NCBI GenBank assembly: GCA_903884005.1
Contig: CAISDA010000011.1
Span: forward strand, 1-55,161
DNA length: 55,161 nucleotides
Origin: an uncultured Ignavibacteriota bacterium
Lineage (GTDB): Bacteria; Bacteroidota; Ignavibacteria; UBA10030; UBA8401
Direction: 5' to 3'
Shown: positions 1 through 55,161 of the stretch, in pieces
Layout of the letters: each line of letters begins with the position of its first letter
How positions within the stretch are numbered: position 1 is the stretch's first letter
Translations under genes and position numbers: made by a program
The notes under the pieces: generated by a model
Told to the model about the DNA's origin: nothing
The model's input: the letters and a program-made list of their open reading frames with translations, nothing else
The model's database searches: none

Positions 1-329
1 AGCGATGAGGAAAACGATCGGGATGGAAGAAATTGCAACAATAAGCGAGATGAAGGTGGACTAAATCATGAAACATGCAGGCGTACGGGAAGGGGAATTA
101 TAATTGTCGTTTAAAGGGAAATATAATTGACGTTGATCACTCCGCAGCAAGCTTCGGGGTATAATACCCGAAAGGGAATTAATCTTGAGTGGAATCGATT
201 TCCCAAAGGATAATCGAATGAAAAGCGTTCCCTTGAATATCATAAATGAAAGGCTTACTATGGGATGTGTGTGGACTGATGGTAGACCATTTATCAACCA
301 CGGGAAGATATGATTCGTTATTATTTTAT
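1..329. other. AT-rich stretch without a supported gene
   Basis: I see no convincing gene here. Codons can be read from base 2 to a TAA at 62-64, which could be the last 20 residues of a gene running in from the left, but the piece is too short to recognise. The rest is AT-rich and leads into an IS remnant starting near 330. Confidence 0.4.
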
Positions 330-344
330 ATCACTAGTGTCCAA
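330..344 (+). repeat. Left terminal inverted repeat of IS remnant
   Basis: ATCACTAGTGTCCAA is the exact reverse complement of 701-715. The transposase stop codon (345-347) lies immediately inside it, as is common in compact IS elements. Confidence 0.8.
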
Positions 345-564
345 CTATAAGTTGAATAAATTCAATTGGTTAAGTGTTTGAGAGTCCTCATTATCGGTTT
401 CTATCGCGATACGTTAACTGTGCGAAAGCCATACAGAGAAAATGATCCCAACAGGTAAAGTGACGAACCTTATATGATCCATTGTATCGTTCTACACATC
501 GATTAAATTCATGCGTGGGCACGAAGTTCATCACTTGAGAAAAAAATGTTTGTCCCTTGTTCAT
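345..564 (-). pseudogene. IS4-family transposase, internally deleted
   Basis: Reading on the minus strand from ATG 564-562, the first 57 codons encode a DUF4372-type N-terminal domain of IS4-family transposases. It starts MNKGQTFFSQVMNF and runs to the family hallmark CWDHFLCMAFAQLTYR, then stops at 391-393. In another frame, 395-345 encodes a typical transposase C-terminus ending NQLNLFNL. The catalytic DDE region between them is absent. The joint lies near 391-410 and shifts frame, so no transposase can be made. Family assignment rests on recognising both protein ends. Confidence 0.8.
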
Positions 565-700
565 CAATCAGCTACCTTTCGCGGTTATGGATGCCTCGAA
601 TGATAGCCAAAACCCGGTTTCAAAAGCAAATAGAAAACGGTCGAAATACGCGGTAACAAATTGAATTAAATCAACTTACAGAATATTTAATTTACGTCAA

Positions 701-715
701 TTGGACACTAGTGAT
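701..715 (-). repeat. Right terminal inverted repeat of IS remnant
   Basis: TTGGACACTAGTGAT mirrors 330-344. It marks the transposase-start end of the element. Confidence 0.8.
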
Positions 716-779
716 TTTGCATGTAGAAACGGAAATATTGATTTTAATCGGTGGCGTACAGCAATAGTCGTTGCACAAA

Positions 780-810
780 TTGATATTAGATCTATATTCG
801 GTTACATTTG
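780..810 (+). promoter_or_regulatory. Bacteroidota-type promoter for the M64 gene pair
   Basis: TTG at 780-782 is followed after 20 bases by TACATTTG at 803-810, an exact match to the -7 consensus TAnnTTTG used by Bacteroidota housekeeping sigma factor. A second, weaker candidate (TATATTCG, 793-800) overlaps it. Transcription would start near 817, giving a leader of about 50 nt before the ATG at 867. Confidence 0.55.
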
Positions 811-866
811 TGTAGAAATCTGAAATAATTGCCCGCAACCACAAGTATCTTGGACTAAGAAAATTA

Positions 867-1331
867 ATGATACAATTGAAGCTCGGGATAATTGCATTCA
901 TCGGTTTTATACTATTCAATCCGAGCATCACTAATGCTCAAGATAAAATCCTGTTCCTTCATCTTATCATGAAAAGTGATACAGTTCATCTCGTTTCATC
1001 CGATGTCCGACCTGGAAAATTAAAGAAAGCACGGAGTGCGGATCATCAACATGGTTTTGAATATGAGATCAGATCGCAAAACGGGTTGTTATTGGGGAAG
1101 GACGGTATGGAGGACCCTGCTATTCAGCGTTATGAATATGAAGATCCTTTATTTCCAGGGCAGCTAACATTAAAGCTGGTAAACCTGAAGGCTGTTAATT
1201 TTACCCTTCGAATACCTTTTTTGGGAGGCAAACACTACGTTGAGTTCTATCGGAAATTATTAACAAGCCCGTCGGCGAATCGGGTTTCGATCGGCAGAAT
1301 TGAAGTCCAGTCAGAAAGCCAGCCGAAATGA
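867..1331 (+). CDS. Secreted protein partnered with an M64 peptidase
   Basis: A 154-aa protein with a clear signal peptide (hydrophobic residues about 5-19, cleavage probably after ITNAQ near residue 25). The mature part is rich in charged and beta-strand-like segments and has no cysteines. I do not recognise a family. Its stop codon overlaps the start of the M64 peptidase gene (ATGA at 1328-1331), so the two are almost certainly translationally coupled. M64 peptidases in Bacteroidota often carry an extra N-terminal domain of about 130 residues, and this gene may encode that domain separately. A dedicated inhibitor or chaperone is an alternative. Partner role is inference from the overlap alone. 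Confidence 0.75.
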   Translation: MIQLKLGIIAFIGFILFNPSITNAQDKILFLHLIMKSDTVHLVSSDVRPGKLKKARSADHQHGFEYEIRSQNGLLLGKDGMEDPAIQRYEYEDPLFPGQLTLKLVNLKAVNFTLRIPFLGGKHYVEFYRKLLTSPSANRVSIGRIEVQSESQPK

Positions 1332-2779
1332 ACCCTCGGCGTTCTCTCATAATACTTCTTCTTGCATTGATACCCGCGCTGGTTTCGCAAACAATGTATG
1401 CACAAGCCGTCATTCACCAGATAATGAATAATGGTCCGTCTGATAAACGAATCAATATCGTTTTCCTCTCGGAAGGTTATACAGATATTCAATTGACAAA
1501 TTACATTACAGACGCGTCAAATAATCTCGAAGCATTCCTCAAAACAGTACCCTTCTCCAACTATCGGAGTTATTTCAATGCCTCCGCGATATCTGTCGCC
1601 TCAAAAGATTCGGGTTCCGATCATCCATCACGGAAGATTATTCGAGATACATTCTTTAATAGCACATATGATGTAAACGGAATTGCGCGCCTCATCGCAA
1701 TCGACTCAATCGGACAGGTAAGAAAAGATTCACTCCTTCAACTCCTCACACCAGACTATGACATTGCTATCATCATTGTGAATGATCCAGAATACGGCGG
1801 TGCAGGCGGTTCTTATACTGTCGCATCCGTAAATAGCACATCGGCTGAAATAGTGATTCATGAATTGGGGCATACGATGGCAGGGCTCGGTGACGAATAC
1901 ACAAGCCCATATCCGGGTTTCCCGGATTATGAAGAACCTAACACAACCCGTGAAACACGGCGTGACAGTATCAAATGGCACTCATGGATCTTGAATGCCA
2001 CAATTTTGCCAACACCACCTACTATTCAATATGGGAATGTAGTAGGGTTGTTTGAAGGAGCGCATTACCAAGCAACTGGTTGGTTCCGTCCGATGCTCAA
2101 TTGTAAAATGCGTGGTCTCGGTGTTCCGTTCTGTGATGTTTGTTCTGAGGCTTTGATAAAGTCACTCTATAGGTATATTCGGCCCATTGAATCATATTAT
2201 CCGGCGGATCTCAATATACCGGTCGCCGATTCGCAAGTGGTTCATCTGAGCGTCCAACCAATGTTGCCAACCTCTCACCCGCTAAGTATTCAATGGTTCG
2301 TTGATGGTATACAGCAAAATAGTGCGACTATGCGTTCATTTGATATCTCAACCACGTCTTTGAACAAGGGGGTGCATCTCATTCATGTGATTGTTTGTGA
2401 CACAACAATGTTAGTTCGCTATGATCAAAAGGCAGTGCTCCGTGATTCAACATCCTGGACAATTACTAATTCGTCACATCTATCTGTTGATGGCAAAATT
2501 TTCGGACCGATTCCGAAACAATACTCGCTCGAACAAAACTACCCCAACCCAGCCAACCCGTCGACGACAATATCATATGCAATTCCGCAACCTGGTATGG
2601 TGAGTCTGAAAGTGTATGACATCTTGAGTCGAGAAGTTGCGACCCTCGTCAATGATTACAAGACGCAAGGACAATATACTGTTTCGTTCGATGCTGGGCG
2701 TTTATCAAGCGGCATGTATATCTACAGAATCCAGGCTGGAACATACTCCGCAGTGAAGAAAATGCAAGTGGTGAAATAA
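1328..2779 (+). CDS. M64-family metallopeptidase with T9SS type A sorting domain
   Basis: A 483-aa secreted zinc peptidase of the IgA-peptidase M64 family. It has a signal peptide (1-25), then the family opening NIVFLSEGYT (about 44-53). The zinc motif is HELGHTMAGLGDEY (HELGH at 178-182), and a downstream PMLNCKMRGL segment ends in a CxxC (CDVCSEAL), as usual in the family. Residues about 400-483 form a T9SS type A C-terminal domain starting YSLEQNYPNPANPSTTI and ending in MQVVK. The protein is therefore expected to cross the outer membrane by T9SS and be anchored or released at the surface. Expected role is degradation of extracellular protein; the substrate is unknown. It lacks a fused N-terminal M64 domain, which may be supplied by the overlapping upstream gene. 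Base composition is more AT-rich than the rest of the window. Confidence 0.9.
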   Translation: MNPRRSLIILLLALIPALVSQTMYAQAVIHQIMNNGPSDKRINIVFLSEGYTDIQLTNYITDASNNLEAFLKTVPFSNYRSYFNASAISVASKDSGSDHPSRKIIRDTFFNSTYDVNGIARLIAIDSIGQVRKDSLLQLLTPDYDIAIIIVNDPEYGGAGGSYTVASVNSTSAEIVIHELGHTMAGLGDEYTSPYPGFPDYEEPNTTRETRRDSIKWHSWILNATILPTPPTIQYGNVVGLFEGAHYQATGWFRPMLNCKMRGLGVPFCDVCSEALIKSLYRYIRPIESYYPADLNIPVADSQVVHLSVQPMLPTSHPLSIQWFVDGIQQNSATMRSFDISTTSLNKGVHLIHVIVCDTTMLVRYDQKAVLRDSTSWTITNSSHLSVDGKIFGPIPKQYSLEQNYPNPANPSTTISYAIPQPGMVSLKVYDILSREVATLVNDYKTQGQYTVSFDAGRLSSGMYIYRIQAGTYSAVKKMQVVK

Positions 2780-2801
2780 ACTGCTGATTTCTCGATTTGA
2801 G

Positions 2802-2839
2802 AAGGGAGCGCGCTCAATACACGAGTGTTGCTCCCTTTT
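2802..2839 (+). terminator. Intrinsic terminator after the M64 gene
   Basis: AAGGGAGC (2802-2809) pairs perfectly with GCTCCCTT (2830-2837) and is followed by T residues. It lies 23 bases after the peptidase stop codon. Confidence 0.7.
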
Positions 2840-3119
2840 AAATTATTCTCACACAACGTGTAATAACTGCATTTACAGGAGCTATCAAATAGTTTAATTT
2901 AATTGTGTGGGGTATGTTCCGGCACATAATCCACAGGTGTGTCAGCGTCCCGATCCGCGATTCTCAATATTGCGGACCGGGAATTTTTACATAGCCGCGG
3001 TTCGCTTCTCTACAGCACACATCTCTATTCCTCTGCTCGTCGGGTTTGGTCCTGTCTGTCCTCGCCTTTGGGTAGTTCATGTGGGAAGTCATAAATCCGT
3101 CGTTGGATGAATATTTTTC
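2840..3119. other. Transition zone with no supported gene
   Basis: No convincing gene. The base composition changes here from AT-rich to more balanced, consistent with a junction between the peptidase segment and the phage-like segment. Confidence 0.5.
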
Positions 3120-3150
3120 TTGACTCGTGCGGCATCAACCGCTATCTTCG
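3120..3150 (+). promoter_or_regulatory. Possible promoter of phage-like genes
   Basis: TTGACT (3120-3125) is followed after 17 bases by TATCTTCG (3143-3150), close to TAnnTTTG. It sits 80 bases before the start codon of the first phage-like gene. Confidence 0.4.
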
Positions 3151-3231
3151 CTACAAAGTATAAATATGCAATTATCCCACGGAGGGCGATCGTTCAACGG
3201 TCGGCCTCTTTTTATTTTACAGGAGGTCCCA

Positions 3232-3834
3232 ATGGATCCGCTCACTCTTGGTTTGCTCTCAGCAGCCGCACCCTCAATACTCGATCTCTTCACAGGCGCA
3301 AGCAATAAACAGGACGCCGCGTATGATAACCAACGCAATACCCTACAGTCTATCCTGAATCAGATCAACGGAGACATGGGTTCGGGCGCGGCGGACTCGC
3401 TCTCGTATAAAACCGCAATGGCCCAGGCCGACAAGGGATACAAGCTCCATTCTGATGCGAACAACCAATACGCGGCAGCCTCCGGCATGAGCGACGAGGC
3501 GAAGCTCGGACAGATGGCGACGATGAACGACGGATACAATAGCCAGCAGCTGAACTCTCTCGGCATCGCAGACCAGGAGCGCAAACGACTCCAACAGCAA
3601 CGAGACGCCGTGATGATACAGCTCTCAGGGATGCAGACGAACAGGGCCGATCAACTCGGGAAGAGCCAGCAACAGATGAGCGGCGGACTCATGGCCATGG
3701 TGCCGTATCTTCTGGATAAGCCGAAGCCCGTGGGGACACAAGGCGGTGGTTCCGGTGGCAGCCTCTCCTCGCTCGGCAGCTTCGATCCCGCGAAATACGC
3801 GCCGACCACGTTTAGCGTCGCCGGTAAATTTTAA
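3232..3834 (+). CDS. Phage-virion-like protein, Gln/Asn/Ser-rich
   Basis: A 200-aa protein. The start at 3232 is chosen because AGGAGG (3221-3226) sits five bases upstream; upstream codons in the same frame have no such site. It begins with a short hydrophobic stretch (MDPLTLGLLSAAAPS), continues as a polar, helical, glutamine-rich region with coiled-coil tendency (about 20-150), and ends in a Gly/Ser-rich tail (GGGSGGS). No catalytic motif is visible. Such low-complexity helical proteins with strong ribosome sites, paired in the same direction, resemble internal virion or ejection proteins of short-tailed phages. I cannot name a family. Probably phage debris, since no capsid, portal, terminase or integrase gene is nearby. 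Confidence 0.55.
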   Translation: MDPLTLGLLSAAAPSILDLFTGASNKQDAAYDNQRNTLQSILNQINGDMGSGAADSLSYKTAMAQADKGYKLHSDANNQYAAASGMSDEAKLGQMATMNDGYNSQQLNSLGIADQERKRLQQQRDAVMIQLSGMQTNRADQLGKSQQQMSGGLMAMVPYLLDKPKPVGTQGGGSGGSLSSLGSFDPAKYAPTTFSVAGKF

Positions 3835-3849
3835 TACAGGAGAAATTCA

Positions 3850-4800
3850 ATGCCCAATCCATTTTCCAATATCTTCGATCAGCAAGGGAACGCTACCTTT
3901 GGCAATCAACAGGTTCCCGCGCAGCCGGTCCAGAACACAGCGATGAATCTGGGGAAACCGACACAACAGTTACCAGAACCAGATCCCAATTACGCGCAGT
4001 TCATGTTTCAGAAGCCCGTGAACACGGCTGAACGGTTGCGACAGGCGGGAGTGTATAATCCACTCGAACTTGCCGGCCAGTATAACGAGAACACGACCGG
4101 GCGCGACGAACAGAGTAAACGCTTTATCCTCGGCCAGATCTTGGGTGCCATCGGCGGTAACGTCCTCGGCGCTGCTCGGGGAGTCGGAGCACAGGGGAAT
4201 TTAGACAACACGATCCCCGCGCTTCAAGGGACACAATACATGCTGCAGCACCAGGCCGAAGGGGATCAGCAGGACGCGGGCCGGTATCAGAGCGCCCTGA
4301 AAAGCTATTACGACGCAATGCACGGGATCAACCAAGAGAACACGCATATCGACGATAAGAACGCGACGAATGCTATGGGTATGTATAAGACCGATGCAGA
4401 GGCGAAAGCGAAGGCAGAGACTGAGGCGGCCAAGCTCGCCCACGAACAACGTCTCGAAGCTATTCCGAAGCGATTGGACGCAAACGACGACGCAAAAAAT
4501 CATCGGATCCTCACGACGGTCGAGAATGGAAAGATCGTCACGCACGATACCGGCACATCGCGCGTCAATGTTTCTGCGATGGATCACGAAGCAATCCAAA
4601 CAAAGAAGGATGTGGCGGTTGATAAAAAACGGATCGAGAAGAACGTCGACCAATACCGGAAGAACGAAGCCGCTCTCGGAAAACTCCGCGAGGGCGGTGC
4701 GGACGCGGTATTGACGGCTCAGTTGCTCGGCAAGGACACGTCTGTTCGAACAACGCTTTCCACCAGGGCTAAGAGTGTCTGCATTCGGTACGGTTTCTGA
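3850..4800 (+). pseudogene. Phage-virion-like gene truncated at its 3' end
   Basis: Starts at 3850 with AGGAG (3840-3844) just upstream, 15 bases after the previous gene. The protein has a polar Gln/Pro-rich N-terminus, a glycine-rich segment (LGAIGGNVLGAARG, about 99-112) and a long charged helical region (about 170-300). It is compositionally like the preceding gene and probably another virion protein. After about residue 300 (near base 4745) the frame runs antisense through the histidine kinase gene's receiver domain and stops by chance at 4800. The native C-terminus is therefore missing, and the gene has been cut by a recombination joint with the kinase gene. Unlikely to be functional. 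Confidence 0.55.
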
Positions 4801-6800
4801 ATGAAGCCCGAAATTGCCGCCGTCTGTATGCGTTTCGCGACATCATCTTCGGTATAGCCGGATGAAATAATGATCCGCACATCCGGGTCGATCATCCTCA
4901 AGGCATCCACAACCTCTTTCCCCGACATCTCGGGCATCGTCAAGTCCAGGAGTACGACGCCTATGTCCGAATGCCGCGTCCTATACAGTTCGATCCCTTT
5001 CACCGGATTGAGTGCGATCAAAGTGGAATACTTCCCCGTCACGAGCATCTCCTGCGCAGTGGTGGCAACATCCTCTTCGTCATCGATCACGAGCACCGTT
5101 GTTGTCGCCGATGCTGGCAGAACTGCTGCGCCGTTGGACGCTGCCGAGGCTGATAGGGGAGAGGGCAGCAGCGGAAATAATACCCGAAACGTCGTGCCGA
5201 TTCCTTCGGCGCTTTCAATTGAAAGTCCGCCTTCGTGGCTGCGTATGATTCCCAGCACCGCCGACAGGCCTAATCCGCGTCCCGTGAATTTTGTCGTGAA
5301 GAAGGGATCGAAGATCTTGTTGCGCACGTCCGCGCTCATACCAGAGCCGTTATCCGTCACACTCAGGAGCGCATACTCGCCTTCGGTCAAGGCTATGTTT
5401 GTCAGATCGCCATACTGAACCAGTTCGTCCCGGGTCATGTGCACGGCGGACACAGAGACGGAAACGACACCCTGACGATCTCCGATGGCATCGCCTCCGT
5501 TGATGATCATATTCATCACGATCTGTTCGATCTGTCCCGGGTCGCCGTTGATGTAGACCGGCTCTTGTGCGAGATGAGTTTCGATCTTAACATTCTTCGG
5601 CAGCGACACGGAAAACAGGCTGATGTGTTCCTTCACCACCGCCGCCATATCGACCATGCGCGTCTGGTATTTTCCCTTCCCGGAATACGCGAGCATCTGT
5701 TTTGTGAGATCGGCTGCGTGCTCCATCGCCGATAATGCCTTTTCAATATTCCGCAACGCCGGATGGCCGGAGGGCAGGCGTGTCTGCGCAAGGGAAATAT
5801 TTCCCATCATCGTGCCGAGCAGATTGTTGAAATCGTGTGCGATGCCGCTGCTCATCACTCCGAGGCTTTCCCTCCGCTGCACGTCGCGCAGTATCATCTC
5901 GCTATTGTTCCGTTCGGTGAGATCGGTAAAGAAACTGAACGTGATCGGCCCGTCGGAGAACACCATCCGGGCGACCGACACGAGGAACGGGAACTGCGAT
6001 CCGTCTTTGCGCAGCCCGATTGTTTCGTAAGTGGATTCGATGGCTGTTCCCTCGGCCCGCGTGTGTATTCGGGATAGAATTTCTTCGCGGCACTGCGGTG
6101 CGATCTGATTGATGAGCGGCGAATTGCGTATTTCGGCGAGGTTCGCATACCCGAACATCTTTATGTACGCCGGATTCGCATCGATCGTGATGCCGTCCCG
6201 GGAAAAGGAGGTGCCGATCGGCGCCTGCGTGATCAGCGTTTGCAGTCTCTTCTCGTTCTCCCGCAATTCCCGCGTTCGTTCTTCGACCGTGGCCTCGAGC
6301 GCCAGATAGAATCCGGCGTTGCGTATTTCAAGCGCCAGGACGCCCGAGAGGGCATCGAGCGAATCGATGACCGACTCTATATTCGTAATATCGATGATGT
6401 TGATCATCAGGAGCACGCCAACATGTGTTGCGCCATATTCGAGAGGAACGATGATGGACGCATCTCCGCCTGTCTCCTGAAGCACGCGCCCGATCTTTCC
6501 CGCGCTCTCGTCGTGCTTGATGATCGTCGCGGCATGGAGCGACCGGGTGAGATCGGCAATCTGCGTCGCCCGAAGAAACTCTACGCTTCCTCGCCTGCGT
6601 TCGGGGGATATGCCTAAGAGCGTATGGCTTTCCATTCCGGCACTGTCGTTGCTGCGAAGCAGAATGACGGTATTGGCGCCGGCGAGTTGCCTCATTTGTG
6701 TGGTGATGTACTGCCCGAGCTGGTCGGGCTTGTCTGCCATGCTGAGAATTGTTCTCAATATGTCCAGCACCATAAAATTTATTGCGGGGTCGACGGTCAT
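4719..6800 (-). CDS. Hybrid sensor histidine kinase (GAF-PAS-HisKA-HATPase-REC)
   Basis: A 693-aa soluble hybrid kinase without membrane segments. Order of domains: GAF-like (about 10-170), PAS (about 185-300), HisKA with phospho-accepting His in GIAHDFNN (H322), HATPase with N-box NMIINGGDAI and G-boxes DNGSGM and GRGLGL (about 385-545), then a receiver domain with phospho-Asp in VLLDLTMP (D619) and Lys in QKPY. Its ATG overlaps the stop of the DUF1638 gene (6797-6800), making it the last gene of a four-gene operon with corrinoid-methyltransferase-like proteins, so it may sense their methyl-donor state or ligand. The last residues (about RTDVSLPSN) and the stop appear to lie in phage-derived DNA at the joint near 4745, so the C-terminus may have been altered. 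No DNA-binding output domain is visible, so a partner regulator would lie elsewhere. Confidence 0.9.
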   Translation of the reverse strand: MTVDPAINFMVLDILRTILSMADKPDQLGQYITTQMRQLAGANTVILLRSNDSAGMESHTLLGISPERRRGSVEFLRATQIADLTRSLHAATIIKHDESAGKIGRVLQETGGDASIIVPLEYGATHVGVLLMINIIDITNIESVIDSLDALSGVLALEIRNAGFYLALEATVEERTRELRENEKRLQTLITQAPIGTSFSRDGITIDANPAYIKMFGYANLAEIRNSPLINQIAPQCREEILSRIHTRAEGTAIESTYETIGLRKDGSQFPFLVSVARMVFSDGPITFSFFTDLTERNNSEMILRDVQRRESLGVMSSGIAHDFNNLLGTMMGNISLAQTRLPSGHPALRNIEKALSAMEHAADLTKQMLAYSGKGKYQTRMVDMAAVVKEHISLFSVSLPKNVKIETHLAQEPVYINGDPGQIEQIVMNMIINGGDAIGDRQGVVSVSVSAVHMTRDELVQYGDLTNIALTEGEYALLSVTDNGSGMSADVRNKIFDPFFTTKFTGRGLGLSAVLGIIRSHEGGLSIESAEGIGTTFRVLFPLLPSPLSASAASNGAAVLPASATTTVLVIDDEEDVATTAQEMLVTGKYSTLIALNPVKGIELYRTRHSDIGVVLLDLTMPEMSGKEVVDALRMIDPDVRIIISSGYTEDDVAKRIQTAAISGFIQKPYRMQTLLALVESVVRTDVSLPSN

Positions 6801-7372
6801 TGTGCAAGCATCCTCAAGCCTTCGTTTAACGCCGTGCGCAGACGGATCAGATCGATGTCCAGTATTTCCAGGGGCAGCGAAAAATAGCGTGAAATGTCTG
6901 CGAGTGTCTCGCGCGGCACCGGCGAAACGCCTGTGTTGAGATAGATCAACTTTTTATGCATCTCGTTCATAAATTCGGCCGCGAGTGTCTGGTCCGAAAA
7001 ACCGAGTAGTTCCTTGAAAATATGCTCCCATTTCATCGTCCATTCGGGCAGAAGAAAGAATGCCCCCTCGGATCTGAGGCGTCTGTAGTCGGCTCTGCCC
7101 AAAAATATTTCGCAGCAATTGAGGCCGCGTACCCTGTTGATGATTCCGCGGTCTTCCTGTTCCTTCATCCGCGAATGGCATGTGCCATAACACAACAAGC
7201 ACCCTGGCTCGATCATCGTCGAGAGCACGTGCTCCAACTGCTGCGGATACATATGCAGGTCCGAATCGACGTATGTGAATGCTGCAGTCACATACCCGTG
7301 TCCGATCAAGTGTTCGATCTCGTTCCTGAAAATGCTGCAGGCAAACGCGTGTATGTTCGCTGCTTCGTTCAC
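6797..7372 (-). CDS. DUF1638 protein of corrinoid operon
   Basis: A 191-aa cytoplasmic protein. The GTG start at 7372-7370 overlaps the stop of the UroD-like gene (GTGA); a longer in-frame reading from 7507 would overlap that gene by 139 bases and is unlikely. Features of DUF1638 are visible: an N-terminal ACSIFRNEIE segment, the central YGTCHSRM, the cysteine pair NCCEIF and the ending segment KLIYLNTG. DUF1638 proteins are frequently encoded beside corrinoid proteins and UroD-type methyltransferases in anaerobes, but their reaction is not established as far as I know. Here the gene sits between the methyltransferase and a histidine kinase, with 4-nt overlaps on both sides, implying tight co-translation. 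Confidence 0.8.
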   Translation of the reverse strand: MNEAANIHAFACSIFRNEIEHLIGHGYVTAAFTYVDSDLHMYPQQLEHVLSTMIEPGCLLCYGTCHSRMKEQEDRGIINRVRGLNCCEIFLGRADYRRLRSEGAFFLLPEWTMKWEHIFKELLGFSDQTLAAEFMNEMHKKLIYLNTGVSPVPRETLADISRYFSLPLEILDIDLIRLRTALNEGLRMLAQ

Positions 7373-8388
7373 GGGGCTCCAAATGTACGAATCGTGTCCT
7401 TGATGATCCGTATGTTCTCGACGGGCGTATCGTACGGGATATCGGCATTCGATGTCGTAAATAAAAATTTTGGGTCGGCTTTGCGGTTCTCCAATATTTT
7501 CAGACAACGGCTCTCGATAGTGTGAGGAGAATTTTTCAGGAGGAGGGGACCGTTCAGGTTGCCCATAATTGCAGGACCGGTGCCCATAATGCCCCGGGCT
7601 TCATCAAAACTGTCACGAGGATCGATGACGAAACCGGCAACATTCGGCAGATCGTGCAACAGTTCCAGGAAGGGGATCAGTCTGGCGCCTCCGTGATGGA
7701 ATACGATGGGGCCGTTGATTCGGGCGTAACATTCCCTCAGCACCGGAACCAGTACGTTTTGGGCTATCCGGTGTGTGATGATCAGCGGATTCGAAAAAGA
7801 CGCGGGTGTGAAAATGCACGATGCCCCGTCGGCGAGCAGCGCATTGGCAAAGGCGACGAAGTACCGGGAGGTGAGTTCCATCAATGATCTGGCCGCTGCC
7901 GGATGAAACAGGAGCGTGTCGATCCAGTTTTCGATTCCCATGATGAGAGCCGGCAGGTCGGTCGGCGAATTGCAGATCGCCGCGATGGGTATCTGATCCC
8001 TGTACTGCTTCGCCAGCAATCGTGTGCTTTCGCGTATGTACATCAGGCGCGGATGATGTTCTATGTCCGGGACGGCGATCTTGTAAATGTCTCCTGCATC
8101 CGTAATGGCCGGGATTCGGATGTTCGGCGGATTCTTCTCGAAATAGACAGCCTTGCTGCCGAATGCTTCGGCCTCGATGACAAGGCCAAACGGTGTGAAC
8201 ACAATGTCCGGCTCAAAGGCATCGGTGACCGCCGCTTGTCCCTGCACATATTTCTCGGGAACGGAAAAGTATTCCTCAAGCGGACACGAGATAAGCCTCG
8301 CGCCGTACAACGAAGTCAACGGCGCGTACGGTACACAATCGACAGGCTTTCCCTGCAGACGATTCATGACTCGTTCAATGGGCTGCAT
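7369..8388 (-). CDS. UroD-superfamily corrinoid methyltransferase (MtaA/CmuA-like)
   Basis: A 339-aa TIM-barrel protein of the uroporphyrinogen decarboxylase superfamily. It opens with MQPIERVMNRLQGKPVDCVP, typical of the methyltransferase branch (MtaA, MtbA, CmuA) rather than HemE. HHGG (about residue 236) near the middle and the segment GNLNGP are consistent with this family, which moves methyl groups between a corrinoid protein and a thiol. The zinc ligands of MtaA (an HxCxnC pattern) are not obvious; the region around HHGGARLIP has no following CxC. Catalysis is therefore uncertain, and a ligand-sensing role is possible. It follows the corrinoid protein gene by four bases. Confidence 0.85.
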   Translation of the reverse strand: MQPIERVMNRLQGKPVDCVPYAPLTSLYGARLISCPLEEYFSVPEKYVQGQAAVTDAFEPDIVFTPFGLVIEAEAFGSKAVYFEKNPPNIRIPAITDAGDIYKIAVPDIEHHPRLMYIRESTRLLAKQYRDQIPIAAICNSPTDLPALIMGIENWIDTLLFHPAAARSLMELTSRYFVAFANALLADGASCIFTPASFSNPLIITHRIAQNVLVPVLRECYARINGPIVFHHGGARLIPFLELLHDLPNVAGFVIDPRDSFDEARGIMGTGPAIMGNLNGPLLLKNSPHTIESRCLKILENRKADPKFLFTTSNADIPYDTPVENIRIIKDTIRTFGAP

Positions 8389-8392
8389 CTGA

Positions 8393-9064
8393 TTATGGCC
8401 TGATTGTTTTTAATAAATCGGAAAACAATTGAGGGGCATCAATCGCGCTGGCGGCCGTGCCGTCACCGCCGACCTCCTCTACCAACGTCGGCCTCACTTT
8501 GAATATGGCGCCCCCCACTGCAAGTTTAAGCTTGTCCTGCAATCCGCGTCTGTCGATCTCCTGGCGCACCTTGCCGATATTCAGAGCGGACGTGTACATC
8601 ATCGCCGATACACCGATGATCGGAGCATTCAACTCAACCGCTTTATCCACCATTTCTTCTGCTGTGATGTCGTTGCCCATATCATGCACCGTCCAACCCG
8701 CCAATTGAAGAAATGTGCTGACCATCTTTCGTCCGAGCGGATGAAAGTCGTCTTCGATGCTTGCCAGCACAACCGGAATGTGCATCTCCGCTGTTTCGGC
8801 CTGCCATTCTTTCGTGTCAACGGCTTTGAGCAGTACGTCTTCGGTGATCTTTGCCGCCACATATCCCTGCGCGAGCGAAAGCTTTTCTCTCGCCCACATG
8901 TCGCCGATCTCGATCAGTGCCGGATCCAGCACATGGGTGATCACAGCGGGATATCCGATCTGGGCCGCGATGCTGCAGATCAAGTCTACGGCCTCGGTCC
9001 GTTCTGCGTTGATGATCATAGCGATCAGGAGTGTGCGATGATGGGTGTATTCTGTGTCATTCAT
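8393..9064 (-). CDS. Corrinoid (B12-binding) protein, MtaC-like
   Basis: A 223-aa protein with the two domains of methyltransferase corrinoid proteins. An N-terminal four-helix cap (about 5-85, with MWAREKLSLAQGYVAAK) is followed by a B12-binding Rossmann domain. The cobalt-ligand motif is DFHPLG (DxHxxG, about residue 108-113), preceded by VVLASIED, with downstream GVSAMMYTS and VGGAIF loops. The start ATG at 9064-9062 (MNDTEYTHH) is preferred; upstream in-frame codons encode a cysteine/proline-rich stretch unlike the family. It is the first gene of the operon that also encodes a UroD-like methyltransferase, DUF1638 and a histidine kinase. No MtaB-type substrate methyltransferase or RamA-type reactivase gene is present in the window. 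Confidence 0.92.
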   Translation of the reverse strand: MNDTEYTHHRTLLIAMIINAERTEAVDLICSIAAQIGYPAVITHVLDPALIEIGDMWAREKLSLAQGYVAAKITEDVLLKAVDTKEWQAETAEMHIPVVLASIEDDFHPLGRKMVSTFLQLAGWTVHDMGNDITAEEMVDKAVELNAPIIGVSAMMYTSALNIGKVRQEIDRRGLQDKLKLAVGGAIFKVRPTLVEEVGGDGTAASAIDAPQLFSDLLKTIRP

Positions 9065-9337
9065 GATGTCATCTGTATAGGATGATAAAAAAACACCGGT
9101 GCATGAACGCTTCGATACATCGAAAAATGGTGAAGAGAAGGTGCTGCCTGCAGCACCCTCTGCTAATGTAGAGAGATAAAATTTAAACGTCAAGCAGGCG
9201 CAAGGAGGGTAGAAGGGAGGGTATAAGCGTGAGCAATGGCTAGTACAGCAGCAGGGCGAAGCATTGCTTCGCCCTGCTGGGGAGTCTCCTTCGATCCGCG
9301 CTGAGCGCCGTGCGGAAGTTGTCACAGTGGCGGTCTT
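9065..9337. other. Intergenic region with a long hairpin
   Basis: Lies between the chemoreceptor gene and the corrinoid operon. Bases 9249-9263 and 9265-9279 form a perfect 15-bp inverted repeat (CAGCAGGGCGAAGCA). No clear T-run follows on either strand, so it may be a structural or REP-like palindrome rather than an intrinsic terminator. I see no gene. Confidence 0.5.
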
Positions 9338-9415
9338 CTATGCCCGCACGCCGTTTGTTTTCAAATCGCCGATCTGCTATGCCCGCACCGCGACTGCTTT
9401 CAAATCGTCGATCTG
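9338..9415 (-). repeat. 39-bp tandem duplication of the receptor gene's 3' end
   Basis: Bases 9377-9415 encode the last 12 residues and stop of the chemoreceptor ([12 protein letters not shown]). The adjacent 9338-9376 is a second 39-bp copy, 33 of 39 bases identical by my count, which would read QIGDLKTNGVRA and also end in TAG. The copies are exactly adjacent and in frame. Confidence 0.85.
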
Positions 9416-11257
9416 ACGCACTACATCATCACTTAATTTATACATTTTTTTGGCTTCTTCGCGGGCGGCATTTTCATTGCCGCCATTCCAATGGGCAACG
9501 ACGTCCCGCAGCATCAAATGCATGTCCTTATGGCTCTTGCCAAGGGTATCGAAGATCGAATTCTTCTGAAACATCGACTTGCCTTCGCTGTAATACCATA
9601 CGCCGAATTTACACTCGTGATGGCTGGTGACGGATTTATTGTCGATCTCCTCGGACCGCGACAACAGTCGCATCACACGCATGCGCCACAATTTATGCGC
9701 AGTCTTCGCAGACTCCAGCACAAAGTTCACATCATGAATTTCAGATTCATGGCCTCCATCCCGGTTTTTTACGTTGTCATTGATCCTGAAGTGGCCGACT
9801 AGTTCTTCCAGGTTTTCCGTCAATTGGTTCAGGTCTTCAGCAGCGCGTGCGATCTGATGCGTGCCGCTGGCCGTCTCCTGCGTCACATTCGAAATGGATG
9901 TGATCGAACGGCTGATCTGATCCGATGCCTTGGCCTGTTCTTCACTCGTCGCCGCCAGTTGCATGACCGTATCGACCACGCTGCCTGAGCTCATGATGAT
10001 CTCCTGCAGTGATGCCCCGGCATTGTCCGCCAGCTTCTTCCCGGCGTCAACTTCTTTTGTGCCTTCCACCATCGACTCGACCGCTCCGTCCGTGTTTTTT
10101 TGGATCTGCTTGATCATCACCGCGATCTCTTTGGTGGCCTTCGTCGTCCGTTCCGCCAATTTTCTGACTTCATCGGCCACAACCGCAAACCCTCTGCCTT
10201 GTTCTCCCGCGCGGGCGGCCTCGATCGCGGCGTTGAGCGCCAGCAGATTTGTCTGGTCCGCAATGTCGTCGATCACCTGAACGATCTCGCCGATCTGATC
10301 GCTCGATTTTCCGAGCGCCTGCACGGTCTCTGCCGACTGTTTCACAACCAACGCAATGCGGTTCATTCCCTCGATCGTCTCGCTGACCACCGCGCCTCCT
10401 GCCTGTGCCGTCTTTCCCGACTGGTTCGCCAATTCCGATGCCTTTTTCGCATTGCGCATCGACTCGCCGATCGTCTGCGACATCTCTTCCACCGCCGCTG
10501 CAACTTCAGACGCCTGCTCTGTCTGCTGGCTCGCACCCGCCGCCATTTCTTCGGCGCTCGCCGAAATTTCGGCGCTCGCGCTTGCCGCCGCCGACACCGC
10601 CTCGGCGACTCGCTGCATCATCGTCCGTATGTTCTCGATCGCACGGTTGAACCCCGTGTATAACTCGCCGATCTCGTCTTCCCGGTCCGCATGCATCGAG
10701 ATCGTCATGTCGCCGGCTGCAAAGAGACTCATTTGTTCGAGCATTTCCGCGATCTTCATTGTCAGATAGGAATGCTCGTCTTTCAGCGATTTATCCGTCG
10801 TCTCTGAACGGTCTAACGATCGTTCCACAATATCCAGAATTCCCGCGAATCCGCTGTGCAGCCCGACGCGCTGGGGCTTGCGGAAATATTTTCCCTGGCT
10901 GCTATAATCGACCGTCGTCTTTACTTCGCGGAACATCGCTTCGAGTTGATCGAGCATATCGTTCAATTTCCACGAGACATCGCCGAGTTCCGAATTGGAC
11001 GGGATGTGCGTGATGCGATATTCGAAGCGGCCGTCGTATACTTCGTCCGCGAGCCTTGTGATCTTCAAGAGCTGGCCCGAAAATCCGCGGATCCGTTGCA
11101 CGGCAATAACGGTGAAGAGCGCGAGCAATGCCGCCGCCGCCGCCGATGCATAGACGGCGGGAATTCCTGAGAGCACAGCCAGTGCAAAAACAAACACAAG
11201 AGCGGCATAGGCCGCAACTGCCATTCTCATCTCATATACTAAGGACAAATTTTTCAT
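9377..11257 (-). CDS. Membrane chemoreceptor with C-terminal CZB domain (CetA-like)
   Basis: A 626-aa methyl-accepting chemotaxis protein. Two membrane segments lie close together (about 12-31 and 33-53) with almost no periplasmic loop, so it does not sense external ligands directly. A HAMP-like region follows, then the signalling hairpin with tip [20 protein letters not shown] (about 336-355). Residues about 508-610 form a chemoreceptor zinc-binding (CZB) domain, with [13 protein letters not shown] and SHKDMH carrying the conserved His/Cys ligands. The upstream PAS protein gene overlaps it by 26 bases, an arrangement like Campylobacter CetB/CetA, where the PAS protein senses redox state and signals through the receptor. 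The CZB domain suggests zinc or hypochlorite/redox input as well. Confidence 0.92.
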
Positions 11258-11750
11258 AACTGATCTTCTCCTTTGACAGAATATTCAATAAATAGTCGGT
11301 GGATGCCTTCATGCCGTCTTTGGTTCCAACCTGCCGCTCTATCGAAAGCATTTCCTTATACACCGGTTCGCATACGTGTATTGCACTGGTCTTCGGCTTG
11401 CGGCGCACCGAATAATAGCCGATGATGTTCCCTGCCTGATCCAGCGACGCGGTGATGTTGGCAAAGACCCAATAAAAGCCACCGTCTTTCGACATGTTTT
11501 TGACGTATGCGAAGATCTCCTTTTTTTCGGCAATGGTGCTCCAGAGCATGTGGAACACTGCCCGCGGCATGTCGGGGTGGCGAATGATGTTATGCTGCGT
11601 GCCGAGAAGCTCTTCTTCGGTATAACCCGAATACTCAATGAAGATCCTGTTGCAGTATGTGATGATTCCCTTGGTGTCGGTTTTTGACACAATGAAATCA
11701 TCTTCGCGCATGATGTGCTCGTTGTGCGTCGGTGTGACTGTGTACTTCAT
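11232..11750 (-). CDS. PAS-domain redox sensor, Aer/CetB-like
   Basis: A 172-aa soluble PAS protein. The ATG at 11750 has GGAG at seven bases spacing; the ATG at 11756 gives two more residues but lies too close to that site. The PAS core (about 20-120) has the Aer-type motifs [33 protein letters not shown] and [11 protein letters not shown], which in Aer and CetB form an FAD pocket. It has no output domain. The gene overlaps the chemoreceptor gene by 26 bases, so the pair probably forms a two-protein energy-taxis receptor. FAD binding is inferred from family resemblance. Confidence 0.85.
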
Positions 11751-12507
11751 GTCCATTCTCCGTCAGCGGTTGTAGTGGAAAGAGAGATCGATTGTTTTCG
11801 TGGTTCGTGCGGACTGTTACCTATAATGATATATCATAACGGTATTGTCGGCACTATTCGCCAAAACGTGAATGCATACTGCACTATACAATTCGAACGA
11901 TGGTTCATCAATGCATTCGGCGAGAGCCCACGGCGCCTCACATCAAATTCGCGCCCTATTTTCCATCGGTTGTGCAGCAGGAAGAAACCGGCCCCTGCCG
12001 GCAGTGATCCCGTACCCGGACCCGATTAAAGTTTTGAAACTCTCTGCCGATGATTGGAAGAGCATCTCCTCGAGAAACGAATCGACCAGTCGTTCATCAT
12101 TGTACTGTACGGACAATCGAATCAGGGAACATACTGCTGTTGTTGCGCCGGATTTGATGAAATGTATGCATGGACCCTATATGCTGGTGTTTTGTGACGT
12201 TCACCCTGCCTGATAGAACTCACCTATTGCTAAATTTACACTAAATACATACATTGGTGGCATATTGTCTGGCCGAAAATTTTATTAGTACACTTCCTCA
12301 TTTGTGAAGTGGGCATGCGACTCTAGCCCGATGCGGTATATCTGCACTCCGGTTTTCCCATTCGTCATGAGTCCGCTTGAAAAAGATAGCACGTCATCTT
12401 TTGTGTGTCGAATCCAATTGAAATGGCCCGATTATTCTTCGGCATCAGTGTATGTACCGTCGACTCATTATTAATTTCTAATTTTTCAGCACTTCAATAA
12501 TCTCATC
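11751..12507. other. Long intergenic region between divergent operons
   Basis: About 750 bases separate the taxis gene pair (minus) from the giant surface-protein operon (plus). Short readings exist but show no family features, and their composition does not resemble neighbouring genes. A 12-bp palindrome ATGATATATCAT lies at 11826-11837, about 75 bases upstream of the PAS gene start, and could be an operator. The part from 12220 to 12507 is AT-rich and probably contains the surface-protein promoter, though no clear -33/-7 pair stands out. It could hide a small RNA. Confidence 0.4.
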
Positions 12508-15500
12508 ATGAAAAATCGATCCGTCATCGTTCTTCTTTTCCTTTTCGAGATACTATTCCACCATTCAGTTTTCGCACAGACGCTCAACCCGGCGATGGAC
12601 GATGCACTGCGTCCGCGGCTTCTGTTTAAGGGGAGCAACGTTATGGTCTTTTCCGGATCTGCCGGCGGGCGAACCGACTTGAAACTGAAAATGGGGACAC
12701 TGCCTGGATTATTTACAACGGCCGCCGTTCCGTTTCCAGGCGCAGCACTCTATCTCCGCCCCGATGCGCTGTCGCTTCCCATCGGCGCCATCTATGCTGT
12801 TCTAACAAATTCGGACAGCACTTCGTTGGCCGGCATTCAGGCCCAGGCCGCGATCAATTCGAATATCGTCGTTTCCAATACGATAGGATTCATCATCGAG
12901 TCTCCGAATTCTGCTACGGCGCTTGCACCGATCGGCGTTGAAACGAACAGCGCGCCGCTGTTCCGCTGGACGTCCGTGCCGGGTGTGCCTGCATACCAAC
13001 TGATCTTGTCGAAGACGCCGTTTCAGGTCACCAAAGATCCTGTCTCCGGCGAATTGAGCGTCGTGGGCGCCAACATTATTTGGCGGTACTCGACGACCGC
13101 CACATCCGCCGTGTACGGCTCCACGAATGCGAATTCATCCTTAAGCCTGGGCACGGCGCCGCCGTTGATCCCCGGCAACGAATACAACTACACGATTCTC
13201 AATGTCTATGATCCCGACGGAAACTCCGCATATACGAGCGATGTCTTTGGCGGCGTGGTGTCATTCAAATTTACCGCTCCAACAACGATCCAGGCGCCCA
13301 CGCTTCGCTCGCCGGCAGAGAACGCGACGTTTTATGCCGACAACATCATCACATTCAGCTGGGACCCCGTTCCCAACGCCAACTTATATACGTTTTATTT
13401 ATTTCAACGGGTGACAACGACCAGCGGTGCGAAACAGGAATTTGATTTGCCGCTATGGAGTTCGACACTGACAAGCACTATTATAGATTATCAAGCAAAG
13501 GGAAGCCTGCCGCGCGGAAAATATCTCTGGTATGTATCGGTGAGCGATGCGGCGGGCAACGGCAATGCAAGCAAAGCGGTTTTGTTCAATTATGCGATCG
13601 ACATGGGAAAGATTCGGCTTCAGGCTGTTCCCACGATAGGATCGGGAAATCTGGTCGGGCTCGAAATCCGCGCACGCGCTATAAAAGACGGTGCATCGCC
13701 CACCAATCCATTCATCATTGGCAACGATCGGATCATCAACGACAGCCTCGTGGCCGGAACGTATCAGTTTTCAGGATCGAAGGTGGGCTATGCCGATACG
13801 ACCATCACTGTCGTCATTCCTCTAACGCCCCTCAATGGATCGTCGGTCGATGTGATCGTTCCGCTCAGGGCGCTGCCTGCGACCATTTCGGGGACCGTGC
13901 TCGATCAGGCATCGCTTCCAGTCTCGGGAGCGACAGTGCAATTGGTGAACCTCCTCACGGCTTCTCAACAATCCGCGCAGACTTCAAGTGCAGGACAATT
14001 CAGCATCAGCACTGAAGGCGGGACCTATTCTGTGCAGGCAACCAAACCGGGCTATATTCCTTCAAGTTCTGTCGCTATCACTGTTGCCGTGGGAGACCAT
14101 AAAGTGCTTCCGGCGGCTTTAAGCATCCGGGCAGATCAAGCCACAGTCAGCGGCACGATCGTCAACGATGTGGGAACTCCGGTATCAATGGCGACGGTCA
14201 CCGCATCGGCAACGACCGCCATCGGATTGCAAACACAGACAGTGATCACCAATGCGTCCGGGAATTATTCTTTTAACAATGCGACTACATTGTCATCCGG
14301 CAATTGGTCCATCGCCGCATCGAAAGACGGGTTCGTTTCGGCTGCCGCGCGACAGATCACACTCTCGCTCGGAGAGTCGCGACAGTTGGAAAATATCGTG
14401 CTCCTTCCGAAGGCGAACACGATCAACGGCTCCGTCACCGAATTGATCGTGACAAACGGTTCGTCGGGAAATATTCCGCTCAAAGATGTCGTCGTCACAG
14501 CCCGTCCGTTGGCCGGTGCCGATATTACCACCACCACGTCGCTGACCGGGCAATTTACGCTGAGTCTGAAACAGGGGACGTATCATATACAGGCATCGCA
14601 AGACAATTATGGAATAGCCCCTGGCAGTCAGTCAGGATACGACGTCACCGTGTCCGTCGGTCAAACGGTGACGGGCATTAATTTTTCTCTTCAGGCGAAT
14701 CCTTCCTCGGTGTCGGGTTCTGTCTCGTTGTCCGATGGAACGTCTGTGAGTGGGGCTGCAATTTCGTCGTCGGGTGGAACATCGGCGTTGAGCTCGGCGA
14801 ACGGTTCATACACGGTCAGCCTTCCGGCGGGTAGTTTCACGTTGTCTGTGTCGAAGGATGGATATGGAGCGCCGCCTCCGATCGCCGTATCGGTTGCCGC
14901 CGGTCAGAATTTACGCGGAGTCAATTTTCAACTCTCGCCCAATGCCGCCGTGATCTCCGGAGCAGTGCAGAGCGCCGGCGAAGCGGTGGCCGGAGCGCTT
15001 CTCGTTGCCCTGAATACGACCAGCGGCGACTCACTGTCTTCCATGGCCTCGTCAACAGGCCTCTTTTCATTGAGCGTTCAACCGGGTACCTGGAAAGTGA
15101 CAGCAAGCAAGGCCGGATTCATTTCCGCCGCAAGTACGGTCACTGTAGGGCCGGGCCAGCGCAGCGGAGCAAATGTGTTTGTCCTCGTGGCCAACACAAC
15201 CCAGATTAACGGCATCGTATCCGACGGCAGCGCGACAATCCGAAATGCCTCCGTCGCGATCGAGGAAGCCGGCAATCCTTCCAATGCCGTTGCCACAACG
15301 AGTAAGGATGACGGTTCGTTCACCTCGACGGTGACGGCCGGAAAATCCTATACCGTGACCGTGTCCAGTATCGGCTACGTGACCAAATCTGCTGCGACCG
15401 GCGTTCTTGCAGCGGGGAAATCAACAGCCCTTTCGTTCACTCTCGCTATCGCACCGTCATCGGTGTCCGGCGTGGTGATCAATAATTTTTCTCTGCCCCT

Positions 15501-18500
15501 GTATCCGGCAAAAGTGTACGTCCAGTCTCAAACGTATCGGCTGCTCGACAGCACAACGACGGACAACACCGGCGCATACCGCATCGGTCTGTCGGCCGGA
15601 ACGTTCACGATCATCTCTCGACTACCCGGCTACATTGCCGACAGCGTTTCGGTTACACCCACGATCGGGCAATCACTTTCCGGCATCAATCTTCGGCTCA
15701 CCGAAAATTTTGCCGTCATCTCCGGGACGATCACCGGAAGAAGTATTCCGCTGGCGAACGCATTGGTCAATGTCTCGGGAAATAACGGAGGAGCTACGGT
15801 GACCTCCGGTTCGGATGGCAGTTTCCTCCTCTCGCGTCTGGTGGGGGGAGTGTATTCAATTAAAGTCACTCGCGACACGTATGGAGATACGACGCTCTCG
15901 GCGACGCTCTCCGGCGGACAGTCGCGGCAATTTGTGATCGACCTTATCGCTCTCGATGGAAAGATCAATGGCACGATCAAATCACTGATCGGACAGCCGA
16001 TTGCTGGCGCGACAGTGTTCATCCGAAATACGACAGGCAAAGCGTATACGACGGTCAGCGGAGGCGATGGAACATACACTCAGGTATCGCTGCCTTCCGG
16101 AAAATACCGGATCAATGCTGCGAAGAGCGGATATTCAAGCGTTAAAATCGATTCGGTCGTATTGACAAGTACGTCGTTGACGGGAACATCGGTCATCGCA
16201 GACTTCGCGCCCAATACACTCAGGGTCAAAGGCCGGATCACCGATGCCGCAACCGCCTCCGGTGTGAGCGGCATTACGGTTGCCGTTTCGGGTACGATCG
16301 GTTCGGGTTCTGCTCTCACAAACACCTCCGGAGATTATCTGATCGATAATCTTGCTCTCTCATCGTACACGCTGTTGGCGTCCAAGAGCGGCTATACCAC
16401 AGTCTCGCGAACGATCTCGCCGGTCGCCTCGGATACACTGTTGACTACGGACATTCAGCTCGCCGTCAATAATGGTACCATCTCCGGCACGGTGAAGAAC
16501 GATGCGGGCGCCCCGCTGTCGTTCAGCGTTTCACTGAAAGCAACTTCACGCACAGCGACGTCGGCCGCCACTGCAGACGCGAATGGCAATTTTACGTTTT
16601 CCAATATTTCGCGTGATTCGACGACCGTTACGACCGATTTTTTCCGTGAAGGGTATGATAATGTTGCCACTCTTGTAGCGTTCCCGACGGGTCAATCGTC
16701 GGTAACGGGCGTCGCTTTGGTGGTGGTGCCCCACACAAGTGAAATTGACGGCAGCGCCGGTGTTGCCGACGCGTTGCTCCAATTGACCGAGGCAACAGGA
16801 AAAATTTCATCGCGCCTCGTCAACTCACGACCAGATAAGAGCTACAGCTTTACTCTGCTGCCTTCGGGCAATTATACGCTGAAGCCGGCCAAGGACGGAT
16901 TCTCATTCACACCGGCGACACAATCGATCATCCTGGCTTCATCACAGATAGCGACGCTTGCTTCGTTCTCCGCGGTCGCAGACACCGGATCGATCCTGGT
17001 GAGAGTGACCGAGCAAACAACGAATGCCGGTATGGCCGGCGTTACGGTCTCTGTCGTCAGTTCCGATACGACGGTGGTCAAAGCCGGAACGACCAACGCG
17101 AACGGCGACGCATTGTTTTCAAATCTTCTTGCGAAGGGCCGAACGTATGTCGTGCGCGTATCGCGCGCCGGATATTCATCCGATGCATCGCAGCAAAATC
17201 CTCCCCTGCCCACAAATGGCCTCGTGAGCGTTCAGTTCAAACTCATCGGCAATTCATCGTCGTTGACAGGGAGAGTTGTCCGTTCGGGCACCGGCTCCGC
17301 CCTCGGCAGCGCGCAGGTGACAACCCGCCGCTCAACGGGTGAACAGTATTCCGTTGTCACGGACGCTTCCGGCGCGTATGCGTTCAAAGGAATTCCGAAC
17401 GATAATTTCGTGGTCATCGCCTCTAAAGCCGGGTTCCGATCGGATACATTATCTGTTGCGGTTGCTGCAGCCGAGAACAAAGCGGCGCCTCGCGACCTCT
17501 CATTGGTGCCTACAACCGTCGGCATCAGGGGTTCTGTGGTCTACGAAAATGTCGGCGTCTCTAATCTCACCGTGACGGCGGTCTCTGCAAGTACGGTCAC
17601 AACTCAAACCGACGCGTCGGGCGGCTTCGTGTTCACCGATCTGCCGGCTCTGCTGAACACGGATACGACGATCTATCAGATCACGGTGGTCAAAGACGGC
17701 CTTTCGCCGCGTTCAGTGAAAGTCGTGATCCCGAAGACACAGGTCGGTCAGACTCTGTCTCTGGCCCCGATCATTCTGCCGAGCGGCAGGATCAGTTTCA
17801 CGGTCACCGATGGTCTCCACCCGATTGAAGGAGTGAGGGTCCTCTTTACGCCTGCAAACGGCGTGTCTGCGGAATCCTTTACGCCCGTCACAGGTATCTT
17901 TGCATCAGGCGGAACACTCGAAAAAGGGATCCAGCGATTCTCCCTGTCGAAGGCGACGTATCTTTCACCGGGTGCGAATGCACTGTCAATTCAACTCGAA
18001 ACGGATACAACCAGGAAATTGTCGTTCAGCGTCCTTCTGCCGTTCAGACTTGCAACGGCCGCAGAGATCACGGCGACGGATGACGCGTTCATTTCCGCAA
18101 CGGCGCGAGTAAAAAACAATGCCGATGTTGCCACGCTCTATTATAAGAAGGAATCGGGATCATCGTTCACTGCTGTTGCGATGACCAGATCGAACGACAC
18201 GAGCTTCACCGGAAAAATCCCTGCGCAATTCTCCACCGAGAAACTCAGTTACTATGTCGGCGTGAAGCGGGATACCATCGTCTATACGAGCGATGTCCAA
18301 ACGGCCGCCCCTTCGGCGCGCGGCATCCTGTCGTCGATCGATTTTGACCCGAGTCTCGACCATGCGGTGCTCCGTCCGGCGGACGAATACCGCATCTCGA
18401 TCGTGGCGCGTGACGGAGCGAATTCCGCGATGGGAGCAAAACTCCTTGACCCTGTGAAAGGGAAGATCTCGTGGGCGTACGATTCCACCGCGCTTGCGAT

Positions 18501-19698
18501 CACGGCGAAGGACACAACTGCGCTGATCAGGACGAAAGGTAAAACGGGTGTGTATGCCGTCACGGCGACGGCAATACTGAACAATGTAAGCGTCTCTCAG
18601 TCGTTTTCCGTGACGATGGCGAATGTCGTCATGAAAGAGATCACGATCGGCGGACTGCCCGCAGGCGGCGAATTGAACAACGCGGCGCGCGGATTGCAAC
18701 TCACGATCGGCGGACGCGATACAAGCGGGAAAAGCGTCAACGTGGGGAGCAGCATTCTGTGGATGCTCTCACCGCCGAGCGCGGGCACGATCTCACAACG
18801 AGGTTTATTATCTGTCGATTCGACGCTGCTGGGAAAAATTGTTGTGACGGCGAAAGACGGCATTTCAAACCTCTCGCAGAACATCACGATCAGCGTGGTC
18901 GTCACGATCGATTCGAGCCATGCATACTATCTGACGGACAAGTTCGCAATGGAACTTCGCATTCCCAAGAAGGCGGTCAACGCTCCCATCGACCTGCAGT
19001 TGGCGGACGCGACGTTCGGTCCCGCGAAGAAATTCGTGTTCGTGAAACGGACCGGCCAGAATTTTGTAGCGTCATCAAATCTGTACTATCTCTCGTACAA
19101 GGGAGACGCCCTTCCGGGCGATTCGTTAAAGCAAACCGCCTCGCTTCTTTTGGCCGAGGATGCATCGATGAAGTACTATGGAGGGGAAAAAATGATGGGC
19201 CTCTATGACCCCATCGCACTCGAGTGGACAACGCTTCCGGCGGCTCCATCGACATTGACGCTGGGAAAACAAAGCGGTGTGATGTCTACAGTGTTCCCGG
19301 GATTGCAGACCGATGTGCTTTCGCACCTCAAGACGCAGTACACGCTCCTGGTCCTCAATCAACCTCTGGGCCTTACGCACGTTGCGGTCCTGCCGAATCC
19401 GTTTTCACCGGATGTCTCTCCGTTGAAGATCGGGTATATCGTCAGCACCACCGATCAACAGGCGCTGATGTGGATCACCATCTATAACATCCGGGGCGAA
19501 CTTGTGCGGACGCTGTTGGACGGCGAGAGGCAATACCCGGGACGCTACGGCAGCAGATCGAGTTCGAAAGAAATTGTGTGGGATGGGAAAGCGAATGACG
19601 GTTCTACCGCGCGCAATGGCCGCTATGTCATTCAACTCAGGGCCAAAGACAGCACGGGAGAAAAAGTTGAACTCATTCAGGTAATCTTAATTAAATAA
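12508..19698 (+). CDS. Giant surface protein with about 16 carboxypeptidase-regulatory-like repeats
   Basis: A 2396-aa secreted protein. It has a signal peptide (about 1-24), fibronectin-III-like domains (about 150-365), then about 16 beta-sandwich repeats of roughly 70-95 residues (about 458-1850) of the carboxypeptidase regulatory-like type. Each opens with a variant of xxISGTVxxxxGxPVxGAxV and contains a T-x-x-x-G-x-Y/F core. Bacterial Ig-like domains follow (about 1870-2130). The C-terminus (about 2290-2396) is a FlgD-Ig/T9SS-like domain with LPNPFSP, WDGKANDGSTARNGRYVI and a final QVILIK. It is likely a surface adhesin, matrix or scaffold protein exported by T9SS. It starts an apparent three-gene operon with a PorV-like protein and a barrel-like protein. 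Repeats are diverged, so recent slippage is not indicated. Confidence 0.88.
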   Translation: MKNRSVIVLLFLFEILFHHSVFAQTLNPAMDDALRPRLLFKGSNVMVFSGSAGGRTDLKLKMGTLPGLFTTAAVPFPGAALYLRPDALSLPIGAIYAVLTNSDSTSLAGIQAQAAINSNIVVSNTIGFIIESPNSATALAPIGVETNSAPLFRWTSVPGVPAYQLILSKTPFQVTKDPVSGELSVVGANIIWRYSTTATSAVYGSTNANSSLSLGTAPPLIPGNEYNYTILNVYDPDGNSAYTSDVFGGVVSFKFTAPTTIQAPTLRSPAENATFYADNIITFSWDPVPNANLYTFYLFQRVTTTSGAKQEFDLPLWSSTLTSTIIDYQAKGSLPRGKYLWYVSVSDAAGNGNASKAVLFNYAIDMGKIRLQAVPTIGSGNLVGLEIRARAIKDGASPTNPFIIGNDRIINDSLVAGTYQFSGSKVGYADTTITVVIPLTPLNGSSVDVIVPLRALPATISGTVLDQASLPVSGATVQLVNLLTASQQSAQTSSAGQFSISTEGGTYSVQATKPGYIPSSSVAITVAVGDHKVLPAALSIRADQATVSGTIVNDVGTPVSMATVTASATTAIGLQTQTVITNASGNYSFNNATTLSSGNWSIAASKDGFVSAAARQITLSLGESRQLENIVLLPKANTINGSVTELIVTNGSSGNIPLKDVVVTARPLAGADITTTTSLTGQFTLSLKQGTYHIQASQDNYGIAPGSQSGYDVTVSVGQTVTGINFSLQANPSSVSGSVSLSDGTSVSGAAISSSGGTSALSSANGSYTVSLPAGSFTLSVSKDGYGAPPPIAVSVAAGQNLRGVNFQLSPNAAVISGAVQSAGEAVAGALLVALNTTSGDSLSSMASSTGLFSLSVQPGTWKVTASKAGFISAASTVTVGPGQRSGANVFVLVANTTQINGIVSDGSATIRNASVAIEEAGNPSNAVATTSKDDGSFTSTVTAGKSYTVTVSSIGYVTKSAATGVLAAGKSTALSFTLAIAPSSVSGVVINNFSLPLYPAKVYVQSQTYRLLDSTTTDNTGAYRIGLSAGTFTIISRLPGYIADSVSVTPTIGQSLSGINLRLTENFAVISGTITGRSIPLANALVNVSGNNGGATVTSGSDGSFLLSRLVGGVYSIKVTRDTYGDTTLSATLSGGQSRQFVIDLIALDGKINGTIKSLIGQPIAGATVFIRNTTGKAYTTVSGGDGTYTQVSLPSGKYRINAAKSGYSSVKIDSVVLTSTSLTGTSVIADFAPNTLRVKGRITDAATASGVSGITVAVSGTIGSGSALTNTSGDYLIDNLALSSYTLLASKSGYTTVSRTISPVASDTLLTTDIQLAVNNGTISGTVKNDAGAPLSFSVSLKATSRTATSAATADANGNFTFSNISRDSTTVTTDFFREGYDNVATLVAFPTGQSSVTGVALVVVPHTSEIDGSAGVADALLQLTEATGKISSRLVNSRPDKSYSFTLLPSGNYTLKPAKDGFSFTPATQSIILASSQIATLASFSAVADTGSILVRVTEQTTNAGMAGVTVSVVSSDTTVVKAGTTNANGDALFSNLLAKGRTYVVRVSRAGYSSDASQQNPPLPTNGLVSVQFKLIGNSSSLTGRVVRSGTGSALGSAQVTTRRSTGEQYSVVTDASGAYAFKGIPNDNFVVIASKAGFRSDTLSVAVAAAENKAAPRDLSLVPTTVGIRGSVVYENVGVSNLTVTAVSASTVTTQTDASGGFVFTDLPALLNTDTTIYQITVVKDGLSPRSVKVVIPKTQVGQTLSLAPIILPSGRISFTVTDGLHPIEGVRVLFTPANGVSAESFTPVTGIFASGGTLEKGIQRFSLSKATYLSPGANALSIQLETDTTRKLSFSVLLPFRLATAAEITATDDAFISATARVKNNADVATLYYKKESGSSFTAVAMTRSNDTSFTGKIPAQFSTEKLSYYVGVKRDTIVYTSDVQTAAPSARGILSSIDFDPSLDHAVLRPADEYRISIVARDGANSAMGAKLLDPVKGKISWAYDSTALAITAKDTTALIRTKGKTGVYAVTATAILNNVSVSQSFSVTMANVVMKEITIGGLPAGGELNNAARGLQLTIGGRDTSGKSVNVGSSILWMLSPPSAGTISQRGLLSVDSTLLGKIVVTAKDGISNLSQNITISVVVTIDSSHAYYLTDKFAMELRIPKKAVNAPIDLQLADATFGPAKKFVFVKRTGQNFVASSNLYYLSYKGDALPGDSLKQTASLLLAEDASMKYYGGEKMMGLYDPIALEWTTLPAAPSTLTLGKQSGVMSTVFPGLQTDVLSHLKTQYTLLVLNQPLGLTHVAVLPNPFSPDVSPLKIGYIVSTTDQQALMWITIYNIRGELVRTLLDGERQYPGRYGSRSSSKEIVWDGKANDGSTARNGRYVIQLRAKDSTGEKVELIQVILIK

Positions 19699-19716
19699 TT
19701 TAGCGAAAATGAGCAT

Positions 19717-20694
19717 ATGAGAATAATCACTATTTCCATGCTGATTGCATCTTTTGCCGCCGCGGCAATTGGCCAGACATTGTCGTCCATTCCTGCATCG
19801 TTCGTCGATATCGGCTTTGGCGCTCGTCCTGCTGCGCTCGGAGGGGCCTTTGCCGCCGTATCGAACGACGTCAATGCACTGATGTGGAATCCGGCGGGTC
19901 TTGCTGTCATCGATCACAATCAGGCGACATTCGCCTATACCAATCAATTGGGCCTGGTTCCATATCAATATGTGGGACTCGCCCATCCTCTCGAGGCGAA
20001 TACGCGCTCTGTGGGTTTGGCCGTCGTGTCATCCGGCGACAAGGCGCTGAGGGAATTGACTGTTCAAGCGACCTACGCACAATCCATTACCGCAGACCTG
20101 AAAGCAGGCGTGTCTGTGAAGTACCGCCACGCATCGTTCGGCGGCAATACATTGGATGGCGGCGATTATTTCGTCTTCGATCCCGAGGAAGTGTCTGAAG
20201 GCATGGCAAATCAGGTGCAGGGAAGTGCCAACGGGTTCGGCCTCGACGTGGGAGTGACGTATGCGCTTACGCATACGGTTACATTCGGCGTGGTGCTCAA
20301 AGACATCGTCGCACCCATGTCATGGAGTTCGAAGGTCAATTCCACCACTGCATCCGCCAAAGGATCCTACTCCGAATCGCTGCCGGCTGAAATTGCCATC
20401 GGATCGGCCGTGCAGGTTCGCGATAATTTCCTCGTCGTGGTGGATTACAATCCTGCAACGTCGAAAAACATCAGCAATAAATTGCGAGCCGGGGGGGAAC
20501 TGACCCTCCTGAAGATCGTCGCGCTCCGTGCCGGCATCATCCAATATCTCAGCAACGACATCAACACAGCATATTCATTCGGGGTTGGCTGTAGGGCGCC
20601 GATCGGCGGAAGTATCGCAGCCGTCTTCGACTATACCTATATGCATCAGACTCTTGCTGCGACACAACGCTTTTCATTCGGTGTGGAGTTCTAG
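19717..20694 (+). CDS. PorV/PorQ-family outer-membrane protein
   Basis: A 325-aa beta-barrel protein with signal peptide (about 1-19). The family signature is FGARPAALGGAFAAVSNDVN followed by ALMWNPAGLA (about 31-62), the FadL-like N-terminal region common to PorV and PorQ. Many alternating beta strands follow, and the chain ends in the aromatic-rich FSFGVEF typical of outer-membrane barrels. PorV shuttles T9SS cargo from the translocon to the attachment machinery. A gene 18 bases after a giant T9SS-like substrate suggests a dedicated shuttle or receptor for it. Whether this is the general PorV or a specialised paralogue cannot be told from the window. Confidence 0.85.
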   Translation: MRIITISMLIASFAAAAIGQTLSSIPASFVDIGFGARPAALGGAFAAVSNDVNALMWNPAGLAVIDHNQATFAYTNQLGLVPYQYVGLAHPLEANTRSVGLAVVSSGDKALRELTVQATYAQSITADLKAGVSVKYRHASFGGNTLDGGDYFVFDPEEVSEGMANQVQGSANGFGLDVGVTYALTHTVTFGVVLKDIVAPMSWSSKVNSTTASAKGSYSESLPAEIAIGSAVQVRDNFLVVVDYNPATSKNISNKLRAGGELTLLKIVALRAGIIQYLSNDINTAYSFGVGCRAPIGGSIAAVFDYTYMHQTLAATQRFSFGVEF

Positions 20695-20696
20695 CC

Positions 20697-22379
20697 ATGA
20701 CAAAAAAATTACTTCTCTCGCTCTTTTGTGTCGCCGCTTTTTCTCATCCTCTCCTTTCCCAGGGGAGCTCAGACACGCCGGATCTCACGATGTGGCGCGG
20801 CGGCAAAGTCTCGTTCGATGTCGGCCTGGGGCTGAACATGCTGGGTGTCGGGACCGGTTCGGCCATCGGCGGCGGCGTGATCTCTCCGCGGCTCAGGAAC
20901 GGCGCAGCTTCCATCTTTTTCAATCCGGCTGAACTGTCCATGGTGACGTCGCCTCAGATCATCGTCGATTCGAAATTCGGACTTGGAAGCGGCACATTCG
21001 GCATGACCGGAGACAAGCTGCTGTCCAAGGAAACGATTATGACGCAGACGGATTCGTTTCTCAAAGACTCGTCGGTGTTCAAGTACGACAAGGTGAAAGG
21101 CTTTAAGCAATACTCCGTGATGAACGAGGGAACGGCCGGATTTAAGGGGCAGGTGAACGCGCTGACGGCCGCATTTCCATTGGGAGAAGATCTCACTCTG
21201 GCCCTCGGCGCATACTATCCGATCGATCTCGGCATGTCGCTGCGCTTGAGCGACCTCAGCATGCAACTGCGAGCAAACAGGGTGACCGGCACGCAGACCA
21301 TTACCATCGACTTTCTTCTCAACATGGGTGTCACCGCTAATCTCCTCATGCAATCGAACGTGTTGAATGTTGGACTGGGCTGGAAGGCGTTGGATGGAAA
21401 GAACGGGGCGCTGTCTGTCGGCGCCGCTGTGAAACGGTACGATGTGCGGGCACAGCTTGGGCTGGATGTGCCAATCGACGGATTGATCTCGATCCAAAAG
21501 AACGAATACTATTTTAATAACCCCGCCGACAAGGCCATCGACTTTGCAGGCGGCGAAACGAATTTGCTGAAATGGACAGCCTCCGGCGACTACCGCGATA
21601 CGAAAATAGGATTCTGCGTGGGTACGTATTACGATGCGACAAAACTGCTCGATAACGCATTGTCCGTTGTCAACGTGTCTGCCCTCTATGAATCGTCGCC
21701 CGCCTTCACGCTCTCCGACCCTGCGGCGCGAAGCGAAAGCTACCAGCCCGTATTCCTGGTCGGGAAACCCGGCGGGACGGGGAAGGATTCAATGCAGGTG
21801 CTCATAGACTCGCTGCGCTTGAGCAAACCGAACTTGACGCGCAGCACGCAGAATGTCTTTTCCGATCATATCGATCTGAAACAGCCGTCATCACTCACGC
21901 TTGGCCTGGACCTCGGGCTCGGTGAGCATACGCTGATCCTGAATTACGTGCAGTACTTCGGTGAATATTCAATGACATTCGGCGACTACACCATCGGCAA
22001 AAAGGCGACCTCCGCCGTCAAGTTCGCCGCGGATTTCAAGTTGTCCGAAAAATTGGAAGGATGGAATTGGCTGCTGCTTCCGGTGCGGTTGATGTTTTTG
22101 GATATCGACGGACTTTTGCTCCAGGCGTTTCAATCCAGTACCGGATACCGAAATCCCCACTATCGTTTTGGCGGCGGCGTCATGTTCGGAACATCAATTG
22201 TCAGCGGCATCGGCAGCGAAGAATCTGCAAAAGGAATGCGCGACGCGCTCAATTCACCGATACCTCTCGGGTTCGCCCTCGGCAGACAATATACGATCTT
22301 CGATCGATTCACGATCGGCGTCATGGTTGTCGGGTATCCCGACATCGCGATGAAAACCTCCGTCGGGATCGATCTGTAG
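20697..22379 (+). CDS. Large outer-membrane barrel-like protein
   Basis: A 560-aa protein with signal peptide (about 1-22). The N-terminal part has the same logic as PorV-like proteins (GSAIGGGVISPRLRNGAAS then IFFNPAELS), and the remainder is a long succession of amphipathic beta strands ending GVMVVGYPDIAMKTSVGIDL. I place it as a FadL/PorV-like barrel of unknown specificity. The start lies two bases after the preceding stop, so it is co-translated with the PorV-like gene. It probably functions in export, anchoring or uptake linked to the giant surface protein. Followed by a strong terminator, so the three genes form one transcription unit. Confidence 0.75.
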   Translation: MTKKLLLSLFCVAAFSHPLLSQGSSDTPDLTMWRGGKVSFDVGLGLNMLGVGTGSAIGGGVISPRLRNGAASIFFNPAELSMVTSPQIIVDSKFGLGSGTFGMTGDKLLSKETIMTQTDSFLKDSSVFKYDKVKGFKQYSVMNEGTAGFKGQVNALTAAFPLGEDLTLALGAYYPIDLGMSLRLSDLSMQLRANRVTGTQTITIDFLLNMGVTANLLMQSNVLNVGLGWKALDGKNGALSVGAAVKRYDVRAQLGLDVPIDGLISIQKNEYYFNNPADKAIDFAGGETNLLKWTASGDYRDTKIGFCVGTYYDATKLLDNALSVVNVSALYESSPAFTLSDPAARSESYQPVFLVGKPGGTGKDSMQVLIDSLRLSKPNLTRSTQNVFSDHIDLKQPSSLTLGLDLGLGEHTLILNYVQYFGEYSMTFGDYTIGKKATSAVKFAADFKLSEKLEGWNWLLLPVRLMFLDIDGLLLQAFQSSTGYRNPHYRFGGGVMFGTSIVSGIGSEESAKGMRDALNSPIPLGFALGRQYTIFDRFTIGVMVVGYPDIAMKTSVGIDL

Positions 22380-22429
22380 TCCTTGTCCACACGAACGAAC
22401 GTGAAAAATTGCAGAGCTGCACGAACATC

Positions 22430-22462
22430 AAAGCCCTCATGGCCGCCTCCATGGGGGCTTTT
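22430..22462 (+). terminator. Intrinsic terminator of the surface-protein operon
   Basis: AAAGCCCTCATGG (22430-22442) pairs with CCATGGGGGCTTT (22449-22461) with one mismatch, followed by a short T-run. It lies 51 bases after the stop codon. Confidence 0.7.
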
Positions 22463-22596
22463 GCTATTACGGTTCCGTATCCCTCTCCGCAGCTGCGGTG
22501 TGTTGAACGATAGGAATATACGCACACAGAGAGGAAAAAAAACCGCCGCCGAAATTTTAGAAATCATCTTTATTCGCGCATGAGTACTGGATCTAC

Positions 22597-22625
22597 TTGC
22601 ATCAGACAAAATAATCCGCTATAAT
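22597..22625 (+). promoter_or_regulatory. Sigma70-like promoter for the DUF2339 / bc-complex region
   Basis: TTGCAT (22597-22602), a 17-base spacer and an exact TATAAT (22620-22625). A start near 22632 would give a leader of about 120 nt before the ATG at 22755. The preceding 135 bases after the terminator hold nothing I recognise. Confidence 0.6.
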
Positions 22626-22754
22626 GGTTGATGCAAGAGCAGACACTTCACCGTGTTGCTCGCTGAAGCCTGGTATCGTTGGGCCGATTCTTCGTATGTC
22701 CGGAAATTAAAAATAATTTTATGCGCTGAATCGTCACGATGGCGGGAGGAAGAG

Positions 22755-24434
22755 ATGTCCAGAACCCACGATGCGGATTCGGATGTTCGCAATCGGCTTG
22801 AGAAAATTGAAGACCGTCTGGCACTGATCGAGGAAAAGCTTGGTATTGCCGTCGATGCCTCGGAAGAGCACTGGAAGCCGCTCTTCTCCGACGCAGGCGT
22901 CGTGAGCAATGACGGCGTTGCATCCCCCGATGACGAGTCCGGTGATGAGACGATCGAATATAAAATTGGATTCTACTGGTTCGCAAAATTCGGGATAGCA
23001 ATTCTCGCGATCGGCATCGCGTTCCTCCTCACATTTCCCTATCATGATATCCCCGGCTATCTGCCGAGCCTGTTCGGTTTTATCCTTTCGGGCGGACTGC
23101 TCGCCGCTTCGTCGCTTCTTCGCAAGTCGTACGATCTTGTGTCGCGCTATTTCTTTGAAAGCGCGTTTGTCCTCCTCTTTTTTTCCGTGCTTCGCCTTCA
23201 TTTTTTTTCTCCTGTGCCGTTCATTGAAAGCCGGTCGGTCGTCGTGCTTCTGCTCTGCGTCGTCGTTGCCGTCAATATGTTCATGTCGCTGCGCCGATCG
23301 TCGCCGTACCTTGCCGTGATGAGCCTCGTCGCCGGCTATGCCGTCGCGATCGTGTCCGACGCGCCCTATTTCATGTTCTTTGCGATCGCGTCCCTCTCCG
23401 GGATCGCGGTGTATTTCAAGCTTGTGCGGCAATGGAACAGCGTGTTGCTCATTGCCATTGTGATGAGCTATTCCACGCACATGCTCTGGCTCTTCAATAA
23501 TCCGCTCATGGGAAATGCGCTTGAATTGACCCGGACGCATCCTCTGAACAGCGCCTTCGTGCTCATCTATCTTGTCGTATTCGCGCTTGCGGTTCTCTTG
23601 CGGGAAAAGGGGGAGGCAGAAAGGGGGTTTCCGGCCGCCAGTTCTCTTGTGAACTGCGCTCTGGGGTTTGGAGTGTTCGCCTTGTCTGCCGAAGCGACCG
23701 TTGAACGCTACGCCGCGATCGCGTGTACCGGAGCGTCGATCCTCTTCCTGGCGCTCTCCACCTGGTTCTGGATCAAAGAGCAAAGCAAATTTTCGACGTT
23801 CTTCTATTCCATGACGGGCTATCTTGCGCTGAGCTGTGCCATCCTGCTTCTTTCACGCATTCCCGATACGTTCATCTGGCTTTCATGGCAAAGCGTCATT
23901 GTGCTGGCAACGGCAATCTATTTCCGCTCACGATTCATCGTCGTCACCAATACCGTGTTCTTTGTCGTGCTGCTGCTGAGTTATCTGATCAGCGCCTCGG
24001 GAGTCGGCGCCATCAGTCTGAGCTTTGGAGCCATTGCCCTCATCAGCGCCCGGATTCTGAATCTCCAGAAGCACAGACTGGAGATCAAAACAGAATTGCT
24101 CCGGTACTGCTATCTGGGTGCTGCGTTCGTCGCGTTCCCCTATGCGTTATTTTACACGGTGCCTGAGGGATACATTCCGCTCTCCTGGATGGGGGTCGCC
24201 TTATTCTATTATATTATGCACAGGATCTTGAAGAACCAGCGCTATCAATTGATGGCACTCCTGACGCTGACGCTCACTGTCGTTTATGTCGCTATCATCG
24301 GCATTGTGCGGCTTGACCCTGCGTTGAGGATCGTCTCGTTCCTCGTGCTGGGAACGGTCTTGTTAAGTGTGTCCATCATCTATTCAAGGATCAAGAGAAC
24401 TCAGAAAAATCCCCACGAAGTACATCAGCAATAA
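22755..24434 (+). CDS. DUF2339-family polytopic membrane protein
   Basis: A 559-aa protein. The ATG at 22755 is chosen because GGAGGA (22745-22750) sits just upstream; an in-frame reading from 22653 would add 34 residues unlike the family. The N-terminus is a short coiled coil (VRNRLEKIEDRLALIEEKLG), followed by an acidic linker and then about 14 hydrophobic segments. The first is preceded by the DUF2339 hallmark EYKIGFYWFAKFGIAILAIG. The function of DUF2339 is unknown; members are inner-membrane proteins. The next gene (Rieske) starts 47 bases later without an obvious terminator, so it may be co-expressed with the cytochrome complex. Confidence 0.85.
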   Translation: MSRTHDADSDVRNRLEKIEDRLALIEEKLGIAVDASEEHWKPLFSDAGVVSNDGVASPDDESGDETIEYKIGFYWFAKFGIAILAIGIAFLLTFPYHDIPGYLPSLFGFILSGGLLAASSLLRKSYDLVSRYFFESAFVLLFFSVLRLHFFSPVPFIESRSVVVLLLCVVVAVNMFMSLRRSSPYLAVMSLVAGYAVAIVSDAPYFMFFAIASLSGIAVYFKLVRQWNSVLLIAIVMSYSTHMLWLFNNPLMGNALELTRTHPLNSAFVLIYLVVFALAVLLREKGEAERGFPAASSLVNCALGFGVFALSAEATVERYAAIACTGASILFLALSTWFWIKEQSKFSTFFYSMTGYLALSCAILLLSRIPDTFIWLSWQSVIVLATAIYFRSRFIVVTNTVFFVVLLLSYLISASGVGAISLSFGAIALISARILNLQKHRLEIKTELLRYCYLGAAFVAFPYALFYTVPEGYIPLSWMGVALFYYIMHRILKNQRYQLMALLTLTLTVVYVAIIGIVRLDPALRIVSFLVLGTVLLSVSIIYSRIKRTQKNPHEVHQQ

Positions 24435-24481
24435 CTATTTCTCTCACGTCATTCACCCATCAATTCACGAAAGGGATGCTT

Positions 24482-24925
24482 ATGCAAGATCCGATACAAC
24501 AGAGTAAACGCGATTTTCTCAAAATATTTGTCGGTGGGGGACTCTTCTCGTTGCTTGGAGCAATTATTTATCCGATCATTTCGTATCTCAAACCTCCCGT
24601 GCAAGCGGAAGCGGAAGTGAAAAGCGTGAATGCCGGGAAGATCGCCTCCATCGCGCTCAACTCGGGACAGATCGTGAAGTTCGGAGCGAAACCGGTGATC
24701 CTCATTCGCAGCCCGCAGGGAGACTTGAAGGCATTCTCGGCGACCTGCACGCACTTGAGCTGCACGGTGCAATACAAAAGCGACCTGGGCGTCATCTGGT
24801 GTGCTTGCCATAACGGGAAATATGACCTCAATGGCAGAAATGTGTCCGGTCCGCCCCCGCGCCCCTTGGACGAATATCGCGTCATCGTCAAAGGTGAAGA
24901 TGTTTTAATCTCAAAATTAGCATGA
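24482..24925 (+). CDS. Rieske iron-sulfur protein of a cytochrome bc complex
   Basis: A 147-aa protein anchored by one N-terminal membrane helix (about 12-35, preceded by KRDFLKIF, like a Tat-type or uncleaved anchor). The 2Fe-2S cluster motifs are CTHLSC and CACHNGKYD, with GPPPRPL forming the proline loop. The start at 24482 is preferred because AGGG lies six bases upstream; an ATG two codons earlier overlaps that site. It is short for a Rieske subunit but complete. It would accept electrons from quinol and pass them to the adjacent multihaem cytochrome. First gene of a Rieske - cytochrome b - multihaem cytochrome unit. Confidence 0.92.
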
Positions 24926-24932
24926 GGGATCA

Positions 24933-26000
24933 ATGAAAAAAATTTACGATTGGTTTAACGAACGACTTCAGCTTGAAGACCTTGTCCATTTTTTGGGAAA
25001 AAAATATGTGCCCATCCACAGCCATTCGGTATGGTACTATTTTGGCGGCATTTCCGTTTTCCTCTTTATCATTCAGGTAAGCACCGGCATTTTACTGCTG
25101 CTGTATTATAAGGCGGGAGAAGATCAGGCATTTGAAAGCATTCTCTTCATCATGTCCAAGGTGCAATTTGGATGGCTCATCCGTTCCATTCACAGCTGGG
25201 CTGCAAATCTCTTCGTGCTGTCGGCCGTCATCCATATGTTCAGCGTCTATTTCGAAAAGGCATATCGAAAACCCCGCGAGATGACGTGGGTGACCGGCAT
25301 GCTGATGCTGTTCCTGCTGCTGGGTTTTGGCTTCAGCGGATACCTCCTCCCATGGAATGAACTTGCGTTCTTCGCCACAAAGGTCGGAACGGATATCATG
25401 GGCGTGATCCCCGTGGTCGGCAAGCCGATCATGGTGCTGCTGCGCGGAGGAGAAGAAGTCACAGGCGCTACACTCACCCGATTCTTCGGCTTTCACGTTG
25501 CCGTTCTCCCGGGCATCTTCACTGTCTTGATCAGCCTGCATCTTATTTTTGTGCAGCGCCAGGGAATGAGTGAAACGGAAGAATTTTCGAATACGCCGGA
25601 AAATGAAAAAGGGAAAATGCCGTTCTTCCCGAATTTCCTGCTGCGCGATCTGCTGCTGTGGCTTCTGGTATTGAACATACTTGCCATCCTCGCCGTGTTT
25701 TTCCCGTGGGAATTGGGACATAAAGCTGATGCCTTCGCCTCGGCTCCGGCGGGTATTCGTCCGGAATGGTACTTTATGTTCATGTTCCAGTCACTAAAAC
25801 TCATCCCGGCAAAAATTCTGTTCATCGACGGGGAACTGTTGGGAATACTTTCATTCGGATTGGCATTTGCATTGTGGCTCTTCGTTCCTTTCTGGGACAG
25901 GAAAACCGCCCAAGGCCACCGAAATAGGTTCCTCAATTATCTCGGCATTTTTGTCATCGCATTTATTCTTCTTATGACTATCTATGGGTGGTTATCGTGA
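24933..26000 (+). CDS. Cytochrome b (b6-type, fused to subunit IV-like half)
   Basis: A 355-aa membrane protein with about eight helices. Haem ligands are H87 and H101 in one helix and H188 and H203 in another. The 14-residue gap in the second pair is the spacing of cytochrome b6, not of mitochondrial-type cytochrome b. The C-terminal half carries the quinol-site motif PEWYF (within [13 protein letters not shown]), so both halves are present in one chain. It forms the quinol-oxidising core of a bc-type complex in the inner membrane. SD-like AGGG precedes the ATG, and the gene overlaps the next by four bases. Confidence 0.95.
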
Positions 26001-27448
26001 AAAAAATCTACTATGTGCTTTCGTTGCTGCTTATAAGTCTCGGTGCATGGACTGTGATGGCCGCCGAAGATCAGTGTATCGCATGTCACACCGGTCTTGG
26101 CGACGCGCCGTCGACGTTATTTAAAAAAGATATCCATCAGCAAAAGGGAGTCTCGTGCGCCGACTGTCACGGCGGAGACAGAACAGCCGATGATCCGGAT
26201 AAAGCTATGAGCAAAGATCATGGCTATAAAGGCGTTCCGAAAGGGAACAATATTATTAAGGCGTGCATCAACTGCCATGATAATGCTGACAAGATGAAAA
26301 CATTCGGCTCTTCTCTTAAGACGAACCAGTTCAAGTTGTTTGCAACAAGCGTTCACGGCGGCACGTCGCTCGATGGCGCCGAATGGGTCGCTCAATGCAC
26401 GACGTGTCACGGCGCCCACGGTGTATCCCCGGTGGCGAGCCCGTCATCGCCGGTCTATCCGACGAATGTCATTAAAACGTGCTCGAAATGTCACTCCAAT
26501 CCGCAATACATGAAACAATACAATCCGTCATTGCCGGTCGATCAGTTGGAGAAATACCATACCAGCATGCACGGAAAGCTGAATGCGAAAGGGAATACGG
26601 AAGTTGCAGAATGCGCCAGCTGCCACGGGAGCCATAATATTTATAAACCGTCGGATGCGCGCTCCACGGTCTACGCGATCAAACTTCCGGCGACGTGTTC
26701 CAAGTGCCATAGCGATGCCGAAAAAATGAAAAAATACAACATCCCCACGGACCAATATGAAAAATACGCCGGCAGCGTTCATGGAAAGGCGTTGTTGGAA
26801 AAACATGATGTCGGCGCTCCTGCATGCAACGATTGTCACGGCAATCACGGTGCAATGCCCCCGGGCATCGAATCGATTTCCAACGTCTGCGGCACGTGCC
26901 ACGCATTGAACGCGGATCTGTTCTCATCGAGTCCGCATAAAAAAGCGTTCGATCAGCGGAAATATCCCGAATGCCAGACATGCCATAGCAACCATGCGAT
27001 TGTTCCGGCAACGGACGCGCTGATCGGCGTGTCGCAGGGAGCCACATGCGTTAAATGCCATTCTCCGCAGGAAAGCTCGAAGGGATATGAGGCGGCGAAG
27101 GTGATGCGACACTTGTTGGATACACTGAGTGCATCAGAACAAAGCGCCGCAGCGATCGTCGAAGATGCGCTGCAGAAGGGGATGGAAGTCGGCGAAGCAA
27201 AATTCAAACTGCGCGACGTTCACCAGGCACGGCTCGAATCCCGGACTATGGTGCATTCATTCAGTGTTCCCAAATTTCAGGAAGTCATCGATAAAGGAAT
27301 GAAGGTGTCTGCAGAAGTGTCCCATGAAGGCCAGGGCGCTCTCGATGAATATCGGTTCCGCCGGTATGGGCTTGGCGTTGCCACAGGCATCATCACACTG
27401 CTTTCATTGCTGGTGTATCTGTACATCCGACGGCTTGAAAAAAAATAA
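25997..27448 (+). CDS. Undecahaem c-type cytochrome, membrane-anchored
   Basis: About 483 aa from a GTG at 25997 that overlaps the cytochrome b stop (GTGA); a GTG three codons earlier is also possible. There is an N-terminal signal sequence (about 1-22) and a C-terminal membrane helix ([19 protein letters not shown]). Between them I count eleven CxxCH haem sites, in order CIACH, CADCH, CINCH, CTTCH, CSKCH, CASCH, CSKCH, CNDCH, CGTCH, CQTCH and CVKCH. Several have the distal HxxH/H(A/G)xH spacing of cytochrome c3/NrfB-like modules. It replaces cytochrome c1/f in this bc-complex operon and could wire quinol oxidation to a periplasmic haem network or extracellular acceptor. Confidence 0.93.
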
Positions 27449-27524
27449 ATATTTGCGTACCATGATATGCACGTTCCATACTTCCATCACATTTCCAACA
27501 TTATACATTATCAGGAGATAAACA

Positions 27525-28043
27525 ATGAAGACCAAACTGCTTGTTCTGTTTGCTGCAGCCTTCACTCTGTCGGTGACGGCGGAAAATAAATTTGTCGGGG
27601 CCAACACCTGCGTGTGCCATGGCATGGAAAAACTTGGCAAGCAATTGGCCGTGTGGAAAACAACAAAACATGCGGACGCTTTCAATGTCCTGAAATCCGA
27701 CAAGGCTGCCGAATTCGCGACGGCGAAAGAGATCAAAGGCAGCCCGAGTGAAGCACCCGAGTGTCTGGAATGCCATACCACAGGGTATGGAAAGGAATCG
27801 GAAAAAACATTTAAAATGGACATGGGCGTCCAGTGTGAAGCCTGTCATGGGGCCGCATCGGCATACAAGCCCATACACAATAAGCCAGAGAATAAAGAAA
27901 AGGCTCTCGCGGCAGGATTAATAGTCGCCAAAGACGACGAAACACTCTGCAAAACCTGCCACACGCCCAAAATGCATGACATGAAAGAGTTCGATTTCAA
28001 AAAATCGTGGGATGTCATTAAACATCCGCGCCCGAAAGCGTAA
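27525..28043 (+). CDS. Cytochrome c554-like multihaem protein
   Basis: A 172-aa periplasmic protein with signal peptide (about 1-19) and the c554-family opening KFVGANTC followed by AVWKTTKHADAF. Three normal haem sites are present (CLECH, CEACH, CKTCH). The expected first site reads TCVCHG, with only one residue between the cysteines (CxCH), confirmed in the DNA (TGC GTG TGC CAT). AGGAG precedes the ATG. It lies 76 bases after the undecahaem gene and probably accepts electrons from that complex. Whether the CxCH site carries haem is unknown. Confidence 0.88.
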   Translation: MKTKLLVLFAAAFTLSVTAENKFVGANTCVCHGMEKLGKQLAVWKTTKHADAFNVLKSDKAAEFATAKEIKGSPSEAPECLECHTTGYGKESEKTFKMDMGVQCEACHGAASAYKPIHNKPENKEKALAAGLIVAKDDETLCKTCHTPKMHDMKEFDFKKSWDVIKHPRPKA

Positions 28044-28077
28044 CGATTGTCCGCACTCTAACCACCGTCCATGGTCT

Positions 28078-28112
28078 GCTTCGTCCCGATGTGTGTTCCA
28101 TCGGGACGAAGC
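28078..28112 (+). terminator. Strong hairpin after the cytochrome genes
   Basis: A perfect 14-bp stem (GCTTCGTCCCGATG, 28078-28091, with 28099-28112) with a 7-base loop, 34 bases after the stop. No T-run follows, so it is either a terminator needing a factor or an mRNA-stabilising structure. Confidence 0.5.
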
Positions 28113-28202
28113 GATGATCCTTCACAATGTGCCTAGGCACGATGACGCGTCCTCCACCAGACATGGTCGTTGTATTCTCCCACCTTTTGCTGGAGTGATG
28201 CA

Positions 28203-29549
28203 ATGAAAAAAAGTTTGTGGTTCCCCCTCCTCGCCGTGTTCCTGTTTGTTTGTATCCTTATCGCCAATATCTATGTTTTTTTTACCCGTGAATGGGAGTC
28301 GTCGTTTGCCCCTTCCTCCTACGCGACGCTCTACTACCCGCTCGACGTGCCGACAATACGCAGTTGGAAACTGGTGGAACGCGACCGCCTTCAACTGAAC
28401 CTTGCATGTGCGCAGCCTATAGCGGAATGGAAAATATTCACCGATGGCGCAAACCCCCAAACGTCCCTGGGAACGCTGCCGGCATTTCATATCGACACGA
28501 CATTCAGCGAATTGCATGTGTACCGGATTGTCCCCGTTCCTGAAAATGCCTGTCCGGCAATTGAGATCGGCATCCGCTTTTACTCGCGCGAATTCTATGC
28601 ATCGCTCGGCATGAAACACGTCGACGTCTACATCGTCCGGTCGAATGTGCCGTGCGGGATATTCGAACAATTTTCGGTTGCCGATTGGGTGGACGATTAT
28701 TCGTATGTGGGAGAGGAAGGCCTCGCCGCTGCTCGCCGCATCCTCAAGGAAGAAGTCGGCATCACCAGCGGAGACCCGACATTTGCCAAAATGGAAAAAT
28801 TGGTGCCGTATCTTCGTAAGAAACTCAAGGGATCGGGCGGCGTGCCCAAGGATGATGAACGGTGGATAAATCCATGGGTACTCTATAATGAAATGATCAA
28901 CGGAACGGGAAAAGGGTGGTGCACACAGAACGCCCAGGTCTATGTGTTTTGGGCGAACCAGGCAGGCATCCCCACACGGTTTGTGTTCAACGCACGAACG
29001 CAGGATAATACGATCGTGTATACTGGCCACGCGTTTGCCGAATCGTTCATTCGCGAACAGAGCCGATGGGCGTATGTCGACCTTTCGCAAGGCCAGATCT
29101 ACGTCACCAACAAACAGGGTGAAGTGCTCAATACGGCGGAATTATTCCAGCTCAATCAGCACAATGCATTCGACAGCACGCTGGCCAGGATCTATGTGGG
29201 AGAGGCATGGGCGGGACTACCGGGTGTGGCACGAACAGATACGGTGATCAGTGTACCGTTTGCTCTGTGCAACTCGGCGGTGCGGACCGAATTTACGGCG
29301 CATTCCATTTTCAAGTACAGACGGCCACCGAATGTGGAAGATGTACGGGAGATCTACACGGGCTTTTTCCGGGATCGCACGTTCCTTGTCGGCAACCTCG
29401 AGCGGTATTTTTTCAAACCTCAATTGGCGTATTCGTTCTACCCGACCGAAGGCGGACAGACATACCTCCTGCGTCGTGTGTTGCTCGCCGGCCTGCTTGC
29501 CAGTGTGCTGCTGTGCATCGGCGCACTGCGACGATCGAAGCGACAATAA
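28203..29549 (+). CDS. Membrane-bound transglutaminase-like protein
   Basis: A 448-aa protein. The ATG at 28203 (MKKSLWF) is used, with GGAG upstream. Membrane helices lie at the N-terminus (about 4-25) and near the C-terminus (about 423-441), placing the central part in the periplasm. The transglutaminase-like core has a catalytic triad: Cys in KGWCTQNAQ, His in TGHAFAE and Asp in AYVDLSQG. The N-terminal 200 residues look like a beta-rich accessory domain. Such proteins are usually peptidases or crosslinking enzymes acting on envelope proteins. Its substrate cannot be inferred. It appears to be transcribed alone or with the GH2 gene that follows after 81 bases. Confidence 0.8.
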   Translation: MKKSLWFPLLAVFLFVCILIANIYVFFTREWESSFAPSSYATLYYPLDVPTIRSWKLVERDRLQLNLACAQPIAEWKIFTDGANPQTSLGTLPAFHIDTTFSELHVYRIVPVPENACPAIEIGIRFYSREFYASLGMKHVDVYIVRSNVPCGIFEQFSVADWVDDYSYVGEEGLAAARRILKEEVGITSGDPTFAKMEKLVPYLRKKLKGSGGVPKDDERWINPWVLYNEMINGTGKGWCTQNAQVYVFWANQAGIPTRFVFNARTQDNTIVYTGHAFAESFIREQSRWAYVDLSQGQIYVTNKQGEVLNTAELFQLNQHNAFDSTLARIYVGEAWAGLPGVARTDTVISVPFALCNSAVRTEFTAHSIFKYRRPPNVEDVREIYTGFFRDRTFLVGNLERYFFKPQLAYSFYPTEGGQTYLLRRVLLAGLLASVLLCIGALRRSKRQ

Positions 29550-29564
29550 CTTATTGACGATGGA

Positions 29565-29594
29565 GGGCCGGTGCACGCGGTGTGACACCGGCCC
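29565..29594 (+). terminator. GC-rich hairpin between transglutaminase-like and GH2 genes
   Basis: GGGCCGGTG (29565-29573) pairs with CACCGGCCC (29586-29594). There is no T-run, so termination is uncertain and partial readthrough to the GH2 gene is possible. Confidence 0.4.
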
Positions 29595-29630
29595 GGCCAT
29601 CGATCGATGCCTGGAATCGACAACGCAGCC

Positions 29631-32474
29631 ATGAAAAAAAAACTGTCCCTCATCCTGTTCGTTCTTCTCTCGTACGTTTCGTTGCCCGCCGCAGAAAACA
29701 CGATCGGCCTGCAAGGGAAATGGCAATTCGCCATCGATTCGCTGGACCGGGGCGTTGGCGAACGATGGTATGCCCGGACATTCACAGAAACAGTGCGCCT
29801 TCCCGGCTCGATGACGGAAAATGGAAAAGGCAGCCCCGTCAGTGTATCAACGCATTGGACGGGCGATATTCTGGACTCGTCCTATTTCACGTCGCCGCGA
29901 TACGAAAAATATCGCAGGCCGGGCAGCATTAAAATTCCGTTCTGGCTGCAGCCCGATGCATACTATTGCGGGGCAGCGTGGTACAGAAAAAAAATCGTCA
30001 TCCCCTCAGAGTGGAAGGGCAGACCGGTCGAACTTTTTTTTGAACGCTGTCACTGGGAGTCGTCTGTATGGATCGACGATGCATTTGTCGGCACGCAAAA
30101 CGCGCTGAGCGCGCCTCATCGGTTCAACCTCACAGAAAAAATATCCCCGGGCACACACTATCTGACTGTCTGTGTCGACAACAGAATCAGAGACATCGAT
30201 CCCGGCGTGAATTCTTCAAGCCTCACCGATAACTCGCAGACGAACTGGAATGGGATCGTCGGCAGCATGTTCCTTTCCTGCGCGCAGAGCGTGTCCATCA
30301 GTTCGCTCCATGTCTTCCCGGACGTTCATCATGGGACCATACGCGTCGCTGTGGATATCGAAAACCATACATCGAACAATCAAACGATCGATCTCAGCAC
30401 GCAGGCTTCATGCGAACAATCGGTTCTGAGTATGCCATCGCCTGCTGCAATGAACAGGGCGGCCATTGTGCATCCCGGAAAAAATTCCATCGCATTCGAA
30501 TATGCAATGGGGAAGGATGCGCTCTTGTGGGATGAATTTTCTCCTTCTCTGTATACGCTGACGTGTACGGTGTCTGCCCGCGGCCGGCATGATGTGAAGC
30601 AAACGATGTTCGGGATGAGAACGCTGGGAGTGCGGAACACTCAAATCACCATCAACGAGAGAGTGATGTTCCTGCGAGGCACACTCGAATGCGCCATTTT
30701 TCCGCGAACAGGATATCCTTCAACCGATGTCGGCTGGTGGACGCGCATATTCACGACGTGCAAGCAGTACGGGCTCAATCACATGCGGTTCCACTCATGG
30801 TGCCCTCCCGAAGCGGCATTCACCGCTGCCGACAGGCTCGGACTCTACCTGTATGTCGAATGCTCGTCGTGGGCGAATCCGGGCACATCCATTGGCGGCG
30901 GCAAACCGATCGATCGCTATATCATGGATGAAAGCCGGAGGATCGTGGACGCATACGGCGATCATCCGTCCTTCTGTTTCCTTGCCTACGGCAATGAACC
31001 ATCCGGCGCCCGATTGAGAGAGTATCTCACAGACTTTGTGGAATACTGGAAGAAGCGTGATGACCGGCGGCTGTACTCGGGCGCGTCTGGATGGCCCGTT
31101 TCGGACTCCAGCGATTTTCACGTTTCTTATAAACCGCGCATCCAGCACTGGGCCGAGGGACTCAAGAGCATTCTCAATAGCCAGGCACCGAGCACGTCAT
31201 ACGACTGGAGCTCGTATATCCAGCAATATAAAGTCCCCGTCGTCAGTCATGAGATCGGGGAATGGTGCGCGTATCCGTATTTCGACGCGATTCAAAAATA
31301 CGACGGCGTGCTTCACGCGAAGAACCTGGAGATTTTCCAGGAGAGTTTGGCCGACAGCGGCATGGGACCCCTGGCAAAAAAATTTCTTGACGCTTCCGGC
31401 AAATTGCAGGTGCTGTGTTACAAAGCGGATATCGAGGCCGCGCTGCGGACAAAAAATATGGGCGGCTTCCAGCTGCTCGACCTTCATGATTTTCCCGGAC
31501 AGGGATCCGGGCTGGTCGGCGTCCTCGACCCATTCTGGGAATCGAAAGGATATGTGACGCCTCCCGAATATCGGCAGTTCTGCAATACCACCGTCCCGCT
31601 CGCGCGGATGACTAAATTTATCTATACAACCGCTGAAGAATTTACCGCAACGGTCGAAGTCGCCCATTTCGGACCGGAACCACTCGCACTCGTCGTGCCC
31701 TCGTGGCAAGTGACGGATACTTCCGGCGCAGTTGTCGCTCATGGTGAATTCCAAAAGACAGACATACCTCGTGGCAATGGATTCACTCTCGGCACGATTC
31801 GTCATTCCCTCGCTTCAGTACCGTCTCCTGCAATGTACACACTGGAAGTCAGCGTCGGTGCATTCACCAACCGGTGGGATTTTTGGGTGTATCCGTCCCG
31901 CACGACGGACCCGCTTCTCGGATATCCTGTTCGGGTCGTGCGGCGATGGGATGATTCAACGATGGAGTTTCTCACGAACGGCGGCGCTGTCCTGTTCACA
32001 CCCGCAAAAGGAACCATCAAAAAAGAATATGGCGGCGATATCTCCGTGGGGTTTTCAAGCATTTTTTGGAACACCGCATGGACGTCGAAACAACCGCCCC
32101 ACACGCTCGGCATACTGTGCGACCCCCGGCATCCGTTGTTTCGTGAATTTCCGACACAGTACCATAGCAATTACCAATGGTGGGATGCCATGAGTCATTC
32201 CAATGCCATTCAATTGAGCACACTCGGCTGCAATATCGAGCCGTTGGTGAGAGTCATCGACGATTGGTTTACGAACCGGCCGCTGGGATTGATCGTTGAG
32301 GCGAAAGTGGGGAAGGGAAAACTAATTCTCTCCGGCATTGATCTCCTGACCGATATTGAAAAACGGGCGGAGGCGAGGCAACTGACGAACAGCATTCTAG
32401 AGTATATGCGAAGCGGTGCGTTCAAGCCGGTGCAGGTGATCGATCCGCGCACACTCGAAGCGTTGTGCAAGTAG
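29631..32474 (+). CDS. Secreted glycoside hydrolase family 2 protein
   Basis: A 947-aa enzyme starting at 29631 (MKKKLSLILF), giving a clean signal peptide (about 1-20); an upstream in-frame ATG at 29607 would only add charged residues. A jelly-roll sugar-binding domain (about 25-215), an Ig-like domain (about 220-325) and a TIM barrel (about 330-640) match GH2. The likely acid/base Glu is in FLAYGNEPSG and the nucleophile Glu in VSHEIGEWCAYP. About 300 C-terminal residues form further beta-rich domains. It has no T9SS tail, so it probably acts in the periplasm. Substrate could be a beta-galactoside, mannoside or glucuronide; the long active-site loops prevent a call. Confidence 0.85.
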   Translation: MKKKLSLILFVLLSYVSLPAAENTIGLQGKWQFAIDSLDRGVGERWYARTFTETVRLPGSMTENGKGSPVSVSTHWTGDILDSSYFTSPRYEKYRRPGSIKIPFWLQPDAYYCGAAWYRKKIVIPSEWKGRPVELFFERCHWESSVWIDDAFVGTQNALSAPHRFNLTEKISPGTHYLTVCVDNRIRDIDPGVNSSSLTDNSQTNWNGIVGSMFLSCAQSVSISSLHVFPDVHHGTIRVAVDIENHTSNNQTIDLSTQASCEQSVLSMPSPAAMNRAAIVHPGKNSIAFEYAMGKDALLWDEFSPSLYTLTCTVSARGRHDVKQTMFGMRTLGVRNTQITINERVMFLRGTLECAIFPRTGYPSTDVGWWTRIFTTCKQYGLNHMRFHSWCPPEAAFTAADRLGLYLYVECSSWANPGTSIGGGKPIDRYIMDESRRIVDAYGDHPSFCFLAYGNEPSGARLREYLTDFVEYWKKRDDRRLYSGASGWPVSDSSDFHVSYKPRIQHWAEGLKSILNSQAPSTSYDWSSYIQQYKVPVVSHEIGEWCAYPYFDAIQKYDGVLHAKNLEIFQESLADSGMGPLAKKFLDASGKLQVLCYKADIEAALRTKNMGGFQLLDLHDFPGQGSGLVGVLDPFWESKGYVTPPEYRQFCNTTVPLARMTKFIYTTAEEFTATVEVAHFGPEPLALVVPSWQVTDTSGAVVAHGEFQKTDIPRGNGFTLGTIRHSLASVPSPAMYTLEVSVGAFTNRWDFWVYPSRTTDPLLGYPVRVVRRWDDSTMEFLTNGGAVLFTPAKGTIKKEYGGDISVGFSSIFWNTAWTSKQPPHTLGILCDPRHPLFREFPTQYHSNYQWWDAMSHSNAIQLSTLGCNIEPLVRVIDDWFTNRPLGLIVEAKVGKGKLILSGIDLLTDIEKRAEARQLTNSILEYMRSGAFKPVQVIDPRTLEALCK

Positions 32475-32523
32475 TCATTATTCTTTTAAGAGAGTGACTC
32501 AGCCTAAGCATCATCCGCGCAGT

Positions 32524-32661
32524 GTAGGACGAGTGGTTAGCTCGCCCAGGGCGAGCGGTTAACTCGCGCTGCTATGAAAATAATCGGCGGCATATATGGT
32601 GCGTGTAGGGCGAGCTGTTAACTCGCCCGGCTATGAATATAATCGGCGGCATATGCGGTGC
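32524..32661. repeat. Cluster of REP-like palindromes with 32-bp direct repeats
   Basis: Three related palindromes built on the pattern GGGCGAGnnGTTAnCTCGCCC lie at 32524-32547, 32548-32569 and 32605-32628. Two imperfect 32-bp direct repeats containing ATAATCGGCGGCATAT lie at 32571-32602 and 32630-32661. A fourth palindrome of the same family is at 39506-39529. The layout suggests a repetitive extragenic element that has duplicated in place. Confidence 0.75.
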
Positions 32662-32685
32662 TAGGTATTCAGCAGCCTCAGCCAA

Positions 32686-32718
32686 GGGGGAGAGGGGAAT
32701 TTTTTTCCCCCTCTCCCC
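32686..32718. terminator. Bidirectional terminator between convergent genes
   Basis: A G-rich arm (GGGGGAGAGGGGAA) and a C-rich arm (TTCCCCCTCTCCCC) pair nearly perfectly around a T-run. The position between the GH2 gene (plus) and the T9SS protein gene (minus) fits termination in both directions. Confidence 0.7.
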
Positions 32719-32761
32719 GAGGTCATTCTGGTCCACTATTTTAAGTTTGTATCATATGATG

Positions 32762-34483
32762 CTATTTCAACAGCAGCATTCTTTTCGTGCCGGTCATGGT
32801 TGTTCCATTCTGCAACTGGACATTCAACCGATACATATACATGCCCGTGGCCGCCATGGAGGCATCCCACACAACAGAATGATTGCCGGCGTCTAGAGGA
32901 CCCTGCAACAATTCTGCGACCTTGTTTCCAAGCACGTCGAATACCGTCATCGTCACAATTCCGCTCATCGGCATCTGGAAACCGATCGTCGTCGAGGGAT
33001 TGAAAGGATTCGGATAGTTTTGGCCAAGGGCAAACTCCTGGGGCAGGCGCTCGTTTGTCTGCACTCCCGTCAGCGCCGTCTTCAGCGTATCATACTCGCG
33101 TGTCGTCATGGACCACGATGCTGCCGTGTGCGGGGGAGAGATCATGAGGATCTCCTCGTTTCCATTTTCAAACCAGATAATGTTGCCCGCGTAATCCACC
33201 GTCATGTCGGCTGTTGCGCTCACGTTGCCGCCGGCGCTTGGCGGCGTCACACTGGTGAGGCGGAAGATCTGTTTCGCCTCCATGAAGCTGTCCAACATGG
33301 TCAGCATGTGAATGCCGATGGTTGTCGAATCCGAACTCAGCCCTCCGCGCATCGCAACATATAACGTATCGTCCGAGGCGGATGCCGGATTCGGTCCGTG
33401 CAGCAGAGCCAACCCGATTGGCTGTCCTGTCGGGTATGCGTTCGAGAACGTAGCACTTGCCCTCCGCACGGGAAGTGTTCCGCTGACGTCGTACCGCTCT
33501 ACAAAACCAGGAACCGTGCTTAATGACGTCCCCGAACGAAGCGCCACGATCAGGAATCCCTCATCATCCACGATGACATCCTTGACGTAAATGCCCAGCG
33601 ATGCCGCAAGCACAAGCGGTTTCCGCAGCGTATCATCGGTCCCGATATCAGCCCGGTAGACCATTGTATCGGCGGCGATGTAGATCTTCGTCGATGCACC
33701 AGATCCCGTCACCGCTACTCCGCGCGGATTTGATATGGAGCGAACAATGATCTTGGGCGCCGAAGAATCGGTATCCATGCGGTACACATTGCCGCCCAAC
33801 CCGTTCCCAGAAAAATAGATCCGCCCCTGCAGGTCGGTCGTGGCATGCCAGGGTGAAAGTCCGCCGTAATCGAATGTTCCTCCTGCCGTCGTGCCGAGCG
33901 AAGGAACGAGGATCGGGTTCGTCGCCTTCGTGCCCTCGAACGATCCATCGGCGGTCATTCGGAATATTCCGGTGAGATATCCGTTAGGGTCCGTGTCCGC
34001 GTTGGCTCCGTAGAGATAACCGAACCCCGGCGTCATTTGATTTCGGTTTGCATCAACACCGCGCGAGTAGATCCCCCTGCCTCCGCCGAGCGCCGTCCCC
34101 GTCTGTATCCATTTAAACATCGAGTAGTTGGTGGAGGACAGCGGTCTCTGGCTAGCCGTGATTGAAACGATATACTTCTTGGCTGCAGCAGACCCGGTTC
34201 CATCCCAGGTCAGCGTGTGGGCGCCGCTGCGCTGCGCTCCCGCATTGATCGTCTGGATCACGGTGTTCGTTGCCGCATCCATGATCTTCACCACGACCGC
34301 GCTTGCCGTATCATTCAATACGTAGGAGATGGCGGCCGGTGTGCCGTCGTTAAACTTGCCGTCAAACGGTTTCCCATCCGGATTCGTCAAACGTACTCGT
34401 GAAGCAAAGACGTCGGCAAACGCTGAAGATACCGACAGGACAAGGATGAACAGAAGTGCGGCGAAAATGGAGGAAAAACGCAT
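32762..34483 (-). CDS. T9SS-exported propeller-like protein
   Basis: A 573-aa protein with signal peptide (about 1-23), an N-terminal FlgD-Ig-like domain (about 30-115, including GAHTLTWDGTGSAAAK), a central region of repeated beta blades (about 120-470, NHL/propeller-like with segments such as GRIYFSGNG and DDEGFLIVA) and a T9SS type A sorting domain (about 490-573). The last starts FALGQNYPNPFNPSTTI and ends RMLLLK. It is expected at the cell surface. No catalytic residues stand out, so a binding role is likelier than enzymatic. AAAGGAG lies before the ATG, and a good promoter lies about 90 bases upstream. Confidence 0.85.
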   Translation of the reverse strand: MRFSSIFAALLFILVLSVSSAFADVFASRVRLTNPDGKPFDGKFNDGTPAAISYVLNDTASAVVVKIMDAATNTVIQTINAGAQRSGAHTLTWDGTGSAAAKKYIVSITASQRPLSSTNYSMFKWIQTGTALGGGRGIYSRGVDANRNQMTPGFGYLYGANADTDPNGYLTGIFRMTADGSFEGTKATNPILVPSLGTTAGGTFDYGGLSPWHATTDLQGRIYFSGNGLGGNVYRMDTDSSAPKIIVRSISNPRGVAVTGSGASTKIYIAADTMVYRADIGTDDTLRKPLVLAASLGIYVKDVIVDDEGFLIVALRSGTSLSTVPGFVERYDVSGTLPVRRASATFSNAYPTGQPIGLALLHGPNPASASDDTLYVAMRGGLSSDSTTIGIHMLTMLDSFMEAKQIFRLTSVTPPSAGGNVSATADMTVDYAGNIIWFENGNEEILMISPPHTAASWSMTTREYDTLKTALTGVQTNERLPQEFALGQNYPNPFNPSTTIGFQMPMSGIVTMTVFDVLGNKVAELLQGPLDAGNHSVVWDASMAATGMYMYRLNVQLQNGTTMTGTKRMLLLK

Positions 34484-34575
34484 AAAAATGCTCCTTTGTG
34501 GATTGATGCTGTGAATGTCCCTGCGCAGCGACGTGAATCAGCAAATAAGAGTAAATTGTATGAATTCAATAATTC

Positions 34576-34604
34576 AATCTATATATTTTTGCAGGTTTTG
34601 TCAA
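34576..34604 (-). promoter_or_regulatory. Promoter of the T9SS propeller-like gene
   Basis: On the minus strand, TTGACA (34604-34599), a 17-base spacer and TAGATT (34581-34576). Transcription would begin near 34569, giving a leader of about 86 nt. Confidence 0.5.
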
Positions 34605-34738
34605 GGTAATTTGTACAGGTGAACGTGGTATATAACTACAACGCGGCCATCGATAGGCATGGCAGCCGTCACGGCGTGCACTGAGTCCATGAATTGTCAA
34701 CTTAACGGTTGATATCGCTGGAAAAATGTATCATATTT

Positions 34739-34751
34739 AATGATAATCATT
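34739..34751. promoter_or_regulatory. Palindrome resembling a Fur-box core
   Basis: AATGATAATCATT is a 13-bp palindrome matching the core of the Fur consensus (GATAATGATAATCATTATC), 117 bases before the peptidase start. The outer hexamers are poorly matched, so a different repressor or chance is possible. The rest of 34605-34867 is AT-rich and holds no gene I can support. Confidence 0.3.
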
Positions 34752-34867
34752 CGAATTCTTTGCACAACGCTTTCGTCTATGATCTGCCGCCAAAGTCAAC
34801 ACCGACTCTCAATTGAAGAATATGAGAAACCGAATCAGGGCACACTTTCTATATTAAGGAGAAACCA

Positions 34868-37800
34868 ATGCGTCGCGTTACCGCTCTCGTCATCCTTGTT
34901 GTTGCATCCGCCTTCGTCTCGCTCGCCGGAACGACAATTCATCATTCATTGTACGTGGTGGTCGACCCTGCCAACCATACACTCTCGGCGGTCGACACCG
35001 TCACGATCCCTGCAGCGCAGGTAAAAGAGAAAGTGACGTTTCTTCTCAATGATCATTTGAAGGTCACATCTCTGACACCCGGTGTGAAGGTGTCTATCGA
35101 AAAGAAGAAGGTCCATGGCGCCGATGTTGGAATGGACCGCGAGGAATACGACAGTTCCGCCATCCTCAGCCAGAACCTCTATGCAGTGAAATTTTCCACG
35201 AAGGCATCCGGCGACATCACGTTCGCTGTGAGCTACAAGGGTGTTATCAACTTCGAGGTCAAACAGCAGGGTGCGGAATATGCCCGCGGGTTCGGTGAAA
35301 CACCCGGTATCATCGCGGAAAAAGGAGTGTATCTCGCGGGGTCAACATATTGGGTGCCCCGATTCAATAATGAATGGATCAGCTTCGATCTTACCTCGTC
35401 CATCGCGCAGCCTTGGAGCGTGGTAAGCCAGGGGAAACGGACGCTCAATACCGTCTCGAAAGGCATGCAAACGTCCCGGTGGAGTTCTCCGGAACCGATG
35501 GAAGAGGTGTTTTTGATCGGCGCTAAATTCACGGAATATCACGTGGCTGCTGGCGCGGTTGACGTGATGGCTTTCCTGCGCACGCCGGACGAGGCGCTCG
35601 CCAATAAATATCTCGAGGCGACATCGCAATATCTCGAAATGTACAGGAAGCTCGTCGGCCCGTATCCGTTTACGAAATTTGCGCTGGTTGAAAATTTCTG
35701 GGAAACCGGGTACGGCATGCCGTCCTTCACGCTGCTTGGCGAACAGGTCATCCGATTCCCGTTCATTCTCAACTCGTCGTATCCCCATGAACTGCTGCAC
35801 AATTACTGGGGTAACTCGGCCTATGTCGATTTTAAGACAGGCAACTGGTGCGAAGGCCTCACCGCGTATATGGCCGACCATCTTGTGGCCGAGCAGCGCG
35901 GACAGGCGGACGAATACCGGAGAACCACGCTTCAAAAATTTACGGATTACGTGACGCCGTCGAATGACTTTCCGCTGAAAAAATTTCTTTCCCGCACCAG
36001 CCCGTCCACCGAAGCGATCGGGTACGGAAAAAATATGATGCTGTGGAATATGCTGCGAGAGCAGGTCGGCGACGACCTGTTCGTGCGCAGTTTCCAAAAA
36101 TTTTATCGCGACAACAAATATAAGGCCGCATCGTATGCCGACATCCGCGCGGCATTCGAGTCCGTGACCGGGAAAGATTTCAAGCATTTTTTCGACCAAT
36201 GGGTCGAACGGAAGGGCGCGCCCGAATTACGCATCGATCATGTCTCGGCAGTGAACGATTCCGTGAACCATGTCGTCACATTCACGCTCACACAGCTTCA
36301 GGCCGATGACGCGTTCGTGCTCGATGTCCCGATCGCCGTCTCGTATGCAAAAAGCGTCGACATGAAAAAAGTGACGATGACGCAAAAAAAACAAACGTAC
36401 GAAGTGGCCTGCTCCGAAGCGCCGCTGCTTGTGCAGGTCGATCCTCAATTCCAGCTCTTCCGAACATTGCATTTCAACGAGATCCCTCCGTCGTTCTCCA
36501 AAATATTGGGCGCGGCAGAATTGCTCATTGTCCTGCCATCGAAGGCGGCGCCTGAGCGTCTCGCGTCGTATAAAGAATTGGCTGCCATCTGGGCCGGCGA
36601 CAGCTCCAAAAAAATGACGACAGTACTCGACTCCGTTATTACAGGCCTTCCGTCCGATAAAAGCGTCTGGGTGCTGGGCAGTGAAAATTCGTTTGCATCG
36701 GTTGTGCAGCAGGGTGTAAAGATCTACGACGCCGAACTGACACACGAATCCGCCCGGTTCGGAAAATCTGTCTTCGCGCTCACAAACAGCAGCGTTGTCG
36801 TGGCGGTGCGTCATCCGGCCAATCCGGCGGCAGCCGTTGTGTATGTGTCCGTCGACAAAAAAGAAGCCATTGCCGGACTCGCGCGAAAACTTCCTCACTA
36901 TGGCAAGTACAGCTATCTTGTCTTCGAAGGAAATGAACCGACGAATACGGGAAAGGGCGAATGGACGGCTGCGAATTCACCATTGACGGCAGCGATCGTG
37001 GCATCGCCTGCGCAGGTGGCGACGACGCTTCCGAGACGCAAAGCGCTTGCCACGCTCGACCCCGTGTTCTCTTCCGATCGTATGATGAAAACAGTCGAAT
37101 ATCTCGCGAGCGATGAGCTTGCCGGACGGGGTGTCGGCACGCCCGGCATTGACAAAGCGGCGGCATACATTACAGAGCGATTTAAAAAAGCGGGCCTGCT
37201 CCCCGGCGCCGACGACAGCACATTCTTCCAAAGGTGGGATGACGTCGTCGATGCACAGGGAACGAAAGCGCCCGTGAAGAATATCGTGGGCATCATCCCC
37301 GGTACCAATCCCGCGTTGAAAGACCAAACCGTCGTCGTCAGCGCTCACTACGATCATCTCGGCATGGGATGGCCCGGTGTGACCGAGGAAAACAAAGGGA
37401 AGATCCATTATGGTGCAGACGATAACGCCAGCGGCGTTGCCGTGATGCTGGAACTGGCCGAGTTGATGGGGAAAACACTGAAGCCGCAGAGGACAGTGGT
37501 GTTCGTGGCGTTTACCTCGGAAGAGAGCGGACTGCTGGGCTCCAAATATTATGTGAAGAACACGAAACGGTTCCCCGCCGGCAAGGCGATCGCCGACCTC
37601 AATTTCGACGCTGTCGGACGTCTCGGCTCCAACAAACTATACGTGTTGAGCGGATCGAGCGCGCGCGAATGGAAATTTATTTTCATGGGGGCAAGCTATG
37701 TGACAGGCGTTGAAACGGATGTCGTCACGCAGGATCTGGATGCGAGCGACCAGCGGAGCTTCATCGATGCCGGCATTCCGGGCGTGCAATTTTTCGGAGG

Positions 37801-38242
37801 CGCTCACAGCGATTATCATAAGCCTACCGACGTTGCTTCAAAGATCGATGCCCCGGGGCTGGTTAAAGTGGCGACGATCGGTCGGGAAGGCCTCCTCTAT
37901 CTTGCCGACAGGATCGAACCGCTGACGTTCCAGGGACAAGTGTCCTCGGAACAAAAGAAACCGGCCGCGGCCGGTGAACGTAAAGTGTCGACCGGCAGCA
38001 TGCCCGACTTCGCATTTTCCGGCGTCGGTGTCCGCCTCGAGGATGTTACGCCTGAATCGCCCGCTGCAAAATGCGGACTCGTCAAAGGCGACATCATCAT
38101 CAAGATCGGACCGGCAAAGGTTGCCAACCTCCGGGAGTATTCCGACGCGCTCAAAACATACCAGCCCGGAATGAAAGCCGACGTCGTGTATCTCCGGGAC
38201 GGCAAGGAAAAACAGACGGTCATTCAGTTCGCCGCAAAATGA
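34868..38242 (+). CDS. M1-like and M28 peptidase fusion with PDZ domain
   Basis: A 1124-aa secreted protein with signal peptide (about 1-20) and AGGAG before the ATG. Residues about 25-480 form an M1-type aminopeptidase: zinc motif HELLH (307-311) and E329, with substrate loop GYGMPSF in place of GAMEN; the spacing to E329 is one residue shorter than classical M1. Residues about 730-1035 form an M28 dizinc aminopeptidase with AHYDHLG, GADDNASG, TSEESG, NFDAVGR and HSDYHKPTD. Residues about 1040-1124 form a PDZ domain. One chain thus carries two exopeptidase types and a peptide-binding module, suited to stepwise peptide degradation in the periplasm or outside. No T9SS tail is visible. Confidence 0.9.
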   Translation: MRRVTALVILVVASAFVSLAGTTIHHSLYVVVDPANHTLSAVDTVTIPAAQVKEKVTFLLNDHLKVTSLTPGVKVSIEKKKVHGADVGMDREEYDSSAILSQNLYAVKFSTKASGDITFAVSYKGVINFEVKQQGAEYARGFGETPGIIAEKGVYLAGSTYWVPRFNNEWISFDLTSSIAQPWSVVSQGKRTLNTVSKGMQTSRWSSPEPMEEVFLIGAKFTEYHVAAGAVDVMAFLRTPDEALANKYLEATSQYLEMYRKLVGPYPFTKFALVENFWETGYGMPSFTLLGEQVIRFPFILNSSYPHELLHNYWGNSAYVDFKTGNWCEGLTAYMADHLVAEQRGQADEYRRTTLQKFTDYVTPSNDFPLKKFLSRTSPSTEAIGYGKNMMLWNMLREQVGDDLFVRSFQKFYRDNKYKAASYADIRAAFESVTGKDFKHFFDQWVERKGAPELRIDHVSAVNDSVNHVVTFTLTQLQADDAFVLDVPIAVSYAKSVDMKKVTMTQKKQTYEVACSEAPLLVQVDPQFQLFRTLHFNEIPPSFSKILGAAELLIVLPSKAAPERLASYKELAAIWAGDSSKKMTTVLDSVITGLPSDKSVWVLGSENSFASVVQQGVKIYDAELTHESARFGKSVFALTNSSVVVAVRHPANPAAAVVYVSVDKKEAIAGLARKLPHYGKYSYLVFEGNEPTNTGKGEWTAANSPLTAAIVASPAQVATTLPRRKALATLDPVFSSDRMMKTVEYLASDELAGRGVGTPGIDKAAAYITERFKKAGLLPGADDSTFFQRWDDVVDAQGTKAPVKNIVGIIPGTNPALKDQTVVVSAHYDHLGMGWPGVTEENKGKIHYGADDNASGVAVMLELAELMGKTLKPQRTVVFVAFTSEESGLLGSKYYVKNTKRFPAGKAIADLNFDAVGRLGSNKLYVLSGSSAREWKFIFMGASYVTGVETDVVTQDLDASDQRSFIDAGIPGVQFFGGAHSDYHKPTDVASKIDAPGLVKVATIGREGLLYLADRIEPLTFQGQVSSEQKKPAAAGERKVSTGSMPDFAFSGVGVRLEDVTPESPAAKCGLVKGDIIIKIGPAKVANLREYSDALKTYQPGMKADVVYLRDGKEKQTVIQFAAK

Positions 38243-38370
38243 TCGAAGAGCTCACATCATCTATGATGACGACTATGATTCGTGTGTCCGTTTGATGTCT
38301 TGATTGGGCAAACGGATGGCCCTCGCAGACGCGATCGTCCATATTCAAGAACAACAATGGGAACAAACGG

Positions 38371-39438
38371 ATGGAGTTAGCAGATCTTGGTTTCGACAGT
38401 TGGTTCCAGAAGAAGCAGGAGGAGTCTCCGAGGCCGGAGTGCGGCGTCGCGCGTATCACTCGAGTCGATCGGGACCGATACCTGATCCGAAATGAGGTGT
38501 GTGAACTTCCGGCGGAACCCGCCGGTAAACTGCTCTTCTCAACGGAGTCTTCGCAACACCTCCCGTGCGTGGGAGACTGGGTGTTCGTGCAGTACCAAAA
38601 CGACCGTTCCCGTGCGGTGATTCATGAACTCTTCCCCAGAAAAACATTCCTGCGCCGAAAAACTGCCGGCATCAAAATTGATTTTCAGATGATCGCTTCG
38701 AATGTCGATGCGGCCTTCATTATCCAATCGTGCGATTTCAATTTTAACCTGCGCCGGATGGAACGCTACCTCGTGATGGCAAAAGAAGGCCTTGTCGAAC
38801 CGATCATCCTCCTGAGCAAGAGCGATCTCGTGGACAAATCCGATTTAGAGAAGATGAAGGAAGCGATCGCCCGCGAGGTCAAAGGCGTGAGAGCCGCCGC
38901 TTTCAGCAATACCACCCCCGATGGAGTGGACACTGTACGGCAAATGTTGGAACAGGGAAAGACGTATTGCCTTCTCGGCTCGTCGGGAGTGGGCAAGACA
39001 ACGCTCCTCAATCAGCTTCTTGGCCGCGATGCGTTCGAGACAAACCCTGTGCGTGAAAAGGACGGCCGCGGACGGCATACGACAGCGTACCGGCAATTGA
39101 CGGTGCTGGAAAACCGGTCGCTTGTAATCGATACGCCCGGCATGAGGGAACTGGGAATGATAGCCGATGAGGAGAGCATCGATGACAGCTTCTCTGATAT
39201 TTTCGAACTCGCCACGAAGTGCCGGTTCAATGATTGTACCCATACGGTGGAAGCCGGATGCGCTATTCTGAAGGCAGTTCAGGATGGGGGAATAGATGAA
39301 GGACGGTATCGGAATTACATAAAGTTGATGAAGGAATCCGCGTTCCACCAATCGTCCTATGCTGAACGCCGTAAGAAGGACAAACAGTTCGGACGAACGG
39401 TCAAGGCCGCAGTGACTCAGAAACGGAAGGGGCTTTGA
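38371..39438 (+). CDS. rsgA: Ribosome small subunit GTPase RsgA
   Basis: A 355-aa circularly permuted GTPase that checks and releases factors from the maturing 30S subunit. It has an OB-fold N-terminus (about 25-105), then the permuted G motifs: G4 LSKSD, G1 GSSGVGKTTLLN, G2-like RHTT and G3 DTPGMRE. A C-terminal zinc knuckle contains C-x4-C-x-H-x5-C (CRFNDCTHTVEAGC). Length and motif order are normal for the family. It is followed by a basic tail (QKRKGL). It has no evident functional link to its neighbours. Confidence 0.96.
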   Translation: MELADLGFDSWFQKKQEESPRPECGVARITRVDRDRYLIRNEVCELPAEPAGKLLFSTESSQHLPCVGDWVFVQYQNDRSRAVIHELFPRKTFLRRKTAGIKIDFQMIASNVDAAFIIQSCDFNFNLRRMERYLVMAKEGLVEPIILLSKSDLVDKSDLEKMKEAIAREVKGVRAAAFSNTTPDGVDTVRQMLEQGKTYCLLGSSGVGKTTLLNQLLGRDAFETNPVREKDGRGRHTTAYRQLTVLENRSLVIDTPGMRELGMIADEESIDDSFSDIFELATKCRFNDCTHTVEAGCAILKAVQDGGIDEGRYRNYIKLMKESAFHQSSYAERRKKDKQFGRTVKAAVTQKRKGL

Positions 39439-39505
39439 TCGCCCCACGCGGTATCACGCATGTCTGCATCAGGCCGGCATTGCCTGCCGTTGCATCGGTG
39501 CGCAC

Positions 39506-39546
39506 GTAGGGCGAGATGTTATCTCGCCCGCACCGCGAAGCGGTGC
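39506..39546. repeat. REP-like palindrome plus adjacent hairpin
   Basis: 39506-39529 is another copy of the palindrome family at 32524-32628 (GGGCGAG and CTCGCCC arms). Directly after it, 39530-39546 forms a second perfect hairpin, GCACCGC-GAA-GCGGTGC. Together they could stop transcription from rsgA. Confidence 0.7.
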
Positions 39547-39621
39547 AAGTTACTAGGGAGAAGCCTGCGCGATTATTTTACGCAGAATAATTTTCACGAC
39601 GCATCGAAACGTACCCTTCCA

Positions 39622-42585
39622 ATGAAAATAAAATTATGTCTCGCTGTAGTGTGCGTCGCGGTATTTCGCGTCAACGCCCAGAATGTTGACTCGCTGCGCC
39701 AGGTGATACAGGCGATGGAGTTTCGTGTGCCGGAAGTATCGCCGCTTCCCCGCACCGTTCTCCACACACGCACTCCCGTCGTCTCACTCAACGGGACATG
39801 GCAATTCTATCCCGACAGCCGAAAACGGGAGAAAGCATTTCCCATCGAGGTCCCGGGTGAATGGGGCATGCAGGGATTTACCGTGCCGAAGGGCACAGCG
39901 GTTGTGTACCGAAAAAATTACACGCTTCCCGACTCCTGGAAGCAGAATCGTGTGAAGATCCGTTTCGATGGCGTCTCCTCGTACGCCGCGGTCACGGTGA
40001 ACGGCATTCCCGTCGGTACACATGAGGGAAGTTTTGCCGTCTTCGAATGTGATGTCACTGACGCTGTACGACCCGGCATGAACCTCCTTGAAGTGGAAGT
40101 GCAATGCGAAACAATATCGGATATCCTTGCCTGTACATCCCAGTATGCTGCGCATCCGGTAGGAGGGATCCTTCGGAAAGTGACTCTCTACACGCTGCCC
40201 GAAGTGAACATCTCAGGGTTCGCATGGACCGTGCAGTTCGACCGGCAGTATCGCGACGCTTCACTCACAATCAGCGGTCGCATTGCCCTGCATGGCCGGG
40301 CGGTGAAAAAAGCGGCACTGAAGTTTACGTTGAACGATGCTCACGGTGCCTCCGTCCCGCTCCCCAAAAACATCTTCAATGTCCCGCTGGATGCGGCGTC
40401 AGGCGAAGTGAACTGTCGGCTGACTGTGGCCGCTCCTCGCCACTGGGACCCTGAACACCCTGTTTTATACGTCTTATCGACATCGCTCGTCGCAGACGGG
40501 AAAGTGCTTCAATCCAATGTCGAAAAAATTGGCTTCCGGCAGATCGAACTCCGCGGCAATCAATTCTTTGTCAACGGCACTCCCGTTAAACTGAAGGGTG
40601 TCAACCATCACGACGTGCATCCGCTGCGCGGACGCAGCCTGACGCCCGAACTCTGCCGTAAGGATGTGGAATTATTCCGCGCCGGCAACTGCAATTATCT
40701 GCGCACGTCGCATTACCCGCCGTCGGAGGAATTGCTGCAGGCCTGCGACGAACTTGGCATGTTCGTTGAAAGCGAAGCATCCCTGTGCTGGATCGATCAT
40801 CCGGCAAGCCCCGTCTGGAAAACATGGAATTATCTGGACACGCTCTATCTCCCGCATATGCTGCGCGCCAATCTCGACAATGTGCTTTCCGGAAGGGGCC
40901 ACCCATGCGTCATCATTTGGTCGCTGGGCAACGAAAGCCGGTGGAGCCCGCTGTGGGAAAGAGTGAACGACGAAGTGAAACGGCTCGATCCATCACGGCC
41001 CACATCATTCCACGATCAGAGCTGGGGTGGTTTCAATAACGGACATAGCAAAGCCGATGTTGCAAATTATCATTATCCCGGCCTCAACGGCCCGCGAGAA
41101 TGCGAGAAGGATACCTCGAGGCCAACGATGTTCGGCGAATATATGCACGTGCAAACCTATGCCCGGCGCGAACTCGAAACGGATCCTTCAGTCCGGTCCG
41201 ATGCCTATGCCCGCACGCTCAAACAAATGGTCGATTCGGTGTACGCCCATCCCGCCTGTATGGGAGGGGCCATTTGGTCCGGGGTCGACGATATCTTTCA
41301 TCTTTCACATGAACAAATATGCGGATACGGCCCCTGGGGTGTCATCGATGGCTGGCGCCGCGAAAAGCCGGAATATGTCGGAATGAAAAAATCATACTCG
41401 CCGGTTGTGCTCGCTCACAGTGGTGCAGTGCAGCCGTTGAACGGCGTTCTGGAACTCCAGGTTGAGAATCGATATAATTTTTTCAATTTGAAGGAATTAA
41501 CGATCACCGCTCGTATCGGGGGCAGGGTCGTGCCTGTGCTGGCCGATGTCGCTCCGCTGAGCAGGGGTGTGCTGAAGGTCGCGGTGCCGAATGCACTGCC
41601 AGTACCCGATGTGGCGCTGTCGTTTTATGATCCGCGGGGATTTTACTGCGAAGAAGAAGTTGTGCATTGCGGCAAGCCCGAGGCTGCAACGATGTTGGGG
41701 GCCTCTGTGGTTGTCACAAGTGCCGAACAAAAGAACTCGATCGTTATAACTTCCGGCACCAACACGTTCTTCATCGGCAAGGCCGACGGCGCATTTGAAC
41801 TCATCACATCGGGTGCGGACACGATCGTGCACAGGGGAGCCGAAATGATGCTCATTCCCAACAACCGTGATGACGGAGGCGCTCCGGGCATTTCATCCAA
41901 TAATTTTACTGAGCGTATAAAGCCTCTCGACTATCCGCCGCTCGACAGTGTCCATCTCATTTCCATCGGGGCGGATAAACGAAGTGATGGCGCCGTCCTT
42001 GTCTCGGCTGAACTACGGTTCGGGCATCAATTGGCAGGGGGTCTTCACTACGAGTTTGCTCCTGACGGTTCGGTGCGCGTCTCATACGACTATACGGCGC
42101 TGGTCGACTATACAGCGAAGGCATCCGCACTGCTCCGGCAATATGGCCTGTTGTTTTCTCTGCCGCGGTCGTTCGATCGGCTGAAGTGGAAGCGCGTCGG
42201 CTTATGGTCCGTCTATCCTGCATACGATCCGAATCGCCTTGAAGGCGAAGCCAGTGCACATCCGCGGTATCTGAACTATGAAGAGGAACCCCGTGCGGTT
42301 CCTTCCGGACCATGGAAAGAAAACGCCAACGCACTCGGGAGCAATGATTTTAGGGGGACGAAAGGAAATATCCTGTGGGCGTCGTTGACAAACGATCGCG
42401 GCAGAGTCGTAACGATTCGTTCCGACGGAAGTCAACATGCCAGGGCGTGGGTCGACGGCAATTCGATCCGATTCATGGCTGCCGGCCTGAACGGTCCCGG
42501 TTCGTGTTTCTTTTTTACCGGCCCCCGCCCCGAACTTGAGAAGGGAAGCCGTTTAACGGGAGCATTCACACTTGAGATCGAGTAA
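39622..42585 (+). CDS. Secreted GH2 beta-galactosidase-like enzyme
   Basis: A 987-aa LacZ-type enzyme. The ATG at 39622 (MKIKLCLAVV) opens a clean signal peptide; longer in-frame readings run back through the REP-like repeat. GH2 sugar-binding domain (about 50-215), Ig-like domain (about 220-325), TIM barrel (about 330-620) and a C-terminal beta-galactosidase small-chain-like domain (about 720-985). Barrel motifs are NYLRTSHYPPSEE, the acid/base Glu in WSLGNESRW and the nucleophile Glu in PTMFGEYMH. Probably periplasmic hydrolysis of beta-galactosides or related polysaccharide fragments. It is only distantly similar to the GH2 protein at 29631, so it is not a recent duplicate. Confidence 0.92.
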   Translation: MKIKLCLAVVCVAVFRVNAQNVDSLRQVIQAMEFRVPEVSPLPRTVLHTRTPVVSLNGTWQFYPDSRKREKAFPIEVPGEWGMQGFTVPKGTAVVYRKNYTLPDSWKQNRVKIRFDGVSSYAAVTVNGIPVGTHEGSFAVFECDVTDAVRPGMNLLEVEVQCETISDILACTSQYAAHPVGGILRKVTLYTLPEVNISGFAWTVQFDRQYRDASLTISGRIALHGRAVKKAALKFTLNDAHGASVPLPKNIFNVPLDAASGEVNCRLTVAAPRHWDPEHPVLYVLSTSLVADGKVLQSNVEKIGFRQIELRGNQFFVNGTPVKLKGVNHHDVHPLRGRSLTPELCRKDVELFRAGNCNYLRTSHYPPSEELLQACDELGMFVESEASLCWIDHPASPVWKTWNYLDTLYLPHMLRANLDNVLSGRGHPCVIIWSLGNESRWSPLWERVNDEVKRLDPSRPTSFHDQSWGGFNNGHSKADVANYHYPGLNGPRECEKDTSRPTMFGEYMHVQTYARRELETDPSVRSDAYARTLKQMVDSVYAHPACMGGAIWSGVDDIFHLSHEQICGYGPWGVIDGWRREKPEYVGMKKSYSPVVLAHSGAVQPLNGVLELQVENRYNFFNLKELTITARIGGRVVPVLADVAPLSRGVLKVAVPNALPVPDVALSFYDPRGFYCEEEVVHCGKPEAATMLGASVVVTSAEQKNSIVITSGTNTFFIGKADGAFELITSGADTIVHRGAEMMLIPNNRDDGGAPGISSNNFTERIKPLDYPPLDSVHLISIGADKRSDGAVLVSAELRFGHQLAGGLHYEFAPDGSVRVSYDYTALVDYTAKASALLRQYGLLFSLPRSFDRLKWKRVGLWSVYPAYDPNRLEGEASAHPRYLNYEEEPRAVPSGPWKENANALGSNDFRGTKGNILWASLTNDRGRVVTIRSDGSQHARAWVDGNSIRFMAAGLNGPGSCFFFTGPRPELEKGSRLTGAFTLEIE

Positions 42586-42649
42586 TGTGACCGGGTGAAT
42601 CAGCGGCAAAATATTGTTAATGAATGAGTGTCTTTTGTCTGAGCTGCTA

Positions 42650-42678
42650 TTGCATCTTTTCTCCTATATTTACATATA
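42650..42678 (+). promoter_or_regulatory. Candidate promoter of the PqqD/ATP-grasp operon
   Basis: TTGCAT (42650-42655), a 17-base spacer and CATATA (42673-42678), in an AT-rich stretch just before the PqqD-like gene. TATATA two bases further is an alternative -10. Transcription would begin very near the ATG at 42705, giving a short leader. Confidence 0.4.
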
Positions 42679-42704
42679 TAGATAATTACTCATTGGAACC
42701 TTAC

Positions 42705-42959
42705 ATGTCTTCGACTCAGATATCTACGTCACTTGCCGTCAGCGAAAACGGGTTTCTCTTTCTGCCCACAACCGGAGAAACCTTCACGGTGAATGAGACC
42801 GGCAGATTCATACTGCGGCGCCTCCAGGAAGGACGTGAACAGCAGGAGATCATTTCCTCACTCATCGATGAGTTTGATGTTGAACCGGTCGACGCTCAGC
42901 GCGATGTACTCGACTTCATCGGTCAACTCAGACAATATCACCTCACCGACACACAATGA
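42705..42959 (+). CDS. PqqD-family (RRE-like) peptide-binding protein
   Basis: An 84-aa protein with the PqqD fold signature: NGFLFLPTTGETFTVNETGR, then a winged helix (FILRRLQEGREQQEIISSLI) and the acidic helix EFDVEPVDAQRDVLDFIGQL. PqqD-like domains (RiPP recognition elements) bind leader peptides and present them to modifying enzymes. The start at 42705 is chosen because it begins the conserved domain; an in-frame ATG at 42624 would add a hydrophobic stretch outside the fold. Its stop overlaps the ATP-grasp start by four bases. No separate short precursor-peptide gene is visible next to it; the best leader-like sequence is the N-terminus of the PLP decarboxylase two genes downstream. Confidence 0.8.
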   Translation: MSSTQISTSLAVSENGFLFLPTTGETFTVNETGRFILRRLQEGREQQEIISSLIDEFDVEPVDAQRDVLDFIGQLRQYHLTDTQ

Positions 42960-43996
42960 AGATAGCCGTCACGGGTTTGAATAACACAGACAATCCCGCT
43001 CCGGGAGTGCCGGTTATCAGGGCTCTCCGGGACCGATGGCCTGATTCACTGCACGTGGTGGGCCTCTTGTACGACGCACTGGAACCGGGCGCATACCTGG
43101 CAGACGTTGCCGATGCAAACTATATGATCCCATACCCATCGGCGGGATTGGAACAACTCTTCACCCGGATCTCCAGTATTCACGAAGTGGAAAAATTCGA
43201 TATCATCATTCCGACGCTCGATTCCGAACTGAACGGCTTCATCAAACTGGCTCCGCGTCTGGCGGCGCTCGGCATCAAGTTGTTCCTTCCCACAGAAGAT
43301 CAACTCCGATTGCGTTCGAAGGACAAACTTGTCGACTTCTGCTCGGCTCACGGTATCATCGTCCCCCGAAACGTCCTTGCGACGTCGGTGCAGGACCTCT
43401 ATACGATCGCACAGGAGTTCGAATATCCTGTTGCCATCAAGGGAATTTTCTACGACGCCGCAATCGTCAATAATCTGGATGAGGCTATCGCTGCATTCCG
43501 CCGTATGCAGGCAAAATGGGGATTGCCGGTCGTCGTGCAGGAATTTATCGCCGGCGATGAGTATAACGTGTGCGCGCTTGGAGACGGTGCCCGCACCATC
43601 GGAGCCGTTGCAATGAAAAAACTCTACGTCACGGACAAGGGCAAAGGCTGGTCCGGTATTACGATCAACGATCCGGCGTTGCTCGAGATCGCCCAAAAGA
43701 CCATCGCCGCATTGCAATGGCGGGGCGGCATCGAACTCGAATTCATCCGCGAGCGGGAAACGAATTCATATTATCTGCTTGAAATTAATCCGCGTTTCCC
43801 GGCGTGGGTGTATCTGGCGGTCGGCGCAGGCCAGAATCTTCCCGCCGCGCTGGTCGATCTGATCACAGGGGCCGCAGTGACGCCGTTCGAAAAGTATTCG
43901 GTTGGGAAAATGTTCGTCAGATATTCCTGGGATCATATCACCGATATCGCGCAGTTCGAGTCACTGACTGTACATGGAGCGCTTCGTCATGGATAA
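42956..43996 (+). CDS. ATP-grasp ligase of the PqqD operon
   Basis: A 346-aa cytoplasmic enzyme. The N-terminal Rossmann-like part (MKIAVTGLNN, about 1-105) and the ATP-grasp fold (about 110-310) resemble carbamoyl-phosphate synthase large-chain-like ligases. Visible elements are the lysine strand PVAIKGIF, the hinge VVQEFIAGDEYN, and the metal-binding GIELEFI and LLEINPRFP. Such enzymes join a carboxylate to an amine or thiol through an acyl-phosphate. The start overlaps the PqqD-like gene, and the stop overlaps the PLP decarboxylase gene by eight bases. Likely substrate is an amino acid or a peptide carboxylate, possibly delivered by the PqqD-like protein; this is inference. Confidence 0.88.
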   Translation: MKIAVTGLNNTDNPAPGVPVIRALRDRWPDSLHVVGLLYDALEPGAYLADVADANYMIPYPSAGLEQLFTRISSIHEVEKFDIIIPTLDSELNGFIKLAPRLAALGIKLFLPTEDQLRLRSKDKLVDFCSAHGIIVPRNVLATSVQDLYTIAQEFEYPVAIKGIFYDAAIVNNLDEAIAAFRRMQAKWGLPVVVQEFIAGDEYNVCALGDGARTIGAVAMKKLYVTDKGKGWSGITINDPALLEIAQKTIAALQWRGGIELEFIRERETNSYYLLEINPRFPAWVYLAVGAGQNLPAALVDLITGAAVTPFEKYSVGKMFVRYSWDHITDIAQFESLTVHGALRHG

Positions 43997-45347
43997 AAAA
44001 AAATATGAACGTCCTGTCATCCTGAAGCAGCAGTCGGGACTGATGAATAAATTCGGCAGTGCGACCTCCACGCAGCCGATGACCGACATAGAGGGCGTTC
44101 CCGTTGCAGAACTGGCGGCAGCATACGGTTCGCCGCTGTTCGTGCTGTCCGAAAAAAAAATGCGCGACACACAGCAGCAATGCCAGCGGATCTTCAGATC
44201 GCGATACCCGAAGGTCCAATTTGCATGGTCGTACAAGACGAATTATATGAATGCGGTGTGTTCGATCTTCCACAGCGAAGGTTCCTGGGCGGAAGTGGTG
44301 TCGGAATTCGAGTTTGACCGGGCGCGGCACTTGGGCGTCCGCGGCGAACACATCATCTTTAACGGCCCGGCAAAAAGCGCTGCGGCGCTTGAAAAAGCCG
44401 TCCGCGCACACTCCAAGATCCACATCGATCATTTCGATGAATTGTACGAACTCATCGAGATCACGACATCGCTCGGCCTGAAAGCGGACGTTGCGATACG
44501 CGTCAATGTTGACGTCGGGATTTATCCCAAATGGGACAGGTTCGGATTCAACTATGAGAATGGCGAGGCGCGCGAGGCGTTGAAACGGATCGCCGCAAGC
44601 AAGACGCTCCGCATCGTGGGACTCCACATGCATATCGGTACGTATATCATGAGCACCGAGCCGTTCCGTGTCGCCGTGTCAAAACTTGTTGCGCTTGCCA
44701 ACTGGCTGAAGCAGCAACTGGCCATCGACCTCGACTATATTGACGTCGGCGGCGGATTGCCGTCGCACAACACGCTGAAAGGCCAGTATTTGCAGGCCGA
44801 CGAGACATTGCCGGCGCTCGAGCAGTTCGCCGATGCCATCACCGCGCCGCTGTTCGAGCTCGAATCGCACGGCGACGCCATGCCGACACTGATCCTTGAA
44901 TCAGGCCGGGCCCTCGTCGATGGGGCCGGATACCTCATCAGCACCGTGCTCGCCGTCAAGCGGCTCTCGGACGGAAAACGCGCCTACGTCATCGATGCCG
45001 GCATTAACCTGCTCTTCACCAGCCTCTGGTATAAACACAAAATGGTCCCCGCGCAGCCGACCGGCGTCATGCGCGAACAGGCGAATATCTACGGTCCGCT
45101 CTGCATGAATATCGACTGCATCCAGGAAGACGCGTCCGTTCCCGCGCTCAAGAAGGGGGACCGCGTTGTGCTGATGAACGTCGGCGCGTATACGATGACA
45201 CAGTGGATGCAATTCATCACATTTCGGCCGGCGATCGTCCTGATCACGGCCGACGGTTCGCCGCACGTCATCCGCAAGGCTGAATCATTGGAATATGTCA
45301 TGTCGCTGGAGGAAATTCCTCCATCGCTTCGATCACTCTCAGCATAG
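43989..45347 (+). CDS. Fold-III PLP decarboxylase (DAP/ornithine type) with leader-like N-terminus
   Basis: A 452-aa enzyme of the alanine racemase-like fold-III decarboxylases (LysA, ornithine/arginine decarboxylase). PLP lysine is K83 in AWSYKTNYMNAV. Other motifs are GLHMHIGTY, the phosphate-binding VGGGLPS, ESGRALVDGAG, and the active-site cysteine in YGPLCMNID. The first 35 residues (DKKKYERPVILKQQSGLMNK and onward) precede the fold and look like a RiPP leader: basic start and a YxxP motif as in lasso-peptide leaders. The ATG at 43989 is preferred; one at 43974 would add five residues. It overlaps the ATP-grasp gene by eight bases. Substrate cannot be told from sequence. Confidence 0.88.
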   Translation: MDKKKYERPVILKQQSGLMNKFGSATSTQPMTDIEGVPVAELAAAYGSPLFVLSEKKMRDTQQQCQRIFRSRYPKVQFAWSYKTNYMNAVCSIFHSEGSWAEVVSEFEFDRARHLGVRGEHIIFNGPAKSAAALEKAVRAHSKIHIDHFDELYELIEITTSLGLKADVAIRVNVDVGIYPKWDRFGFNYENGEAREALKRIAASKTLRIVGLHMHIGTYIMSTEPFRVAVSKLVALANWLKQQLAIDLDYIDVGGGLPSHNTLKGQYLQADETLPALEQFADAITAPLFELESHGDAMPTLILESGRALVDGAGYLISTVLAVKRLSDGKRAYVIDAGINLLFTSLWYKHKMVPAQPTGVMREQANIYGPLCMNIDCIQEDASVPALKKGDRVVLMNVGAYTMTQWMQFITFRPAIVLITADGSPHVIRKAESLEYVMSLEEIPPSLRSLSA

Positions 45348-45355
45348 CGGAATTG

Positions 45356-47497
45356 ATGGAACGACGCACATTCATCGATGCAGTGATCTTCGCCTATGCG
45401 CAGATCTTTTTCAGCAACAGGCGCTGGTTTGGCGTGATCGTCTTGTGTGCATCATTCATCAGCCCCGTCATCGGCATCTTCGGCCTCATCGGCGCGCTTG
45501 TGTCCACGCTGCTGGCCTACGGATTGAAGTACAATCAAGAACGCATTCGCTCCGGGTTCTATGGCTTCAACGGCATCCTCTTCGGCGCCGCTGCTGCATA
45601 TTTTTTTCAAATCACGCCGCTGGTGGCGGCGGTCATTCTCGTCTTTTTGGTGATTGTGTTCTTCGCCGCTGCTGCGCTGGAACATTATCTCGCAACGGCA
45701 TTCAATCTGCCGGGCCTCAGCCTTCCGTTCATCCTCTCGCTCTGCGTGTTTATTATTTTTTCCTCCAATTTTGAGTGGATGGTGCATGCCGCTCCGCCGA
45801 GGGAAGTGGAATTGGCGTTTCAGGTTCCCGAAGCAATGCGCTTTTATTTTGAATCGCTCGGCTACATCATCTTTCAGCCGCATTTCATTTCCGGCATGAT
45901 CATCGCAGCGGCGATCCTGGCGTTCTCTCGCGTGCTGTTTGTCAACAGCATTATCGCATACGCGCTGAACAGCCTGCTCGTTCATGTGCTCTATCCCGAC
46001 CCGACTCCGGCGTTCATGATCCAATCGTCGTTCAATGCGATGCTCGTCTCGTTCGCGCTGGGCGGCAGCCTCATCATCGTTTCGAAAAAAACGACGCTGC
46101 TCGTCGCGCTCTCGACCGTCGTCTCATTGATCTTTACGATTTTTTTTACCGGCATCTTCGCCGCGCACTCGCTGCCGGTTCTCGTGCTTCCGTTCAATGT
46201 CGTGACGCTGGCCACCATCTATTCGCTGAAATTCCGGCAGGAACACAGCGACCTGGTCCTTCTCTATTTCCTTCCCGGATCGCCGGAGGAAAATTATTAT
46301 TATCATCACAATAGAAAATTGCGATTCGACCGGTACCGCCTCATCTTTCCTGAATTGCCATTCTTCGGCGAGTGGACGGTAACCCAGGGGTACGACGGCA
46401 GCCTCACGCACCGCGGCGATTGGCGCCACGCCTTGGATTTTGTCATCACCGATAACAACGGAAATGAATTTGCCGGGCATGGCACTTCTCCGGCCGATTA
46501 TTTTTGCTATAATACCCCCGTTGCGGCGCCGATGGATGGAGAGGTCGTCCGCATTGTCGATGGCCTGCCGGATGCGCCGATCGATACGCCGGACCTGGAG
46601 CATAATTGGGGAAATACGATCGTCCTGTCGCACCAATACGAGCTCTACTCGTCGCTCTCGCATCTGAAAGCCGGCAGCATACTGGTCAAAAAGGGAGACA
46701 CGGTCCGGAAGGGGCAGGTCCTTGCGAGATGCGGCAGCAGCGGACGCTCTCCCGCACCCCACCTGCATTTTCAATTTCAACTGAGCGAGCGGGTCGGCGA
46801 AAAGACATTCGCATTTCCGATCTCCCAATATCTGCAGCAGGACAAGGATGGTTTCGTACTGCGGACGTTCGAGATCCCGGAACAGGGAGCACGCGTCAGG
46901 AATATTGAGATCCACAATGGACTCCGAAAGGCGTTCGAGTTCCGCCCCGATGAGTCGTATCACTTCGTGTGCACTTCCGGCGCCGCCACATTCGAAGAAT
47001 CCTGGTCGGTCACGATCGACGCGTACAACATCCTGTCGATCACGTCGTCCAGAGGAACGACTGCCTATCTCCAGGTGAGGGATAAGATCATGATGTTTAC
47101 CGGCATTGTCGGCAACCATGATAACGCATTGTACCATTTTTATCTCTGTGCGCTCAGCGCTCCGCTTGGCTTCATCGAACAGCTTCAGTGGACCGACAGC
47201 TATCCGGTCTCGGCGGCAATTTCCCTGCCGGTGCGTTTTTTCCCTGAATTCTTCCTTGTGTTCGTGAACCAACTTTCCGCCGATGCGGAATTCTGCATGA
47301 ACAAAGTTTCCAATGGCGAAACGCAGTTTGTGATCTCATCACGCCAGCGGCTGCGGGGCCGCGGCCTGCTGCGGTTCTTCAACGAAACCAAGGAAGGCTC
47401 TCTCGTGATTCGGCAGGATGGTGAAATCGAAGCCCTCACCGTCCGCTCTAATTCTGATACATTCTCCGCAGTCCGCAAACATATGGAACACTCATGA
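45356..47497 (+). CDS. Urea transporter fused to M23 peptidase
   Basis: A 713-aa protein. The ATG at 45356 is chosen; a TTG one codon upstream is possible. The N-terminal half (about 1-300) has about ten membrane helices of the urea transporter family, with the family signature GFNGILFGAAAAYF. Residues about 330-480 form an M23 (LytM) domain with zinc residues in HRGDWRHALDF and PHLHFQF. About 230 further beta-rich residues follow. M23 enzymes cleave peptidoglycan cross-links or act as binding modules; the four expected metal residues appear to be present. A channel joined to a cell-wall-active domain suggests a transport path through the inner membrane positioned at the wall. It begins eight bases after the decarboxylase stop and overlaps the next gene by four. 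Confidence 0.9.
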   Translation: MERRTFIDAVIFAYAQIFFSNRRWFGVIVLCASFISPVIGIFGLIGALVSTLLAYGLKYNQERIRSGFYGFNGILFGAAAAYFFQITPLVAAVILVFLVIVFFAAAALEHYLATAFNLPGLSLPFILSLCVFIIFSSNFEWMVHAAPPREVELAFQVPEAMRFYFESLGYIIFQPHFISGMIIAAAILAFSRVLFVNSIIAYALNSLLVHVLYPDPTPAFMIQSSFNAMLVSFALGGSLIIVSKKTTLLVALSTVVSLIFTIFFTGIFAAHSLPVLVLPFNVVTLATIYSLKFRQEHSDLVLLYFLPGSPEENYYYHHNRKLRFDRYRLIFPELPFFGEWTVTQGYDGSLTHRGDWRHALDFVITDNNGNEFAGHGTSPADYFCYNTPVAAPMDGEVVRIVDGLPDAPIDTPDLEHNWGNTIVLSHQYELYSSLSHLKAGSILVKKGDTVRKGQVLARCGSSGRSPAPHLHFQFQLSERVGEKTFAFPISQYLQQDKDGFVLRTFEIPEQGARVRNIEIHNGLRKAFEFRPDESYHFVCTSGAATFEESWSVTIDAYNILSITSSRGTTAYLQVRDKIMMFTGIVGNHDNALYHFYLCALSAPLGFIEQLQWTDSYPVSAAISLPVRFFPEFFLVFVNQLSADAEFCMNKVSNGETQFVISSRQRLRGRGLLRFFNETKEGSLVIRQDGEIEALTVRSNSDTFSAVRKHMEHS

Positions 47498-48126
47498 GCA
47501 TCACACGCATATCCGGCATGCTATTCCTCCTGTTGTGGGTGCTCGGTCCGGCACCAGCATTGTGCGCCCAGACCGATGAAAAGGTGCAAGCCTTTGCTGC
47601 ATCAACGAACGAAGAAACAGCAAAGAATTACACCAATGCGATCCAGATCATGAAAACGATCAATGAAAAATACCATTCTGATTATTTGATATCGCTGCGG
47701 CTCGGATGGCTGCATTACCTTTCAAAGGACTACGAGTCGTCCATTCGCTATTACCAGGAAGCTGAAAAAATAAGCGACAACAGCATCGAATCTCTGCTGG
47801 GCATCACCTACCCGTACGCCGAGCTCAAAAAATGGGATCAGATCCAGGATGTCTACAACACGATCCTCTCGAAAGACAAATTAAACTATGCGGCAAATCT
47901 GAGGCTGGGGCAGATCTACTATCACCGGGCGAACTATGTTCTGGCCAAAAAATATTTTACCGTCCTCTACGAGCAGTTCCCCTCCGACTATGAAACGAAC
48001 CTCTATCTCGGCTGGACGTATTACTACCTGGGCGCGCGGTCGAAAGCGCAGTTCCATTTCGTGAATGCGATGTCGATGAATGGATCGGATACGAGCGCGC
48101 TCAAAGGCTGGGGACTGACAAAATGA
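47494..48126 (+). CDS. Periplasmic TPR protein of the PqqD operon
   Basis: A 210-aa protein with an N-terminal signal sequence (about 1-25; ALCAQ could be a signal-peptidase I or lipoprotein-like site, but the cysteine lies within ALCA, not a clean lipobox). About four tetratricopeptide repeats follow, seen in repeated patterns such as LRLGWLHYLSKDYESSIRYY, LRLGQIYYHRANYVLAKKYF and LYLGWTYYYLGARSKAQFHF. TPR proteins of this sort commonly bridge inner- and outer-membrane parts of a pathway. Both ends overlap neighbours by four bases (ATGA), tying it to the urea-transporter fusion and the barrel protein. Confidence 0.85.
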   Translation: MSITRISGMLFLLLWVLGPAPALCAQTDEKVQAFAASTNEETAKNYTNAIQIMKTINEKYHSDYLISLRLGWLHYLSKDYESSIRYYQEAEKISDNSIESLLGITYPYAELKKWDQIQDVYNTILSKDKLNYAANLRLGQIYYHRANYVLAKKYFTVLYEQFPSDYETNLYLGWTYYYLGARSKAQFHFVNAMSMNGSDTSALKGWGLTK

Positions 48127-48947
48127 GAATCCTTTCTGCAGTCGCAGCGCTGTGTGCTGCATCGATCGTATGGAGCGCCTCCGCAGCGGCACAACAAGCA
48201 TACATTATTCCGTCGCTCTATGGAACCTCCGGATCGTATTCGAACGGCAGCTCCTCTGCATCGATCGACGCCTATGCGCTTGCACAGATCGGTGGGAATG
48301 ATTTTCTCTCCGTCGCTGTCGGCAGTCTTACCATCGACGCAGCGGAGTGGACATACGCGCAATCTTTGCTCGCCTGCGCGGGAACGAAAAATTTCTATCC
48401 CTTTTCTCTGAGCCTCCGCCTGGGTATGGTCGGTGGTGAGTATTCGGCAAAGCAATATCGGTACACCTACACAGACAAAATTTTTCTTGTAAGCGCCGGC
48501 GGCAGGTATAATTGGGACATGTTTTATTTCCGCGCCGACTATACGCATTTGGACCTGCAAGGATATAAGAATGTCGTCGCCCGGCAGGTATCAATCGGGG
48601 CTGAATGGGTCGCGTCCGAATCCATTTCACTTACGGTATCCCCGCTGTACTCCACACTGACTGATGGACGGAATCTTTTCGGAGTCACGGTCGGAGGCAC
48701 ATTCATTCCTGCCGCACCGCTCACGATCCGCTGCACCGGTTTCATGGGCGCGCGCGCGTACTTCTTCGATCCGGACCTTCTTGTTGAATACAACCAGGAT
48801 GCCACGCAAAAATATCTGGCAGGCCTGTCGGCCGAATATTCAGTTATTCCGGAACTCAAAGTGAGCTGCGCATATCATGTGACAGGATTTTCCGACTACA
48901 CCATCCGCTACGCGAGTGTCGGCCTCATCGGAACGATTTTGTTGTAG
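48123..48947 (+). CDS. Outer-membrane beta-barrel protein, YaiO-like
   Basis: A 274-aa protein with signal peptide (about 1-24). The mature part is made of alternating strands (SYSNGSSSASIDAYALAQIG, FYFRADYTHLDLQGY and others) and the chain ends in YASVGLIGTILL, all expected for a small outer-membrane barrel. The order TPR then barrel resembles YaiO-type outer-membrane proteins, where a TPR region precedes the barrel. It is the last gene of the six-gene operon and lies tail-to-tail with the sugar operon (24 bases apart). Likely outer-membrane outlet or anchor for the pathway; this is inference. Confidence 0.8.
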   Translation: MRILSAVAALCAASIVWSASAAAQQAYIIPSLYGTSGSYSNGSSSASIDAYALAQIGGNDFLSVAVGSLTIDAAEWTYAQSLLACAGTKNFYPFSLSLRLGMVGGEYSAKQYRYTYTDKIFLVSAGGRYNWDMFYFRADYTHLDLQGYKNVVARQVSIGAEWVASESISLTVSPLYSTLTDGRNLFGVTVGGTFIPAAPLTIRCTGFMGARAYFFDPDLLVEYNQDATQKYLAGLSAEYSVIPELKVSCAYHVTGFSDYTIRYASVGLIGTILL

Positions 48948-48970
48948 GGGAAGGGTGGGGGTGTTAGTGC

Positions 48971-49963
48971 TCAATACATCAATAATTCCCTGATTGTCTT
49001 CATGCTGACCGCGCCGCCCGTTGAAGTCGGATTTTTGAGATTGAAATGGGCGCTGGCATGGGCCGTCCTCAGCATGTCCTTGACGGAAAGGTTTTCGTGC
49101 ACGCCATAGAGAATGCCGGCGCAAAATGCATCCCCGGCCCCCACTGTTCCCTTGATGTCTTCGGGGCGTATCGCAATAGATGGCTCGTAGTGATACTCTC
49201 CCTGTGTATTCATGCAGATCCCGCCTTCGGGAAAATGTATCACCAGCTGCTTCTTGACCCCGAACGACATGATCTTTGCCGCTGCATCCTGAAGACTGTT
49301 GTGGTTGATGAGACCGTTTGTGCGAATCTGAATATTCGCGATGTGCGCCGCTTCCACTTCGTTGATCGTGAAATAATCCACATGCTTCATGCATGGCGTG
49401 ATGATGTCGTTGTACCGGGAACTATCTTCGGAAACGACGTCGACCGATGTTTCGTATCCCTCCGACTTCAGCATGCTCAACACCTTTGCGGCCTTTGTGC
49501 CGAACTGTGCGTCGGGAGCGTCCAATGCATCGAGCAGCAGCAGGTACCCGAGATGAAAAATCCTGGCGTTGGTGCGTATGCATTCGAAATGAGTTTCATC
49601 TAAAAATTGATTTGCTCCCCTGTAATGGAAAAATGTTCTTTTGCCGTTCGATTTCACCGTCATCACATCGGTGTACGACGTCAACGCTTTGTCGGTGATT
49701 GTTATATACGATGTATCGATGCCGTTCACCGTGAATGTGTCAGCGATCTGCCGGCCCGTTTCGTCGTTTCCAACGAGGCCCATCGCAGAGAGCGGAAGCC
49801 CCATATCGAATTTGGCTAGGTCCACAAGGCAGTTATGCGGTGCGCCGCCCGGACAGGCTTGAATGCTTTCAATGTTCGCCAGCATTCCTTCCTGCGGCAG
49901 GATATCGATGATCTTGACATAATCCATGATCAGGTTCCCGCCGGACATGATGCCGTTTCTCAT
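48971..49963 (-). CDS. PfkB-family carbohydrate kinase
   Basis: A 330-aa ribokinase-like sugar kinase starting at ATG 49963-49961 with GGAG just upstream. Motifs: N-terminal GGAPHNCLVDLAKF, sugar-binding region, and the C-terminal GTVGAGDAFCAG with catalytic Asp. Third gene of a minus-strand operon after a sugar isomerase and a class II aldolase. In that setting it would phosphorylate the ketose made by the isomerase (fructose or xylulose) so that the aldolase can split it. Substrate position (C1 or C6) is not evident from the sequence. Confidence 0.88.
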   Translation of the reverse strand: MRNGIMSGGNLIMDYVKIIDILPQEGMLANIESIQACPGGAPHNCLVDLAKFDMGLPLSAMGLVGNDETGRQIADTFTVNGIDTSYITITDKALTSYTDVMTVKSNGKRTFFHYRGANQFLDETHFECIRTNARIFHLGYLLLLDALDAPDAQFGTKAAKVLSMLKSEGYETSVDVVSEDSSRYNDIITPCMKHVDYFTINEVEAAHIANIQIRTNGLINHNSLQDAAAKIMSFGVKKQLVIHFPEGGICMNTQGEYHYEPSIAIRPEDIKGTVGAGDAFCAGILYGVHENLSVKDMLRTAHASAHFNLKNPTSTGGAVSMKTIRELLMY

Positions 49964-50042
49964 GATGCTCCTTGTGTATCCCTTACCGTTAAAAAACATT
50001 CACCATTAGAATCGTTGCGCTGAGGCGCTCTGCTGCGCACTA

Positions 50043-50909
50043 TCACGCTTTCCCGCAGCTGCCGAAGATGGTCATTTGCCCGGCGACGACCCTGCTGACA
50101 CTTTCCTGAACCTGCAGCATGATATCGGGGTATGCATTGTATTTGAGGTCCACATCCCTCTTGGTTATTGCGACATGTAACGTGTCGATGGCAGCCCGTG
50201 CCATCCCCGTGAAGAAATTGATCTTCGCTATTCCAAGGCCTATGGCTTTTTTAAAGTCTTCGTCCGATATACCCGAGCCCCCATGCAGAACAAGAGGGAT
50301 GCCGGATTTTTTGTGTATGGAATCCAATCGCTCAAAATCGAGCTTCGGCTCGCCCCTGTACCTGCCATGAGCGTTGCCGATGGCAACTGCCAGCGCGTCG
50401 ATCTGAGTCTTCTGTATGAAATCTTCAGCCAACGCCGGATCTGTATACATGGCGGCGTCGATCGTACCCATCAGTTCTCCGCCTTCGGAGCCGCCGACGG
50501 CCCCGAGTTCAGCCTCTACCGACACATTGACGGCATGACACAGTTTTGTTATTTCTCGTGTCTGGGCGATGTTGTCTTCGTAGGAGAGATGGGATCCGTC
50601 GAACATGACTGACGTGAATCCGCACCGTACGGCTGCGGCCACTGTTTCAAATTTCAATCCGTGATCGAGGTTCAGTGTTACCGGTACGCATGCTTTGTGC
50701 GCGCGCTTGATGACCGCCGCGGCGATCACTTCGATATCGACGTATGCCAGATGAACTTCCGCAATATTGAGTATGACAGGAGATTGCATCCGTTCAGCGG
50801 CGCTCACAACTGCCTCAAGGAGCTCGGTGTTGATCACATTAAAGGCGCCAACGGCATAGTTGCCTCTTGTGGCAGGCGCGAGAATATCTTTTAAATTAAG
50901 TAATGCCAT
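50043..50909 (-). CDS. Class II fructose/tagatose-bisphosphate-type aldolase
   Basis: A 288-aa TIM-barrel zinc aldolase of the FbaA/GatY/KbaY family. Motifs are NLDHG (zinc His), VMFDGSHLSYEDNI, EAELGAVGG, GNAHGRY, LHGGSGI and KINFFTGM. Phosphate and zinc residues appear complete. It splits a ketose phosphate to dihydroxyacetone phosphate and an aldehyde. The gene starts 12 bases after the isomerase stop and is followed after 79 bases by a PfkB kinase, giving a complete isomerase-kinase-aldolase set. The exact substrate (fructose, tagatose or xylulose phosphate) cannot be read from sequence. Confidence 0.92.
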   Translation of the reverse strand: MALLNLKDILAPATRGNYAVGAFNVINTELLEAVVSAAERMQSPVILNIAEVHLAYVDIEVIAAAVIKRAHKACVPVTLNLDHGLKFETVAAAVRCGFTSVMFDGSHLSYEDNIAQTREITKLCHAVNVSVEAELGAVGGSEGGELMGTIDAAMYTDPALAEDFIQKTQIDALAVAIGNAHGRYRGEPKLDFERLDSIHKKSGIPLVLHGGSGISDEDFKKAIGLGIAKINFFTGMARAAIDTLHVAITKRDVDLKYNAYPDIMLQVQESVSRVVAGQMTIFGSCGKA

Positions 50910-50921
50910 ATGCTCTCGTTT

Positions 50922-51605
50922 TTATTCTATGAATTTTTGATAATCGGTGCACAGGAGATGTGTTGGAATAACGTCCTCCTCAATGGCAGGGAAGCGTCCG
51001 ATCGTTTCGAAAAACCTGTTGTCCGTATTGTCATCGTTCACCATCGATACTTCACCGACCATCACTGTTCCTTTTTTCTTCTCGCCGTAGAAACGATGGT
51101 ATAGTTCCTGCGGAAGCGTAATGCTCTGCCCCGGCGCAAGACTCACCGTCCCGCCCGCCTCGATGGTTGTGACAGTCCCGTCTATGGACACAGTGATGTT
51201 CTTTTTAGACAATCCTTCACGCACCGTCGAGCCATACAGCTCGATGATCAGGTTGCCGCCTCCGCGATTAATGATATCCTCCATTTTATTCCAATGGAAA
51301 TGCATCGGAGTGACCTGCTCTTCCTGCACGATCATGATCTTTTCTGCGTAGGCTTTTGGATATCGTTTGCTTTTCAGCTTCCCGTTGCGGAGCGTGAAAA
51401 GGAGCAGCCCGGTTGTTCTGAAATCGCCTGTGCCGAAATCAGTGATATCCCAGCCCAATCCGAGATCAATAATTTCCTGTGTTGTGTTTTTATGCTGCTG
51501 CCAGTCGGCGATCGAGTACGAGGCGAAGTCAGGCATGGCGAATTTCATCGTTTTGAAAAATCTGACCGCATCATCAATGATGGAATTTATTTCGGAGCGC
51601 TTCAT
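50922..51605 (-). CDS. D-lyxose/D-mannose isomerase-like cupin enzyme
   Basis: A 227-aa cupin sugar isomerase. The ATG at 51605 has GAAGGA nine bases upstream; one at 51611 is also possible. Metal ligands are in MHFHWNKMED (H, H, E) and the late His is in LPQELYHRFYGE. The opening MKRSEINSIIDDAV and GLGWDITDFGTGDF fit D-lyxose isomerases, which interconvert D-lyxose with D-xylulose and D-mannose with D-fructose. First gene of the operon with an aldolase and a kinase, so it likely feeds one of these sugars into central metabolism. Confidence 0.85.
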   Translation of the reverse strand: MKRSEINSIIDDAVRFFKTMKFAMPDFASYSIADWQQHKNTTQEIIDLGLGWDITDFGTGDFRTTGLLLFTLRNGKLKSKRYPKAYAEKIMIVQEEQVTPMHFHWNKMEDIINRGGGNLIIELYGSTVREGLSKKNITVSIDGTVTTIEAGGTVSLAPGQSITLPQELYHRFYGEKKKGTVMVGEVSMVNDDNTDNRFFETIGRFPAIEEDVIPTHLLCTDYQKFIE

Positions 51606-51736
51606 ATGCATTGGTCCTTCATTAATGAATAAATTATCTCTGACCGATTCGGGAACGAAAGAGGCAGTGTGATCGCACCTACTCAGTGCTGCGATCTTTT
51701 TTACAAGGCCTTTGGTTTGTTCCGATCGCGTATCTT

Positions 51737-52453
51737 TTACTTCATATGCCTGATGCGCACTTCGATCTCCGGCGAAGCACCCAACAATTTGACAAGCTTC
51801 TTCGTATCCGTCTCTCCGGTATGATAAGGGTAGAGAACCTTCGGCATGAATGAACGCGCCGCCGCGGCCGTTTCCTCCGGCGTCATCGTATACGGCAGGT
51901 TCATCGGCAGGAACGCGATGTCGATATTGTCAAGATGTGACATCTCCGGGATGTCGTCCGTGTCTCCCGCAATATAGATGCGCTTCTCGCCGATCGTCAG
52001 CACATAGCCATTGCCGTCACCCTTAGGATGGAAGGGGAGCCCGTTGTCGCGCATATGTCTGATGTTATACGCGGGCACGGCCTCGATCTTTATATCGCCG
52101 ATCTGGCACGTATCGCCGTTGTTCATAATGATGGCACCCGTCACCTTCTGAGCGCCAAGTACGGTCGTGACCAGCTGCGTTCCCTCGTTCCTGATCTTCC
52201 CGATCGCGGTCGTGTCCAGGTGATCGGAATGATCGTGCGTCACCAGAATAATGTCCGCTTTGGGGAAGCTGGAATACTCCGCCAGCTTACCATACGGATC
52301 AATAAAGATCGTCTTTCCGTGATGCGTGAATATGAGCGATGAGTGACCGATGAAGGTGATCTCGATCTCTCCCGCAGTTGTCTGTACGGCATCCTTTTCG
52401 TACGTCGCTGTTGCTGTCAATGCTATGACTATGGGGATAACCATGGCGATCAT
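51737..52453 (-). CDS. Secreted metallo-beta-lactamase-fold hydrolase (UPF0173-like)
   Basis: A 238-aa protein beginning with a hydrophobic signal sequence (MIAMVIPIVIALTATAT). AGGAGG lies five bases before the ATG. The metallo-hydrolase motif is THDHSDHLD, preceded by FIGHSSLIF and FIDPYG and followed by the AGDTDD metal residue and PYHTGETD near the end. It resembles UPF0173/UlaG-like metal-dependent hydrolases with an added export signal. Substrate is unknown. It stands alone on the minus strand, 131 bases before the isomerase gene. Confidence 0.85.
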   Translation of the reverse strand: MIAMVIPIVIALTATATYEKDAVQTTAGEIEITFIGHSSLIFTHHGKTIFIDPYGKLAEYSSFPKADIILVTHDHSDHLDTTAIGKIRNEGTQLVTTVLGAQKVTGAIIMNNGDTCQIGDIKIEAVPAYNIRHMRDNGLPFHPKGDGNGYVLTIGEKRIYIAGDTDDIPEMSHLDNIDIAFLPMNLPYTMTPEETAAAARSFMPKVLYPYHTGETDTKKLVKLLGASPEIEVRIRHMK

Positions 52454-52540
52454 CTCTCCCTCCTGAGAAAATGTGATATGGAAAGGTATGACATTCTTTC
52501 AAGGGAATCAATTGTACCCCTCCGCGGTGAATCGTTCCGC

Positions 52541-52569
52541 TTGATAATCGTTCTAAATCTGAGTATGTT
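52541..52569 (+). promoter_or_regulatory. Possible promoter of the phosphodiester glycosidase gene
   Basis: TTGATA (52541-52546), a 17-base spacer and TATGTT (52564-52569). It would leave a leader of about 150 nt. The rest of 52454-52727 shows no gene I can support. Confidence 0.35.
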
Positions 52570-52727
52570 CAACTGAGTTTGTATTTATCGGACGAGCCCG
52601 GGGCGAAAGAATGGCGAGCGTTGCGCCGGCTTTCGTGTATCGATGCCGCGGCGATCAGAGATAGCATCCTTTCACGTGAGGTAAACCGTGCAAAACGGGT
52701 CTCCCTACACATCCGTCGCGATTTCGT

Positions 52728-53849
52728 ATGAAAAATAGTATCTTCTGCCTCGCCTTCATTGTATTGTGTGCCGCACAAGCTCCGAATCCTGTTACGACAG
52801 ATCGTGTCACTTCCGGGGTCCGGCACAGTACCTATAGACTCCCCGGCCCATTCTCCCTCCATGTGATCGAGGTCGACCTGCAAGACACGTCCATCGTGGT
52901 CGAAACATATAAGCCGGAGTGTTTGACAAGGACATCTGCGCAAGCAGCAGCAAACGACCGGATCCGTCATCGTGTGCTCGCCGCAGTGAATGCCGATTTT
53001 TTCAGCTTTACCACGGGCTGGCCTGTCGGCAACCAGGTCGTAAACGGCAAGCCTGTGCTCGGCGTGCGTGATGCGCATTCGGCGCTTGGTATCAGCCGGG
53101 CAGGCAAGGTCACGATCGAAAAATATGCATTCCATGGTGCAATCGTCGCACGTGATGGATCAACAGCGGCGATACGAACGATAAATACGGAACGCGATTC
53201 CGGATCCATCGTGCTGTATACATCGTTCCGCGGACCGACGACCCGCACAGATTCCACAGGCACCGAGCGCACGCTCTCGCTCATCTCACCGTCTTGGACG
53301 GCAAATGATACGCTGCGCTTCATCGTCACAGCGGTAACATCGCCGGGCAACTCGGAGATTCCTGTGAACGGCGCGGTACTATCCGGGGGGAAATCGGCCC
53401 GGCCATTTCTTTCGAATGCTCTTAACCTATCCGATACAGTAAAAGTATTTGCAGGATACGCGCCCATCGTCTCTCCGTTGATGCAGCTCATAGCAGGCCG
53501 GGGAAGGATTGTCACAGCAGGTCGTGATGCCGGATCAATACACGATACATCAGAAGCGGGGATGAAATTCCTCACTGCCCGCCATCCCCGCACATTCGCA
53601 GGAATTAATGCCGATTCATCGAAATTATTTCTCTGTACGGTAGACGGACGGCAGGCGTCGAGTCTCGGAATGTCGTTTTCAGAGATGGCTGCGTTTCTGC
53701 AATCCATCCATGTCACGGAAGCCTTCAATTTGGACGGCGGCGGGTCGACGACAATGGTCGTGCATTGCAACATCGTGAATTCACCATCCGATTCCCTTGG
53801 TGAACGCCCCGTTGCGAACACACTGCAGATCATTGACATCACGCCGTAG
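52728..53849 (+). CDS. Phosphodiester glycosidase (NAGPA-like) family protein
   Basis: A 373-aa secreted protein with signal peptide (about 1-17). It matches the phosphodiester glycosidase domain (NAGPA/DUF2233): AAVNADFFSF near residue 85-94, KLFLCTVDGRQASSLGMS, and the hallmark FNLDGGGSTTMV near the end. This family removes N-acetylglucosamine or related sugars attached through a phosphodiester, and bacterial members act on teichoic acid-like or exopolysaccharide linkages. It stands alone. The final VANTLQIIDI shows that the domain is complete. Confidence 0.88.
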   Translation: MKNSIFCLAFIVLCAAQAPNPVTTDRVTSGVRHSTYRLPGPFSLHVIEVDLQDTSIVVETYKPECLTRTSAQAAANDRIRHRVLAAVNADFFSFTTGWPVGNQVVNGKPVLGVRDAHSALGISRAGKVTIEKYAFHGAIVARDGSTAAIRTINTERDSGSIVLYTSFRGPTTRTDSTGTERTLSLISPSWTANDTLRFIVTAVTSPGNSEIPVNGAVLSGGKSARPFLSNALNLSDTVKVFAGYAPIVSPLMQLIAGRGRIVTAGRDAGSIHDTSEAGMKFLTARHPRTFAGINADSSKLFLCTVDGRQASSLGMSFSEMAAFLQSIHVTEAFNLDGGGSTTMVVHCNIVNSPSDSLGERPVANTLQIIDITP

Positions 53850-54039
53850 CGTGTAAAGATATATTTGGCAGCAAGCCCACCGTGAGCCAATCACTGTCTT
53901 CACAGCAATACGAGTGGCGGATTTCTTTATTCATCGTGATTTCCTGTAATGCCGGCAAAATATGGGCCCAACAAATGTTTTACTCGATCGCCAGGATCCA
54001 TTTTGACACTCGATACGATCATCACCATAGGACCACACC

Positions 54040-54438
54040 ATGACAGAGAATAAAACAAATGACATTCGCGCGTTCGCGATCCGGTACACCGCCGCCTGGT
54101 GCAGTCACGATGCGGCCGGTGTTGCATCCTTCTTTTCACCTGATGGCTCGCTCAGGGACAATGACGGTCCGGTGATGAGGGGACGGAAAGCCATTTCGGA
54201 ATCCGCCCAGAGCTTTATGGACACATTCCCGGACCTCGGGCTCAGTCTCGACGATATCGTCGAGGCTGACGGCACATGGTCGTACACGTGGACGCTCGAA
54301 GGAACGCATTGCACGACAGGGAGACATGTTCGGATCAACGGGGCTGAAAAATGGAGAATCGGCGATGATGGTTTAGTCGCCGAGTCCATTGGAAGCTTCG
54401 ATGCCGAAGATTTCACCAGGCAAGTCGGACAATCATAA
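54040..54438 (+). CDS. SnoaL-like (NTF2-fold) protein
   Basis: A 132-aa cytoplasmic protein with the NTF2/SnoaL pattern: RAFAIRYTAAWCSHDAAGVA, FFSPDGSLRD, RGRKAISESAQSFMDTFPDL, then WTLEGTHCTTGRHVRINGAE. Such domains serve as small cyclases, isomerases or binding proteins. The catalytic pair of polyketide cyclases cannot be confirmed here. No operon partner is evident. Confidence 0.8.
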   Translation: MTENKTNDIRAFAIRYTAAWCSHDAAGVASFFSPDGSLRDNDGPVMRGRKAISESAQSFMDTFPDLGLSLDDIVEADGTWSYTWTLEGTHCTTGRHVRINGAEKWRIGDDGLVAESIGSFDAEDFTRQVGQS

Positions 54439-54589
54439 AAAATTGATTGTTGCGAATACGTGATTGTATCATAAGTAGGTATTAAATGGCTGCCGAGATG
54501 GGATAGATTGACGGGTGGTAACGATAAAAACCATCAACCAGGTTGAAGAACACGTCGGTGAAAAACTCAACAGTCTGCCAAGGCGGGGC

Positions 54590-54635
54590 CCGAAGGATAG
54601 ACTTCGGCATTAACTCCAGGGTCGTTAGGCCCTGG
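54590..54635 (+). other. Two consecutive hairpins upstream of the hicB region
   Basis: CCGAAG-CTTCGG (54590-54607) and CCAGGG-CCCTGG (54616-54635) are separated by eight bases. They precede a ribosome site (AGGAG, 54646-54650) and a very short reading frame. They could be a structured leader or transposon debris. From about 54521 an in-frame reading ends LNSLPRRGPKDRLRH, vaguely like the tail of a transposase, but this is weak. Confidence 0.35.
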
Positions 54636-54656
54636 CAGTACAGAAAGGAGAGCACG

Positions 54657-54707
54657 ATGAGCAACGAACAGGTGGCACTCGAGACGAAAGGTATTACGCT
54701 GGAGTGA
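54657..54707 (+). CDS. Putative 16-residue peptide before hicB
   Basis: ATG at 54657 has AGGAG six bases upstream and reads MSNEQVALETKGITLE before a TGA four bases from the hicB ATG. It may be a leader peptide coupling translation, or the start of a damaged gene. It does not resemble HicA, the usual partner. Confidence 0.3.
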   Translation: MSNEQVALETKGITLE

Positions 54708-54711
54708 AATC

Positions 54712-55095
54712 ATGACTTACAAAGGGTATACTGCTCATATTGAGTTTATCGAGGATGCAGGATTATTTCACGGTGAAGTCATTGGCACTAAAGATGTAAT
54801 AACGTTTCAGGGATCATTCGTTAAGGAACTTAAGAAGGCCTTTAACGATTCGGTGGATGATTATCTGGAATTTTGTAAATCAAGGGGTGAGGAGCCAGAC
54901 AAACCCTTTTCCGGGAAATTCGTCTTGCGATTACCCAAAGCGCTTCATCGGAAAATTTATATTAAAGCAATCAAGAGCGGTCAAAGTCTTAATAATTATA
55001 TCGCACCAGTAGTGTCCCGTTATAAGTCGAATAAATACAACTGGTTATCAGTTGATGGAGTCACAATTTGCAGAGGTAACTCCGTAAGTAGTTGA
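54712..55095 (+). pseudogene. HicB-family antitoxin cut by an IS element
   Basis: The first about 100 residues are HicB: MTYKGYTAHIEFIEDAGLF, GEVIG, the SVDDYLEFCKSRGEEPDKPF segment, and the ribbon-helix-helix part KFVLRLPKALHRKIYIKAIK then SGQSLNNYI. From codon 100-101 (about 55009-55012) the frame enters the terminal repeat of an IS4-type element and continues for 28 residues as read-through to a TAG/TGA stop. HicB normally ends a few residues after the LNNYI-type helix, so the antitoxin fold might survive with an altered tail. No hicA toxin gene is recognisable upstream. HicB proteins bind and silence HicA mRNA interferases and repress their own operon. Confidence 0.75.
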
Positions 55096-55161
55096 GAAAT
55101 AAGGGTTTTCTCAAATAGTGACACACTCAATATTTGTAGAATTGTGTAGAGCGATAATTTG
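55009..55161 (-). mobile_element. End of an IS4-type element, continuing beyond the window
   Basis: From AGTGTCC at 55011 the sequence matches the left end of the remnant at 336-372 (31 of 37 bases). The minus strand encodes the transposase 3' end directly inside it. The element is inserted in hicB. The inner boundary of the terminal repeat is not defined. Confidence 0.8.
55020..55160 (-). CDS. IS4-family transposase, C-terminal part (partial)
   Basis: The last 46 codons of a transposase run in from the right edge of the window. They read KLSLYTILQILSVSLFEKT and end NQLYLFDL with a TAA at 55022-55020. This is the standard C-terminus of the IS4 subgroup whose N-terminal domain is DUF4372, the same family as the remnant at 345-564. 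The remainder lies outside the window, so intactness is unknown. Confidence 0.85.
   Translation of the reverse strand, partial: KLSLYTILQILSVSLFEKTLISQLLTELPLQIVTPSTDNQLYLFDL

Follow-up and report, generated by a model that had tools for sequence, protein, structure and literature searches.

A conserved six-gene operon in which a RiPP-type recognition protein may capture an enzyme rather than a precursor peptide

The window considered here is the whole 55,161-nt stretch of contig CAISDA010000011.1 (assembly GCA_903884005.1), from an uncultured Ignavibacteriota bacterium. An ORF check, together with Pfam and NCBIfam scans, places all six genes of interest on the + strand between positions 42705 and 48947, with the following features.

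42705..42959, + strand: PqqD-family RiPP recognition element, 84 aa (Pfam PF05402, E 3.4e-16)
42956..43996, + strand: ATP-grasp ligase, 346 aa (Pfam ATPgrasp_Ter, ATP-grasp_3); 4-nt overlap with the PqqD gene
43989..45347, + strand: PLP decarboxylase of the alanine-racemase fold, 452 aa (Pfam Orn/DAP/Arg decarboxylase); 8-nt overlap with the ATP-grasp gene
44004..44057, + strand: leader-like tail, decarboxylase residues 6-23 (YERPVILKQQSGLMNKFG) (motif, low pLDDT, conservation)
45356..47497, + strand: fusion of a UT channel, an M23 peptidase and a C-terminal beta-rich domain, 713 aa from the ATG (Pfam UT, Peptidase_M23)
45374..46222, + strand: UT channel part of the fusion (PF03253; structure match to dvUT 3k3f)
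46343..46840, + strand, ends approximate: M23 (LytM) peptidase part, probably cytoplasmic (invariant residues, LytM Z about 14, charge pattern)
46841..47494, + strand: predicted C-terminal beta-rich domain of the fusion (pLDDT mostly 85-95)
47494..48126, + strand: TPR protein with a signal-peptide-like N-terminus, 210 aa (Pfam TPR); 4-nt overlap with the UT-M23 gene
48123..48947, + strand: putative outer-membrane barrel, 274 aa (signal-like start); 4-nt overlap with the TPR gene

The initial annotation had described six same-direction genes joined by small overlaps or an 8-nt gap, and the coordinates and Pfam assignments agree. The gap follows the decarboxylase gene if the fusion starts at ATG 45356; TTG 45353 is an alternative start. 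Promoter and terminator pattern scans gave chance-level hits only, and phage and defence libraries returned either nothing or matches just to the M23 part plus one weak match in the TPR region.

Homologous loci were gathered from 97 sources by similarity to the window proteins, and a sample of 294 genomes of the class provided less biased counts. In that sample, one and the same set of 46 genomes has the decarboxylase, the PqqD protein and the fused UT gene. Across 81 loci with both a PqqD gene and a tailed decarboxylase, the PqqD gene lies directly before the ATP-grasp gene in 80, the exception being L085, where a 661-aa gene intervenes. The UT gene follows the decarboxylase in 80 of the 81, the contig ending first in L144, and a TPR gene follows the UT gene in 75; L084 has none after UT-M23, and L085 has none in the 1.8 kb up to the contig end. 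In three genomes (G024, G034 and G255) PqqD lies on another contig. Loci L082 and L126 duplicate L033 and L035; they are included in the 81-locus counts (gene order and PqqD residues) and in the tail/PqqD pairing analysis, and left out of the tail conservation counts, the small-ORF search and the survey of PBP/RodA neighbours. Alignments A1, A4 and A5 comprise 20, 29 and 30 loci picked by hand from about 90. The operon is real and conserved, with a gene order that is not due to chance, and it recurs in many environmental bacteria; the genes are not scattered, in keeping with the earlier proposal of a single system.

The first protein clears the Pfam cut-off for PqqD (PF05402, 59.7 bits versus 23.4). 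Its best NCBIfam match, lasso_PqqD_Strm, falls below that model's cut-off, and in a profile search its nearest solved relatives are the lasso leader-binding proteins TbiB1 (E 2.9e-13) and TfuB1 (3e-7). In LppB, residues N33, D70 and F74 are described as holding the leader Pro and Tyr. Residues N30, D67 and F71 of the window protein align to these without gaps. N30 is present in 81/81 loci; column 67 is Asp in 74 and Ser in 7, and column 71 is Phe in 74, Tyr in 6 and Leu in 1. These counts come from a separate search; alignment A2, in which the L085 row has poorly chosen coordinates and aligns badly, was the query for the structural-relative and class searches. Absence of leader-binding residues had been named beforehand as the point at which the single-system idea would break, and they are present. 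The genome encodes a second PqqD protein, on contig 64, which we rejected as a rival partner since it scores below zero against the window PqqD family. Its gene adjoins those of an OPT transporter and an M20 peptidase.

A candidate ligand lies on the decarboxylase itself. The first ~25 residues of this enzyme carry [YF]xxPx[IVL]...G..NKFG, which includes the YxxP signature of lasso-peptide leaders; [Y/W]xxPx[L/V/I] is given as the lasso-type leader motif in the literature. Over 77 distinct tail/PqqD pairs, the Pro and the Tyr or Phe are each present in 77, G12 in 75, K16 in 76 and G18 in 76, while the linkers vary. The tail pattern used for the pairs was picked after the tails had been viewed; no locus with both genes failed it. 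A model of the tail matches the decarboxylase in 46/46 genomes and nothing else below E 0.0037 in the 294 genomes. AlphaFold2 predicts a confident enzyme body and a disordered tail (pLDDT <50 at residues 1-4, 7-9 and 11-26).

The tail and the PqqD protein also vary together. The LppB-type Asp, here D67, is described as the partner of the leader Tyr. A Tyr tail accompanies Asp67 in 70 of the 77 distinct pairs, and a Phe tail accompanies Ser67 in 7/7, all in one clade, with 0 exceptions. The split-contig genomes fit the same pairing (Phe with Ser in G255; Tyr with Asp in G024 and G034). The change from Y/D to F/S is a single event in one clade. Two of 77 PqqD columns tell this clade apart from the rest, which gives column 67 a chance of about 2 in 77 of being one of them. 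Taken together, the sequence evidence is strong that PqqD would bind the tail as lasso B1 proteins bind their leaders. The window shares with the lasso B1 proteins (TbiB1, TfuB1, PadeB1) and with LppB of the LPP RiPPs a discrete PqqD fold, the Asn/Asp/Phe contacts described for LppB and the [Y/W]xxPx[L/V/I] motif; in those systems, however, the leader is on a short precursor, whereas here it is on a decarboxylase. That the tail instead has a structural or regulatory role within the decarboxylase and does not bind PqqD seems highly improbable: its presence is as strict as that of the catalytic residues, but it is predicted to be disordered, known leader complexes show the same motif and the same matching PqqD residues, and the class sample has it only in genomes with the window-type PqqD.

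The initial annotation had remarked on the lack of a short precursor gene. This stands for a separate gene: a search of 86 loci, spanning 3.5 kb before to 6.5 kb after the start of the decarboxylase gene, revealed no small ORF with a leader motif common to the loci. It does not stand for the leader, since a leader-like sequence sits on the decarboxylase N-terminus. Small frames common to loci do exist, in Bacteroidota-type loci only, the largest cluster spanning 15 loci; by position, the shared frames fall within larger neighbouring frames, and the leader motif is absent from the eight largest clusters. A loose leader pattern is matched by chance in eight single small frames. A distant precursor of other sequence is compatible with both the small-ORF and the tail-model searches. 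The tail might also be a leader followed by a core, fused to the decarboxylase, modified and cut off as a peptide product. The leader motif, the lasso-like recognition protein and a peptidase with an intact active site would suit such a precursor. We consider it unlikely, as the residues past NKFG vary and have no clear core end, a UT-type pore offers little room for a peptide, and the six proteins match no lasso cyclase, YcaO or radical SAM family, the last as remarked earlier. The lasso pathway uses an asparagine-synthetase-like cyclase and a B2 protease, and neither family is matched by the six proteins.

The nearest solved decarboxylase is FigC (7kh2; Z 41.8, 28% identity in the structural alignment), and BtrK gives Z 38.2. 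K83 (in SYKTN) and C372-M373 are invariant in 29/29 rows of A4, and Cys-Met occupies the active-site loop in 90/91 rows, the lone Cys-Glu row being the non-member L163. In FigC, M355 takes the position of the acidic residue by which a free side-chain amine is held. From this FigC/BtrK-like enzyme with Cys-Met at the active site, we infer that the substrate is an acylated or tethered amino acid. The protein misses the cut-offs of TIGR01048 (LysA; 248.4 bits versus 297.9), having Cys-Met with no acidic residue after the Cys, and of NF041039 (FslC/FigC, N-citrylornithine decarboxylase; 227.7 bits versus 500). Identity with a housekeeping LysA was rejected; the one other PF02784 decarboxylase of the genome has CESGD and no tail. 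The window enzyme resembles the alanine-racemase-fold group of FigC, SbnH, AcsE, BtrK and MccE in having Cys-Met as in FigC and a ligase partner, but differs in its leader-like tail and in an ATP-grasp enzyme in place of an NIS synthetase. In that ATP-grasp protein, K122, K162, E202, E260, E276, N278 and R280 are among the residues invariant in 82-83 aligned homologues. The earlier suggestion is supported in that the two enzymes probably make a modified amino-acid product beside an inner-membrane channel.

Docking alone does not account for the conservation of the G..NKFG half of the tail, after YxxP. A possible though doubtful alternative is that the tail is a carrier: once captured by PqqD, it would be loaded by the ATP-grasp enzyme with an amino acid, via the side-chain carboxylate, on Lys21 of NKFG (motif position 16); the decarboxylase would act in cis, M23 would release the product and the fused UT would export it. 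Lys is found at this position in 76/77 pairs, G..[N]KFG is kept beyond the PqqD-binding part, and M23 seems to be cytoplasmic. The butirosin side-chain pathway (BtrJ/BtrI/BtrK) is comparable: BtrJ is an ATP-grasp that loads the carrier, and BtrK, a near relative of the window decarboxylase, decarboxylates glutamate on a carrier protein. MccE works on a moiety carried by a peptide-nucleotide. However, L151 has Gln in place of Lys, the carrier peptide is hypothetical and its reach to its own or a partner's active site is an assumption. The window differs from the butirosin pathway in that no acyl-carrier protein is among the six genes, with PqqD and the tail instead. If the carrier account is true, a small-molecule assembly line would operate through RiPP recognition without any precursor peptide.

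The fourth protein clears the PF03253 cut-off (165.2 bits versus 25), and a complete UT fold is predicted (Z 35.3 to dvUT 3k3f over 306 residues, rmsd 2.2), as in the urea channels dvUT and UT-B. It differs from these in its fusion to M23 and a further domain, and it misses the curated urea-transport equivalog TIGR03441 (91.7 bits versus 274.6), so urea is no more than a candidate cargo of the channel. UT-type pores fit small molecules, which would limit the product in size. The M23 part gives Z about 14 to LytM domains in structure comparison. Its zinc-binding and catalytic residues H352, D361, H436, H469 and H471 (numbered from ATG 45356) are the same in all 91-92 homologues with a letter there. 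L077 matches the M23 part only. For the C-terminal beta-rich domain no listed structural match covers the region, which does not imply a new fold.

M23 had been read earlier as a cell-wall-active domain, and M23 domains are usually located in the periplasm or secreted. The UT fold is an inverted repeat with both ends on one side. After the last UT helix, residues 291-300 hold 2.74 K/R versus 1.29 D/E, the loop between the UT halves is acidic, the equivalent loops of the two halves are opposite in charge, and no further hydrophobic segment follows. Acidic residues in the stretch after the UT part count against a cytoplasmic M23. On balance, UT homology and the charge pattern suggest that M23 is probably cytoplasmic and does not face the cell wall, contrary to the earlier reading. 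An envelope module, with a periplasmic M23 that remodels the cell wall or attaches the product to it, is quite unlikely. In its favor, peptidoglycan is the substrate of known M23 domains, the operon includes TPR and barrel genes, and 15 loci have PBP and RodA genes upstream; 14 of these loci are recorded as Bacteroidota and one, L064, as Alphaproteobacteria. In the window's class, however, no PBP2/RodA neighbours were seen in the stretches covered, which reach no further than about 6 kb upstream.

Neither Pfam nor NCBIfam gives a match for the sixth protein. Outer-membrane barrels often end in Phe, and 12 of 15 compared family members do, the window's own ending in Leu; with its signal-peptide-like start and this family trait, the protein is a probable outer-membrane barrel. 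Its family is matched in only 34/81 loci. A comparison with the TPR-barrel protein of Bacteroidota loci does not support homology (hhalign probability 4.5%). In the envelope-spanning layout proposed at first, the outer-membrane part is variable.

We favor, at a probability of roughly 0.6, a module for small-molecule assembly whose RiPP-type recognition protein captures an enzyme and not a precursor peptide. PqqD would bind the YxxPx(I/V/L) tail at the decarboxylase N-terminus and so bring the decarboxylase to the ATP-grasp ligase. The ligase would join an amino acid in amide or ester linkage, and the decarboxylase, as a member of the FigC/SbnH/BtrK/MccE group, would strip the alpha-carboxylate from the acylated or tethered amino acid. 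M23, at the cytoplasmic mouth of the UT-type channel, may then cut or trim an amide bond, and the small product would exit through the channel. More speculatively, the TPR and barrel proteins might help this product to pass through the outer envelope or to be used there. The non-adjacent PqqD of L085 and the split-contig PqqD genes of G024, G034 and G255 weigh against the docking proposal.

Borosins, in which the precursor is fused to its methyltransferase, likewise join a recognition peptide and an enzyme in one chain; the window has no methyltransferase, and its N-terminal peptide is probably bound by a separate PqqD. Literature consulted on related systems includes the following papers (PMC13381572, PMC7857480, PMC12710340, PMC5067487, PMC7470986, PMC10541013, PMC8939145, PMC12419801). 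In the open-access literature we found no paper on the operon or on a leader-tagged decarboxylase, in line with the original impression of an uncharacterised composition; subscription papers lay largely outside this search, which does not establish absence in print. Capture of an enzyme by its tail would be a new use of a RiPP peptide-capture system. A stand-alone PqqD with no visible precursor is a hard case in genome mining, and here the leader would be hidden on an enzyme. If the favored reading is true, UT-M23 fusions would gain a biosynthetic context and recognition elements would also dock enzymes, so that searches for short precursors only would miss such systems.

The initial annotation placed six genes on one strand with overlaps of 4 or 8 nt and a single 8-nt gap, and all six were confirmed at those positions. 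Pfam assigns names to five of the six products; the sixth, the putative outer-membrane barrel, had zero family matches in Pfam and NCBIfam. Searching named genomes with UT-M23, the urea-transporter-fold (UT) channel fused to an M23 peptidase, returned 45 loci, chiefly from Ignavibacteria and Bacteroidota, four of them carrying a Proteobacteria or Desulfobulbaceae label (L036, L064, L072, and L073). In an additional locus, L077, similarity is confined to the M23 part. Relatives from further genomes enlarged the set, and 81 loci carry both PqqD and the tailed decarboxylase. PqqD lies immediately 5' of the ATP-grasp gene in 80 of these 81, the UT gene lies 3' of the decarboxylase in 80, and 75 have a TPR gene after the UT; the contig ends in four of the remaining six, and L084 and L085 show no TPR gene. 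In Bacteroidota-type loci the next gene usually encodes a TPR protein of about 360 to 530 aa, and the window barrel family is matched in 34/81 loci, at times upstream. L050 and L076 have UT-M23 and the TPR gene with the upstream genes missing; in L076 the usual upstream neighbors appear in reverse orientation, from an inversion or a misassembly.

Several neighboring genes recur. An AraC-type protein of about 199 aa, possibly a regulator, is typically encoded directly upstream of PqqD in 23 loci (e.g., L069:4261-4851), which are Bacteroidota-type plus L134 and L135; the one inspected also has a sub-threshold HMA-like match. Genes for a PBP2-like transpeptidase and RodA/FtsW lie upstream of the operon in 15 loci (e.g., L069:1161-4251), 14 recorded as Bacteroidota and L064 as Alphaproteobacteria. 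Some Ignavibacteria-type loci (L033:2470-4080, L034:4502-5332, and L085:5926-7911) encode FG-GAP-like proteins next to the operon or within it; the match is weak in L034, and two of the three have type IX secretion tails. Other features of the window are as follows.

12508-19698, a protein of 2396 aa in which 12 carboxypeptidase-regulatory-like stretches were matched
48971-51611, minus strand, genes for a PfkB kinase, a class II aldolase, and a D-lyxose isomerase, probably a sugar-utilization cluster that is oriented toward the operon

The decarboxylase of the window begins with MDKKKYERPVILKQQSGLMNKFGSATS, a leader-like tail. Solved decarboxylases align from profile column 28 or later, and the LysA-like enzyme of the same genome is devoid of this region. 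Across 77 distinct tail/PqqD pairs the motif is constant in length: position 1 is Tyr (70) or Phe (7), position 4 is Pro and position 6 Ile, Val, or Leu in every pair, position 12 is Gly in 75, position 15 Asn in 68, position 17 Phe in 70 (Tyr in four, Ile in two, Met in one), and position 18 Gly in 76. Residues directly after the motif, such as positions 19 to 24, are variable. AlphaFold2 gives pLDDT below 50 at residues 1-4, 7-9, and 11-26, and the downstream part is mostly confident. Among 294 genomes of the class, a tail profile matched the same 46 that carry the decarboxylase, at 47 places (G158 has two), every one on this enzyme. The remaining 17 matches had E values of at least 0.0037, and the next-best match in the window's own genome had 0.48; no recognizable separate precursor sharing the tail was found with this profile in either set. 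Given the motif conservation, the low pLDDT, and the profile results, we read the tail as a short, conserved linear motif that probably has no structural role in the decarboxylase.

The module also co-occurs as a unit in the 294 genomes. The decarboxylase profile matched 47 at an E value of 1e-60 or better; G219, a distant relative with neither tail nor neighbors, was dropped, leaving 46. PqqD matched 49, namely the same 46, G016, and weakly G090 and G098; the G016 assembly is probably broken, its UT-M23 fragment starting at a contig end. UT was found in 52, the same 46 and six with plain UT genes of about 280 to 320 aa. UT open frames in the 46 span 674 to 834 aa, save those of G024 and G028 (about 530 aa, M23 included) and G255 (364 aa, on a contig of 3,023 bases). 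PqqD is on a separate contig in G024, G034, and G255. Contig 11 of G014 carries a UT-M23 remnant (L087) interrupted by an in-frame stop; this genome has neither the decarboxylase nor an operon-type PqqD, and the whole module looks to have been lost there.

The best solved relatives of the PqqD alignment are TbiB1 and TfuB1, then PbaB1 (9x90) and LppB (9x8z), the leader binder of LPP RiPPs. In PMC13381572, whose naming of these two chains we follow, the TbiB1 and TfuB1 entries count as lasso recognition-element complexes; LppB D70 holds the leader Tyr, N33 holds the kink at Pro, and F74 packs against Pro, complex formation being weaker with D70A and nearly lost with N33A. A gapless alignment places LppB N33, D70, and F74 on window PqqD N30, D67, and F71. 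N30 is invariant in all 81 loci. Column 67 has Asp in 74 loci; the other seven have Ser and are exactly the loci whose tail starts with Phe, which, unlike Tyr, has no hydroxyl to hold. Among split-contig genomes, G255 pairs a Phe tail with Ser67, and G024 and G034 pair Tyr tails with Asp67. On the tree, Tyr/Asp to Phe/Ser is one event in one clade, a single clean coordinated change rather than many. Two of 77 PqqD columns separate this clade from the rest, as do four of 452 decarboxylase columns plus a trivial terminal one; by a naive estimate, column 67 would fall among the two with a probability of about 0.026. Of the 11 hydrophobic-pocket residues listed for LppB, 10 correspond to hydrophobic or aromatic majority residues in PqqD, with the counterparts of T30 and L83, just beyond the aligned stretch, extrapolated; V63 corresponds to an acidic residue, and the window's own PqqD has Thr at position 32. 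These sequence matches suggest that PqqD very probably binds the decarboxylase tail (probability roughly 0.85), and the pair would work as in lasso leader capture. The window's genome encodes a second, unrelated PqqD-family protein on contig 64 (L089:5828-6178); its neighbors there are an OPT transporter, a proline dehydrogenase, and an M20 peptidase.

The closest relative of the decarboxylase is the N-citrylornithine decarboxylase FigC (7kh2; E 5e-87; Z 41.8, rmsd 2.2 over 399 residues), and DAP decarboxylases and BtrK are also near. Curated cut-offs rejected it both as LysA and as FigC. Cys-Met occupies its active-site loop in 90 of 91 rows; only L163, a non-member, differs. According to PMC7857480, Met in FigC takes the place of the acidic residue that binds the side-chain amine in the decarboxylases of ornithine, arginine, and DAP; FigC is grouped with SbnH, AcsE, MccE, and BtrK, enzymes that act on amino acids which are citrylated or bound to a peptide-nucleotide or a carrier, and the clade also includes DAP decarboxylases and one D-ornithine decarboxylase. 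By analogy, Cys-Met and this kinship make an acylated or tethered substrate somewhat likely. The Phe-tail loci (L142, L144-L146, L148, L149, and L154) have Gln following GPLCMNID in the active-site loop, possibly a substrate shift. The ATP-grasp protein retains many charged residues across 82 to 83 homologues. Possibly it loads an amino acid onto tail Lys21, which would then bear the substrate; this residue, motif position 16, is Lys in 76 of 77 pairs, yet Gln replaces it in L151, which weighs against this reading.

The product may be exported via the UT-type channel. The first ~320 residues of UT-M23 adopt a complete UT fold (Z 35.3 against dvUT), and all five M23 active-site residues are invariant. 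On average, basic charge prevails at residues 61-70, 191-200, 241-250, and, past the last helix, 291-300 (2.74 K/R versus 1.29 D/E), and acidic charge in the inter-half loop (141-160) and at 211-220. Beyond residue 345 the averaged profile shows no hydrophobic segment. N211A is reported as a deglycosylation mutant of human UT-B. We take N211 to lie in the outer loop between the UT halves; UT termini are cytoplasmic. The charge pattern and UT homology thus argue that the M23 domain is likely cytoplasmic, and the last domain with it, in place of the cell-wall role initially proposed for M23. Export through the channel has about even odds, and passage through the outer envelope is doubtful.

A small-ORF search of the loci and the tail profile in the 294 genomes found no precursor gene in the cluster, so the operon, as tested, falls outside the RiPP definition. 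No description of it was found in the open-access literature. Its single parts are known folds, apart from the UT-M23 C-terminal domain and the barrel. Because it lies outside the RiPP definition, the LysA and FigC cut-offs, and open-access descriptions, we rate the arrangement as categorically new.
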